From assembly GCF_000003815.2 (NCBI RefSeq), contig NC_049992.1, positions 20,686,340 to 20,750,339 on the forward strand: a DNA stretch of 64,000 nt, given 5' to 3'. Positions 1 through 64,000 of the stretch are shown in pieces. This DNA is from Branchiostoma floridae (Eukaryota > Chordata > Leptocardii > Amphioxiformes > Branchiostomatidae). Position numbers and translations under genes: made by a program. Each line of letters starts with the position of its first letter. The first letter of the stretch is position 1. The notes beneath the pieces are model-generated. The model had not been told where the DNA came from. It was given only the letters and a program-made list of their open reading frames with translations, and made no database searches.

Positions 1-1236
1 ACGAATTGAGCCGTTCCACATAGCTATAGCGAGGTCGCCCGGCATCAAAGTAAGCACTTCCTAGTTGGGGATATAGGGTCGGCCCGCAGGCAGTCGTTCT
101 ATCTTGCTGCTAGGCAAGCACACGCAGTCTCAACATATGAAATATAAAACACAACATGTTCGATAAGGTGCAGTCATTACCACGGGCGTATGCTAAAGGT
201 CAGGTCAACCCCTTACCCATAGATTAGAAAATAGAAACATACATTCTGTGCAATGGTACCATGCTGACAAAAGTCCGTAGGTACTATACATAAATGTTCA
301 GCGATGTTCTGAGTCAAGTTTGCTGGCAACATTAGGCAGGTGGCGTCAAAAGTCCAGTTCCAATGACAGATCGCAAAGTTCAGGGCGTCGGAGTCACATC
401 TAACAGAGTCCGGGCGTCAAGCAGATATGACTTCTACGGTTGGGAAAGTTCATCGGCGAAAAGAAGACCGGAGAGATCAGGCTGGAGTCGGCTTGCAACA
501 GCACGATGAACTGGGTCTGTGCTGGTCCGAGGGACAGGATTGCATGGGTGCAGTCTCAGAGGACAACCGCATGGCGGGATGGTCTCGGCACATGGCGGCG
601 GTTTGTCGGTAGCATAGCACCGTGGTAGCGGCTGGACGGCATTGTCCACGATCAGTCGGTGTGGCGGTAGTGGTCTCTGGGCGAGTTTGGCGGCACGGTG
701 GAACGTCGGGGCGAGGCCAGGGGGCGTCGTGGCACGGTAGCAGGGCTTGCTGGAGGTCTTGTCACCAGGCGAGTCAGGCGACATGGTAACGGGGCAAGGG
801 ATGGCAATAGGACGGGGTCCGGCCGCTCCTAAGCGTCACCACTATTACATATATAAGAGGAACGTCTTCTCTATGAAGAACGTCCACACTAAGTCGTGTC
901 TTGTCTGAGACTGATTTAGGGAGATCCGGCTGCCCTTCTTTATTATTCCTCTCTTCTATACTAAAAAAAATTGCCTCATCATATTCTCTATCAACGTCTA
1001 CTATATATTCTCTATATACTCATATCTACGTCGATGGCTACGCCCTTTATTCTTGTCCCCATGGTCGACCCCATCATCCAGTTTAGTTAAGACAGAAATG
1101 GCAGCAAGTCAGAGGGACCTTTACGTGGTTGTGAAATGCTAGAGATACATGGCTAGTTAGAGTTAACTTATTAAAGACCAAACTATTTTCCGTTAGAAGA
1201 TATCGGGAGCCTTAGCTGCAAACGCTCCAATAATCC
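1..1236. other. No recognised gene; GC-rich segment and TATA-like site
   Basis: I see no recognisable protein in this stretch. Bases 430-830 are clearly richer in G+C than the surroundings, and the short ORFs there overlap on both strands without resembling any family. TATATAA at 850-856 follows this block and is followed by a pyrimidine-rich stretch to about 1080, an order reminiscent of a promoter or of an LTR U3-R-U5. I could not find LTR ends, a primer-binding site or a target duplication, so that is only a suggestion. Confidence 0.3.
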
Positions 1237-1781
1237 ATGAATGGTGATGTGCTACAAGAGAGAGACTTCTTTCGCCTACTCGGTCTTACCCTCTCCAAAA
1301 AAAAAAAAAATTCGGGACAAGTTACAAAGAATATACATTGCCAAATCTGCAGCTATGAAAGTCTGTTCACTTCTCTAAGCCAGGCTCTTACTCCGGACAT
1401 AAAACTCCATCTGTGCAAATCAACTATCGGCCCATGTATGGAATACTGCTGTCATCCCTGGGAAGTTGCCCCTAAGGGATGTCTGCAACTCCTGAAAACA
1501 GCATTTTAAGAAGAATGTGTATGCCTATTGGCAATCAGTTAGCATTTAAGCTTGACCTTCTCTCCCACAGGCGAAACGTCGCATCCCTGTCCCCTTTTTA
1601 CCGGTACTTTCATAGCTTTTGCTCCTATGACCTCATACTACTTTTCCCGTCGCTGAGAACCTTTCAGCGAAACACTAGGTTCTCGCATCACTATACCGTC
1701 AAACCTGTATTAGCGGTCACCTCGGCATCGAAACCACCTGGCCTATGCAATCAATTTTGTCCCTTGGATTTTTACCGTTGA
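1237..1781 (+). pseudogene. Decayed LINE reverse transcriptase, C-terminal part
   Basis: Two overlapping frames together read like the region after the catalytic core in Jockey/CR1-type non-LTR retrotransposons. The first frame (1237-1509) has an RLLGLTLS block and then KSTIGPCMEYCCHPWEVAPK. The second (1479-1781) has the conserved LSHRRNVASLSPFYRYFH block. The switch between frames near 1500 is a frameshift, and an A-run at 1298-1310 interrupts the first frame. The catalytic YADD region and the endonuclease are missing upstream and the 3' end is not seen. It is a dead fragment; the exact clade is uncertain. Confidence 0.7.
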
Positions 1782-2160
1782 CCTAAGCATTAAGAAATAG
1801 TCTATAGCGGCTACATGTACAACGCGGCCACGGTCACACGATTTCCGGTCCTGTAGATACAGAAACACTGCCTATTGCGACCGTACGGAGGCTGTATGTC
1901 ACCTTTCGCCTAGTTTAGATCGTAGTTTGCGAGGATTTTGAGTTCACACATGGTCATGTTTGCGTCCCGCGTGCCTTGAACGATAGAGCGCAAGTCTTTT
2001 TCGGCGAATTTACCAACATTGCGCATCGAAATACCAATCATTTTAGGGAGATTAGACTTTGGCAGGGTCAGTTGGATTGAGACGGTCGAGACAATGAAAT
2101 TTAGACGATCGAGACAATGTTACTCGGCGAGAAAGATAAGTGGGTACTGAAATAATGTGT
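1782..2160. other. Unannotated intergenic sequence
   Basis: No ORF of interest and no repeat recognised between the LINE remnant and the Helentron end. Confidence 0.4.
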
Positions 2161-2161
2161 A

Positions 2162-3860
2162 ACTAGAAAGGCCGACATTTGCTTGAGAGCAAATACAGCA
2201 TATTTCAGCCATCTCCCTCCCCATGCAACAATAGACTATTTCAAAATCACCCATTTGAGAAAATCACTTTTACTAATGACGGTTTAACCCAAAAATGAAT
2301 CTTACAAAATTCCCCCGTTCAAGAATGGACTCCAGTGCACCCTATGTGAATTTGCACAATAGACCAGTCCAGAAATACTCCCACTGAAACCTTGGCCTTT
2401 TGAATAAGAAACCAAATCCAAAATTGAATTTAGCAAAAAAGGTCCCAGTGCATGAAAAGGTATAATAGACCAGTCTAAAAACACTTCCACTAAAAATTGA
2501 ATTTTGAATCATCACCCGTCCAAACTGAATTTGAAAAAATCCCCCTTCCGTGTGCAAAAAATGGACTCTTCAATGTTAAGTAGAGCAGTCCAAAAATACA
2601 TCCGCTAAGATAGGACTTTGACATAATCACTGAAGTCCCAAAAATAGATTTTTAAAAAAGCCAATGGATTTTTTAAAAAATCCCCCCTCCATGCAAGAAT
2701 GGACTCTTCCAGCACACCCATTTAAAATTGCACCAGTCCAAAAATAACCCTACTGAAAGACTTTGACAAACTAGAAGTCACCAAAGTCCAAAATATGAAT
2801 TAAAAAAAATCCCCCCTCCGTGCGAGAATAGACTCTTCCAGCACACCTTCTGTAAAACTGCAAAATAGACCTGTCCAAAAATACACCCACTGAAAGACTT
2901 CACCAGTCTGAGGATGAATTTTAAAAAAAAATGAACCCCTCCGTGTAAGAATGGACTCTTCCAGATAACACCGGACTCGCTGATTGGCTGTCACCCCCCC
3001 CCCCCCTCTTTAGGATATAGATTCAGGCTAAGTGATTGGTTACCTATCTAATTAGATTAAATAGACATATATGCCGGAAGGTGCAATCTGCAGCTGGGGT
3101 CAACGACCTTAAGGTCATCGACCCCTCTGGCTATCTGGCTATTGGAAAATGACAAAAAAATCCCCAAATATATCATTTTGACGTAGTCTATGACAAAAAT
3201 TATACATGTGTCATTTGAATAAATATCTAGTGCACCATTTTACCAAAATTTAGGTCACTTGGTTTTAAAACCAGAGCACAAGAGCCAAAAGTGTACTTTT
3301 TGGTCATAAAATGGCCAAATAATCGCAAAATTAAGCATTTTGTTGTACTGTATGCCTCAACTGTTAATGAATCCATGTGCGCATATGTCTAGGGCACTCC
3401 TATACTAAATTTCAGGTCATCCGTTTCTAAAACCAAGGTACAGGAGCCAAAAGTGTCCTTTTTTGGTAAAAAAATGACCCCAAAATCGCAAAAACAAGCA
3501 TTTCGTTATACTGTACACCAAAAGTGGTATTGAATTTTTATGGGGGAATTATCAAGGCACATCTGTGCCAAATTTCAGCTCATTCGGTTATAATACAAGG
3601 GTACAGGGGGCCCAAATATACAGTTTGGGTCTTAAGATGACCAAAAAACCTTAATAAAATCATTTTAAAGGCAGATATGAAAAAAATGAAAAAAAAAAAC
3701 GTCTGGGGGTATTGGCCCACTCTACCCTTGTGTCAAATTTCAAGTCAATCGGTTCAGGAACAACGGAGATACCGTGTTCCGAAGATTTGACAGGAGAAAG
3801 AAAGAAGAAACATTACGAATACAATATATTTCACCATACCTATGGTATGGCTGAAATATA
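2162..3860 (-). mobile_element. Non-autonomous Helentron/Helitron2-like element (copy A)
   Basis: Read on the minus strand, the element starts at about 3860 with TATTTCAGCC followed by a small hairpin (CCATACC ata GGTATGG). It ends at 2162 with a 6-bp-stem hairpin TTTGCTctcaAGCAAA, an 11-base spacer and CTAG, followed by T. The 5' TATTTCAGCC is matched by its inverse complement just inside the 3' hairpin (2201-2210). This asymmetric inverted repeat plus 3' hairpin plus CTAG is the structure described for Helitron2/Helentron elements. It carries no Rep or helicase ORF, so it is non-autonomous. Inside are diverged tandem repeats: units of roughly 120-135 bp near 2300-2990, and units of about 160 bp at 3150-3760. 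A C-run sits at 2994-3006. It matches 15207-16950 in inverted orientation. Confidence 0.75.
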
Positions 3861-5498
3861 AATAGCTCGTGGTCAATTAATCAGCATTTTTCGATAGTGG
3901 CAATCTGTCTAGATCTATAGTGGCTATAATTTTCCATTCCCTTGAGTGGCCGATAATGTTTGACAGTACTGTTCAACTTTTTTTCGGTTTCCAAGTTCTT
4001 CTACAGCAACAATTTCTTTCACCGGACAATTTTAGTGTTTCCTCATTATTTATGTAAATTTTGATATGTTTTATCATGGCTTATGTCTAATAAAGCTCAC
4101 CGTCATTAATCTTAATGATGTAAGTATGGAGTTCCTATCATTCGCCACTGAGTCCATAATTTTCTAAAGAAATATGCAAAAGAGTATTAATTTTCAAGTT
4201 TATGTTGAGTAAATAAAAAAAAAAGAAATAAAAAAGCCGCTAGAGCTGAAGGCGGTGGGGCAACTGACAGAATTCTCTTCCCCAAGAGTAATGTACCGCT
4301 GAAAAATCACAATCACAGCATGTAAAGAACATGAGTTATTAACAATGGAAGTTTAAAGACCAGAAATCTGGACGCAGGGCACGCAACCATAAAAGACTAT
4401 CTCCTACCAGGATGCCAGTTGCCAAATTGACTCCTCATGTACTCTTAACATTATAAATGGCTTAGACCCTGCAGGAGATCTCTATCCGTCTGCAAGCTGG
4501 ATACTAAAAAGAAAGGCTTGGTATTACAGCAGACGACAAAAAGAAATTTGCATATTAACTGACATCGAGATTTCAAAAGTCCTGTCCAAATTTTTTCAAG
4601 AAATCATTTTAAGACACAGATTAAAGACCCAGATAGTTGCTGAAAGCATAGAACCCAATGTAGTACAGTTTAGGTGTTCATAACTTGTTTTCACAAAAGA
4701 GCTGGGGCATTATGTTGTAGCAGGGCCTTCTGTTTGAAATCCTTGTTTGAACTAAAAGATCAGCCCCTGTCAGGTATGAACTACATAATTTTTTGTAACA
4801 TGTAACTGTCTTCCCTAGAGCTTTGATATCTAGTAATATGGCTTGTGGTTACATTTATAGTTATATTCCAAAAGAGACCAGTGTAGTAGACTTGGACTCC
4901 TTAGGACTGTACAAATTCTATCTGGGTCAAAACACTTCCAGGCAGACCATGGCCAGCTATACTTTATAATTTTTGTAAGCTGACTTGTGAAGCTTTGCTG
5001 AATTTTTGTAGTCATACTTCAATTCCTTATCAGTTCAAGACTCCAGGCTTTTAAAAATAATGTTTTAAAGAGTAACTCCGATGCTTGCTAATCTGTATTA
5101 GCCTTCCTCCACTGAACAACATTGTGGTTGGGACCAGACTGGGAGCTTGTAGTTTAGGTTAGCCGAATTTATTGGGTAATTTTATAGTACAACCTTGGTC
5201 TTTAACTGCAGTACCTTAGGTAGCTGGTCTGAGGCACCTTATCTAACTTGGTCTTCGTTTTTTTAACTCCTACCTGCCTACCAAATGTCATCAGTATCCA
5301 TCTAAGGCTACTCGAGTTATGCTGTTAAGACACACACACAAAGAGACAAACACGCCCAAAAGATAACCTTCTGGCAAAGGTAATATCCTCCTGGCGAAGG
5401 TATTAAATAACAGTCAGGCGTTACCTAGATGTTCTACAACCTTATTATCATGTTGTAACCGTGAGAATAAAACTGAAAAAAATACCATCTACCCCCAG
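3861..5498. other. Intergenic sequence or 5' introns of the FReD gene
   Basis: No exon is recognisable. The missing 5' exons of the downstream fibrinogen-related gene (signal peptide or stalk) may lie here or further upstream. A segment near 5300-5410 resembles sequence at 55430-55560 and looks like a dispersed repeat. Confidence 0.35.
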
Positions 5499-7697
5499 AC
5501 TGCCAGGATATCCTCGACATCGACGAGACCACGCCCAGCGGCGTGTACACGTTGGATCCACGGGACAACCTTGGCAGCTTCCAGGTCTTCTGTGATATGG
5601 ACACGGACGGCGGCGGCTGGACGGTAAGTATGGCCATTAAACTACTACCGTAACATCAGATTCGGCTAAACTTGTGTACGCTATTGTGTTATGGTATATC
5701 CTAGAGTTTTAGCTTTGTTTTCTTGCTCTTGAAGTTGTTCCAGAGACGCCAAGACGGAACAGTGGACTTCTACCGGGACTGGGATGACTACAAGAACGGC
5801 TTCCCTTCCAACCTGACCGGCGAGTTCTGGCTGGGGAATGACAAATTGTACCGCCTGGCCGTGCAGAAAGACTACCAGCTCAGGGTGGATATGGAGGATT
5901 TTGAGGGGAACACGGCATACGCGACTTACAGCATGTTTGACATCTCACCTGAATCCCAGAACTACAAACTCCACATTGGGTCTTATAGCGGTAGTGCAGG
6001 TGAGGTAGTTACCGCTTGCAACATATGATCTTGAACCGATACTGTACCTAAAATGAATCATATGGTCCTGCCTCTGAATTGAATTTGAACGCGTCGCGTA
6101 GATTGGCAAAGAAAGATATGGTACACGTAGATTCATGTCTCCAAACTATTATCAATACATACATAACATGCATTGGCATAATACCGGTAGTAAGACTTAT
6201 ACCGGTAGATTAAAAATACTGGAACTTAAAGAGATCTACACATGCAACAATATTTATTTCTGAGCTGTGCACACTTCAGACATCTAGGTGTCCAATACAT
6301 CATTTACAAAGCATCGATAACAATGCATTCGAAGACAACAGGGCCGAAAGTTTTCAGTATCTTTTTCGGAGTAGGCAGCTCGTCGTGGGACGAACACACT
6401 GTCACATTCATTGCCAAATTTATAGATCATAATTACACATGCTCACGGCACAAGACGAACATGATTCAACAACAATCTTGAATTTCTGTTGGTGACCTAC
6501 AACTCATGTAAAAGTGTGAAGAACCGTTGCATAATAGCCCGGATCTACGACTGAATGGGCAAAATTGAACGTACGCAGCCATTTTCCCGCCATTTTTATA
6601 TCTACGCAAGCAGTAAAGCGTTACGTCATAGCGGTTGTGACGGACAGAAGTTAAATGAAAATTCTTGACAGTATACGTCCGTTTTCTCATGACATTTTGT
6701 ATGCTCATGCAGGTTTATGTTTTATGCATTTACTGACAGAAAAGGAAGGAGCACCAGAGGATGTATAAAGGTGCATAGCGGCAGTTAATTGTGCCGTGTT
6801 TCTTCCTACCGGTATTTTTTACCCCCTCCCAACCACGCGTCCGTTCGCCGTGTAATTCCGCGGCGTGTTACAATTACAATATTACGCTTTTAGCAGGACA
6901 AGAGTGGCAGAAAAGTTACACAGAAGAAGTGGCAAGGGTAACCTATAACAGCAACATGTAACTGGAGAAAATGATGCGTTGACAATTTGTCAAAACAGTA
7001 TGGCTAGAGAAATCGTCGTAAATGTACCGGTATTATGATAATAGATGTTACATACATACATACATACATACATAGACATACTCTATCGAGTTATTTGCAG
7101 TATTAACAAAGTTCGGCTTTCAATGTGCATGACCTTTTTTATCAATGTTTACGGTAAAATCGCCATTTTCCATTTGCGCGTTCCAAATAGGTGAGGGGTA
7201 CTTTGGGAATTGTGGAGCAGCGTTACATCGAAAGAAAACATATTTTGCATAATATCGGGATTTTGTGCTAAAGATATGCAATTGCTTATAGAAACATGGA
7301 TATTGAAGTGCTACAAAATAAAAGACAAGAGATAAGCACCGTTGACAAGTCATAGCTTATTTCAGTTCGCATATCCCAAAGGATAACCTTTAAAGATAAT
7401 ACAAGCTACGTGAATCAAGCGTTGTTGGATCAATATATTTTCCTTGTCACAGGGGATAGCCTGTCTTTCCATGACGGGAAACCATTCAGTACCAAGGACA
7501 GAGACAACGACAACGCCTGTGCTCAGACGTTCAAAGGTGCTTGGTGGTACAATGTTTGCCACAAATCCAACCTGAACGGGCTGTACCACCTGGATCCTTT
7601 TGAGAGTTACGTTACCGGTGACGGCGTCACCTGGACGCACTGGAAGAGTAACTACTCCTTGAAGCGTTCGGAGATGAAAATCCGTCCAACTCCATAA
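5499..7697 (+). CDS. Fibrinogen-related domain (FReD) protein, last three exons
   Basis: Three exons encode one complete C-terminal fibrinogen-related domain of about 211 residues: 5499-5623 (entered in phase 1, ends phase 0), 5735-5999 (ends phase 1) and 7453-7697 (stop TAA at 7695-7697). The acceptor and donor sites are canonical (for example acg/gtaagt at 5623). Exon 1 has DCQDI, SGVYTL and [11 protein letters not shown]; exon 2 begins [16 protein letters not shown]; exon 3 holds the DRDNDN calcium-binding motif and the [13 protein letters not shown] stretch that forms the acetyl-group (GlcNAc-type) binding pocket in ficolin- and tachylectin-like proteins. The four expected cysteines are present. 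Secretion and a role in glycan recognition are inferred from the family. The upstream exons that would carry a signal peptide or collagen/coiled-coil stalk are not identified, so subtype (ficolin-, FIBCD1- or angiopoietin-like) cannot be decided. Confidence 0.88.
6535..6705. repeat. Dispersed repeat in FReD intron 2, also at 55305-55390
   Basis: The segment containing AATAGCCCGGATCTAC and CCATTTTCCCGCCATTT recurs almost unchanged in intron 10 of the ATP13A3-like gene. A minus-strand ORF through both copies begins with the same peptide-like string only because the DNA repeats. Family unknown. Confidence 0.6.
7050..7075. repeat. ACAT tetranucleotide microsatellite
   Basis: About six tandem copies of CATA/ACAT in FReD intron 2. 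Confidence 0.9.
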
Positions 7698-10481
7698 CTT
7701 TACACATCATATTGTATCGTTCATGTCAATGGAGCTGAAGTAAAATTTGTAAAAGGTTAGCTGTTAATCTCAGTATCGAGATTTTGATATTGAATGCCTA
7801 TATATCTTGATGATATATATCCGTTTGTGATATACAATATTGACGGCCTTCCTTCAACAATATGACCAATAATCAACTTCTAATACTCAACTTCCATTTA
7901 CTTTAAATCGTACGCTTAAAGCAAAAAAATTGAATCAGTATTTCCAATACAGAAGGATTATACTAAAATGATGTTGAAATCCATCATAACCTCTGAGATT
8001 TGTTTAAGCAAGATAAAAAAAAACTCTTATTGAATTACTTGTCTTCATAGTCCCAATTTGAAATGTTATGTTCTGGATCTGCTTTTTGGTTATTCTGTAT
8101 TTTTGGAAAAAAGCGAGTCTAGGAATGGTGGTTTTGTGGTAGAAGTAGACGTCCATAGGATATGCATAGCTTTTTCTTTCTTTTTAAATTTTACTTATTA
8201 TCATATCACTAGATACAGGCACACAATGTCCCTTTGGCGACAGATCAAACCAAGTTTACGTACGAACATAATCTGACAACATCCGAAAGCGAGTTTGCCT
8301 GTGAATGGATGGAAGATATCAGGTCTATTACTGGTGATTCTGTCGTAGAGGTAGACGCTGTGCCAAGTAGTTTTGCTATTTTGATATTACTCTAGAAGTA
8401 CGTAATAATTACAAGTATATGGTCTGTACAGCCAAGTCGTCGGATACTGCCTGGGCCATGAAGCATTTTGACATCCTTCTAAAATACACAATTGATCTTG
8501 GTTATTGAGAATAATAAAAATAAGTCCATAATAGAAATACTTGACCCTTGCAGTAATACATATTGGCCATAATTCATAAAGCTGCAGATGAAAACCAGTT
8601 GGCTGTACAACAATGATGACGTCACATTCTTATTACCTTATGCATAATGGTTCTTTTGAGTGATCTCCAGCATCAGTATACCTCTCTTTTTATTTTCTGT
8701 CTTTTTTGGCATCATGTGTCTCTCTCCGGTAGTTTGTGTTTTCTCTGCTCCTTTATCATTATATAGTTAAGTAAAATACTGATACATCCACACACCCACA
8801 CCGCTAGCACAGACTTATAGCAATATTAAATTTAGTAGGTTATGAGTACATAAACATCATAGTAGGTTGGGAGGATATAAACATCGGAGTAGAGAAACAG
8901 ACATTAAAGCACATCGATACCAAGCTCAAATTTCAAGATAGCACATGTATCTTACTCATGCCCACTACATTATCCCAAGCATGCACAAATCTATCTACAT
9001 ATTGAGATAATGATAATGTTGATGTTCATCATTGAAACCTATATTAGAACGCAAGATGTATTTCTTTTATCAAACATATATCCGCATATATATAGGTAAC
9101 TGTAAGTAAACTTAGACCCCAGTTTTTGTGCAGTCTAAAGTCTGATAATTGAAAAGAGGAAATACTACCTTTACCCTCTTCAGTTAATACCCACGCATAA
9201 ACTGACCGGGTTTGAAACTTGTGCATGTAGTCAACATAAGATATCATCTTACATCCATTATAGGTTAAAGACTTTTGACTGCACGTCAATGATATCAGAG
9301 GATATATAGAAACATGCAATTTTATCAGGAAGATTAATGTCTGATGGAGATATTGAAAAGCTTTTTAAAAAATGTAGTAAGACAACGTGTCATGTGTTGT
9401 CATATTACCTTGTAACAGACAACGCACTGATTGAAGAAACGTAAGGGTTATGGTAAAGATCATGTAAAGGAAAACAGGTAGTAAATGTTGAGCAAACCAA
9501 CAAAAGAAGAAGAGTGAAAGAGATTGTACGTATCGCATCTATAACAATGAAATAATTACCAGCACTGTTATATCTGCTATGTATCATTGAGACTGGAGAT
9601 GTTAAGGCAAGAAGCTGAATTTTTTTTGTTGATTCTAATAAAGTAAAATTGCAACTGCTGAATAAGCTTCTGTGTTCAATAGCGTACCGGTGTCACATGT
9701 CGGATGGGTGTGTAAGTATTTGACAAAAAATAAATGAAATGGCACATCTTCCTATTGGAGTAAAATAGAATAGTGTGAATGTAATAATATACAATGAGAA
9801 GAAAGGATGTGGTGTTTAAGTATTAATGATATTAAATCATGAATTTTATATGATATATATTCACATGAAAAGAACGGTTTGCATGCAAAAAAAGATGACC
9901 GAAGTAACCATATCATTCATATCTGGGTCCGTGATACAAGACCAGGCCACCCGTTATGCTGATGTCTAAAAATGAAACAGCACTATTTCGAAGAACTAAA
10001 TTAGGTATAATGACTGATTCGAGGAACTTTGTGAAGACACCATGGTGTATGGTGTAAGTGAACTGAACTGAATGACTGATATTAGTCCGTTGATAACTGC
10101 ACTTGTGCATTTTGTGCCCGCAGTTTTTCTAGACTGCAATCTGTAAGGTCACGGTTAGACAGTCACGATAAAAATTATTAAGTTGAAATGCAGTCTAAAA
10201 ACACATTTTGTAAAATGTTTTACATTATTCAGTGAATTTTATATACCTTTTGCATACACACCAATATTTTACACACCATTAGCATATGGTCACCAGCACA
10301 TGTTTAAGATTGGGTATTTCATACCTAAAGCACACTAACTCACTCACTAGGTCTATTTCGCTCGGAATCTCTACTTTGAACATAGCTAGGATTAAAAAAA
10401 TTGCCTAACACAAAAACCTTTCTTCTTTTAAGGACAGTCACGTGGTAACCAAACAAGTTAAACAATTTTCAAAAATGTATT

Positions 10482-10483
<2 letters not shown>

Positions 10484-10529
<46 letters not shown>
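10484..10529. repeat. (AT)n microsatellite
   Basis: About 23 uninterrupted AT dinucleotides. Confidence 0.95.
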
Positions 10530-10533
<4 letters not shown>

Positions 10534-10789
10534 AATATATACAGATTTAAGAACAGTACTGGTGCAGTTCCACGTCTTGCAAAAAAACGTTCTTGAATTA
10601 TTAGAACACTGACGGGAAATTTAAATGCTGTTGTAAATTTTTATATGATTTCAGACTGGCATGGAACACCCGTCCCTCTCCGCTAACTTCGCGCAGTGCA
10701 TGATAGAAAAGTGGAACAAAAGCGCCACCTAGCGATCCACATGTTGTCGTGGCAAAAAAAAAAAAAACTCACCATGTAATAGTTCGTAT

Positions 10790-11120
10790 GGTCCAGCATG
10801 GACACTAATAATCTCCATGAAAAATGGAGATATAGTTTTGGGTGTGTCTGTCTGCCTGTCTGTGTGTCTATGTCTGTCTGTCTGTTTGTGTTTCCGGATA
10901 TTTGTGGTCAACATAACTCAAGAACCTCTGGATGGATTGCCATGATATTTGGTATGTAGGTAGGCCTTAGGAAGACGAAGGTCAATGTTAATCGGCCCCC
11001 TGGTATGTGACCTTGGAACTGCAGCAGCCCTGGTATGTGATCTTTGTAACTGCAGCAGATATTCCGTCCTTTATTTCTTTTGACCTGGATGTGCTATGGT
11101 CTTGACTTTTTTGGTGGCAG
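10790..11120 (+). repeat. Dispersed repeat with CTGT-rich core
   Basis: The order is ATGAAAAATGGAGATATAG, a run of CTGTCTG units, then GGTCAACATAACTCAAGAAC and CTGGATGGATTG. A diverged version with the same order lies at 56510-56900 and a shorter one at 36420-36560. This indicates an interspersed repeat family of unknown class rather than local low complexity. Confidence 0.55.
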
Positions 11121-12185
11121 ATAGCTTGTGATGTAATGGATAGGTAGTGTATGTTGCTCTGGAACTGCAGGGGCGTTTTCTCAAAATCATATAAAGAGGA
11201 TAACTGGACAAGGGAACGACAAATTTAGATTATATTTTGTATGTATGTAGCTTTGACAGAGATTTACATATAATCCAGTGCAAAGCAAACTGGCACTTGA
11301 TTGGCATAATTCATGAGGGAAATCTACATTTGTAGTGTTTGCCATTGTGAGACTCAAATACCAGTCATATATGTAGTTTGCGGCTGGTGGAACGTTAACA
11401 GATATTAATTTTACGAAGTATATCCACAATTTGCATAATTGATGTAAACGTGCTAGAATTCTTCTGAATGGTACAATAATAATTTTGACCAGTGTAGGTT
11501 ATCTAAATGTGTACATAACCAATCGTAAATTATGTAAATGTGGAAATCATTTACATAATCAGACTATTTCATGGAGATATGAGGTCACCGTAATCTTGTT
11601 TGGTCTTTCTAGTAAAGTACTGATCATCATGTACGATCTGTATCTGTATCTGTATAGCCGGTATTACCGCGCTTCGGCGTAACACATCAGCTTCGATGAG
11701 AACATATTCCGTGGCAGCCTGAGGTTTAGGCCTTTGAAAAAACCTGCAAGTAAAAAAAAAACTGTTAAAACTACATGTCATGTTCAAAGTCCATCCCATG
11801 GGTGAGGTGCCAATCTCTGTGTAGCCCTTAGACCACGCAAAAGTCAAGTCCACCCTGAGTGGTGTGTGTTCAGCTACCACACTGTTTCTCATAAGTACTA
11901 CATGCTAACATTATTGCTATTGGGGGGCCGACTGCTCTCTTGTTTTCAGCCAGGGGCTGAATCGTCTGGGCCAAATTGAAAGGGTCTGTAATGACAGCCT
12001 CTATACAACGCCTAGTGACCTCAATACGACAGTAACTGCCCTAGTTGCCGCGATAGCACTGTCTTACACTTAAACCTAGAAGGTCCCCTTCTATTTGCGA
12101 TAAGTGCAGAGGATTCGTTTACGTGCTCAAGGTGTGGCTTTCGTCATCCCGGGATCTCCAATCAACGTCATATCTAACGGACGTC

Positions 12186-12335
12186 CCACTCATAAGCTAG
12201 GCACTCATTTACACCTGAGTAAAGTGAAAAATGTAAAATGGCTTTCCAATGTGCAGAACATCATGGTTTCTCAGCGGTTTTGAACCCAAAACATTGGGGG
12301 GTTGGAGCATTGACCTTACCGATTGCGCCACACGA
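12186..12335 (-). mobile_element. tRNA-derived SINE
   Basis: On the minus strand a tRNA-like head has an A-box-like GCGCAATCGGTAAGG (complement at 12316-12330) and a B-box-like GGTTCAAAACC (complement at 12276-12286). They are spaced as in RNA polymerase III promoters. The body downstream ends in a segment with ACACCTGAGTAAAGTG that is shared with the SINE at 17060-17225 (ACACCTGGGTGAAGTG). It is a SINE copy, not a functional tRNA gene. Confidence 0.65.
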
Positions 12336-12659
12336 TACCACTGGTGCCAAGATTGCCATACTTTTCGTCTCCTGACCTCCTAGATACAAGTTGCATATTG
12401 TACCACAAAGACCATGAAACATTTAAAAGTCTGTGTTAAATTATTGTTTAAGTATTACAGAATATTTTCCTTTCAGTTAACACTACACCACATGACAAGA
12501 CTGGACAATGACGTACCCTTTTTTTATATTTCAGCCATACCATAGGTATGGTGAAATATATTGTATTCGTAATTATATTTCAGCCATACCATAGGTATGG
12601 TGAAATATATTGTTATATTGCAATCCATACGTAGTATGGGATTGCAATATATTGCTTTT

Positions 12660-13757
12660 TATATTGCAATCCATACATAGTATGGGATTGCAATATATTG
12701 TTTTTCCTTGGTTTCTTCTTCTTCTCCTGTCAAATCTTCAAATTGATTCAACTTTTTCATTTTTAGGCCAAATGAGCTGAAATTTGGCAGGGTGGTAGGG
12801 ATAGCAAATACCCCCAGGTGTTTTTTTCACTTTCTTCATAGAGGCCTTAGAATTTATGATATTTAGGGTTTTTGGTCATTTTTAGACCCATTATGTATAT
12901 TTTGGGACCCTGTGCCCTGGTATTACAACCTAATGGCCTGAAATTTGGTACAGAGGTGCATTGGACATATGACCACAGGACCCCATCAACATTTTTGTCA
13001 TAGATTACTTAGAAATTAGTTATTTTGGGGTGTTTTGGCCATTTTTGACTAAAAATGTATATTTTTGGCTCCTATGCCCTTGTATGGAAACCAAATGACC
13101 TGCAATTTAGTACATAGGTGCATTGGACATATGACAACAGGACCACATCAACGCTTTTGTTATTGATCATTTCAAAAATGAGTTATTTTGGGTTTTTTCG
13201 GCCATTTTTGACTAAAAATGTTTATTTTTGGCTCCTATACCCTTGTATGAAAACCTAATGACCTGAAATTTGGTACAGAGGTGCATTCAACATATGCTCA
13301 CAGGGTCCCATTGACACTTTCTTCATAGATCACTTCAAAAATTAGTTATTTTGGGGTTTTCAGTCATTTTTGACTAAAAATGTATATTTTTGGCTTCTAT
13401 GCCCTTGTATGTAAACAAAATAACCTGAAATTTGGTACAAATGTACATTGGACATATGACAACAGGACCCCATCAACACGTTCTTCATAGAGCACTTATA
13501 AAATGAGTTATTTTGGGATTTTTAGCCATTCTAAACTAAAAAAAAATGTATATTTTTGGCTCCTACATGTATGCCCTTGTATTGAAACCAAATGACCTAA
13601 AATTCGGCATGAAGGTGTGTAGGACAAGTGCCCACAGTACTTCATTTTCCCTTTGAGCAAACATTACTTCAAATTGTTGAATTTTGGGATTTTTTCCAGG
13701 ATGAAGATGGATTGCAATATGCTGTATTTGCTCCTAAGCAAATGTCGGCCTTTCTAG
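12660..13757 (+). mobile_element. Innermost Helentron, TATTGCAATCC type (element 4)
   Basis: The 5' end TATATTGCAATCC with hairpin lies at 12660-12699. The 3' end GGATTGCAATATGC, hairpin TTTGCTcctaAGCAAA and CTAG lies at 13709-13757. After CTAG the sequence resumes with TCCTTTGTCTCTTCTCCTGTC-like sequence matching the start of element 3's body, which shows it was inserted there. Confidence 0.65.
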
Positions 13758-15110
13758 TCCTTTGTCTCTTCTCCTGTCAAATCTTCAAGTTGATTCAACT
13801 TTTTCATTTTTGGGCCAAATGAGCTGAAATTTGGCATGGAGGTAGGGATAGCAAATACCCCCAGGTGTTTTTTTCACTTTTTTGATAGAGGCCTTAGAAT
13901 TTGTGATATTTAGGGTTTTTGGTCATTTTTAGACAAAATATATATATTTTGGGCCCCTGTGCCCTGGTATTAAACCCTAATGACCTGAAATTTGGTACAG
14001 AGGTGTATTGGACAGATAAGCACAGGAACCCAACAACACTTTCTTCATAGACCACTTCAAAAATTAGTTATTTGTAGGTTTTTAGACATATTTGACTAAA
14101 AATGTCTATTTTTGGCTCCTTTGCCCTTGTATGAAAGCTAAATGACCTGAACTTTGGTATATAGGTGTATTGGATATATGAGCAGATGGCTCCATCAACA
14201 CTTTCTTCATAGATTACTTCATTTCTGGGCCAAATGAGCTGAAATTTGGCAGGGTGGTAGAAATAGCAAATACCCCCAGGTGTTTTTTTTCACTTTCTTC
14301 ATAGAGGCCTTAGAATGTATGATATTTAGGTTTTTTGGTCATTTTTAGACCAATTATGTATATTTTGGGACCCTGTGCCCTGGTATTACAACCTAATTGC
14401 CTGAAATTTGGTACAGAGGTGCATTGGACATATGACCACAGGACCCCATCAATATTTTGTCATAGATTACTTAAAAATTAGTTATTTTGGGGTGTTTTGG
14501 CCATTTTTGACTAAAAATGTATATTTTTGGCTCCTATGCCCTTGTATGGAAACCAAATGACCTGAAATTTAGTACATAGGTGCATTGGACATATGACAAC
14601 AGGACCACATCAACGCTTTCGTTATCGATCATTTAAAAAATGAGTTATTTTGGGTTTTTCGGCCATTTTTGACTAAAAATGATTATTTTTGGCTCCTATA
14701 CCCTTGTATGAAAACCAAATGACCTGAAATTCGGCATGAAGGTGTGTCTGGTATGTGCCCACAGTACCTCATTTTCACTTTGGGCATACATTACCTTGAA
14801 TTGTTGAATTTTGGGATTTTTTGCCATTTATGGACTAAAAATGTTAAGTTTTGGCTCCTGTGCCTATGTATGAAAACCAAATGGTCTGAAATTTGGTATG
14901 AAGGTGCGTACAGTATGTAGCCACAGGAGTCTATCCACACCTATGGTGTACATCAATCAAAATTTGTGAAATTTTGGATTTTTTGCCATTATTGACCAAA
15001 AATGTACATTTTTGCTTCCTGTGTCATGAGAAAGCCAACTGATCTGGAATTTGGTGTTGGGGTACCTTTAGCACTATAAATGGGAAATGGGCCACATAGA
15101 CTGGTCCATT
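12745..15110. repeat. 162-bp tandem repeat array inside Helentrons
   Basis: Diverged copies of one unit recur at a period of 160-163 bp. Landmark positions of GACTAAAAATG or its variants are 12886, 13047, 13210, 13372, 13533, 13933, 14093, 14509, 14671, 14833 and 14994. Each unit contains a TGACCTGAAATTTGGTACA block and a TATATTTTTGGCTCCTATGC block. Related units occur in element 2 (15290-15880) and in copy A (3150-3760). Confidence 0.85.
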
Positions 15111-16735
15111 TTGCATAGATTGGGGTGTTCTGGAAGAGTCCTTTATTGTATGAAGATGGATTGCAATATGCTGTATTTGCTCCCAAGCAAATGTCGGCCT
15201 TTCTAGTATTCGTAATGTTTCTTCTTTCTTTCTTTCTCCTGTCAAATCTTCAGAACACGGTATCTCCGTTGTTCCTCAACCGAATGACTTGAAATTTGGC
15301 ACAAGGGTAGAGTGGGCCAATACCCTCGGGCGTTTTTTTCATTTTTTCCATATCTGTCTCTTAAATGATTTTATTAAGGTTTTTTGGTCATCTTAAGACC
15401 AAAACTGTATATTTGGGCCCCCTGTACCCTGGTATTATAACCGAATGAGCTGAAATTTGGCACAGATGTGCCTTGATAAGTCCCCCATATAGATTCAATA
15501 TCAGTTTTGGTGTACAGTATAAGGAAATGCTTATTTTTGCGATTTTTTGGTCATTTTTTTACCAAAAAAGGACACTTTTGGCTCCTGTACCTTGGTTTTA
15601 GAACCGGATGACCTGAAATTTAGTATAGGATCGCCCTAGACATATGAGCACATGGATTCATTAACAGTTGAGGCATACAGTACAACAAAATGCTTAATTT
15701 TGCGATTATTTGGCCATTTTATGACCAAAAAGTACACTTTTGGCTCTTGTGCTCTGGTTTTAAAACCAAATGACCTAAATTTTGGTAAAATGGTGAACTA
15801 GATATTTATTCAAATGACACATGTATAATTTTTGTCATAAACTACGTCAAAATGATATATTTGGGGATTTTTTTTTGGTCATTTTCCAATAGCCAGAGGG
15901 CCAGCTGCCGATTGCACCTCCTGGCATATATGTCTATTTAATCTAATTAGATAGGTAACCAATCACTTAGCCTGAATCTATATCCTAAAGAGGGGGGGGG
16001 GGGGGGGGTGACAGCCAATCAGCGAGCCCGGTGTTATCTGGAAGAGTCCATTCTTACACGGAGGGGTTCATTTTTTTTTAAATTCATCCTAGGAATGGTG
16101 AAGTCTTTCAGTGGGTGTATTTTTGGACAGGTATATTTTGCAGTTTTACAGAAGGTGTGCTGGAAGAGTCTATTCTCGCACGGAGGGGGGATTTTTTTAA
16201 ATTCATATTTTGGACTTTGGTGACTTCTCGTTTGTCAAAGTCTTTCAGTAGGGTTATTTTTGGACTGGTCTAATTTGCAATTTTAAATGGGTGTGTTGGA
16301 AGAGTCCATTGTTGCATGGAGGGGGCTTTTTATAAAATCCATTGGCTTTTTTTAAAATCCATTTTTTGGACTTCAATGATTATGTCAAAGTCCTATTTTA
16401 GCGGATGTATTTTTGGACTGCTCTACTTTACATGGAAGAGTCCATTTTTTGCACACGGAAGGGGGATTTTTTTCAAATTCAGTTTGGACGGGTGATGATT
16501 CAAAATTCAATTTTTAGTGGAAGTGTTTTAAGACTGGTCTATTATACCTTTTCATGCACTGGGACCTTTTTCTGCTAAATTCAATTTTGGATTTGGTTTC
16601 TTATTCAAAAGCCCAAGGTTTCAGTGGGAGTATTTCTGGACTGGTCTATTGTGCAAATTCACATAGGGTGCACTGGAGTCCATTCTTGAACGGGGGAATT
16701 TTGTAAGATTCATTTTTGGATTAAGGTCTACAAGT

Positions 16736-16835
16736 NNNNNNNNNNNNNNNNNNNNNNNNNNNNNNNNNNNNNNNNNNNNNNNNNNNNNNNNNNNNNNNNN
16801 NNNNNNNNNNNNNNNNNNNNNNNNNNNNNNNNNNN
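16736..16835. other. Assembly gap (100 N)
   Basis: Exactly 100 N inside Helentron element 2. The size is probably a placeholder. Copy A at 2265-2330 covers the corresponding region without such an interruption. Confidence 0.99.
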
Positions 16836-17059
16836 ACATTAGTAAAAGTGATTTTTCAATGGGTGATTTTGAAATAGTCTATTGTTGCATGGGGAGGGAG
16901 ATGGCTGAAATATGCTGTATTTGCTCTCAAGCAAATGTCGGCCTTTCTAGTTTCTATTTTCTTTTTGAACAGACAAGGACAATGTGGCACTGCACTCAAG
17001 TTTTGTAACTTATTAAAAGTGCCATATACAAAGTACAGACAGAAGGTAAATGTAGTCTT

Positions 17060-17225
17060 TTACCTCCCCGACCGAAGTCAGATACCCATTTTTACACCTG
17101 GGTGAAGTGAGGAAGGTCGCGTTAAGTGCCTTTCCCTTGAGCACAAATTCGGGGGCACGGCGGGGATCGAACTCAGGACCTATAGATTCCGAGCCGAACG
17201 CTCTACCACTTACACCACGCCCGAC
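17060..17225 (-). mobile_element. tRNA-derived SINE
   Basis: The minus strand shows a tRNA-like head: A box GTAAGTGGTAGAGCG (complement at 17199-17213) and B box GAGTTCGATCC (complement at 17164-17174), followed by a body with a TTTACACCTGGGTG-type segment in complement. It abuts the 3' side of the broken glycosyltransferase exon. Confidence 0.7.
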
Positions 17226-17241
17226 GCGACTAATGACTTAC

Positions 17242-17467
17242 CATGCTAGGCGGCACCCTGTATTACTTGACGTTACTTCACGTTACGTTCGTAGGCCTTC
17301 CTCACGTCTGCTGGGTTGTCGTCTGCCGCGATGACTGTAGTATTAGGGTAGTACTGGCCCACAGACTTTAGCAGGCATCTTAGGTTGTCATAGTTACATG
17401 ATGACGTCACAACTACCGTGACTCCGTCACCGATATATATTTGTGTTGATTTTATAAACATTATCAA
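17242..17467 (-). pseudogene. Broken exon of a B4GALNT-like glycosyltransferase
   Basis: The minus strand encodes VTVVVTSSCNYDNLRCLLKS followed by VGQYYPNTTVIAADDNPADV, which matches the start of the catalytic fold (nucleotide-sugar binding strand and ADD motif) of beta-1,4-N-acetylgalactosaminyltransferase-type proteins. The reading frame then meets a stop at 17273-17275. A 10-bp tandem duplication (ACGTGAAGTA/ACGTCAAGTA) shifts the frame, and even without it a TAA stands where the family usually has Gln. Past these lesions the frame resumes as YRVPPSM and ends at a good donor (GTAAGT, complement of 17236-17241). So the exon structure is intact but the protein is not. The 5' acceptor is unclear and no other exons were found nearby. 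Confidence 0.6.
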
Positions 17468-17474
17468 TAAGTTT

Positions 17475-17902
17475 CGCCTGATTTCAGAAAAAAAGAGAAT
17501 GTTTTTCCTCTTCAGGGATGATTGGATATACCTAAAAAGACAAACATGATGTGTTTTAGCCTAATAATCATACTTGTAGAACTGACACCAGGAAGGTGGC
17601 CATGACTACAGTTGCAGAAGTGAAAGTTGTTGGATAGTTGTAAAAGTGACACCAAATATGGAAGTCATGAATGTAGTTGCCAGCTTTGCAAGTGATACTG
17701 GTGTACCACACTAGTATCACTTTTACTACACTAGTTCATTTTTTTAATACAGGAATGAACGTCGTGTTAGTTGTGATGCCACGTTTTGTCACTTCAAATT
17801 AATCCTGCCACGACGTTTATTGTGTTTATTTTGATAATCGAGACATCTCATTATTTTGCACTCTGCATAGTGTGTCATCGATAGAATCTACTTGCTGTGG
17901 CC
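17475..17902 (+). mobile_element. MITE copy, GGCCACAGCAA family, left end missing
   Basis: The right terminal repeat (…CTACTTGCTGTGGCC) ends at 17902 and is followed by TTA. The interior (a CACACTAGTATCACTTTTAC-like stretch and a GGAATGAA block) matches the full copies at 31041-31560 and 54043-54606. The left terminal repeat is absent near the glycosyltransferase exon. Confidence 0.65.
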
Positions 17903-18700
17903 TTAGCAAATTAAAATAATGGTAGAGACTCTAATTTAGAAAGTTCAGTTGCAAGTTTGTTCCCAAAGGCTAATTGCAAGTACACTGTAGAACACTGTAA
18001 AACATCGGAGACATACATGTAATAAATATTTTTTTTTTAAATAAAGACTGCACAACTAGTGGTGTTAGCTATATCTAGACAGGTTGTGTTTGACTTCTTT
18101 TTCTCTAGAAATTGTGAGTTCTGCAATTTTCTGCAAAAAGTGTTTCCGTTCGCCCGTTTATATTGAAAAGTTAAAGTTGAATGAATGTTGACATAGAGCA
18201 TTTACATTATTTCTCACGCTGCTAATGTCATATAGTTCTAGGTCCGCTGCAAACGTTTAAAAGCCGCATTTAGTCGGTATACGTAGGCCACAGCAAATGA
18301 ATTTTACGGATGACGTCCTTTTTAGAGTGCAAAAATAATGAATAAGGGGGAAAAGCTACTATCCAAGGTTAAGCAGAGGTTAGGCTCCGGCTGTTTTTTT
18401 AACGTTTTTCACGACGCCCCAGGGGCGAGCCTAATATTATAGTGTGCGAATTCGTAGGCATGTGAGGAATTTTTACAGCCATGCGTAGTAGTATCATCTG
18501 AGTATTCCCCAGGGAATTTGTTTTCAAGAGGTTTTAAGTATGTTTTGGGGGAAATGGGTGCCGATCGTGCGCTCCTGCTAAAAAAATGTTAAATTGTGTC
18601 TTAATCGTACGATCTTACAATATTCTTCGGTATACTAGTTTGTAGATGCAATATCTACTACCGGAATAAGTTTTTTCGTCTCTTCTAGTGATTTCCCTCG
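17903..18700. other. Intergenic, with a MITE left-end fragment
   Basis: No gene recognised. A left terminal repeat of the GGCCACAGCAA family starts at 18286 and points away from the copy ending at 17902. A segment at 18418-18510 (CAGGGGCGAGCCTAATA and following) resembles 30665-30775. No partner right end was found downstream. Confidence 0.45.
18286..18560 (+). mobile_element. Left-end fragment of GGCCACAGCAA MITE family
   Basis: It begins GGCCACAGCAAATGA with ACGGATGACGTCC following, as in the full copies. Only this end is present. Confidence 0.5.
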
Positions 18701-18767
18701 TAATACGACGGTATCTAGGTGCTGCCCCCAAGACCCAAGCCGTACCCAAGCCGTACCCAAGCAGAAC

Positions 18768-20687
18768 ATGGCCGACAGAGGTGACCGTAACGAGCTTTAC
18801 TCTCTACTTGGAGTGCCTCCTACAGCTACGCGCGATGAAATCATCGATGCATACAAGAGAGCAGTTTTGCAGTATGAAGAGGCTTCAACGTTGGGCAGAA
18901 AGGACAGCGCTTATAAGGAAGCTGACTCAAACTATAAAGAGGTGAGCAGGGCGTTCTTTGTTCTTTCTGACGCGTCGCACAGACAAATCTACAATGACAG
19001 CGGCGTCATCCCCAACTCTCCCAAGCCTACCAAGAAGTCAATACGGCAGCGAAGAGACTATTGTGTGCAACATAATTCACAAAGCATAACTATCTATGTA
19101 CCCCCAAACCTTGCGAAGTCCTGGCTAACTGCCTGTGAAGAAGAGCACGCCACTAATGCAACAAAATTGACTCAAGGCCACCAAATCAAAACTACGTTCG
19201 GTGATGCCAAGTCTGAAGAATCGGTTGGAACCGTGAGCATCACAGTGTATGAAAGCACTCAAAAACTGTTGATTCAGGGTTCGGCATATTTGCTCTGGTT
19301 TTCAGAAGTCTTTCCTACACTTAGGAAGAGAATCAAAGCCAAGTCTGTCAGTGCTGAAACTCAAACCGAAAACATGGCTTCCGAGGCGGCAGATAGCTCA
19401 GAGTCTGTGATTGTTCCTAACCCGTCAATTTGCCAAACATGCGATCAGCCCCTATCATCCGATGTTTGCCCTTTATGCAATACTGTACCTAAAGACTTTG
19501 TGGATGTGAACAGTAATGAGATCAACACTTCCGCAAACCACCTCATTCAAGACAGCATCAACAAGCTGGAAACCTGCCTGATAAACTCCATCGCAGACAG
19601 AAAGCTGTTTGAGGACTCTATCTCTCAACGCCTCTCTGCTCTGGAAGCCAAACCAAACTCATGCAAACATGTTTGTGACATTTCATCTACTGTTGAGGGA
19701 AGAAGATTAAGGGAGGATATTGTGCGACTAGAGGGTGTAAAGTGTCAGTTGGAGCGCGAAGTCAAGTCATTGCAGGAAAAACTAGAGGAGTTAGCTAGTT
19801 ATGTCCACATCCAGTCCAGTAAAACGCCGATAGAACTGAAATCTATGGAAACCCAGACCACAGATAATCAATCTATGGATCAAGATTCTGATCGTGCTGA
19901 TAAGCTGATACACGAAGTCGTCGCTACAGTGAACGTACAAAACCGATTTGAAGTTCTGGATAAAGTCTCTGATCATCCCGACTCAGACAGTTCGCACATG
20001 CTGTCGAAACAAGGAGCACGGAGTGTCAATTCAAAGGCAAATCACAGGACCCACGCGACCCGCTATGAAAAGGCACCGCCAAAGGACGAAGGAATTAGCA
20101 CCTCTCAGGGAAAACAAGGCACACAACTCGACATTCTGATTTTGGGGGACTCAAATACAAAGGCGCTAAAAGGGGACATTCTATACCCCAACAAAAGTGT
20201 GAGAAAGGAGCTAACATATAACTTGACAGAGGCTACCGAATATATCCAACACTCCAGGTTGCCTGATCCTAAGGTTATTTTGGCTCATGTCGGTACAAAT
20301 GACATTCGGGACATCCGAGATGCATCGAAAGTGTCTGAAGGCTTCCGCAAGTTCATTCAAACCTCCCGTGACAAATACCCACAGACCAGTCTTGTCCTTT
20401 CGTCCATTCTACCAAGAGACGCCCCTACCCTACACGGTATCGGAGATGATGTGAATTCCTTTCTGAAAGTAGTCGGGGATGAAACGAGCTTCGTCCATAT
20501 CGTTGACAACACAAACTTTGCCAACGAAGGGGCGATTAAAAGTGCTCTATTCGCTTCGGACGGCTACCATATCAACAGGAATGGAATTCGCGTTCTAGCT
20601 GCTAATATCAAGCGAACAACCAACACGATGGTCCAAAAGGGCATGAAAAATCCCCACTTGTGGGACATGAATATTGATGATAATTAG
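18768..20687 (+). CDS. ORF1: J-like domain + zinc ribbon + coiled coil + SGNH esterase
   Basis: An uninterrupted 639-residue ORF starting at ATG 18768. Residues 7-80 read as a J domain (LYSLLGVPPTATRDEIIDAY … FFVLSDASHRQIYNDSG), but the HPD tripeptide needed to stimulate Hsp70 is absent; the loop reads QYEEAST. Residues 100-187 form a second, unnamed globular-looking segment (ITIYVPPNLAKSWL … LLIQGSAYLLWFSEVFP). Cys222, 225, 234 and 237 make a zinc-ribbon-like CxxC-x8-CxxC. Residues 310-345 look coiled-coil. Residues 454-620 are an SGNH/GDSL hydrolase with GDSN (460), GTND (509) and DGYH (598), as in the ORF1 esterase of CR1/L2 LINEs. The lack of introns, same strand as the downstream ORF2 and the esterase domain point to a retrotransposon ORF1. 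A host retrogene is the alternative. Confidence 0.8.
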   Translation: MADRGDRNELYSLLGVPPTATRDEIIDAYKRAVLQYEEASTLGRKDSAYKEADSNYKEVSRAFFVLSDASHRQIYNDSGVIPNSPKPTKKSIRQRRDYCVQHNSQSITIYVPPNLAKSWLTACEEEHATNATKLTQGHQIKTTFGDAKSEESVGTVSITVYESTQKLLIQGSAYLLWFSEVFPTLRKRIKAKSVSAETQTENMASEAADSSESVIVPNPSICQTCDQPLSSDVCPLCNTVPKDFVDVNSNEINTSANHLIQDSINKLETCLINSIADRKLFEDSISQRLSALEAKPNSCKHVCDISSTVEGRRLREDIVRLEGVKCQLEREVKSLQEKLEELASYVHIQSSKTPIELKSMETQTTDNQSMDQDSDRADKLIHEVVATVNVQNRFEVLDKVSDHPDSDSSHMLSKQGARSVNSKANHRTHATRYEKAPPKDEGISTSQGKQGTQLDILILGDSNTKALKGDILYPNKSVRKELTYNLTEATEYIQHSRLPDPKVILAHVGTNDIRDIRDASKVSEGFRKFIQTSRDKYPQTSLVLSSILPRDAPTLHGIGDDVNSFLKVVGDETSFVHIVDNTNFANEGAIKSALFASDGYHINRNGIRVLAANIKRTTNTMVQKGMKNPHLWDMNIDDN

Positions 20688-22630
20688 ATGCCAGTCACTG
20701 TTGTCTCCATTGGAAACTGTCCGTGATTGGTTGAAAACTTAAAAGGCGGGCCGTAGTAATGTTTATGTTACGATATCTCCCCTGTGTCAACGTCGCTATT
20801 CATATGCGTTACCGGCCGCTGTTTCAATTGTTATTACATTAGCACGTTTTAACAATACCAATTCGTTGCCTGACTCAAAACCAACAGGATTTTTAGTATA
20901 GTTTTGTCCATCTTGTGGTCAAAATACCCAAGGATATTCCATCATTAAAAAAACATATATATATATATATCAGTCAGCTCGCAGCTGGTGAAGTTGGACG
21001 ATTTACTAGTGCTGGGTTTCGATGGCAAAAGATTCAATATGGCGCTAGTAGTAGTAAAATATTCCAAACTGAACGTATTTGTAATATAATTTAAACAGCC
21101 ACCAAGCCACTTTTCAGCGACAAATTATTGTCAGGATACGGTTTGAAAGTTCCTTCCGATAAAATAGAACAAGATAGCGCAACAGTTGGAACGGATTGGT
21201 TGCACCGAGCGCCACTGTGCTCAAATAGAAGACACCATTCTATTAAACTGTCCATTGCCAGTCCCAGTTTGTATGTTTTTCTCTCCAATCATTGCCCAGG
21301 TTGTAGACCAGCCTTCAAGTTTATTTGTAATCCTGAACTGGCATTTTAGACCTTTTCAAAAAGGTGCTTTGTAAATTGTTACGAATTACCGACGCCGTCA
21401 GTTCTTGACAACAATCATCCCGCTTGGGTAACATCATTTGTAGCAGCATGGGTGAGTTGTACATTAAAAAAACACAGGCACGATTTATTTTGAGACCAAT
21501 TATCTAATTGAGTCACATATTCTTTAAAATGTGTTCTGGTCAATTTGATAAAAAGTCCTGAAATGAATTAACTAACGCTATGTTTAGTTTAATAAAGAAA
21601 ACAATCCAAAACAGCACGCAACATTTCCCACCACAATACAGTAGACTATCCCATTGACCTGAGATGAACCGGCGGGCGCCATGTTTGATTTCCCAAGCGG
21701 TCACGAAAACTCGACCCAAAAACAGAATAAAGAAGGAAAAATACACAAGCATACACAAAACACACACAACTTAGGAGGATGAAAACTTAAGTCTGATTCA
21801 TGTAACCGATGCCCAGAATATAGTTGTGTAATATAATGGAGACAATCAAATCAAGTTACGGAACGATAGTGAAAAAAAAAACGTGGTTCGTCCAAAACTA
21901 GCTTAAAACAAGCAGCTTTGACCAAAACTCATTGCTTGTAACTTACAGGGCTAAAGTTCTAAATACACACACCAAACGATTTCAAAGACTTTGATTTACA
22001 GTTGAAAACCCCGCTCCCAGCACAGGCACAAAGAGGTGATTTGCATGAAAGTGCCCGCGAAGACAAAGGGGCGCTAATAAGGCTCTGTCATCTATGCCAA
22101 CACCGCCTCATTATAGCTTCAAAACATCTCTTTTTCAGCGTGGAAACTGTGAATAAAGTGCACATTTCATATTTCATCCGATATCTTCCGATCCTACCGA
22201 TAAAATGAAACAAAAACTACTCCATTTGAAAGAGCAAAAGCCGCCCGCCATCTTGATTTTCGTATTTGTTTTTCTATCGGTGCGTTCAGGAATTATGGGA
22301 GAAAAAAGTGTCGGTAAATAGGAACGGGATTTTAAATGTATCAGACATAAAAAAACTACACAGTAGAAATTTTTTAAGTTTTACGTCGTTTCAAGGCTGA
22401 CATTTTCATTTATCATGTATATACTTTTGTTAATTTATATCATAAACTAATCGATCGTAATCTTGGGAAATACTTCTGCTGCTTTCTGTATATATGCCGT
22501 GCGGCACTTCAGACCCGCCTGTGGGTGTGGCCTATTAGCATAGCAACGAGAAGAATAGCCTAGCAACGGACCAGCGTGCAACCCTCTCTTAGGCCTGGGT
22601 CAGTACACGGGCAGGAAGAACCAGCCTGCA
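20688..22630 (+). other. Non-coding spacer between ORF1 and the proline-rich ORF
   Basis: No convincing coding potential. It contains a TA-rich run at 20955-20971, a GCCATCTTG (YY1-type motif) at 22248-22256, and two TAGCAACG motifs near 22540-22570. It could be a long internal promoter/spacer of the element, a 5' UTR of the proline-rich ORF plus ORF2, or an unrelated insertion; I found no terminal repeats to mark an insertion. Confidence 0.4.
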
Positions 22631-23266
22631 TTGAACACAATGCCAAGCTCTCAGTACCGGACATACAGAGACGCTGTGATCGGAGTACCGGCAGATAAGA
22701 CTAGTGCCCCTCCTACTCAACACGGGAACAATTCTCGCCCGTCTCCACACACACAACCAGCACGGGATCGGGGACAACAATCACACATTGGGCCCGCCCC
22801 AACATCGGGACAAGACCGATCACCTACTTCAACCCATGCGCTAGATGCTGGGCGAGAACATAACGCAAATGTGCACAGGAGACCACCAGCCGATAACCCA
22901 CCTAACATTTCAGCTGGTCCTACTTCAGAGAGACTCGAACACTTCTCCAGTACACCCTGGAACAGTAACCCTCCCCCTCGCCAAGGACCCGCGGCCCCAA
23001 GTTCATCTAAAGCTCCGATGGGACATCCAGCGAACCCGTCCAGAAGCCCAATAGGGCACTGGAGTCAGCCGCCACCCATCCCAAGTCGTCTCTCCGGACC
23101 CTGGGGCCCGCCCATCTTCAACCAACCGGCCGGCCCGTGGGGATTCTCCCCGGTGAACACTCCTGTCCTTACCCCGCCCGGCCAGTCTCAGCCTCCACGG
23201 ATGAACCCACCGCCCTGGTCCTGGCATCCTAACATGATGTGGCCTCCGATGTTCCCGGTGTGGTAG
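22631..23266 (+). CDS. Proline-rich 211-aa ORF upstream of LINE ORF2
   Basis: Starts MNTMPSSQYRTYRDAV and runs 211 residues without a stop. It is low-complexity: proline, serine, glycine and tryptophan dominate, with a C-terminal half of repeated PWG/PPW motifs (GPWGPP, GPWGFSP, PPPWSW, MWPPMFPVW). No enzyme motif, zinc finger or membrane segment is visible. It ends 360 bases before ORF2's first ATG on the same strand, the place of a LINE ORF1. By analogy with disordered, RNA-binding ORF1 proteins it might bind element RNA, but this is inference; it lacks the basic patches I would expect. The composition bias also keeps the antisense frame open, so coding is likely but not certain. Confidence 0.5.
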   Translation: MNTMPSSQYRTYRDAVIGVPADKTSAPPTQHGNNSRPSPHTQPARDRGQQSHIGPAPTSGQDRSPTSTHALDAGREHNANVHRRPPADNPPNISAGPTSERLEHFSSTPWNSNPPPRQGPAAPSSSKAPMGHPANPSRSPIGHWSQPPPIPSRLSGPWGPPIFNQPAGPWGFSPVNTPVLTPPGQSQPPRMNPPPWSWHPNMMWPPMFPVW

Positions 23267-23626
23267 GACTTCTATACTTAGTCATACAGTCTGTACATTT
23301 CGATTAGAAAGACTGTATCCGAGACTACTGCATTAGTCAAAGCTAAGCTATTTGTAGATACACAGTGATACTAGTATTTAGTTACGTTGGTAGTCATTTT
23401 TAGTTTAAGAAATATACAAAATGATTTAGACGTACATATATGTATTTTTTGTTGTTGTAGTTGTTGTTGATCAATTTTGATTGATTGTTTACTTAGTTTA
23501 CATTTATCTAAGCTTACCTCAAATTCTCATGTTAAAGCTAGTAAGGTCCTGTGAGACATTGTGGATCGGACCGTAAAGACACAATTTTTTCTTCTTTTTC
23601 CCATTTCATTTAACTCATCCTTGGAT

Positions 23627-26600
23627 ATGAAAGCATTTTCTGGAGGCAACATGAACTTTTGTTTCTGGAATGTCCACGGGCTGGGTTCAAAATTAGAGGA
23701 TTTAGATTTCTTGTATAAAATTGACAAATTTGACTTTATCTCGCTTCTGGAAACGTGGAGTACTGAAAAAACAAAAATTAACATACCAAACTACAGTTCT
23801 TTTCAACTGCATAGAAAGAAGAGTAAACGAGCAAAACGCTCATCAGGGGGCATCATTTTCTTTTTCAAAGAACAATACAAAGCTTTTGTTAAAAAATTAC
23901 CATCAAAATCAACAGATTTGCTTTGGGTTCAGATAGATCGCAAATTACTAGGATTAGACAAAGATCTTTTTATTTGTTCAGTTTATATCAGTCCTAGTGC
24001 ATCCACAACGCACAAACACACAGTAAACCATGTAATAGAAATTTTAGAGGAAGAGATATGTAAATACAGTCCTCAGGGTTTCATCCTACTAGGCGGTGAC
24101 CTAAATTCTCGTCTAAGAAATTTACAAGATTTCGTTGAAGATGACACTTTCTGTGATAATCACCCGAATAACTTCTCAAACATTACATTAGATAGACAAC
24201 ACATGGATCAAGCTCCCCCCAACAAGTTTGGCAGATTTGTGGCTGATTTATGTATTCAAGGAAATCATAAAATTCTTAACGGCAGAATAGCCGGTGATCT
24301 ACAAGGAAAATTCACGTGTCATCAGCCAAACGGTAGCAGCACTGTTGATTATGTAATATGCAACCAACCGCTTCTAGAACACATTTTATTTTTTCGAGTT
24401 AACCCCCTAACCACATTCTCTGATCACTGCATGTTATCTGTTGTCTTACGTACAAAATCCTCAAATCACCCTGCCAAAGAGAAACAGATAAGTGGAAACA
24501 GCAAACCTCTCTCTAAAAGATTCCATTAGAATGAAACCTCTGCACAAAAGTTTTTTCAATCCCTCAGCCAACCACACATTATAGATAGACTTAATAACCT
24601 TTCACTTAGAGGAACCAAAAGCGCAGCCCACGACATTGAAAACTACGTCTCGGATCTCAGCTCAGTATTAAGAGATGTCGGTTACAAATCATTGTGTTTA
24701 AAGATTAATAGAAAACGGCCAAGGAAAATAAAAAACAAGAAATGGTTTGACAAAAGCTGTTGTGAAATGAAACGGGAGCTAAAAAATCTGGCATCTTTAC
24801 TCGAGAAAAATCCACAGAACTCAGACGTGAGAGGAAGGTTTTTTAAAAGGAAAAAAGAATATAGAAAACTATTTAAAAAAAAGAAACGAGACTTTCATCA
24901 ACAAATCGTTAACCAACTGTCCTCTTTGAGGGAAGAAAACCCAAACGCGTTTTGGAACTTATTGAAGAAACTGAAGTCAGAGAAAACACAAGAGCCAAGT
25001 TCTCAAATAACGGATGAGGCGTGGTTAAAACATTTTAATAGAATAGACAAATCTTCCATCAGTGACTCAGAAACTTCAACTAATAACTCAACAAATGTTC
25101 AAACTCATTTTCCCTCCCCTCTCCCTCCTACAGAGAATTCCTTTTTGGACTCTCTGATATCAGCTAAGGAACTGGATATAGCCATCTCCAAACTAAAAAA
25201 CAGCAAATCTAGTGGTAGTGATATGATTACAAATGAAATGCTGAAGTGTGGTAAACCAATCCTACAAAAAACACTGCTTCATCTCTTCAATTCATGTTTG
25301 CAAAACGGATACTTTCCCAAAGAATGGTCACTTAGTCATATCGTACCAATACACAAGTCAGGTGATACCTCAGTCCCAGACAACTATCGGGGTATCTCTA
25401 TTATGAGTTGTCTGGGGAAATTATTCTCGTCCATTTTGAATACTCGTCTTGTGAACTATGCGGAACAGAACAGCCTTTTTAAACCTCAACAGGCCGGTTT
25501 TAGAAAAAACTATAGAACGTCTGATAATCTTTTCGTATTAACTACTTTAGTAAGCAAATATCTCAGTCAAAATTCACGTCTTTACGCATGCTTTGTTGAT
25601 TTTAGCAAAGCTTTCGACTCTGTTTGGCGAGAGGGTCTCTTGTTCAAATTAAATAATCTTGGAATAGGAGGAAACTTCCTATCGACCATAAAAGACATGT
25701 ATTCCAAAACTAATAACTGTATCAAAACCAACAATCGTCTTACCGAAACATTTGTAACTAACTGCGGGGTTCGACAAGGCTGTAATCTGAGTCCAACATT
25801 GTTTAATTTGTTCATTAGTGATATAGTATCTGAATTTGATAACTTTTCTAGCAATTCTCCTATTCTGTACAGCATGAAAGTGCCATGTCTTTTATATGCC
25901 GATGACTTGGTTATCTTCTCAGAATCCCAACAAGGCTTACAGTCCTCCCTACTTAGACTAGAACAATATTGTAAATCATGGAAGCTGAAGGTTAACCTGA
26001 AAAAGACAAAGGTTATTGTATTTACAAAGGGAGGCCGCTTACCAAAAGATTGTAGTTTTTTGTTTGATAATAATGCTTTAGAAATAGTAACATCTTATTG
26101 TTATCTAGGTATTGTTGTATCCTCAGCTGGCACATTCAAAGCCAACAGCAAATACTTATACAGCAAGGGATTGAAAGCTCTATTTGGAATTAGACAATCA
26201 TTAGACAAAGCAGACGCACCATTATCAGTTAAAAACAAACTCTTCGACACTTGTGTTAAACCTATTTTGTTATATGGATCTGAAATTTGGAGCTCATTCA
26301 AAAGTCCTATATCTTGTCCTATTGAAACAGTGCACTTGAAATTTTGTAAACACTCACTTAATGTTCCGAAAACTGCATCTAACCTTGCTGTACGCGCTGA
26401 ATTAGGGAGGTATCCTATCCAACTGGAAGCCTCCCTAAACGCCATCAAATATTTCATTAGAATTCAACAGAATGTGCCAGCTGAGAGTCTGCAGGCAGAC
26501 GCTCTCTTATGTCAGCTTAATCTAGATTCATCAGGTACCAAATGTTGGGCATCTGGTGTTCGCAAAACTTTGGAGGAGTGTGGTTACCCTTTTGTTTGGC

Positions 26601-27145
26601 AAGCCCGTAAGTCAACAGATCCAAACATATCCCACCTAATTTCTGCAATCCACCAACGACTGAATGATATTTATTTCCAGAATTTTCTAACCAACATTCA
26701 TAATGATAATAAAGGTTTACGTGCGAAAAACAAACTCCGAACGTACAGACTACTGAAATCCACATACAATGAAGAGCAGTATTTGAAAATCACAAACATT
26801 CGGCATAGAACTACCATTGCCAAACTAAGAATCAGTTGCCACCGACTGCGAATTGAATCGGGAAGGCACAGCCGCACTCCTCTAGAACAAAGAATCTGCC
26901 AATTTTGTACCTCAAACATGGTAGAAGATGAAGTGCACTTCACTGTTGATTGCGATATGTATGCGAATGATAGAAATACTCTATTTAGTTATATAGAAAG
27001 TAGATTCCCTCATTTTAGACACATGAGTAGCACTGACAAGTTTATATTTCTCATGCGTTTTGACAAACCGACAATAGCGAAACCCATACAGTCCTACATT
27101 TTCACTATTACCAAGAAGCGAGAAGAAGCCGAACTTTTGTGTTAG
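23627..27145 (+). pseudogene. LINE ORF2: APE endonuclease + reverse transcriptase, one amber stop
   Basis: One continuous frame from ATG 23627 to TAG 27143-27145 (1,172 codons) is broken only by an in-frame TAG at 24527-24529. There are no other stops or frameshifts, and the frame before and after is the same. N-terminal part: AP-type endonuclease with NVHGLGS, LLETW, GGDLNSR, STVDYV and FSDHC, so all catalytic positions are kept. Middle: reverse transcriptase with YRGISIMSCLGKL, FVDFSKAFDSV, GVRQGCNLSPTLFNLF and LLYADDLVIFS (YADD at its core). C-terminus: RICQFC … DEVHFTVDC, a CxxC-H-C zinc knuckle. The amber lies in the linker after the endonuclease, in a spot where related proteins usually have Trp (TGG to TAG), so it is probably a nonsense mutation. 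Product: target-primed reverse transcription enzyme; a CR1/L2-like or neighbouring Jockey-group clade is likely. Confidence 0.9.
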
Positions 27146-27226
27146 ACTAGATTTGTGACACTTTTATGTATGTATATATCCTGATTTGTTGTGACCTGTA
27201 CTTAGCCCGGTTGGGCAAAATTGTAC

Positions 27227-27260
27227 AATAAAGGTCTTCATTCATTCATTCATTCATTCA
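27227..27260 (+). terminator. LINE 3' end: AATAAA signal and TTCA tandem tail
   Basis: AATAAA at 27227-27232 is followed by about six TTCA units. Short tandem repeats at the 3' end are typical of CR1/L2-type LINEs and are used for target-primed reverse transcription. Confidence 0.8.
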
Positions 27261-27271
27261 ATATAATACGA

Positions 27272-28038
27272 TGACAAAATCGATGTTATGAACTTGGTAT
27301 ATTATGTTAAGTTTTAGGTTCTTCTTCGTTTCACACATAGTCTGATATGTCTGATATGTTTTGAATTGTTAAAAATCTATTACTTTGTTGAGTAGACAAC
27401 ATGTAATCAAAGCAATGTTTAGTGTTAAGTTTTTTATGACCGACTGAATACAGCACATCACATTTTTAACAAATTACCAGATATTATGTAGCAATAGAGG
27501 AGATAAGTGTGTGAGCCATATATCTTGGCTTGTATTTAGAACCACTTGATGTATAGATGTCGTGTATGTATGAGGATTGTGATGTTTTGTATGAGGGTTT
27601 TTATTTCAATGTGTTTTAAGTCATGTATGGTTGTGGGACCCGTGCTATTTCACGATTTTTTTTTCTGCTGTGATGTTCCTTTGATTTTTTTTTCTGCAGT
27701 GAAATGGTCGCACAGCCCAAACCATCGCGACCAGGGCTCACGCTAGTCAGGCGATTCAATCTGTAACCCTAGGGTTGTCATGACGACGTTTACCTGTGTA
27801 AACAGAGAGGGAGAGAGGAAAGATATGAATACGTTGATTCCGCCATAAGTGATAGAAACTAGGAAACTTTTGTTTGTCTGGATCGGTAGAAATTGAATCA
27901 TTCTGTCAGTTACAACACACAACAATACATCCCTGGATGCTCACGTGTCATCGCTTTGACCGATGAAGACTATATCTCTCATAACCAGAGGTAATCTCCA
28001 ACCAGATCCACGGTGGCGTAATATATACTATCAAAGTA
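27272..28038. other. Intergenic; nothing recognised
   Basis: AT-rich sequence with no supported ORF or repeat between the LINE and the hAT-like element. Confidence 0.4.
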
Positions 28039-28092
28039 CCGGTGCCTAGGGCTGGGTACAGGTGTGACAACGATCTCGCCCCCCAGTGATCT

Positions 28093-28192
28093 NNNNNNNN
28101 NNNNNNNNNNNNNNNNNNNNNNNNNNNNNNNNNNNNNNNNNNNNNNNNNNNNNNNNNNNNNNNNNNNNNNNNNNNNNNNNNNNNNNNNNNNN
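28093..28192. other. Assembly gap (100 N)
   Basis: Exactly 100 N, immediately after the start of the GC-rich subterminal repeat of the hAT-like element. ORFs drawn across it are artefacts. Confidence 0.99.
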
Positions 28193-28548
28193 ACTGGTAC
28201 CTATATGGCACCTTATTACCGTACCGTAAGATGTCATACCTCGAAAGTCGATACTATATTGTTCGGTGCAAACATGACATTGAAATGAAAAAGACAATTT
28301 TTGCAGCTAAGGTGGCATAAAAACAGTGCTACTACGAACGTATAAATCAACACCGTCTATGGTACGGAATATGTCAGCTATATGTTTTCAATTTGTCACA
28401 GTGTTTTCTTTCTTGTGCTGGAAACATTTCCAAAGCACTAACAAAAACACACGTGAATAATAGTTTCTCATTATAAACACCATCTACGCGCAAGTTGATA
28501 TAGCTGTTGCTAAATGCTACACAAACACTGGTAAAGTACCAGTCTTAA

Positions 28549-29364
28549 TACCCCCCTCACAATAGGCGCGATTCGATCGGAAGACTAGTTTACGAACTCT
28601 GAATGACATTTTCGTGAGTAAGACGTCCGGTGTTCTCACGATCATCTTGCGATTTTTACGGATCGCCGGCAGTTTTCAGGAGTCTTACGACGGTCGGGGT
28701 GCAGCGAAACATGTTCTTAACATATGCGACTAGTCGAAGGAAATCTCCAAAATCGCACAGCTCGTTACCGAGTCGCAGATTGTGCGTACAAATCGTGCGT
28801 ACCTTGCAAGGGTATCGGTCAATAGTCTTGCGTCAATCCAACGATTGAAGACCGATAGGCGAGCAAAGACATAGTTATTAATCATCGAGCGCAAATCGGA
28901 TGGCGAACGCCCGTCAGTTGGGCAACGTTCGGGCGACGTTCGCCCAACTTCCGTTTGTTTACAAATATTGAATTTCTGGGAATGTGAGGGTAATTCTAAC
29001 ATTGTGGCCGCTGTGGTAGTATGTAGGCTGGCTTTGTGACACACTTTCTTTTCTTGCGTCATTTCTATTATGCCCGCGCATTCCATTCATTGGTTAAAAA
29101 GATTACGACAACAAAATAAGCAACATTTATTGATCTCTTGCCTTTTTTGAGGAACGTTTTGTGTTACCTTGTCCGCGTGCAAGAGGTCATGGGCGGTTCA
29201 TCATCATAGATTTATTCACCGTCGATCTCACGAGCCTCGCGTATATGTGAGGGGGACAGTTTTGAGGCGAAAAATACGCAAGACCATCTTAAGATCTTAA
29301 AATCAGCCGACCTTCCTGCGATCGCGAAGAACGTCCGAAGATCGTATATAATGTGAGGGGGGTA
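28549..29364. mobile_element. PIF/Harbinger-like MITE nested in the hAT-like element
   Basis: Termini TACCCCCCTCACA at 28549 and its inverted complement TGTGAGGGGGGTA ending at 29364, with TAA on both sides (28546-28548, 29365-29367). A 3-bp TWA duplication suggests Harbinger. The interior has several GATCG/CGATC-rich palindromes, such as the near-palindrome around 28915-28950 (AGTTGGGC … GCCCAACT). No transposase. Confidence 0.7.
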
Positions 29365-29821
29365 TAAGAAACACGGGTAAATGCATCAGTTCCTAAATAC
29401 TAGAAAAAACAGTCATGTTGGAGGTGAAGATATCCCTTGGCCAGGTGCATATACCAAAATGTGCGTTATTCTAATTAATACCTAATACATGTATTTGCAT
29501 AATTAATAAAGACATTACATAGTTTTTTTGTGGTCACTTCAAGACTTCATATTGGAGATATAACGTTATAGGTTGCTTGAGGACAGGTGAATACAATGAA
29601 ATACATCTTATGTCAAGACTCAGGTATATGCAATGATGGAAATACAAGGGACTCAACCCTCCTTGTCTGAAACAAGTTCAACTATCTTATTACCATGTAA
29701 TTACGTTAATATTGATACTATGAATGGAGTTATGTATCAAACTCGTGTACTTATATCATTCTGAAACTGCATTTTGTGATTTATACCAATCAACTTCTAA
29801 AATGTCATGTAAACCCGTTTT

Positions 29822-29976
29822 TTTGGGGGGGGGCGAAATCGCTAAAGGGGGGCGAGGTAGGGGGGCGAGATCACTAGCCGGGGAGGGCGAGATCGCTAGT
29901 GATTTCGCCCCGGGGGGGCGAGATCGCTAGTGATTTCGCCCCCGGAGGGGCGAGATCACGGGGGGGCGAGATCGCT
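29822..29976. repeat. G-rich palindromic subterminal repeat of the hAT-like element
   Basis: Runs of 5-9 G alternate with CGAGATCGCTAGTGATTTCG, a unit that is itself almost palindromic; four to five units are present. Such subterminal repeats are typical transposase-binding sites in hAT elements. The G-runs could also form G-quadruplexes. Confidence 0.65.
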
Positions 29977-30026
29977 GTCACACCGGTACAAAAAATTCAG
30001 GTCCAGGTCCGGTTCAGGTCCAAAGG

Positions 30027-30062
30027 ATCAGGTCCAGGTCCGGACCTGAACCTGGACCTGAT
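30027..30062. repeat. 36-bp near-perfect palindrome of AGGTCC units
   Basis: ATCAGGTCCAGGTCCGGACC continues into its inverted complement ending CTGGACCTGAT. It lies among further CAGGTCC repeats from 29997 to 30060, in the subterminal part of the hAT-like element. Confidence 0.7.
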
Positions 30063-30411
30063 TCAGTATGACTCATACTAATAGTCCATTTTACTACAAA
30101 AAAATCTGTTTGGTGGAGTACTAGACTTACACTGGCATTTTAAAATCCTACAACGCTAACTGCACCTGTACGATTGGCTGTAAAACTTGGTAGAAATTAC
30201 TATAAACTCTACTCTATTTTACTCTTGTTATTTTCTTCCACCTGCAAGCGCTAAAACGCGTAAATGCCTGATCAAATAATCTGTTAATTTTCTAACAGGT
30301 CCAACATCCGGTCCACCTAATTTTTTCAGGTCCGGTTTTTCTGGACCGGTCCAATAGGAAAAACCGGTTTTGTACCGGTACGCTGTACCGATACCCAGCC
30401 CTACCGGTGCC

Positions 30412-31037
30412 CATTTGACTCCCTTTGGCCGGCTTTGATACTATCTTATGGCACCGTAGTATCTGCTTGTAGATTAAACCAGAGGGAACAAAAACAAAGT
30501 ATCTTATAACTTTGGTGGAGCCCGAGTGTCAAAACGTAAAAGAAATAAAATAAACGCAATACACCGCCGATCCGAGTACAATTGTAACATAAGCGTTTGC
30601 AGAACTCAACCTTCGTGAAATGGGTGAGGGTGTGGTGGTTTAAGGGTGTTTTTTTATAGACATCTCAGGGGCTAGCCTAACAGTATATGATACGTCCGAT
30701 TGGCAAAATTGTCCGGAATTCTACAGGATTTTTTCCGCGCCTATGTAGTTGCATCATCCCGTTGGAGTGGAATAATTTGGGTTCACAGATTGTCATGGTA
30801 TTTGAAATGCTGATAGTTTTTGTCATGAACTGTGAGCGAGCGAATGAGTGAGATAGCTCTGGAGATGCCTTACATAATCAAATTTTATTATACAAATCAG
30901 GGGCTAATTTGCATAGACAATGAGGACAGTTTGAAAGCCTTCTTCATTTCATAATAGCAGATACTCAAACATAAGACACATGTAACTAACAAAGAGAGAA
31001 GTATTAGCCTAACTGAGTAGTGTACTAGTATGTTCGC
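30412..31037. other. Intergenic with a repeated ~200-bp block
   Basis: Bases 30715-30920 (GAATTCTACAGGATTTTTT … CAGGGGCTAATTTGCATAGA) recur in diverged form at 31575-31745, so two direct copies flank the MITE at 31041-31560. No gene recognised. Confidence 0.5.
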
Positions 31038-31040
31038 TTG

Positions 31041-31560
31041 GGCCACAGCAAGTAAATATTATGGATGACATCAGCGCGCGCATTAATGTTCGCAAGATTT
31101 CGGGGGAAAAAAACAAGAATTTTTTTCTTCTGCAGGGACCGTCAACATGACGATAAAGTACCCAAATGAGCAAATATATTTTGTTGTAGCCTAATGATTG
31201 TACTTGTACAAGTGACACTTGCAAGGTACCCAGGACTGTAGCTGTAGAAATAAAACTTATTGGATATATGGAAGCTATGAGTGTGCTAACCAACTTTGTT
31301 GATGATGCCAGTCTACCACACTAGTGTCACTTTTACCACACCAGTACATGTCTTAAAAACAGGAATGAATGCCTTGTTGGCTCTGATGCCATGTTTTGTC
31401 CCTTTAATTCTTTTTACAACAGTGGTCACAACTTTATGGTGCCTATTTTTGAAAATGTAGCCATCTTGTTTCTTTTTACCTATCTTGTTTTTTTTCGTCC
31501 CATCGCACGTTTTTTGCAGTCTGCAGAGGATGTCATCCAGAAAATTTACTTGCTGTGGCC
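31041..31560. mobile_element. GGCCACAGCAA-family MITE, complete copy
   Basis: Terminal inverted repeats GGCCACAGCAAGTAAAT…GGATGACATC (31041) and …GATGTCATCC…TTACTTGCTGTGGCC (31560), with TTG directly repeated on both sides (31038-31040 and 31561-31563). 520 bp, no coding capacity. Confidence 0.8.
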
Positions 31561-31563
31561 TTG

Positions 31564-34447
31564 GTAAAAATTCCCGGAATTTACAACAAGTCTTACGCAC
31601 GTGCGTAATTGCATCATCCCTTTGGAGGGTAATAACACGGGAAGGGTTGACGGATCGTCATGCTTTTTGTTCTCTAGATAACTTGGGGGATGCCTTCTAT
31701 AATCAAGTATTTTATGCAAACCAGGGGCTAGTTTGCACAATTAATCAATCCGCAGCATTTCATTACAAGACAGTCAAACGTACATATATTACATTTGTAA
31801 CTGAAAAAGAGAGATATTTATAGATATATATATAGATATTAAATATGCAAATTGCTACCTAGCTCCGCAAAGTAGTACGTTATATACTTCCAATGTGTAT
31901 AATGGACTATCGGGATAAAACATGTCAATATTGACGACTTAATACATTGCATGGACGTTTCCACAAAGTAATATAGTTTTCTTGTACAACCCCTTTAAGT
32001 ATAATATACAACTGCTGCAATACAGATAATTATTTTCGACTTGCTGCTTGCAACAATGATGATGTAACATTCTTTGTTTCACAATGCAGTCCACTACATT
32101 GTGTATCCCATATTTCTAATGTACAAACCCTATAAACAATCTCATCAATGACTACAAGTTACTGTGAAAAAGCAAACCCTGCTTTTTTTCAACAATGTAG
32201 TGTACCGGTAGTAACTGTTACATGTACAACTCTTTTAAAAGTTATAATATATGCCCCTGTATACAATATCATCATTGCTCTTATTCTTGGTGTACAGATT
32301 ATCTTATGGGAAACATGTACACCCCACCATGTATAATGTACTGTCCCTATAGTACCATGTGCAGCGTGGTAGCAGCATGACGTAATACCGCCTAAATATA
32401 GCACGATTGCGTAATACCCACTCAGGGCCACTATAAAACCCATTTTCCACGTACAAACATCCCCTGCAAAACCGTCAGAAGCAACTAGACGAAAAAACGC
32501 CTCGTACGTTTCTTCTCCTTCTCAAGAACTACCCACATACGAAATATCAAATCAATCTGTCATGGTCTTGCGATGCTGGACTGTTCACTGACATGCCGTA
32601 TATAATTTTTCTACACATACCTATTGTATCATGAAAATTACCACCTAATTTGCATAACAAGCATACTATTATGTACATCATTACGTAAGCTATCTGCATA
32701 CCTACAGTCATGAACATCCATCAACACCTTCTTGCATTATTCCTTCTCAAAACCTAAAACAAGAATTACTTTCACCGCCCCTGCGAAACCCCTAGGAGGC
32801 CAAAACTTACACACCTTACTATGCTTTTACACAGCTACCTACCACTTCAAAATCATCACCCAAACAAGTCCCAAACAAAAAATAGCAAAACCGGAAGTTC
32901 CGCTGCAGTACCATAACACGCCGCTAGATTGCCCTGCCGTAACGCAATTCCTGCCATTTCTTTGTCATGTCTAATCCTACCCACATACTAAATATCAAAA
33001 CCATCCATCCACGCGTTCCCTACTTACCAGGCTGACAAACGACCCCCTGACATAAAAACAGCAGTGACTACGTTTCACGAAGGGAATGACGTTTCACGAA
33101 GGAAATGACGTGTGCGATCACTTTGTCGTTCTTTAGAACAATGCCATCGAACGGCGATGTCTTTCTCTGCAACGTAAACACACAATGCCTCAGGTTTACG
33201 TGTAGCCAAACTTTTGCGTGCAATCTGGGTAGCTTTACTTCGTTTTGTCGATGAATCATGTACCATGGACGTTGTCTACGCTCTCAAACGCCAAGGTCGC
33301 ACCCTGTCCACGGGGGGGCGCGGATATATACTGTGTTATGCGACCAACGGGGTCAAATTGACTACGCTAAATGTGAGACTTTTAACCTTTGGGAAAGTTA
33401 GGGTTAGGATATCGGTACCGAGTTTTCTTACGAGTAGAAATGACCGATTGATTGTGGTCATCCGTTTATAGTATGAGCGGACTTATTAAGCTATGGATTC
33501 TTTATATAAGACTGCAAGGTGACCATGGCTAGGGTTTCCTTAAAAGGCCGGATTGTCCTGGTTTGGCCACTAAGACTGTGGGCAGGGTTGTAAAGTCCGG
33601 ACTTCTCGTGGAATGTTCTAACACAATACATACTAGTATAGCGCCCGTCAAGACATATAGCATCAAAATGCCCCACGCACACACAAAAGGCAACCTGCAG
33701 TGTCAAGTTCAAACATCTGGAGGCCCAAAATCAAACCTGACCGTCAAGCTACCACCATCAAGTCATGTACGAATTGTTGATATCATCGCGATCGCACGTT
33801 TTGTTCTTTCTGGAGATATTGATCATAGTAAAATCATAGCAAAAGTTAAATGTTTCTCAAATTGACATACACAAGCTTTTCACCCATTTTTAAAATCTAA
33901 CCCACCAATTACAATAACACTATTATTACATAACCGTATTTGCATTTGACAGTTTGGCACACAGAAATATGCAAATTAGCCGATTCTAACCGATTCAAAC
34001 CTTTTTGCAGTTTAGGATGACACAAATTTGCACACAGGAGTGCAAAATCTTGTTGTCAATATTCTAGCGACCTTTACATCTATATTAAGTGATTGAAAAA
34101 ATTAAGTAAAGCTTAAGATTATAGAAACTGGAGAGAAGCTTCAAGTTGTAACATTTAAAAAGCTTGTATTAAGTACATGTATTTAGAACATGGACACTAT
34201 TAATGTGTTTATATATGAAAAAATAGGGTACTATGAAAAATGTGTGGTATTATGAACTCATTTGAATAAAATAGAGCCACAAATTTTTCATAGAACCACA
34301 CTCTTTCTGCACCACTGCACGTCTGGCTCTGACATCTCTGATGACACACCAGATCGTATTTGTTTGTCTACGCGTCTACGGCATTAATCGGCTTGCAAAG
34401 GTCATTCACACTGGCTTTGATAATCACGCATCTAAGAAAAGAGTTAG
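31564..34447. other. Unrecognised intergenic sequence
   Basis: The second copy of the ~200-bp block lies at 31575-31745. Elsewhere I see short ORFs only, including a 100-codon plus ORF at 33563-33865 with no family resemblance. A 20-bp motif (ACGTTTCACGAAGGAAATGA type) is tandemly duplicated at 33069-33110. Confidence 0.4.
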
Positions 34448-34450
34448 ATA

Positions 34451-34562
34451 GATACTCTTTGAATACTATGTGATATCCTAAACAGAGATACTTTGAATAT
34501 AATATGATATCCTAAATGATCCTAAACAGAGATACTTTGAATATAATATGATATCCTAAATG
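34451..34562. repeat. Short tandem array, about 32-44-bp units
   Basis: Three copies of GATACTTTGAATATAATATG with ATATCCTAAA; the second carries an extra CCTAAACAGA. Confidence 0.85.
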
Positions 34563-34667
34563 TAAATTGTGCTTGATTCATCGTGAAAAAAAGGAGAATT
34601 TTCAGGGTAGTGGCCATGTTCTAAAACGTTGAGACCACGGGCTTTCGGCCTTCTATTGAGAAAATAT

Positions 34668-34751
34668 ATGTAATAGAGTCGCTCCGCCAATGCGGTTTTT
34701 TAAGACCCTCAAAGAACCCCCCTCGTGGGTGGAGCAACTCTATTTCCTAAT
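34668..34751. repeat. Small inverted repeat
   Basis: AATAGAGTCGCTCCGCC at 34672-34688 pairs with GGTGGAGCAACTCTATT near 34729-34745. It is a short foldback, possibly a MITE remnant. Confidence 0.5.
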
Positions 34752-35039
34752 ATAAGCCCTCAAGGCGTGTTCTAACTATTACTAAGTTTTTTCCATACCA
34801 AATGCCAGTTTGAAATGTACATGCTATGCAAATTAATCTATTCCGAAGGGACCTTAAGGTCGGGTGATTTTGGGTCAAAAACAGAATCTGATAGAAAACC
34901 ATCATTATCACAGGTTCACGTTCACATTTCATGCCTTACAATTTCTGAATGTATATTTTCTTACATATTTCTTATTATTTTTCATACGCAAATTCTGTTA
35001 TACCTGTTCCCTTATCAAAAGGTTCAGTGTATACTGCAG

Positions 35040-35201
35040 CCATTTACCTGTATACAACTATCTAACTAGTTTCACTTCTACAAATTCAGACATGGATATC
35101 TTACAAATACAATCTTCAGGCTACAACATAACATATTTCCTGAAATCAGGAAAAATTGATGAGTGCGATGATATCATTCATAAAATTGATTTGCTGTGGC
35201 C
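35040..35201. mobile_element. Right-end fragment of GGCCACAGCAA MITE family
   Basis: It ends …ATTGATTTGCTGTGGCC at 35201, followed by TTATG; the preceding 150 bases match the right part of the copy at 54043-54606. It lies just downstream of the ATP13A3-like stop codon. Confidence 0.6.
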
Positions 35202-35516
35202 TTATGTAAAAATCAGTTCTCATGATATAATTCTTTGCTATGCCTCTCATCTATAGCAACACAACAAAATCAACTTACATTGTACAGAGTTTGATATAAT
35301 AAATACTCACAATTGGAACGTGTTTCATAATTCTTATGGCTATAATGTTACAAACAATGTCTACCTATTACTAAAAACTCTTGGCAATCTGCATCTTGTA
35401 ACTTCTGCAGTAATACATTTCACAAATGCAAGCAAAAACAGATGCTGTTATTTTTCAGCAGGGGCAAACCTAACCCAAGCTTTACAAAGAAATTGTCTGA
35501 TGCAGAGTCCAAAATG

Positions 35517-36794
35517 TTACAAATAGGTTGAATCCACATTTGGATTACAAGCATTATCTGCCTGAACGTTTATGCTACACATATCTCCTCTATGGCCATC
35601 ATTGCAATTGCTTTCTTTTCCAGTGCCTTGGAGATGCATGGCCCCAACTGGAAGGCCATAGTCTTTGTCATAAAGGAGCTCCTCTTGCAGAATCTGGTAC
35701 TTTTTCTTGTGGTGTTGGTGGTAGGATGATGTTAGCCACTTCCAAAGAGCATTGTTATCTGCTAACAGTACCTGAAAAGTAAGAAGAGAAGCCAGATTAA
35801 TCAATGGTCTTTACAATATAAAGGTGACATCATGATCATTTTGAGTAAGTCATATCTAACAATAAGACAACAGTACTGTAAACCCACCTCAATCAGCCAG
35901 CATGTCACAAAATTCGCTGCAGCTCCAGCAAGTAGATAAAGGCGGAAGGTGAAGTCAGGAAACTGTGAGAGCTGTAGAATGCAAAATTGAATGATCACCA
36001 ATTTTGTTTCTTTTATTTTTTTAGGTAAAATGCAACAGGACGAAAAATGCAAAGAGTCTTTGGTAAACACAAAGGCTAAAACAAAACAAAGAATAGTGAG
36101 TTTTCAGCTTAAACACAGCAAACAAAGACCTGCACCCATACTGTAAGAATATTATCAACTAAAGGCCAATCAACTAAACTGAAAAACAATAGAATCTTAC
36201 AACAGGATGTTGTAAGATGGTAGACTAGCTAGTTTTAATGAGTTTCCATCATTGAAAAAAGTACACACAGGTTGCAGCTTGATTTTATTTCACCCCCCCC
36301 TTGCCGCCGCCACTGGTAGATGTTGTTATTGACATGACTGTCCTTGAGTTTTGGCTTCCTGGTAGCCAAACACATACTGCAGCTTAGTGGCCTCCTGGTG
36401 ACTTAACTAGTACTGTAGCTTAGTGCGTGCGTGCGTGCGTGCGTGCGTGCGTGTGTGTGTGTGCGTTTGAGTGAGCCTGTGTGTGTGTCTGTCTGTCTGT
36501 CTTTCTGGCAGAATATCTTAAAAACCTAATAGATATATTGTGGTCATACTTATACATGGGTTTTGTTATAAGTTTACAAACCCAAACATACATGTACAAG
36601 TACTACACACAGTAATTGTCACCAAGATAATATGCAAAATGCACATTCACAAGTACATCTACAAACTCAATGTTTGATATGTAGAAAATCTCACAGAAAG
36701 TTTACCTCCACAAAATATGCCACTGGCTGGGTTGGATACAGCAACAGCCACACATTGAGAGCAGTCAGGATGATGAGGTCCAATATGTACAACC
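35517..36794 (-). CDS. ATP13A3: ATP13A3-like exons 29-31: M9-M10 and C-terminal tail
   Basis: Exon 29: [20 protein letters not shown]; exon 30: [20 protein letters not shown]; exon 31: an 84-residue cytosolic tail starting [13 protein letters not shown], with a basic HQHHKKKY segment, ending at TAA 35517-35519. I found no AATAAA in the first few hundred bases downstream. Confidence 0.92.
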
Positions 36795-39700
36795 CTTAAA
36801 AGAAACATTATCAATATTTGTACTTTAATTTTTGTTGAAATCTTGAATGTTCTATCTGGTATTAACTTATAAATTGATGACCAGCATTCAGACTCTGTAT
36901 GACTGTACAATGTATGTTTGATCATGCATACCTTTCATTTCTATATAATTAATGAACACTGGAACAACAGTTACTGTTTGATGAAACCTATATGATTGAT
37001 ATACTGTGGCTGGTAAATTATTAATGTATTCAATGTGTACCTGTATTTCCTAATACACTACTACTGGATAGAAACACTCCACATTTACAGTTTGTATGAA
37101 TAGGTTGCCGGAATGGCCTTCCTTTGGAGAAGACAAAGGCTGTCGTTACATATTGGAATGTTGCTATCCCAAACATCGTGGCCGTTTCATAAGTCAAAAC
37201 CTTCATCACTTTGATGTGATACTTTCACTCTCATAGTCAACTGTACATGGTTTCAAGGTGGAGTTCATGGTGATATTGCTGTCAGTTGTATTCATGCTTC
37301 CATCATTACAGAGTCTATAGTCCTCCCAAGGCACAAACCTGTGAATATAAGACATCACATACACAGTACAGACTTTGGGATATGCATCAAGTTCTGCAGT
37401 GACTACCGTTGATACCATCATGGTAACTACTGTGGAAATATCGCTTTGACTAGGGCGGGATATTGTGGTGACTGCTGTGGAATTTCCTTCAGAATCCCAT
37501 GGGATGATTCTCAATGTTTAGCATAACACTTCTGTATCCTACTCTGTTAACATGCCATCTGCGGCATTTACCTGTTACCATGAAAAGAAGTTTGGGCACC
37601 ATGATGCCAAAAAAAGGGTATGATTTGGCTTGGCATACAGCTTGACTTACCGATTTACAAATTAAACAGTTTTCGATCATGAAAGGGGCCATCAATTCAA
37701 AGTATATATGTGGTTAAAACCTGATGATCTAAAACCAATCAACCAATCTGAATGAATTTGTTTAATGAAATATTTAAAGGAAACAATAATTGAATATTTC
37801 TAAGCTTAAGAGAAGCACCATGAATTTTCAGTCGTTGACCTTCATCAGATGTTTGATTTACTGCACTGACATTCCGAAAGTCGTATCAAAGAGACTTCAA
37901 GAGCGAATCGAAAGTGGCAGGAAGATGGAATCTACCACCGTCACGGATTAGCGAGGGTTGGTGTGCTCTAAATTGATATAAATTGCCTCCTTAACCCCCT
38001 TACAAAACAGTCCTGCTCAATGTCCAAAATCTATATCTGTAATCAGATGAAACTGTATGTTTAGGAGATTATACAGTGTGTATATGAATAATTGTTGAGA
38101 CATTTTCGATGAGGTACAGCTGGGGCACATGTTCTCTAAGAATCTAGCTTTAAGTGACCACAGAAGAAGAGCAGGACCGAAGCATACCTTTTCTGGACAC
38201 ACTTACAGTGGTAAAAGAGGATGGTTCTTGGATGTAAAAACATGTATAGGAAACCCAAGCATATGGATCAGTACTTACACATCAACTCTAACCATCCTCT
38301 ACAAAACAAACTGGGACGCAATTTCCCTGCATCAGGTGCAGATTGTGGACACGGACTGGTTTGTGAGGGGGGTTAAGGAGACAATTTACATCAGGGCGCA
38401 TCATTGCTGAACCGTGATGGTGGTAGATTCCGTCTTCCCGCCACTTTTGATTTGCTCCTAACGTCACTTCCGACTATCAGAACATCAACGCAGTAAATCA
38501 GTCATCTGATGAAGGTTGAAGAGATCGACCAAAAATTCATGCTGAGTGTTTCCTTTGTGTTGGATCAAAGTATAAAACTGTTCAACTATGGATTCTAACA
38601 AGAACACAGATGAGTCTTCATTCAAAAATAGAAAAGGTGTTCGAGTACAATCACTACCCTCACCATGGCTGTGCTAGTAGAAGGTAGAAAGCCCCTAGTT
38701 GGAAAGCCAGTTGAATGGCAATCTGCACTACCACAGAGAACAGGACTGTGGGCCTCAGCAAACTTGTTGGTGGTCGCTGTCGTACCAGCTTTGGGTACGC
38801 TGAGTTGCGGCTCACTAAAACGTGGAAGAGGATAATAAATTGTTGCAAACACTTTTACTGTAAATCCATACACTTTTACTAAATATTCCAGGAAGCTATT
38901 TTTGGTGTCATTATTCTCATTTGTATAAAAGCAATTTGATGAGTTGATAATGATGACTTTGATCTGATGACTTGACTAATGGAAAAAGATAATGTTTTAT
39001 AATTATGTTACAGATAAATCTTGGGCTCATTATCAGCATTCTCTAGGAGTGGTATTACCTTTTTTTTGCCAGCCAAGGCTTAAACAATAACTACATAAAT
39101 AATTTCAAACAAATGACAGATAAAAATTAGAAATGTGGCCTTGACAGATATATACTAAATTAGTAATTATATAATTCTATGCAGGAATTTTTTTGCTATA
39201 AAAAGAAGGCTGCAGCCAAGGAAGAAAGTTAGGAAGAAAAAATTCACATTTGATGTAATGAAATGGCACTCACTGACAAAGGCAATGGTCGTTATTATCA
39301 CCAAGTCTTGATAAAGGTACTGGGTGTCACCCAAGTTGGCAAAGACCTTAAAAGGATGCACATTTTATCATTACATAAGTACCGACATGTACAATTTGAT
39401 ATTACTTAAAAATATAAGCTTAGGTAATACATTAAAAAGCTTATTTTTAGGTAATAATAATAATAATAATAATAACTGTTCTTAGTTATAGATAGACAGT
39501 CAGATAGTCATCGATAACCAAATCAGTCTACGTCTAGATCTTTGTACAATTCTTCCCATCGTCTTCTGTCTGCTGTTGTTTCCCTTATGCATCTTAACAT
39601 GTGAGTCTCAAGTCTAATGTTCTGGTTGAGATGTAGCATGCAGTCGTCTACCAGACTACTGAGGAGGCCTTCACGTGGCCTTCCTAGCCTTGGTTTGAGT

Positions 39701-42700
39701 TTCTTACTGAACGCGACGTTGAGGACCTTTTGCGGCGGCGAGTCCAGTGGCATACGGAGAATGTGGCCGAAGAGGAACCATCTTCCACGGTGCACTGCAT
39801 TTTGTAATGGTGATGCTTGGCACTTACCGTACAGCTTATTGTTACTAATGTGGTTGGGGTGGAAGTGACCTGTGAAACGTCGGAGTTGTTTTCGGTGCCA
39901 TGTGTCGATCTTGTATGCCAACTGCTCGGTGAGTCCCCACGTCCCGGCATTATAAAGAATCACGGGTATAACGTACACTTCAAAGAGTTTTAACTTAAGT
40001 TGTAATGATATGTGCTTTGTCCCCCACATTTTCCACATCTTTCTCATGGCCAAGTTTGCTAGTTGTATTCTTGCTTCTATGTCCTCTGCGATGCCCAGTC
40101 TCGAGCCTACCGACTTGCTTTTTCTCCACTCCTCGTCTTCCCTGTCCTTCTCCAGACAGATGTGGACCCGCTGTGTCTTACTTGCATTGGCATATAGTTT
40201 CCACTCTGGTAGGATCTTCATGGCTTCCTCATGTATCTTTTCCAAATGGTGACTAGAAGTGCTAATGAAGTCTAAGTCATCGGCATACTGAGTTTCGGCT
40301 GGTATCTTGAGCCGCTTGTCTTGAGTAGGGATGGGTGGGGCTGCTTCGTAATAGACATTGAACAGCTGGGGGCTCAAGCTGTCGCCCTGAGGCGAGCCGA
40401 CAGTTGCTGGGAAGTGAGGGGCTGATTCTCCCTGGACACGTACGGCAAGGGTTGTGTCTGATAACAAAGTCTGGATTATACGTACTGTGTCGTCGTCCTT
40501 CAGCACATCTCTCAACACCAATATCAGCCGAGCTCTATCCACGGCGTCAAAAGCACGGCTAGATCAATGCCTAGGATGTGAGTGTCCCACATCTTTGTCA
40601 TAACTAGGTCGGCGAGGATTCTCTTAGTGAAGACTATGTCAGCTGCGCTGTGGCCTTGGCGATAGGCTGACTGTGATCTTGGTAGGTAGAGGTTTACCTG
40701 TGGCTTGCAACGTTCTGACACGATGAGGGAGAAGAGCTTCCTCAGTCCGTTTAGCAGAACTATAGGTCGGAGACTGCTGCACAGGCCACGCGGTTTGCCT
40801 GGCTTTTGGAGAGGGATCAGAATGCCTTGCCCTAGAGCAGGCATTAGTTCACCTTTGATGAAGACAGTGTTAATTATGTTCGCTATTGTGTTGGACATGG
40901 GATCTTCGGACCTGGAACAGCAGTATTTCAAGAGTTCGTTGGGGACACCGTCTGCCCCACAGCTGCGTCCGTTCTTCAGTCGTGAAGCTGCCTTGGCAAC
41001 TTCCAAGGCTGTTACTGGGTTGTGCAATGGCGCTGCTATGAGTGAAGGGACGGGTGTCGCGTCGATGTTGAAGAGACCTTCGAAATATTTCGAGATGACT
41101 TTAGCTTGGTCTAGAGGTTTGGTGAGTACCTCGCCCTCTGAAGAGCACACGGTAAGCGAGGCCCCACCACTGAACCTGAGGGTCTTCATAGCCGCGAACA
41201 TCCTCGCGTTGTCGTTTTTAATGGCTTCTATTTCTGCTAACTGGGTGTGCAGCTTAGCTGCGACAAGTTCGCGTACCCTCCTTCTCTGAGCTGTAAGGTA
41301 ATATCAACCTTTTCTTGTACCGCGCGAGTAACTCTTCGTCTCTTTAGTTGCTGTATATTATGTCGCAGATTCTTTTGTTCTTTCGACATCTTTGCGACTT
41401 CTGGGTCGTCAGTGAAGTAGGTGTTTTTATGCTTCTTTCGCTGTTCTATTCCTAGGACTTCCTTCCCTTGCTCTACTAGCATCGCCGCCGCTTCATCCCA
41501 CGTTGTTGGTTCCTGGGCAGTAACTGATGCCGATACTAAGGACCTCCACTGGTCCTGCTTGTCTTTACTTCTTCGTAGGTCTTCTAGCCGGATGGTTTTT
41601 GTCCGAGAGGCTTGCTTCGTGAACCATACCTTTCGAGGCGAGCAGATGGTAGCGACCACCATTCGGTGATCCGTGCTGATCTCAGGGACACTGTGGGATC
41701 TGGCCTGTGAGACTGCGTGTCTTTGACTGATTCGTCCAAGAACGAAATCAATCTGGTTACGCACAGTTCTGTTTCCCTCGGTCTTGAAACTTGACTCCCA
41801 TGTGGTGATGTGCCTAGGGTGCTGTTGGAATAGTGTGTTGAGTGCCACTAAACCATGTTGCTGGCAGAAGTTCAACAGACTTCTTCCGTTCCCGTTTAGG
41901 TAATACCTTATTGCATAAAGACAATCTATGCAATTTATATATAGTATTTTCAGAACACCAAAAACACCCCCCTTCTTCACCCACCCCTACTGTAGACCTT
42001 AACTCTTCTGAAGGGTTTCTTAGTGGCAGTTCCTACCATTTGCTGAACTTGAACGTCCCGGTGTGGAGGCCAATATATGATTTTATTAAGTACTTTTTAT
42101 TTAGGTTCCTGCTTAGTAGCGGCCATACTAGGAAGACGGCTACATAAATGGCATTAAAAAAAATGAACATTGACATACTTTAGGATGAGGCAAATTTTTA
42201 CTCTGCCTTCAAGGATTCACCTCATGGACTAATCAAGATTCAGACATAAATTGGTACCGGTAGACAGTAATTGTCTTCCACATTCTGTCAAACAGCTCCA
42301 AAAAACACATTTTATTGGAATCTTGCATTTTTCTCCCTTTAGAAAGGTCCTGAAAACATCAGCTGCCATGGCCATACTTCTTCGAGAGGAAAACCAGCGT
42401 CGCAATATGACCTTTGGCAGAATTTGATGATTTCAAATGCCACTGAATCAAGCATGTTTTTCAAAAGCTGCTGTGTGACTCTGAGACCTGCAAACATTTA
42501 CCCAATCCCGAAATATTGTGCAGCTATAGTTTGGCCACTATTTTCCTGCTGTGTGATTAGCATATCTGAATAACGACTCAATGCTTAATACCAGCTTTTG
42601 TTGAGACTTGTGGCATAACAAGAACCAGAACCGAGAGGTCATCCGTTACCAATCTTTTGCAAGGGTAAAAGTACATGAATTTCTTCACTTCACTGCAAAT

Positions 42701-45700
42701 GAGACTTAACAAAGATTTTTCATTACGATGTCAAATGGAGGCCCTGTGTTTGAGGACAGCCAAACCGCCTGTAAGACAATTAGAAGCGAGCATCCGTGGT
42801 ATGATTTGTATTTAGTTGGAGACTTCAACTATTTATACTATAGTGTCAATGCCAATAAATTTAAACATCAAACTGCCAATATATCAGGTGCATATGATCT
42901 CAGCTAATGTGATAATGGGATCATCACCTTCCATTAAGTTTAAGCATTATGATAATAGCATGTGTATCTATCAGCCTAAATGTACAAATGTATGTAAATA
43001 TTACTTACACCGTACAGGATAAGAACTGACATGAATTGAATCATGCTGTAGAGAGCCATAAACTTGAAGACACCAAAGGAGGTCACCAAGGCACAGCGAC
43101 CTTCCCTGTAAATATATTTAATATAGAAGAAGAGCTTGTTCCGCACCATTACCAGTTTAGTGATGACTTCTTTTTTAAGGTCAGAAATGTCTTAAGTTAT
43201 TTAGGTGGAGAGGACGATCAACTAATAGAATCTATGGAAGGAAACGGTGATAATCATTGCAGACAAGGAAAGGGTTGAGAAAGGAAGAGAAAGACTGGAG
43301 TACTTTTTAGTGGACGCAGTAAGGGGAGATATTCTTTAATTCAGTCTGTTGTAAAATGCTTGCAAATACACTGACTTCATGTTAAAAAAATGTATGAGGT
43401 TTGATGTTGCATTGTTTATGTGTGTAAATAAGTTAGGGGATTTAGATTTGTAGGTTGTGTTAAAATCTTTAAATGTTTGTATGTTGAAAGTTTGATGGTG
43501 GTTTGAGTAAGACTTAAGTGTATTAAGTGCACTGTAGATTTTTGCTAGCCTTGTAAGTCTAAAAGATTGAAGCTTGAGGGACAATGTCAATGATTTAATA
43601 CCTGATAAGTGTGGAAACGCATTCAATGGTGGCCTTTCTAGATGTGAAGGGTGATGCAACAGAGGCTTCCAGCTCTGACAGGGAGATACCAGCATGAGCA
43701 CGTTTCAGCGCCTATAGTCAGAGAGTAACATGTAAAATGAACATACCATGATCAGTATCCATATAAGACACTGGGGTTAATAGGAAATTATTGGCAGCAA
43801 TGCAGCACAACTGGGAAACAAGAGATCCCTTTCACCGAAAATCAAGGCAGTTAAAACCATTCCTTAGTGCTATAAATACCCTTGATAAAACCCTGTTGAG
43901 ACTGTCACTCATAGACAAAATGAGCCATTGGAAGGTGTAGTTTAAGAATCTGATAGAGGATTAGAATGCTTCGATTTCTAATGGACTGATATTAACTAAA
44001 ATAAGGCCAAAGCATGTAAATTTCACGGATCACATCCATATTCATGCAAATTGATTTTAGTCTGATTTCTAATAACAATATGCTTCCCTTCTGCAATCAG
44101 CATGAGAATATTAAGAATGGGAAAACTGTGTTTCCTGTAACAGTTTTAGTCCTGAAAAAATTAGGGTCGATAGGTTGGGATTATCTTTTTTTTCTTGTAA
44201 TTTGTTTTAGGCTGGCCAAAATTCTACAGACCTATTTCAATACATCTGAACAAAGTTACGTGTAAATGCATGAGGATGAGGACACTTGTTTTTCAATGTC
44301 AAACTTTAATTCCGTGCATGATAAATACATTTATGCTTAATTAGATAGGATAGCTTGTTCTCATTGAAATGTAAAAAATGTTGCCACCTGCCTTTATATG
44401 GAACGAATTACAGACAACATCACAGTTCCTTCATTTTCCCACAACCCCTGTAATATTTTACAAAAGATGCACCACAACTTTCATATCATGGCTTGGAACA
44501 TAATTATAGCCACGGGTGGGACTACACTCCCTAAAAAATGGCTACCCAGTCTCTCTGACCGATCACGTCAGATTGCCACTGCCTAAGCCATTGTTAAGGC
44601 CTTCTGCAAAAATGGCCGTTTTTGTGAAGCTCTATAGTTTTTCTGGCTTTCTAAAGAAAAAAGAGATGTTGACTGTCATTTGTATTCTACCTTGCTTAAC
44701 AAAATAATGTATAAAAATGACTGTAACAAACAAATGATTGTTTGATGGTTTCTTACTAGTATCTGATCCGGTGTAACAAAAGCTGCCCACTTTTCAAATG
44801 TCCCTAAGTACGTCCACTTAACTAAATGATGCAGCCAATATTGTAAATCATAACAGGAAAAAGGTATCGTTGTAACAAACATTACCGGTAATGTTAGTTA
44901 CCTGCCCTTTAATACATAACCAATGGGTAAAAATATAACAAGTTGTCAATTTTTGGCTACAATATGGTTAAAAGAGGAATTTTACTATCATGATACTAAT
45001 AAACAAACAGTAGTTTTGACTTAAAAAATATGCTGTTTAGACTTATTTTTCGAACCAAAATTCACCATTTTTTTTACATTTCAATGAGAATGAATAAGGG
45101 CAAGCAGTGTTTTTACTTAAATATGAAGCAGGCTAAATAAAACTGAAAGCTTATAATGTGACTCCACTGCCCATCCCAAAAAAAGTTTAGGGTCAACAAA
45201 GACAGATGTGCATGAAGTTTAAGATGTAAAATAAAAATAAAAAACATCTTTACCCCACAATCATTTGCACCATCACCACACATGCCAACATAGTGCCTAT
45301 ATGGAATAAAAAGAAAACACAAACTTAAGTTTACAACAGTACTATACATGCATGTATCAGTCAATACAGGTCAATTAATATATTTTACAGAAGAAGAAGA
45401 CATAAAGAATTATGGTAAATTTCCCCTTAAATGTCCCATTCTGGCGAAGGTAATCAGATTTATGTTGTGATAATTGTAAGAAACCGACAAAGACAAACCT
45501 CCTTGGAAGATCAATAAAATAACACCCACTTCTGTTACTGATACAGGTAAATTAAATGACTTACAACCGTTACAGTAAAGGTTACACACCCTAAATCTTG
45601 GTAAACCTCCACGAGCTGTGTCTTCTGGTCTGGTGACATTCTGGCAAAAACTGTGCCACCTACAGCCACCTGAAAATCAAAATAATCGGTCATTAGTTTT

Positions 45701-48700
45701 TTACATGATCCATGCCTTAGTGTAAGCTCGAAAAAATTTACATTAAGAACATAATTACTCATGCCCCTAAGGGACCATACGGCATTTAGCGAGGGGGGAG
45801 GGCCGGTCGCCAGGGGGGAGGGCCAAGCAAAAAAAATTGAGCCAGGGAGAGGGCCTAGCAAAAATTTTTTGACTTGGGGGGAGGGCCAAGGAACAAAATT
45901 AGCTTGGTCTACCAGCAAAATTTGTCCCTTAAAATCCAAGAAACGGCGTTTCAGAGGGTCAAGATTTCAAAACTTTTTCTGGACATCCACAATGGAGCGC
46001 CAGATGTCGGCAACTGCAAAATTAGAGAAGCTGCTTTGTCAATCAAACAACAACAAGAAAAAAACAATATGAATGAAAACATCAAAAACAGTCAATCCAT
46101 TTGTGATTGTTGTTATCCATTCATGTTGAGGCAGTACCTTGGGTAGAACATGCGGGAAGTACTTCCTGATGACGGCAAATGATTTCCCACTCATGGCAAA
46201 GCGGAACTGATCCATTTCGTCATCTGCATTCACTTTATCTTCCTGCCAATTGCCATGCAAAAAAACAACAATAAAAAACATTTATATACACACCAACCAA
46301 AAATCACAAAGTTCCATCCACAATTTCTCGAGTTGTATGCTGTTGATCTACATATAGACCCATCACGCTATGGAATAACCGAAAACATAATAAGGCAAAA
46401 AATCAGTGGAACAGGTTTTACCGATTAGAAAATAGACAAACTATATCAGCAATTAGCAGGCATTTTGAGGCTTTCCGGGAAAAGAAGATAACAATTTGTA
46501 CATGACATTGTATTGTCAATGTCTCCCGAGCGTCACACAAGGTTGTTGCCCCATATACACTGCATATTAGAGTCGTTTGAGGTCGTTTGTGGTGTTTAGG
46601 CAGACCTTTATCTTGCACATACAGGCAGACGACATGCTAAGCTCCAATACTCCGTCAGTTTCATACCTGTACCATTTGTGTTGCAATCTTTCTCACCTTT
46701 ACTTCCACTGGCTCCATGTGTTTAGTTGAGACTGTGTAGGTGACAGTAGGAGGGGTGCTGTCGGTAGGAGGAAGAGCCGTGACTTCTACAACTTGCTGAC
46801 CCGAGCAAATCATCTTACACTCCCTTGCTACGCTCACAGCTGTCCGGATATTGTCTCCTAAATATTGCAAAACAAAAGCAACATCATGAATCAGAACCTG
46901 TCTACACAACTACACAAAAATGGAGGTATTGCTATCAGTTGGACCAGCTGTTGTTTGTTGGCTGGAGTGCAGATTTTGCTCACTGAATAACGGGCCCAGG
47001 AAAAGGGCACCTTGATGTTTTTTCCTCAATAGATTAATATATTAAGAATATTCACATCAATAAGAAACTTAAGTCCGAATTTCTCTCATTATTTTCTGGT
47101 TACCTCACCTGTTACCATGTAAGTCCTGATGTTGTAAATGAAAGGTGTGGTTACCTCACATGTTACCATGACAGTCCTGATGTTGTAAATGATGATGTGG
47201 TTACCTCACCTGTTACCATGACAGTCCTGATGTTGTAAATGATGATGTGGCTACCTCACCTGTTACCATGACAGTCCTGATGTTGTAAATGATGATGTGG
47301 TTACCTCACCTGTTACCATGACAGTCCTGATGTTGTAAATGATGATGTGGTTACCTCACCTGTTACCATGACAGTCCTGATGTTGTAAATGATGATGTGG
47401 TTACCTCACCTGTTACCATGACAGTCCTGATGTTGTAAATGATGATGGGGTTACCTCACCTGTTACCATGACAGTCCTGATGTTGTCAATGATGATGTGG
47501 TTACCTCACCTGTTACCATGACAGTCCTGATGTTGTAAATGATGTGGTTACCTCACCTGTTACCATGACAGTCCTGATGTTGGCCTCCCTGAGTTGTTGG
47601 ATGGTGGGTGTGGTTTCTGGCTTGAGAGCATTTTGCATAACCATCAGGCCCAGAAATGTTAGGTCAGTCTCAACTTGGTCCCTGTACATTAAGAAATATT
47701 TCTCTTGGCTTTGCGTACAAGATATTGATTTGAGAAAGATTATCTATATATCTATTATATAATATAATTTATCCAGTTTTGCATAATATCTACATGACCT
47801 GAGTATATCTAGTATCCATTTTGTTAACAGTATAACTCTAGATATCTATATCTCTGTATATCTTACGGTCTACTCGTATCTATCGATATCTGGCATTTTT
47901 GCATCATTGGGACTTCAATTAGTAATACCAACATATGTAACATTTCTAAAAAAATCCATCAAAGGGATCATGAATTATACAATTTAGACACAAAAACAGA
48001 AACAATACTCCCATTAACTGACCACCTTCCCGGAGCTGAAACTGTATCTCACCTTGACATCCGTTGTGCCTGTAAAAACCTGACTTTATCCTCCAATGGT
48101 CGCCATGCAAATGCAATTACTCTGAAGCCACTTTCTGTGTATGTCATTAGAATTTCACTGAAATTGGTTGGAACTGAAATATAAAAGAGATCAACATTGA
48201 TTAATATATCTCTGCCAAAGATTATGTGCTATGTATCTTACAACTACAAGTCAAACAAGAAAGCTTTTAAAAAAAGCTGGCTGGTGCGTGATTTTGGGAG
48301 AGAAGCTGAGTTAATAGCGTGAGTGTGGTGATGACAAAACCGACACATTTCTGGATGCACGCGCCGATACTTTTCCGACATGTTTCTTAATTGTAAACCC
48401 GACCTCCCCGTGCAATGTGCATGATTTACATTACTAAGTTCGGTGTTTCGAAACAGTACAAGAAACACTACCCAGTCTATAATTTCACAAGAAAAATGTT
48501 TCAATCTGTAGGTCTTGACGTTCCTTTGAGAGGGGGGGGGGGGATTACATACGAAATTATACATTTGTCCCCACACAAATCGGGCTATCCACATGTTGAC
48601 ATACTTGCCGCCCTCCCACCCAAATGCTTCAACATCAAGCCGTAAATTCTACGTAGAACGGTACAAAGGGCTTATCAAATCATTACTAAAAATGTATATT

Positions 48701-51700
48701 CTAATATATAACGGTTAGCAATGAACGAATCGATTTTTCGTGTGACTTTCCCTTTGAACAGGCGTTTTGCTGCGGTTCAACAAATAGCAGCTAGCTTTAA
48801 GGCTAATTAACATAATCTATGTTATATAACGGAAATCACTTTGTACTCTAGTTTGTGAAAAGTTGACACAAAATTTTAACCTGATACGATAAGCTTGATT
48901 ATGTACTGCTCTACTCTGATAAATATGACCATATAGAGTTTGATATAGCTAGATTTTAACAACTACGATGGCCACAACTGCTATAACATGCCATGAAGGT
49001 AGGTTTAAAAGGCTTGCTGCAGTAATAGGATAAGACAAAAAGAGCTTGATCCATGCATCCATCCATGGATCCATGCATGCATCCATCCATGGATCCATGC
49101 ATGCATGGATCCAAAGACCCGCTTCTCCTGTCGCAGAGCTGGTGCTCACGCACAGTATGTGCTCACGCACCAGCAAAAACATTTCCAGGATGGAAAATAC
49201 AAAATGACATCATGTGAAAAAATAACAATGTATAGGGGGAAAATACGAAGTTCAGATTTCTAGAAATTAAATTAAAATGCTCCATTTTGCAGTACAAAAT
49301 AATAATTGAAAACAATGCAGAAGTGTGTTTTTTTACTTAACTTTTTGTAACTAAATGAAGAACAGTGTAAAGAATTGAAACCAAATACCTAGACATAATT
49401 ACTGTGTATTAGTTAAAACTGTGCACAATGAGATAAAACGAGGTTAAACTGAACTGAACTAGACTAGTTCAAATGTTTTGCAGTTATTGAAAAAAGACGA
49501 TTGTCTGATAATTTTTAAAGGGGAAAAAAGGGGACAAACATACCGGTTTCAGGCTTGCAAAGTTGGATGATCATCTCAGGAGCACCCTTGGTGTACACCT
49601 CCATGTGATGGCTGCCCAGTGTACGTGTGATCACACTCATGCGCTGCAGGCTTGACGAGAATGTAAACTGGCGAATAATTCCCACCTCATATGGGTGCTG
49701 AAAACAAAATAATTATAGGTGTAACAAGTCTCAACAAACAATGGAAGCAGTGAGAACAAGAAGCCGGAGACCACATACTTCTATCAAATATTCACTGATA
49801 GACCTTTTTTCTAGATCTTATTGAAATGTGGTACATTTCCATAATCCATGCATCAATCCATCATTTTCGACTATATCATAATTATATAATTGGATGTGAA
49901 TATCTCGACAAAAGGCCATGTGGAAGACAATCTGCATTTTAGCGAAAAAGTTGCCTCTCTAGTCTAACTCTATTTCTATTTATAAATAAGCTATTTCATG
50001 GCTTTGACTTTAGTGCATGCAGTGGGAGATAAATTGTCCAACATTTTCATATAATAAAGGGGTTGGATGACTTGACCAAGAATTCAAAATTGTTTTTGGT
50101 TGGTTGGTAAGGTGAGAAAAGCTTGGAAAGTTTTGTAGATTTCAAGGAAAATCTTGTTGACACACACATCATATTCATGGAGGTAACAATATTTATTGAG
50201 TACCTCTCTTTCATGAGGAGAAGGATGAAGCAGGACTGTAGTATTTGGAGGTCGAACAACAGTTGGCACCAACATGTCAAACTTAGTGCTCTCTTCACTA
50301 CCTGGTTCCTCCAACTCCTGCAGGAAGCAGAAATAATATTATATATTAAAAAATGTTAAAATTTTCATCTAACACTTGATTTGATTAATAATATGTGGAT
50401 GACATGCACTTGCATCAATTTTAGGCCGTTCCCCCCCCCCCCAAGTTTTCAACCATACTGTAAATTGTACAAAGCAACTGTAAAATGAGCACATGCCAAA
50501 GTAAATGTAAAGTCAAAGAATAAGATGTGAAAGACTAAAAATGAAAAAAAAAATCTATTGTTGGTAGGGATGGGTACCAGTACCTAGCTATCTACATACC
50601 AAAACATCATGTCGACAATCCATCAACCTCATCTTCAGTTATTCCTTTTTTAAAAAGTGTGACACTGAACTGGCTCCTGCAGCTCCAAAAAACAGATAGG
50701 GGTCCCAACCCTACACCACTTACAATCAGCTCCAAGAGCAACTAAAAAATCATAACCAGCATGCCAAGAACTCAAGATATCAAAACAGGAAGTTCCATTG
50801 AAATCATGTCACATTGTAACTTATAGCATTTTCTCTATAGTGGCCACCCATCTATAGTGGCCACATATCTTCTTCAGTTCCTTGAGTGGGCACTATACAG
50901 ATTTGACAGTATGTGTGAGTAAAAACAGTATGTGTGAAGTAAAACATTAAGAGCTTAACGTACCCATTTTGTAGATTTAAACATCTTAAGGTCCAGAGGG
51001 TCTCCTGATAGATTTCCACCAATCACAGTGAGGGAGTGACAGGTTGCCATGGCAGTAAGGAATGGCCCCAAAGGGAGCAGGGAGACATCTTGAATGGCAG
51101 GTGCAAAGCTATGTAGAGAGAGGGGCAATTGAATTTACAGCTTCTCATAAAATTTTCTCTAAGTAGCTTTTACATGATTGTACATATTGCTATACCAGAT
51201 ATACGCCAATTCAGACTCAGTTGCTAATAAGAACATCCGCTAAATTCTATTTTGAATTCATACTACATTGTTTGTTTACTAAGCTTCATACTTTTTTAAG
51301 CATCTGATTGCACAGAATGACCTTGAATTTCCAAAGCTTGGGCGCCATATGTTAATCATATGTGTCAGGATTCAAGGGAACTTGAAACCAATACTTACGG
51401 AATTGTTCGGATTAGCGGTGCATATTCTGATCGGAGCAAGGACAATTTGTCTGGATTTGTTTGGAAATGTTCTATTGCCATGATGCAAGATTCCACATTC
51501 GTTAGGATTCAAGACCATTTTCAACCAATCAACCAATCAATAACCTTTATGTAATTCGGATAGCCCTGTCAGCCTTAGCCGCTCTTCCCAGAGGTCCAGT
51601 GGGTGGAGTGTATTTAAAATTTGTTTATGACTAAAACCATAAACTTATTAAGACATCTCTTAATGAAAAGAGGCAATACCTATCATTCTTGGTTGGTACC

Positions 51701-54700
51701 ACAGCCCACAGGTCTAGCCCATCTTCCGTCAGGGTCCCAGTCTTATCAAAGCACACCAAGTCCACAAGACCACAGATGTTGATTCGCTCCGGAATTATGC
51801 AAAAAATTCCTTGCTTTTTAAGTCTTCTTTGGGCATAAATAATCCCAATAGTCAGCGCCGAGGGCAGAGCAGGGGGAACACATATCGTGATAAGGTCTAA
51901 TGCCTCCAAGAAGATCTCTCCAACTGATTCCTATATAAAACAAAAAGAAAAAGGAATGTCAAATCAAAGAGTAACATGGTAATGTTTGATAGTGTGCATT
52001 ACTGGTATGAAAAAACACTTTTTGTAAGTCTGTTTGTTTTGAAAACACTTTTATCATCAGTATGTTTTTCACGTGCCCAAAATTGGGCAGCAAATCCTGC
52101 AGCATTGGTGATCGAGCAAGCATGCAGCAGTGACACATTCGTCAAGTGATTTTGAGACAAGAAATGCATTTTTAAAAAGCTGACCATGTGGCTATCAAAC
52201 TATGGTGAGCATAAAATGGTATAATGCTAGGTCATATGCTTTATCCAGATAACGTTATATCGATACTTAGGACTCGAGGTAATTTGCACAAATATTGAGG
52301 AAAATTTTGAAATTAGGTGCCTTTAAAGATGGGAATTGGAAAGTCATTGCATACAGTGTATGGTATAACCAGTATGTTATATGAGAACCTTTAAGTTATT
52401 TGTACAATCAAATAGAAACATACTGAGGAAAGGTTCCTGTTACTGTAACAGTTAAAGTAGCAAATTTTAAATAGCAGCAACATGTAACTTACCCCATCAA
52501 GGGCCATCCACGCGACTGTAAACGTAAAACCAATCATGGCTGGAAAAAAAGGTAGCATTGCATTATTTATAAGTTGACCATGATATTTTACATTGCAAAA
52601 GTTTGCCAAAAATTATGTTAACTGCAAAAAGGTAGAGATATATACCGTGGAATAGTCATCATTACATTAAATTCATTTGTTAAATCTATCCTTGAACTTT
52701 TTAAATTAGTTTTCAATTACTCAGCACTATTATAATTTATAGGAAGTCAGATGTCTGGGGAACACTTACCATTAATAGAAATGATTCTATACAATCATGA
52801 TTTTGCAATGATAGATCAGTAAGATTGGTCTTTTCAAGACTGGAAGAAATTTACAGTCTTGTGCATTTAACACACATCATATCATCAGTATCAAATTTTC
52901 ATGGATTTGCATCAGGGTAGGGGGACACGTGACATCCGACGGAAAACTTGCCCCAACCAGGTCTTTTTGATTACCCAACCAGTAATATGTACTTCCCGGT
53001 TCATCACTGGGGTTGACTTTCTTATAGTAATGAACTGAAACAATTATTGTGGATACAAAGTATTACAAACTAAGCCACATTTTTTCTCACTGCAAAAGTG
53101 CTACCTACATCAGCTACACTTACTGTATACACGTAGCAGCAAGAAGCACAACTCTAATTAGAACCTCTGAGAGACATCAAAACATAAGCAAAGTACATGT
53201 AAGTACATACTGGTTGTGTAAAAGAATTCTTCTATATCCAGAAAACATGGTAGTTGAGACTTGAGACTTTGGCCCCACCCCAACAGTGCATGTCTCTTAC
53301 AACAAATTTAACTTACCTACACCTACAAGAACCAGCACAAATCTATAAGCTGCTGTAAGCAGTTTGAAGTTGAGTGGCTTGGGGAACAAGATGGAGCGTA
53401 CAAGCTCTCCTTTAGCTGTAGAAAAACCTAAAAACAGAAACAAAATTATAAGGATCAGAAAGATACACAGGCTGATATCTTCACTTGCCAGGAAGATCAT
53501 GTGTGGAGTTCTAAACATGTACCGGTATACATGTGTGTGTTACATAGTTGAAAATGTTTAAACTAATTGTTCCAACACAAAGAAGAAAGTACTCCAGCCT
53601 TCTTCAAATTGATGATTTGATAGACTTCCAGTGCAGCGAATCATCAATCTGAAGAACTTCTGTTGGAGTACTCGACAGAAAATTTATGGTGAGTCTTTCC
53701 TTTTTGCATTGGAACAAAGTTTAAACTTTTTCAACTATGGATTCTACCAAGTGAAAACAGAGGAGCTTTTATTCAGATATGTGTTACATGATTAAGACTA
53801 TTACTGGTTTAGTGGAAGAACCAAATGGAAGAAGGTCTTGGCCTGATGAAGTGAGGGATTGGGGAGTGTACTGCAATTCTGTATTACAGTTATATTAAGG
53901 ACCAAATTTTATACAAAAGAGAGGATATATACTAGGAACTAGCCATGAAGGCCTTTTTCTTATTATACAATCATGTCACATTGTAGGCCTTACATTGTCT
54001 GTCTCTATTATATGTCTCCGGTCTGAAAAATTAACTGCTTTAGGCCACAGCAAATAAATCTTAAGGATGACATCCTCTGCAGACTGCAAAGATAGTGCAA
54101 TAGGGCCAAAAAAAAACAAGATGGGTTTAAAAAAAAACAAGATGGCTACATTTAAAAAAAAAGGCAACATAAAGTTGTGATGAATGGTGTAACGAGAATT
54201 AAAGGGACTAAACATAGTACGTGTATCTGAGCCAACAAGGCATTCATTCTAGACCTGTATTCAAGACATAATAATGTACTGGTGTGGTAAAAGTGTACTG
54301 GTGTGGTAAAAGTGACACTAGTGTGGTAGACTGGCATCCATGGAAGCCATGAGTTGGTAACCACACTCATGGCTTCCATATTGGTGTCACTTTTACAACT
54401 GTCTCATTTCTACAACAGTTACTACAGTCCTGGGTAACCTCTCAAGTGTCACTTCTTAGAGTACAATTATTAGGGAACAACACAACATATTTGCTCATTT
54501 GGGCCAATTTTCGTAATTTCAACAAATTCTTGGATGTTTTTTTCTGGAATCAGGCGAAAATTAATGCACGCGCTAATGTCATCCATAAAATCTACTTGCT
54601 GTGGCCTTATTACACATTCAACTAAAACATTCTACAACACCTACTCTGAAAGAAGCACAATGTTGCCTCAAACTACAAAATGTACTAGTATTTTGCCTAC

Positions 54701-57700
54701 CTGTCCTGACAACCACAGCCTTGACTTTCTCCCCTCCGTAGTACCTGGTCTGGATCACCTGGGTACCACAGAACAGGGTGTGGCTCTTGTGTTTCTCAGG
54801 TGAGTAAACCTCACTACTTTGGGAAGGCAGATGTGTCTTTGTGACAGGCACACTCTCTCCTGTTAGGGAGGTCAAATCATACACTTTACAACTGTTTTTT
54901 TTTATATGCACCGAGAATACAAGGTAATAAAAGAGGTCCGGAACACCGATCAAATGTTATCGCGGCCCAGGTATGACATAAAACAAGTTATCACATGGTC
55001 TGGAACACCCGCATCAAATTATCATGACCCAGGTATGACAAACATGTAAATGACTATACAAGACATAATACAAAGTTTCCAAGTTGAAGGAAAAGTAAAT
55101 GACCTGTTAGCATGCTCTCATTGACAATGCAGTTCCCTGTTATGAGTACAGCATCACACGGCATCAACATCCCATTGGGAGGAATGACAAGCACATCCCC
55201 TGGTACCAGGTCAGTTGAGATGACTTCCTGACAGTCTACATCTGGGAACAAAGGAGTAGAATACGGGAAAGACAAGGTTTTTTTATGCAGCTGTTGAATT
55301 ATTGTTTTCTGCATTACTTTGCATAATAGCCCGGATCTACAGCTGAATGGACAAAATTGAACGTACGCCACCATTTTCCCGCCATTTCTATTTCGTTTCT
55401 ACAACCGCTACTAAAATACCACATATCATGAATATCCATCCACAGCTACTCTAGTTATATGCTGTTGACACATACATAAATTATAGAGACACAACATCAT
55501 ATCTTAACCAAAAATAAAACCTTCTTGGCGAACTTCAAGGTAACGATAAATTCAACTATATTCTGAGAGGTGATAACCAGTACTGTGTACAAATAAATAT
55601 TAGGTACATAATATATTAAAGATAATCTTTGATATATTTACCTAATATTTATGATTGTTTATACCTAGGAGCAAATAGTGTACATAGATGGCAGGCTAGA
55701 CTAAAAATGTTGACCTATCCATATATTAAATAGATATCCATATACATGTATGTAGTGTAGGTAATGCATTTGTAAACACTTCGATTTCTAGCTTTGATAT
55801 AGAATTAATATTCCTTTTGATATTTCTGATGTAGGTACAAGAGATGCTGATCAAGCTTGATTTTAAAAAAATGCTTACCTTCTCCCCTGCGACAAACTTT
55901 GACCAGCATGGTATTGTGGGACTCTACCATTTGATGTAGCATTTCACTTTGCTTGGAATAAAATAATGTAACAAGTCACAAAGAATGATGAATAAGAACA
56001 TAGAAACCATGCAATAATGCAATGTGTAAAAAAAAAGCAAATACAAATTTTTTGCACTTTTCTAAAGCTTTCAAAATGAGAAGCCTTTACTTTGTATACC
56101 TTGCGTATAGTGTAGAGTGAGACAGCAATGGAGGTTAAAGACATGACAATGATGGCAGCAGCATAATAGTAGTACTCATCTGACATCCACAGGCAAACAC
56201 TGAACAGCTGGAAGATGTAAAATGGGTTCAGCACCTGAGGAGAACAGAACACAATGATTATAATTAGCAATATCATAACCTTACCAGTCACACATACATT
56301 CTGATTCAGAAACAAACTGGACTGAATATATTTCTGCGATTAGGCCAGAACAGGTATGCATCTCAGTTATAGTTTTTAAAAAATCAACTAGGGGTCAAAC
56401 TCCCATGCCTACCCTTGGGGCCCAAAAAGCCCCAGCGTGGGAGTGTCTGCCTATCTGGAGGCCACCTTGTGATCTGAGACTGGTATTCATAGAACTCTTG
56501 GGCTAGTTACCTCGTCCATGAATGTCATGGAGATTATATTTTTGACTAGCATTTATCTGTCTGTATGTTGGTCAACAAGATAACTAAAAAACCGCTGGAT
56601 GGATTGGTTTCATAATTGATCATCATTATCATCTTCGTCGTATGTCAGTTTTGGTCACTGAGGCAGGCCGTCATTGTTCGCCATGCTGCTCTGTCCGCTG
56701 CTATCCGTTGCACACACTCCCATAATTGATGTGTTGGTAGGGTGTGAGAAAATTGGAAATGAATAGATTTGGGGCCACCTAGCAGCTTCCCTTGGTACTG
56801 CAGCAGAAATTCTGGGTCTGATATCTCATGTTCTGCTGGGAAAGAAGTGACATAAGTTTGGTCTCCCTAGCAGCTAGTTTTAGAATATCAGGGATACTTT
56901 TGTAGAAAAAATCCCAAGAGGATAACTCAAGAAAGGACTTCTTGATTCAATAACGGATTTTCAGAACCTATGTAAAAATGATACATGGTGGGGATTTTAT
57001 ACTTGTGACATGTGTACACAAGGAGGTTGACCTCCTTGGTGTATGTTTAAGCCAATGATGAACATGCATCATGCATCATGCATCATCATGCATAAACTAT
57101 GCAAATGTCATGTACAAAAGCTCTAAATATTTCAGGGGGGATGAGGTTTTCTTATCTATTAAGTCCAGATCAAAGAAAATATGATGAAATTTTAGTAAAT
57201 GTAATCATACCTCATAGAACAGGAGCTTGATGTAGGGTTTCACCTCCACTGTGATGACATTGTCACCATACAGGGATTGCCTGGGACAGAAAAAGGTGAT
57301 AACTATACACATCCATGTACATGCACATAGCTGTTACAATCCACCACTATCTTCACTGTGCGCTCATTGGCTGATCCTGAATCACATGATCCTCACTACC
57401 ATATAAGTACAAGGGATGATCACCCTACTGCCTCTTGTTGGATCCATCCGCAACGCCGAGGAGCGCGTGGTGAGGTCGACCCAGGAAGTAACAGCTGGAG
57501 GGAGATTCGATGGGAAACAGGGTTTTCCCGAGGAGGGGATTTATCAGAAACCGACGCACCCACCCACCCTCCATTATATTTGTGTACAGCTGGCAAGGGT
57601 TCCGTCTTTGCCGCGCGACTTCGGCGCTATCCCCATAACTTAATCACATAAAATTATGAAGGATGATCCAATGAGTGCGCAGTGTGGATAGGAAACAATC

Positions 57701-60700
57701 CATAAACTTGAAGTTAACAATTACAGCAAAATTTAATGAAATTGCTGTCCTAAATTAAATTTTTGAAAATATGCTTCGTACTTTTTTGCATGCAAAATTA
57801 ACTTACAAGAATGCTAATTTAAAAATAAGTTTTGAGGGGTGAGAAATTCTGGCGTCTAAGGAATTAACAATGGATGCCCCGTCATGTGACAAGAAAATAG
57901 TGCAATCTGAGTGGTCCAGACATCATAACCCGACAAAGGAAAACTCAATCACTCTGGGGTCAGTCTAAATGCGTGCCTGTGGTATGATCATACTGGTTTT
58001 CGTGTACTTCAATACATCGTTACCTGACCAATTTTATTTAGTGAATATTCTTGTAACCGTCGTCAAATCTCTATTTCCTGTATGTGTTTTTGCCATGTCC
58101 CTGCCAAAAGCTTCAAGTGATTGACAGGGTACTTGCAATTGTGATCAAGGCATTTTAGTGATCACTGATTTTTTTAGCAAAAATATACCTGCAACTATTG
58201 GTTACTTACCTGTTTGCATGATCTGTAGAAGACAGCCCATGCCTCAATGTGTAGAATGATGAACATGGCATGCCTGAGCCCAAACTCCTGCCAAAACACA
58301 GAAGACACATCAAGTATTGCTGTTTGTTGATACAAAACCTTAACACTGGATGGACAAACCAAAAGCAGAGAAGAAGCAACAAGCTACAAGTATGCACAGA
58401 AAAAATATCAGATACTCGTGCCTCTTCCCTGCAATTTGCCTGGTAATGCCTTAAAATACCAACGACAATCTGAACAACCATAAAATCACATCCTCCTACA
58501 AAGGATCATTGAATTTCCCATTCCACATGTAGGAAGATCTTTGTGTAATAGTCATTGCCATACATTGTACCATGTGCAAATCTCGTGCAATAAACTTAAG
58601 TTAATTTCTATCTCTCTATGTCTTAATTTGGCTTCTCTCACATGGCCATCATACTTGGGCCATTAGAACAGATATTCACATCTTTGGTCTCTGCTGCCTA
58701 CTCTAAAGAACTGTCTTCTTCAAGTTTAACCCCGGCCAGCATAAAAATGGAAAAGTAACTTTGTTTGATCAGATTTCCATTGTTTGTTCATCAATTTTAA
58801 TTATATATTGTTGGAGAGCTTGAATGTGTAATTGCCTTTTCTATGATATCCACCTTCTTACAATTCAATGCAAAGTCATGGAACAAGCACCAGGCCTGCG
58901 TTTTTTATACATCAGGGGGTCACAAAAATAAAGTGCCCAAATTACCAAAGTCAAACACTCCAGTCAGTTCATTTTCTTCTGTCAGTATTGACTTGAGCAT
59001 GAAAGAGCTGCTCAATCAGGTGCTGGGCATAAGCCGTAGAAGGCCATTCTATCCTTAAACTGTACTCCTGCATCCTGGAGGAAGTCTGAAAAGGTCCTTA
59101 CTCTGTGTGGAGAGGTAATTTAATTTTGCAGAATGGCCTTTAAAGGTCCCACATGATAGAGGTAAGACATTGCGACTGGATGGAGAATGAGCCGGGGTAT
59201 GTTGTAGTTTGTGTGCCCACATTAATCATTGATTGTCATGGTTTGGAAGTACAGTACATGTAGAACTGAAGTAACCCTTACATTTCCCCCTTTCACCTCA
59301 AAAATCAAGACATCACAATTGAACAACACAACCTAAATTCACAGTACAGTCACTGTGACAAATTAAGGGCCCCCTCTGTTACAATTCTATTCAAGTTATT
59401 CCGCTTGCTTTGAGATATTAGGCATTAAATTTTGTAGGTGCATCGAGTGCATCGAGTGTATCTGAGGCTAAAAACAATTCTTGATGCATTATGAGCTGAT
59501 AATGATATGTAATGAATATGCAAAAGATATAAATAATGACACCACAGCAGTGTACAGCACCAAGTGAAATTGAGGCAGCTGATGAGATAGTCCACCATGC
59601 AGTTACATGCCTGGACAGTTTAAATGGATCAAGTTAAGCTACTTAACATACAAAATTCTACATGAAAAAAAAAACATTACCTGAGTTTTTCAAAAGTTTG
59701 CTTCTCTGCATTCCATACATACTTTAAGCAGTGATGAATGAAGTAACGCAAGTTCTGCTGTAAGATCAGAAGGAAAAAAAAGGATGATGTTAACGTTTTT
59801 ACATAGTGGAAAAATAATGGAGGGAACCTGCAATGGTGTTGTTAAACCCTTAAACTGCCAAACCCGGATATATCCGGCACACATATACATTGTCCTATGT
59901 GCCGCACCCAGATATATCCGGGATAGAAATGTTCCCTCGATGTAGCAACTTTGCGCGTGCGTAGCGCACGAACCCCGGAAATTAGGGACTTTGGCTTGTT
60001 CGGGGGGTTCTTTTTGGAGGTCAGCAGCCAACCCTGGCACTGCATAGTGCTGAAACTCTGGCAGTTTAAGGGTTAAGGGTTATGGCAGGCCTGGCTGCTG
60101 TCTGGCAAAGGATACCATGGTTCAAATTGCGTGGCTATTATATGTTCCAAACCAGCAATCGATACAACTGACCAACGCTGTTTCTGCAAGAATTGGTGTT
60201 CTTCGACGACTTGTCCCTGTGTTACCTCAAGATACACTGGCTATGTTGTTTAACTGTCTAATTCTACCAAAAGTTGACTATTGTGATGTGGTGTGGGGGA
60301 ACTGTGGGAAAGGTCTGTCTGACAAGTTACAAAAGCTACAAAACCGTGCAGTGAGAATCATACTTGGTTTGTCGTATAGGTCACATGTCAACAACGAACA
60401 CCTGTCTGCTCTTGGTTGGAAAGACCTTGCCTCACGTCGTAAATTGCACCTTCTACAAACTGTCTATAAGTCAATATATAACCTGTTACCTGTGTATCTT
60501 AACATATTTAGCAGAACATCAGAATCCCATAGCTATTCCACCAGACATAGTTTAAACCAGTCGTTGAGAATTCCGAAGGTTAAGCTAGAATCTGGGAAAC
60601 GAACATTTGCATATAGAGGTGCAGAAAGCTGGAATGCACTCCCACTAAGTGTGAAAACTGCTCCATCTACACAAACATTCAAAACACTGTGCAAGAACGT

Positions 60701-63700
60701 TGTGTGACCTCTGACCTCCACCCCCTTAATGACTTGGAACGGAAAAGGATGTGGTTTTGTTTTTGTAATTATGTAAATATTGTATTGTATGTATTGTTAT
60801 TTGCTTATGTATCCAGGGCCTCCATGAAAAACAGTGCCAGCCACTGATCGGAGCATACCCTGGTTAAAGAAAACAGAAATAAATAAATAAATAAATACAA
60901 ATGTTGTGGTTCATCTTTTGTAAAACATTACTGTTGTGGAAAAATGAAGGAAGCAGTGATGTTATCTGTAATTTAATCCATATCAAGTCGTAAAGTCGGA
61001 CGACAGCTTTTTTTTTTTACATTTCAATGAGAACGAGCCCATTATCAGGTCACTTCAAAATTGTTATCTACAGTGACATCCAAATGTTTCCTGTGACTCA
61101 GTGTGAGACTGTTGTCTATCAGATTCTGTAAATACTACAACTACTATCTATTACATTACAATTTATGGAATAAACATGTAACAAATATCATGAAAACCAC
61201 AACCTATGCTGTTCACAAACATACGAACAGCACCAAAAGATTATAGTACCCTCCTGGCAAATGTAATAAGATAAATCAGCTCAGTTCAACCTTGATTGTA
61301 GATACATGTATCAGCAATAAAGCCTACTTGGATGCCAGCAAAAGCACTGAAACTGCATCTATATTTAACATCAGTTACACACTTCTTACCCTCTCAGGTT
61401 GACAGTTGGACCTCGTATCACGGATGAGGGCATTGTCCTGCCTGTAGGAGAAAGGACTACTGTCTGTTGACGTCTCTGATAATTCCTGCATCTGATGTAA
61501 GTCCTTGTCATCTTCACAGCTGCAGGAACAACATAAAGTATTGTTACATCACCCTTACAAACTTTTGGATCAATTTTCAATAAAGGTTAGACATCCAGGT
61601 AACAAGACAGTTACTCATGAAACTGGATTTAAGACTGTAAAATCATATCCAGAATGCTTTAGATTTAGTAAATATTTGGCAAAAATTTGCGTCTATTTCC
61701 CAACAATAAGAAGAAACCATGATAGGAAAGGGAACCAGAATCTGAAGACCCCACATCAGTTCAGTTCAGTTCAGTTCATCCTCATATGAGGTGACATTAA
61801 CAATGTCTAACCATAAATCTGTATCTCTATCATAGACCCCACATACCTCCACAAAATATTAGTGCACCTGACAGGGTGTACTCAGTCAAAAATTACTAAT
61901 AGGTGCATTATAGCTCCAATTTGGGGTGCATACATGGTGTTTTGGTACAAGATTTCATGTTGTAATGTCTTTCAAGCAGTCCACATGATTGAGTTTATTA
62001 GCTTGGCATCATCATTCAGGTTAAAACTAGACTAAAGACCAGGGTCATTGGGAGTGTACAATGTACTTAATGCCTAGTCTTCAATGGTCATGAGTAATTT
62101 AGCACATAATATTGAACTTATTTATGTGTAAATTTACAGTCACATACACATGTACTACCAGGGATGTGGAGGTAGTGTAACAGTGGGGGTTCAAATAGCA
62201 CTAGCTGACCATGCCAAACGCCTGTCAGGCTTTTGGCTCGATCAGTTAGGCAGCTAGTGTTGTGATCTGACGGCCCTGGTTCGATTCCCGGGTCAGTCAG
62301 GATATTTGTTCTACTCGCCCCTCTTGTGTGTTTCAGTAGCAAGACAGACAAACTTCTCAACAAAGACACACTGTACAATTTGTATCACACACACCTAGCT
62401 TCTAAAGATGAGGTATGGAGAGGCATGCTATCGTTGGTTTCATATTTGACCCTCTCCTTACTCCAAGTCCGGTGGTCATCCTGAAATACAAGGAAGAATT
62501 ACTTAGTGCTTTTTAAAAAGCTGGTATTTGGCTGGTATTTGCATCTCCTTGGAATAGTACAGCATAAAGACCTGTATTAGTCCTGGCAATTGCGTTGCTT
62601 GCAAGTACTGTGGTTGAATTGCAGTGCATTATTTGTCAGGCTATATCTTTATCAAGCATAATGTCACCTTGGTGGTATTTTCCTGATAATATGGATTCCC
62701 AAATTGTGCACAAGTCATCACTTATCCACAAAATTGCCAGGTACATTTGTCTTAGTGAATGGTCTGATTCTGCGACCAGTGTTAATGTTTGTTTCAGTAG
62801 CACTGTGTCAGCCTTGTTTAAGAGCAAGATGAAAAAAAAGCAAGAAGGCCTATATTCAAAAGTCCTTTCAGACTGTTATTTGTATGACTAATGGGGAAAT
62901 TCTATGATTCCAATTGTTTGAATGGACTTTCACTATTTGGGAGAGAACGGAGAAGATAATAAAGTGGTCTCACCGTAGTTTGTAACAGCACAACATCAGC
63001 ATCCACAAGTTTACAGGATTTGAACTGTGCCCACACAAACCACTCCGGCTTCCAGTAGAACACAAGGAATAAAAGTCCCAGTGTGCACGTGGCAAAGACA
63101 ACTGTGACAGAAGTCTTTACCTTATCTCTTTTAAATCCATGGCATTCCTGGTGGATTAAGTAAGTACAGTGTGAGTATGATGTCATTTCTATGGGACATG
63201 TACATTTATATTTCGAAAATAAACTTATATATGGGAAAAGGGAGAAAGATGTACACATCCAAACATTTTTTTCACACATAACCTACATGTCATAATCAAG
63301 ACTAAACCATGGTCATAGAATTCAAAAATTCATGGTCTTCAGATATACCCATGAGTGAATATATGACTGGTTTGTTTCGAAATTCAACAAACTGACACTG
63401 ACATTGCAGCCACACGGCTGATTTGCAACAGGTCATTACAAATTGTTATCATAAGTGGTTAAAATCAAAGATTATAAATCATTGCAATAACACAGTTATT
63501 AAGAATCGTTGGAGACAGACAAATTAAAACAGTATTGGGATAGACTCTAAAACATTTAAAATATTATTTGTTTAATACTGTACACAGTAACTGTTATATA
63601 TTAGTATTATCACTATATCAGATAGTGAACAAATATCTAGAATACATTGCCTTACTATTTGATACAAAACATCATCACACAGGTGACAATTACTTGTTCA

Positions 63701-63814
63701 AAAGGCGGTAATACAACATAAGCCATGGACAAATAGTAAAGCTTATACCAGTTCATCGTCCTGTCCTTTGTTGATGAAATGGAACTGTGCTTCTGCATCA
63801 CCAAGAATTGTCAT
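35517..63814 (-). CDS. ATP13A3: P5B-type ATPase, ATP13A3-like polyamine transporter (complete, 31 coding exons)
   Basis: Minus-strand coding exons: 63814-63749, 63147-62974, 62480-62395, 61519-61390, 59757-59681, 58287-58210, 57280-57211, 56234-56100, 55951-55879, 55241-55104, 54859-54701, 53427-53317, 52539-52493, 51930-51680, 51108-50964, 50317-50204, 49697-49544, 48173-48053, 47681-47557, 46857-46697, 46242-46138, 45669-45590, 45296-45254, 43711-43602, 43105-43009, 39346-39274, 38814-38664, 37338-37089, 36794-36706, 35971-35888, 35771-35517. Coding length is 3,752 nt, one short of 1,251 codons; about 1,250 aa, close to vertebrate ATP13A3 (about 1,226). Splice phases agree throughout except exon 28. 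The ATG at 63814 has an in-frame TGA nine bases upstream. Key motifs: TGES, PPALP, DKTGT, KGAPE, TGDN, GDGAND. P5B ATPases export polyamines from endolysosomes or recycling endosomes. The N-terminus (INKGQDDE) resembles ATP13A3 more than ATP13A2, but in an invertebrate it may be co-orthologous to ATP13A3/4/5. Confidence 0.95.
36424..36510. repeat. GCGT/GT/CTGT simple repeat in intron 29
   Basis: About eight GCGT/GTGC units, then GT and CTGT runs, followed by sequence resembling the dispersed repeat at 10790-11120. Confidence 0.85.
37089..38814 (-). CDS. ATP13A3: ATP13A3-like exons 27-28: M7-M8, with a one-base frameshift
   Basis: Exon 27: [16 protein letters not shown] and the M7 stretch [19 protein letters not shown]. 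Exon 28 starts with a lumenal loop rich in Asn and Thr (several N-x-T/S sites) and ends in M8 [20 protein letters not shown]. It is 250 bp long, but its neighbours' phases require 251. The loop frame hits TGA at 37206-37208 while the M8 frame has TGA at 37225-37227, so one base is missing between them. Confidence 0.88.
37770..38010 (-). mobile_element. Penelope-like element remnant, minus orientation
   Basis: The minus strand shows a degenerate [16 protein letters not shown] block, the end of the GIY-YIG endonuclease region of Penelope-like retroelements, followed by the CATCTGATGAAGGTCAACG-like 3' sequence. It is an inverted partner of 38110-38580. Confidence 0.55.
38110..38580 (+). pseudogene. 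Penelope-like GIY-YIG endonuclease C-terminus remnant
   Basis: The ORF at 38129-38410 ends [20 protein letters not shown] then [10 protein letters not shown], a hallmark of the C-terminal end of Penelope endonucleases. After a frameshift the frame resumes as [16 protein letters not shown] at 38407-38455. The 3' sequence (CTGATGAAGG … TTCAACTATGGATTCTA) is typical of these elements and also occurs at 53640-53760. Dead copy inside intron 27, opposite in sense to the host gene. Confidence 0.6.
39274..43711 (-). CDS. ATP13A3: ATP13A3-like exons 24-26: M5-M6
   Basis: Residues 881-974. [20 protein letters not shown] (exon 24), then [20 protein letters not shown] (exon 25) and [14 protein letters not shown] (exon 26). 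Intron 25 is 3.66 kb long because of the LINE inserted at 39457-41894. Confidence 0.93.
39457..41894 (-). mobile_element. 5'-truncated LINE in intron 25, with 11-bp TSD
   Basis: TTTAGGTAATA occurs on both sides (39446-39456 and 41895-41905). On the minus strand the element begins abruptly within an endonuclease ([14 protein letters not shown] … [10 protein letters not shown] … STDHRMVV), continues through reverse transcriptase ([40 protein letters not shown]) and ends DLDVD-stop at 39523, then a 45-base 3' UTR and an ATT-repeat tail. Two frameshifts (near 41290, and near 40558 within the motif-A region DLxRAFDAVD) make it dead. The C-terminal layout ([27 protein letters not shown]) resembles RTE-like or related clades; the exact clade is uncertain. 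Confidence 0.85.
44358..45100. mobile_element. Candidate MITE in intron 23
   Basis: TTCTCATTGAAATGTAAAAA at 44358-44377 is repeated inverted at 45072-45092. A further copy of one end lies at 61009-61035 in intron 4. No target duplication was confirmed. Confidence 0.45.
45254..47681 (-). CDS. ATP13A3: ATP13A3-like exons 19-23: phosphorylation domain and hinge
   Basis: Residues 709-881. [15 protein letters not shown] then [10 protein letters not shown] (TGD split by intron 19), [35 protein letters not shown] and finally [10 protein letters not shown] in the 43-bp exon 23, which binds Mg2+. Intron 19 holds the exon-derived minisatellite at 47095-47556. Confidence 0.95.
45788..45896. repeat. GGGGGGAGGGCC minisatellite in intron 21
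   Basis: Four diverged units of G-run, GGGCC and AGCAAAAA spaced 20-40 bp. It could form G-quadruplexes on the plus strand (the non-template for the host gene is the minus). Confidence 0.65.
47095..47556 (-). repeat. 50-bp minisatellite made from the end of exon 19 and its donor
   Basis: Nine tandem units, mostly 50 bp, follow exon 19 (transcript sense). Each contains the last bases of exon 19 and the splice donor (complement of CCTCACCTGTTACCATGACA plus GTCCTGATGTTG), then ATCATCATTTACAA-like intron sequence. Central units are almost identical; the outermost (47107, 47159) are diverged. Confidence 0.95.
48053..51108 (-). CDS. ATP13A3: ATP13A3-like exons 15-18: nucleotide-binding domain
   Basis: Residues 532-709. 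[20 protein letters not shown] and LDLKMF lie in exon 15; an acidic linker ([11 protein letters not shown]) and PTVVRPP in exon 16; [16 protein letters not shown] and KGAPE (655-659) in exon 17; [16 protein letters not shown] in exon 18. Confidence 0.94.
49051..49112. repeat. ATGCATCC palindromic minisatellite
   Basis: CCATGCATCCATCCATGGAT is repeated twice with flanking ATGCATGC; self-complementary, in intron 17. Confidence 0.85.
51680..51930 (-). CDS. ATP13A3: ATP13A3-like exon 14: M4 substrate motif and phosphorylation site
   Basis: Residues 449-531. M4 carries PPALP (467-471), the signature that separates P5B from P5A ATPases and lines the polyamine site. It is followed by [20 protein letters not shown] and the phosphorylation motif DKTGT with the acceptor Asp at residue 510. 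Confidence 0.96.
52493..53427 (-). CDS. ATP13A3: ATP13A3-like exons 12-13: M3 region
   Basis: Exon 12 begins [18 protein letters not shown] and ends in the hydrophobic [10 protein letters not shown]; the 47-bp exon 13 adds [16 protein letters not shown]. The acceptor of exon 12 is at 53428; a closer AG at 53415-53416 would delete the conserved GFST, so I chose the upstream one. Confidence 0.9.
53575..53780 (+). mobile_element. Penelope-like 3' sequence remnant in intron 11
   Basis: GTGAGTCTTTCCTTTTTGCA … TTTTTCAACTATGGATTCTA matches the 3' part of the remnant at 38500-38575. An inverted pair (GGAGTACTCG / AAGTACTCCAGCC) frames its left half. Confidence 0.5.
54043..54606. mobile_element. GGCCACAGCAA-family MITE, complete copy in intron 11
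   Basis: Inverted termini GGCCACAGCAAATAA (54043) and …TACTTGCTGTGGCC (54606), flanked by TTA (54040-54042, 54607-54609). 564 bp, opposite orientation to the copy at 31041. It ends 95 bp from exon 11. Confidence 0.8.
54701..55241 (-). CDS. ATP13A3: ATP13A3-like exons 10-11: actuator domain
   Basis: Residues 296-395. [20 protein letters not shown] is followed by [12 protein letters not shown]. The dephosphorylation loop TGES (342-345) is split by intron 10 after the first base of the Gly codon. The domain ends with [20 protein letters not shown]. Confidence 0.95.
55305..55390. repeat. Dispersed repeat in intron 10, matching 6535-6705
   Basis: Shares GCATAATAGCCCGGATCTAC, CAAAATTGAACGTACGC and CCATTTTCCCGCCATTT with the FReD intron. 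Confidence 0.6.
55879..56234 (-). CDS. ATP13A3: ATP13A3-like exons 8-9: first two core membrane helices
   Basis: Residues 228-296. [16 protein letters not shown] and the following [20 protein letters not shown] form the M1-M2 pair; exon 9 continues into the actuator domain ([10 protein letters not shown]). Confidence 0.93.
56510..56900 (+). repeat. Diverged copy of the 10790-11120 repeat in intron 7
   Basis: GTCATGGAGATTATATTTTT, CTGTCTGTATG, GGTCAACAAGATAACT and CTGGATGGATTGG appear in the same order as at 10790-11120. Confidence 0.5.
57211..62480 (-). CDS. ATP13A3: ATP13A3-like exons 3-7: cytosolic N-terminal region
   Basis: Residues 81-227. Exons 3 and 4 (62480-62395, 61519-61390) are poorly conserved and rich in Ser, Asp and Glu. 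Exon 5 holds [14 protein letters not shown], exon 6 [15 protein letters not shown] and exon 7 [20 protein letters not shown], the run leading into the first core helix. Introns here contain a SINE, a LINE fragment and two MITEs. Confidence 0.9.
57346..57688. mobile_element. Candidate MITE with GC-rich core in intron 6
   Basis: CACTGTGCGCTCATTGGCTG at 57353 is mirrored by CCAATGAGTGCGCAGTG ending at 57685. Inverted repeats of about 24 bp with some mismatches enclose a core that is much more GC-rich than the surrounding intron. No transposase. Confidence 0.55.
59846..60072. mobile_element. piggyBac-like MITE in intron 4
   Basis: Inverted termini CCCTTAAACTGCCA (from 59847) and TGGCAGTTTAAGGG (to 60072), with TTAA at 59842-59845 and 60073-60076. 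TTAA target and CCC start fit the piggyBac superfamily. The inside has two GGATATATCCGG palindromes. Confidence 0.7.
60117..60895 (+). pseudogene. 5'-truncated LINE fragment, antisense in intron 4
   Basis: The open frame to TGA 60705-60707 encodes the reverse-transcriptase C-terminal part: [68 protein letters not shown]. Catalytic motifs lie in the missing 5' part. The element continues to an AAATA-type repeat tail at 60873-60895. The remaining frame is intact, so the insertion is fairly young. Clade CR1/L2-like or related. Confidence 0.75.
62225..62310 (+). mobile_element. tRNA-like SINE head in intron 3
   Basis: GCTCGATCAGTTAGGCAGCT (A-box region) and B box GGTTCGATTCC at 62278-62288 followed by CGGG, i.e. 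a tRNA-like T arm. No proper acceptor stem is seen and it sits inside an intron, so a SINE fragment is more likely than a tRNA gene. Confidence 0.5.
62974..63814 (-). CDS. ATP13A3: ATP13A3-like exons 1-2: N-terminus and membrane-dipping hairpin
   Basis: Exon 1 encodes residues 1-22 and exon 2 residues 23-80. Residues 14-20 (INKGQDD) are followed by a hydrophobic stretch [19 protein letters not shown], the P5B-specific N-terminal membrane segment, then [14 protein letters not shown] 40-base 5' UTR remains in exon 1; a splice acceptor (TTTCAG, complement of 63855-63860) shows that an upstream non-coding exon exists near or beyond the window edge. Confidence 0.92.
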
Positions 63815-64000
63815 GATCGATCACTGCAGTCAGCTTGGGAGCTCAAAGTACAACCTGAAATAACATGATGGCATGTTATGGGGCTGGTTACATGTACATG
63901 TGATGCTAGTTCACCTTTATCCGGGGGTAACCTATATCCGTTGGTCTTAACGACAGGGTATTTAGGGCTCAGGTCGACAGACGACGGTTTCAAACTACAT
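63815..64000 (-). other. 5' UTR remnant and upstream sequence of the ATP13A3-like gene
   Basis: 63815-63854 is 5' UTR of exon 1, preceded by a splice acceptor. The rest up to the window end is intron or the 3' part of an upstream non-coding exon; no promoter could be identified. Confidence 0.5.

Follow-up and report, generated by a model that had tools for sequence, protein, structure and literature searches.

The window (the whole 64,000-nucleotide stretch of Branchiostoma floridae DNA that was analysed) contains a LINE whose ORF1 very probably encodes a modular chain, running from an N-terminal J-like hairpin to a C-terminal tail, in which the hairpin may serve as a docking surface without the usual stimulation of Hsp70. 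The element is an APE-type LINE, with both an APE endonuclease (EN) and a reverse transcriptase (RT) in ORF2. What appears to be new is an esterase-type LINE ORF1 with J-like and PHD modules; modular ORF1s with RRM, zinc knuckle, PHD and esterase are already known. The ORF1 modules of the window copy follow one another in the order DnaJ-like domain, middle domain, CxxC/CxxC, leucine zipper and SGNH esterase. The features of the element are:

18560..27280, forward strand: whole LINE copy, including a 1,954-bp foreign insertion; ends approximate (limits of similarity to copy L010)
18560..18767, forward strand: LINE 5' UTR, approximate (start of similarity to L010)
18768..20624, forward strand: ORF1, first 619 codons up to the insertion point (reading frame and alignment of copies)
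18789..19007, forward strand: J-like domain (about residues 8-80), with EEA at the HPD position (Pfam DnaJ, 7.3e-10; helices of the model; alignment)
19050..19352, forward strand: conserved middle domain, residues 95-195 (alignment; weak Pfam matches)
19431..19478, forward strand: CxxC...CxxC, with C222, C225, C234 and C237 (alignments)
19521..19802, forward strand: coiled coil or leucine zipper, residues 252-345, best heptads about 312-347 (heptad score)
20121..20624, forward strand: SGNH esterase from residue 452, with S462, N511, D598 and H601 (Pfam, PDB match, motifs)
20625..22578, no strand assigned: 1,954-bp insertion splitting ORF1 (alignment to L009 and L010)
22579..23266, forward strand: remainder of ORF1, with the end of the esterase region and the proline-rich C-terminal tail (collinear with the unbroken ORF1 of L002/L009 and with L010)
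23651 (or 23561)..24529, forward strand: APE-type endonuclease part of ORF2, ending at an in-frame stop (Exo_endo_phos PF03372, 6.9e-7)
24692..27145, forward strand: reverse transcriptase part of ORF2, in the frame of the endonuclease (RVT_1 PF00078, 2.5e-41)
27234..27262, forward strand: 3' tail of TTCATTC-type repeats (sequence; like the tails in L011-L013)

The 3' limit of similarity lies at 27280 against L010 and at 27254 against L009. The 5' leader of another copy, L012, is similar in length to that of the window LINE (1233 to 1460).

The listing of reading frames includes an ORF of 639 amino acids at 18768-20687. Twenty random 64-kb sequences, read on one strand, contain no open run longer than 238 codons, against 639 codons here; the open frame is real, far beyond chance. 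The original prediction of a LINE ORF1 at this position stands as to identity but not as to the last 20 codons: residues 620-639 and the stop are inserted sequence, and genuine ORF1 picks up at 22579 and runs to 23266, with the proline-rich ORF (22631-23266) as its true C-terminus. The fusion of a J-like with an SGNH domain, which was the core of that prediction, is present with both modules, together with a middle domain, a zinc pair and a coiled coil that had gone unmentioned.

A search of the genome (513,431,437 bases in 431 contigs) with ORF1 gave at least 88 matches (69 of the 277 candidates were scored), and 35 of the 88, among the matches listed, start at residue 8 or before and extend to residue 89 or beyond. 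From 20 regions of 9.9 kb, ORF1 could be read in 18 (L015 is gapped and L022 split). These 18 copies and the first 619 residues of the window ORF1 form the set of 19 ORF1s used below, in which the ORF1 of L028 is shortened and that of L026 is inferred, from its N and X counts, to span a 100-base assembly gap. Identity to the window ORF1 ranges from 96% down to 25%. The copies fall into subfamilies A (the window, L009 and L010), B (L011-L014 and L016), C (L017, L018, L020 and L021), D (L019), E (L023-L025 and L028) and F (L026 and L027).

The N-terminal 80 or so residues had been described as J-like, and the profile search bears this out. DnaJ (PF00226) matches the whole ORF1 at residues 10-76 with an E-value of 7.3e-10 and 39.2 bits, above the curated cut-off of 27.8 bits, and matches the N-terminal 89 residues alone at 1.8e-11. 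In the PDB, the same 89 residues match DnaJ2 (4.9e-10), which we take to be a Thermus protein, as well as Ydj1, Sis1 and others; the loop after EEA is longer in the window ORF1 than in DnaJ2. Related copies keep the region: DnaJ is found at E 0.01 or better in 17 of the 19 ORF1s (the window and 18 copies). There is no DnaJ Pfam match in the N-terminus of L026, and L027, judged from an N-terminus nearly identical to that of L026, is presumably the other ORF1 below detection. Both retain a degenerate J-like version (hhalign 71% for L026), and the J-like region of this deepest subfamily is 15-26% identical to the others.

As originally noted, the HPD tripeptide is replaced. It is EEA in the window, and the alignment contains HPD in none of the 19 ORF1s, which carry EEA, ENA, EST, EKT, EET, DNI or VKE instead. 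Helix II has a net charge of 0 to -5 in the ORF1s versus +2 in the Thermus DnaJ2. Since the J core is kept while HPD and the basic helix II are lost, no stimulation of Hsp70 is expected.

The core itself appears to be conserved by natural selection. Twelve J-region residues (L10, Y11, L14, Y29, E58, V59, F63, L66, S67, D68, R72 and Y75) are invariant in an alignment of 14 ORF1s, which omits subfamily F and the near-duplicates L013, L014 and L016. J-region dN/dS is 0.00-0.45 over 13 pairs, some values resting on few changes, and in the 10 pairs with values for both regions it exceeds the esterase value in five, equals it in two and falls below it in three. It is possible, if somewhat unlikely, that the hairpin is an inherited structural cap or spacer of ORF1 with no partner of its own. 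Its degeneration in subfamily F and the loops that vary among the aligned copies would suit such a part, but J-type residues and low dN/dS persist across deep divergence.

The preferred role, though unproved, is docking, with either ORF1 itself or, much as Pam16 does, a host J-protein as the partner. Pam16/Tim16 is an HPD-less subunit of the mitochondrial import motor that pairs with Pam18/Tim14. The ORF1 domain resembles it in being a J hairpin without HPD and differs in residing in a retrotransposon protein with 13% sequence identity to it. By analogy, the J-like hairpin may dock ORF1 molecules to one another, to a host J-protein or to some other partner. Viral proteins such as the polyomavirus T antigens likewise have an N-terminal J domain in a viral or mobile-element protein; they keep HPD and use Hsp70. 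The original suggestion that a retroelement captured a chaperone-cofactor fold fits a J-like domain in the LINE ORF1 copies. A more elaborate form of it, which we consider unlikely, is that a LINE took over a J domain from its host, inactivated the Hsp70 switch ahead of the divergence into subfamilies, and retains the domain as a Pam16-like adaptor steering chaperones in RNP assembly. Such an adaptor would grip a host J-protein or another ORF1 molecule and, if the reading were true, the retrotransposon would use a decoy J domain to act via the Hsp40 system. It is distinctly improbable that the domain acts on Hsp70 in a non-canonical way, bringing the chaperone to the RNP: its scaffold is well preserved, as the 12 invariant residues attest, but HPD is missing in 19 of 19 ORF1s and the positive net charge of helix II is lost.

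The single-sequence structure prediction for the N-terminus gives a three-helix hairpin of J type (helices at 4-14, 22-41 and 47-77), with pLDDT block means of 74-86 over residues 11-60; pLDDT nowhere reaches 90 and is at least 50 only over about residues 6-67. The top match listed in the structure comparison is 2guz, at 13% sequence identity; we take the chain matched to be Pam16/Tim16. Three unrelated chains equal it in Z (rmsd 3.8), and the 50 matches listed are all within 1 of it. The fold prediction therefore agrees with the J-type hairpin originally proposed, though J and J-like domains tie in score with unrelated helical hairpins; because of these ties, the sequence match outweighs structure as evidence for a J domain. 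That the match is a chance likeness of a helical hairpin, as the equal Z-scores of unrelated proteins might suggest, is scarcely credible, given E-values of 4e-8 to 2e-11 against the DnaJ profile in six divergent ORF1s and an ORF1-family profile that places J-domains at the top of the PDB list (8.6e-12).

There is also next to no chance that the ORF stands apart from the downstream LINE, as a separate host gene or an ORF1 that was domesticated. Within the window it is followed by a 1.9-kb apparently non-coding gap in which no RT was noticed by eye, and its codon usage is unlike that of ORF2 (as extreme in 6 of 500 shuffles against RT and 9 of 500 against EN). This is refuted by related copies with an uninterrupted ORF1 followed by ORF2. 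In L002/L009 (96%), ORF1 is a single 849-residue frame from ATG with the J-like domain, the esterase and the same proline-rich tail; an ORF separated from the LINE by 1.9 kb and a proline-rich ORF was ruled out by such copies. The gap is the insertion at 20625-22578, whose ends carry 10-bp terminal inverted repeats (9 of 10 identical) and a target duplication of 3-4 bp (a 4-base overlap). It is not at the corresponding site in L009, L010, L031 or L032, the last two matching the window element at about 99.3% identity in the regions compared. Because ORF1 is unbroken in relatives and the insertion is delimited by alignment, the J-esterase ORF is the ORF1 of the window LINE; the original prediction had assumed this, and in other copies the same ORF1 does lie upstream of an EN-RT ORF2. 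The insertion contains no ORF of 150 codons and looks like a non-autonomous DNA transposon; kinship with the CACTA type was considered by eye. The window copy is thus broken, by the insertion in ORF1 and the stop in ORF2, and relatives free of both breaks exist.

The other ORF1 modules can be described more briefly. The middle domain is present in all subfamilies, and 11 of its residues (N103, S106, P112, W119, E124, G154, K166, Q170, L176, W177 and L185) are invariant in all 19 ORF1s. A PDB sequence search with this domain gave no match of weight. RnlA_toxin matches 11 of 16 (best 0.017) and DUF3378 4 of 16 (best 0.079), unrelated families scoring similarly or better in both cases. These matches are hints only: they would fit a TBP-like fold, of the type found at the N-terminus of RNase HIII, and prove nothing. 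Structure matches at residues 103-190, to Pcc1 (9d85_P and 3eno_C) and others, were discounted since the model has a pLDDT below 50 there.

A complete PHD finger (C4HC3, from the alignment) is present in subfamilies E and F, whereas A-D have two CxxC pairs only. Pfam finds PHD in 6 of the 19 ORF1s (best 4.7e-5); L023, L024, L025 and L026 match it when taken individually. The window ORF1 has CxxC...CxxC and no complete C4HC3 finger, and its zinc pair is, given the whole PHD in E and F, best read as a shortened PHD. The leucine-zipper heptad score of the window ORF1 was matched in 1 of 500 shuffles. The tail is proline-rich in the window's and related subfamilies.

The esterase carries GDSN at residue 460, GTND at 509 and DGYH at 598. 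Lipase_GDSL_2 (PF13472) matches residues 493-606 of the whole protein at 3.8e-7, just under the cut-off, and the C-terminal part alone at 5.3e-8, above it; it is found in all 19 ORF1s at E 0.01 or better. The best PDB sequence match of the C-terminal part is the esterase of the ZfL2-1 LINE ORF1 (4c1b, 2.3e-6), with PAF acetylhydrolase trailing at 4.3e-4. The SGNH set had been called complete. Ser, Asp and His of the triad are indeed there, as is the block III Asn, but the block II glycine of the oxyanion hole cannot be placed: the window ORF1 has no glycine between residues 469 and 509, and block II is not alignable with certainty. Esterase catalysis is therefore not certain.

Comparison with known ORF1s suggests how the modules could work together. 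Like the esterase-type (type IV) ORF1s of CR1, L2/ZfL2-1 and RTEX, which in the available sections of PMC3905857 and PMC4120745 have an SGNH domain preceded by a coiled coil and a linker of low conservation, the present ORF1 stands upstream of an EN-RT ORF2. It differs from them in its J-like domain, middle domain, PHD and long post-esterase tail, and in lacking a recognisable block II glycine; J domains go unmentioned in those sections of both papers. According to the same sections of PMC3905857, esterases of this kind occur in many animal phyla, the coiled coil of the ZfL2-1 ORF1 dimerises, its esterase is enzymatically active and attaches to negatively charged lipids, and esterase-type ORF1s have revealed no RNA-binding domain. 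By analogy with these proteins, the coiled coil would multimerise ORF1 and the esterase would bring the RNP to membranes. Nucleic acid or chromatin might be bound by the middle domain and PHD; the middle domain is the candidate RNA- or DNA-binding part, and thus a candidate answer to how esterase-type ORF1s bind RNA without an RRM.

The ORF1 survey of CR1, L2 and Jockey lineages (PMC4120745) lists, in the sections available, RRM, zinc knuckle, PHD, esterase, coiled coil and zinc finger/leucine zipper; these sections contain no J domain, the sole 'DnaJ' string being a reference artefact. PHD-containing ORF1s (type III and others in the CR1/L2 lineages) are described there, and the present family resembles them in its PHD, whole in subfamilies E and F. 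Unlike them, it joins the PHD to J-like and esterase domains and has it reduced in the window's subfamily. The bdelloid LTR and Penelope-like elements treated in the available part of PMC5408684 also are retroelements with an SGNH/GDSL esterase, although of other element classes; the word DnaJ is absent from its main text. A literature search, with Repbase and most subscription journals outside its scope, found no description of a J domain in a retrotransposon, ORF1 or SGNH protein. We thus found no earlier description of an HPD-less J-like fold kept in a LINE ORF1; Repbase may hold such elements unremarked. An HPD-less J-like module, kept down to about 30% ORF1 identity, adds a protein-handling fold to the ORF1 repertoire; it suggests dealings with host co-chaperones, or assembly on a J scaffold, in some retrotransposons.

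Of the places in the genome that lack a match to the N-terminus, twelve were inspected, and none of them holds a full-length J-less ORF1. Eight come from the ORF1 search (C18, C180, C1:12.27M, C16, C11:10.90M, C10, C3 and C12:3.89M; copies L029, L030 and L035-L040), and similarity begins in these at residues 121, 122, 205, 192, 437, 319, 169 and 350 of the best query. The other four, L031-L034, come from the ORF2 search (55 of 9,578 candidates scored), and similarity starts inside ORF1 or ORF2. Assembly gaps lie in the stretches of five (L031, L033, L035, L036 and L038). With scattered start points or assembly gaps, the twelve are read as 5'-truncated or gapped copies; J-less relatives may exist among matches beyond them. 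In the non-animal collections, neither viral contigs nor bacterial and archaeal genomes (the latter searched with a query lacking the J region) yielded ORF1 relatives. All 12 matches in phage records span the J region only. For other animals these results carry little information.

The family includes dispersed and 5'-truncated copies with similar 3' ends. Nine of the 20 regions (L011, L012, L013, L016, L021, L023, L025, L026 and L027) have both ORF1 and ORF2 as single long open frames; ORF2 of L011 stops about 14 residues short. Over 6.5-6.7 kb, L012 is 99.6% identical to L013, 99.5% to L016 and 99.2% to L014, all at different places. All four have CATT-type tails and different flanks, and L012, L014 and L016 have a common start point. 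This near-identity, with tails, different flanks and a common start, indicates recent retrotransposition. Four RT regions (G000:C7:6112748-6115198, C2:4920287-4922737, C9:18360718-18363168 and C4:226869-229319) are 99-100% identical in protein to that of the window, a sign that the window's own subfamily was recently active. With its long open frames and recent copies, the family is amenable to a cell-based retrotransposition test.

ORF1 and ORF2 trees of nine elements agree except in the order among near-identical copies. The elements L026 (1299-5059, forward strand) and L027 (1277-4999, forward strand) are 92% identical through ORF1 and the endonuclease, and the match stops inside ORF2. Their branch lengths are 0.04 and 0.02 for ORF1 versus 0.23 and 0.20 for ORF2, a pattern that suggests exchange between LINEs near the EN-RT boundary. 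In the same subfamily, the ORF1 stop overlaps the ORF2 ATG by one base (at 4200 in L026 and 4146 in L027); the spacing from ORF1 to the chosen ORF2 ATG is 193-524 bases in the other ten elements checked.

The window contains several further repeats. A second LINE, at 39523-41980 on the minus strand, consists of three open pieces, and its RT is 24-28% identical to that of the first. By eye, the ORF at 60117-60707 resembles the last part of a further LINE reverse transcriptase frame. Several tandem arrays, whose repeat unit measures about 162-163 bases, lie at 3241-3607 and 12828-15854, and one with a 50-base unit (9.8 copies, 96% matches) at 47097-47582. A short dispersed repeat occurs at 17636-17905, 31266-31562 and 54289-54609, 77-94% identical in pieces.
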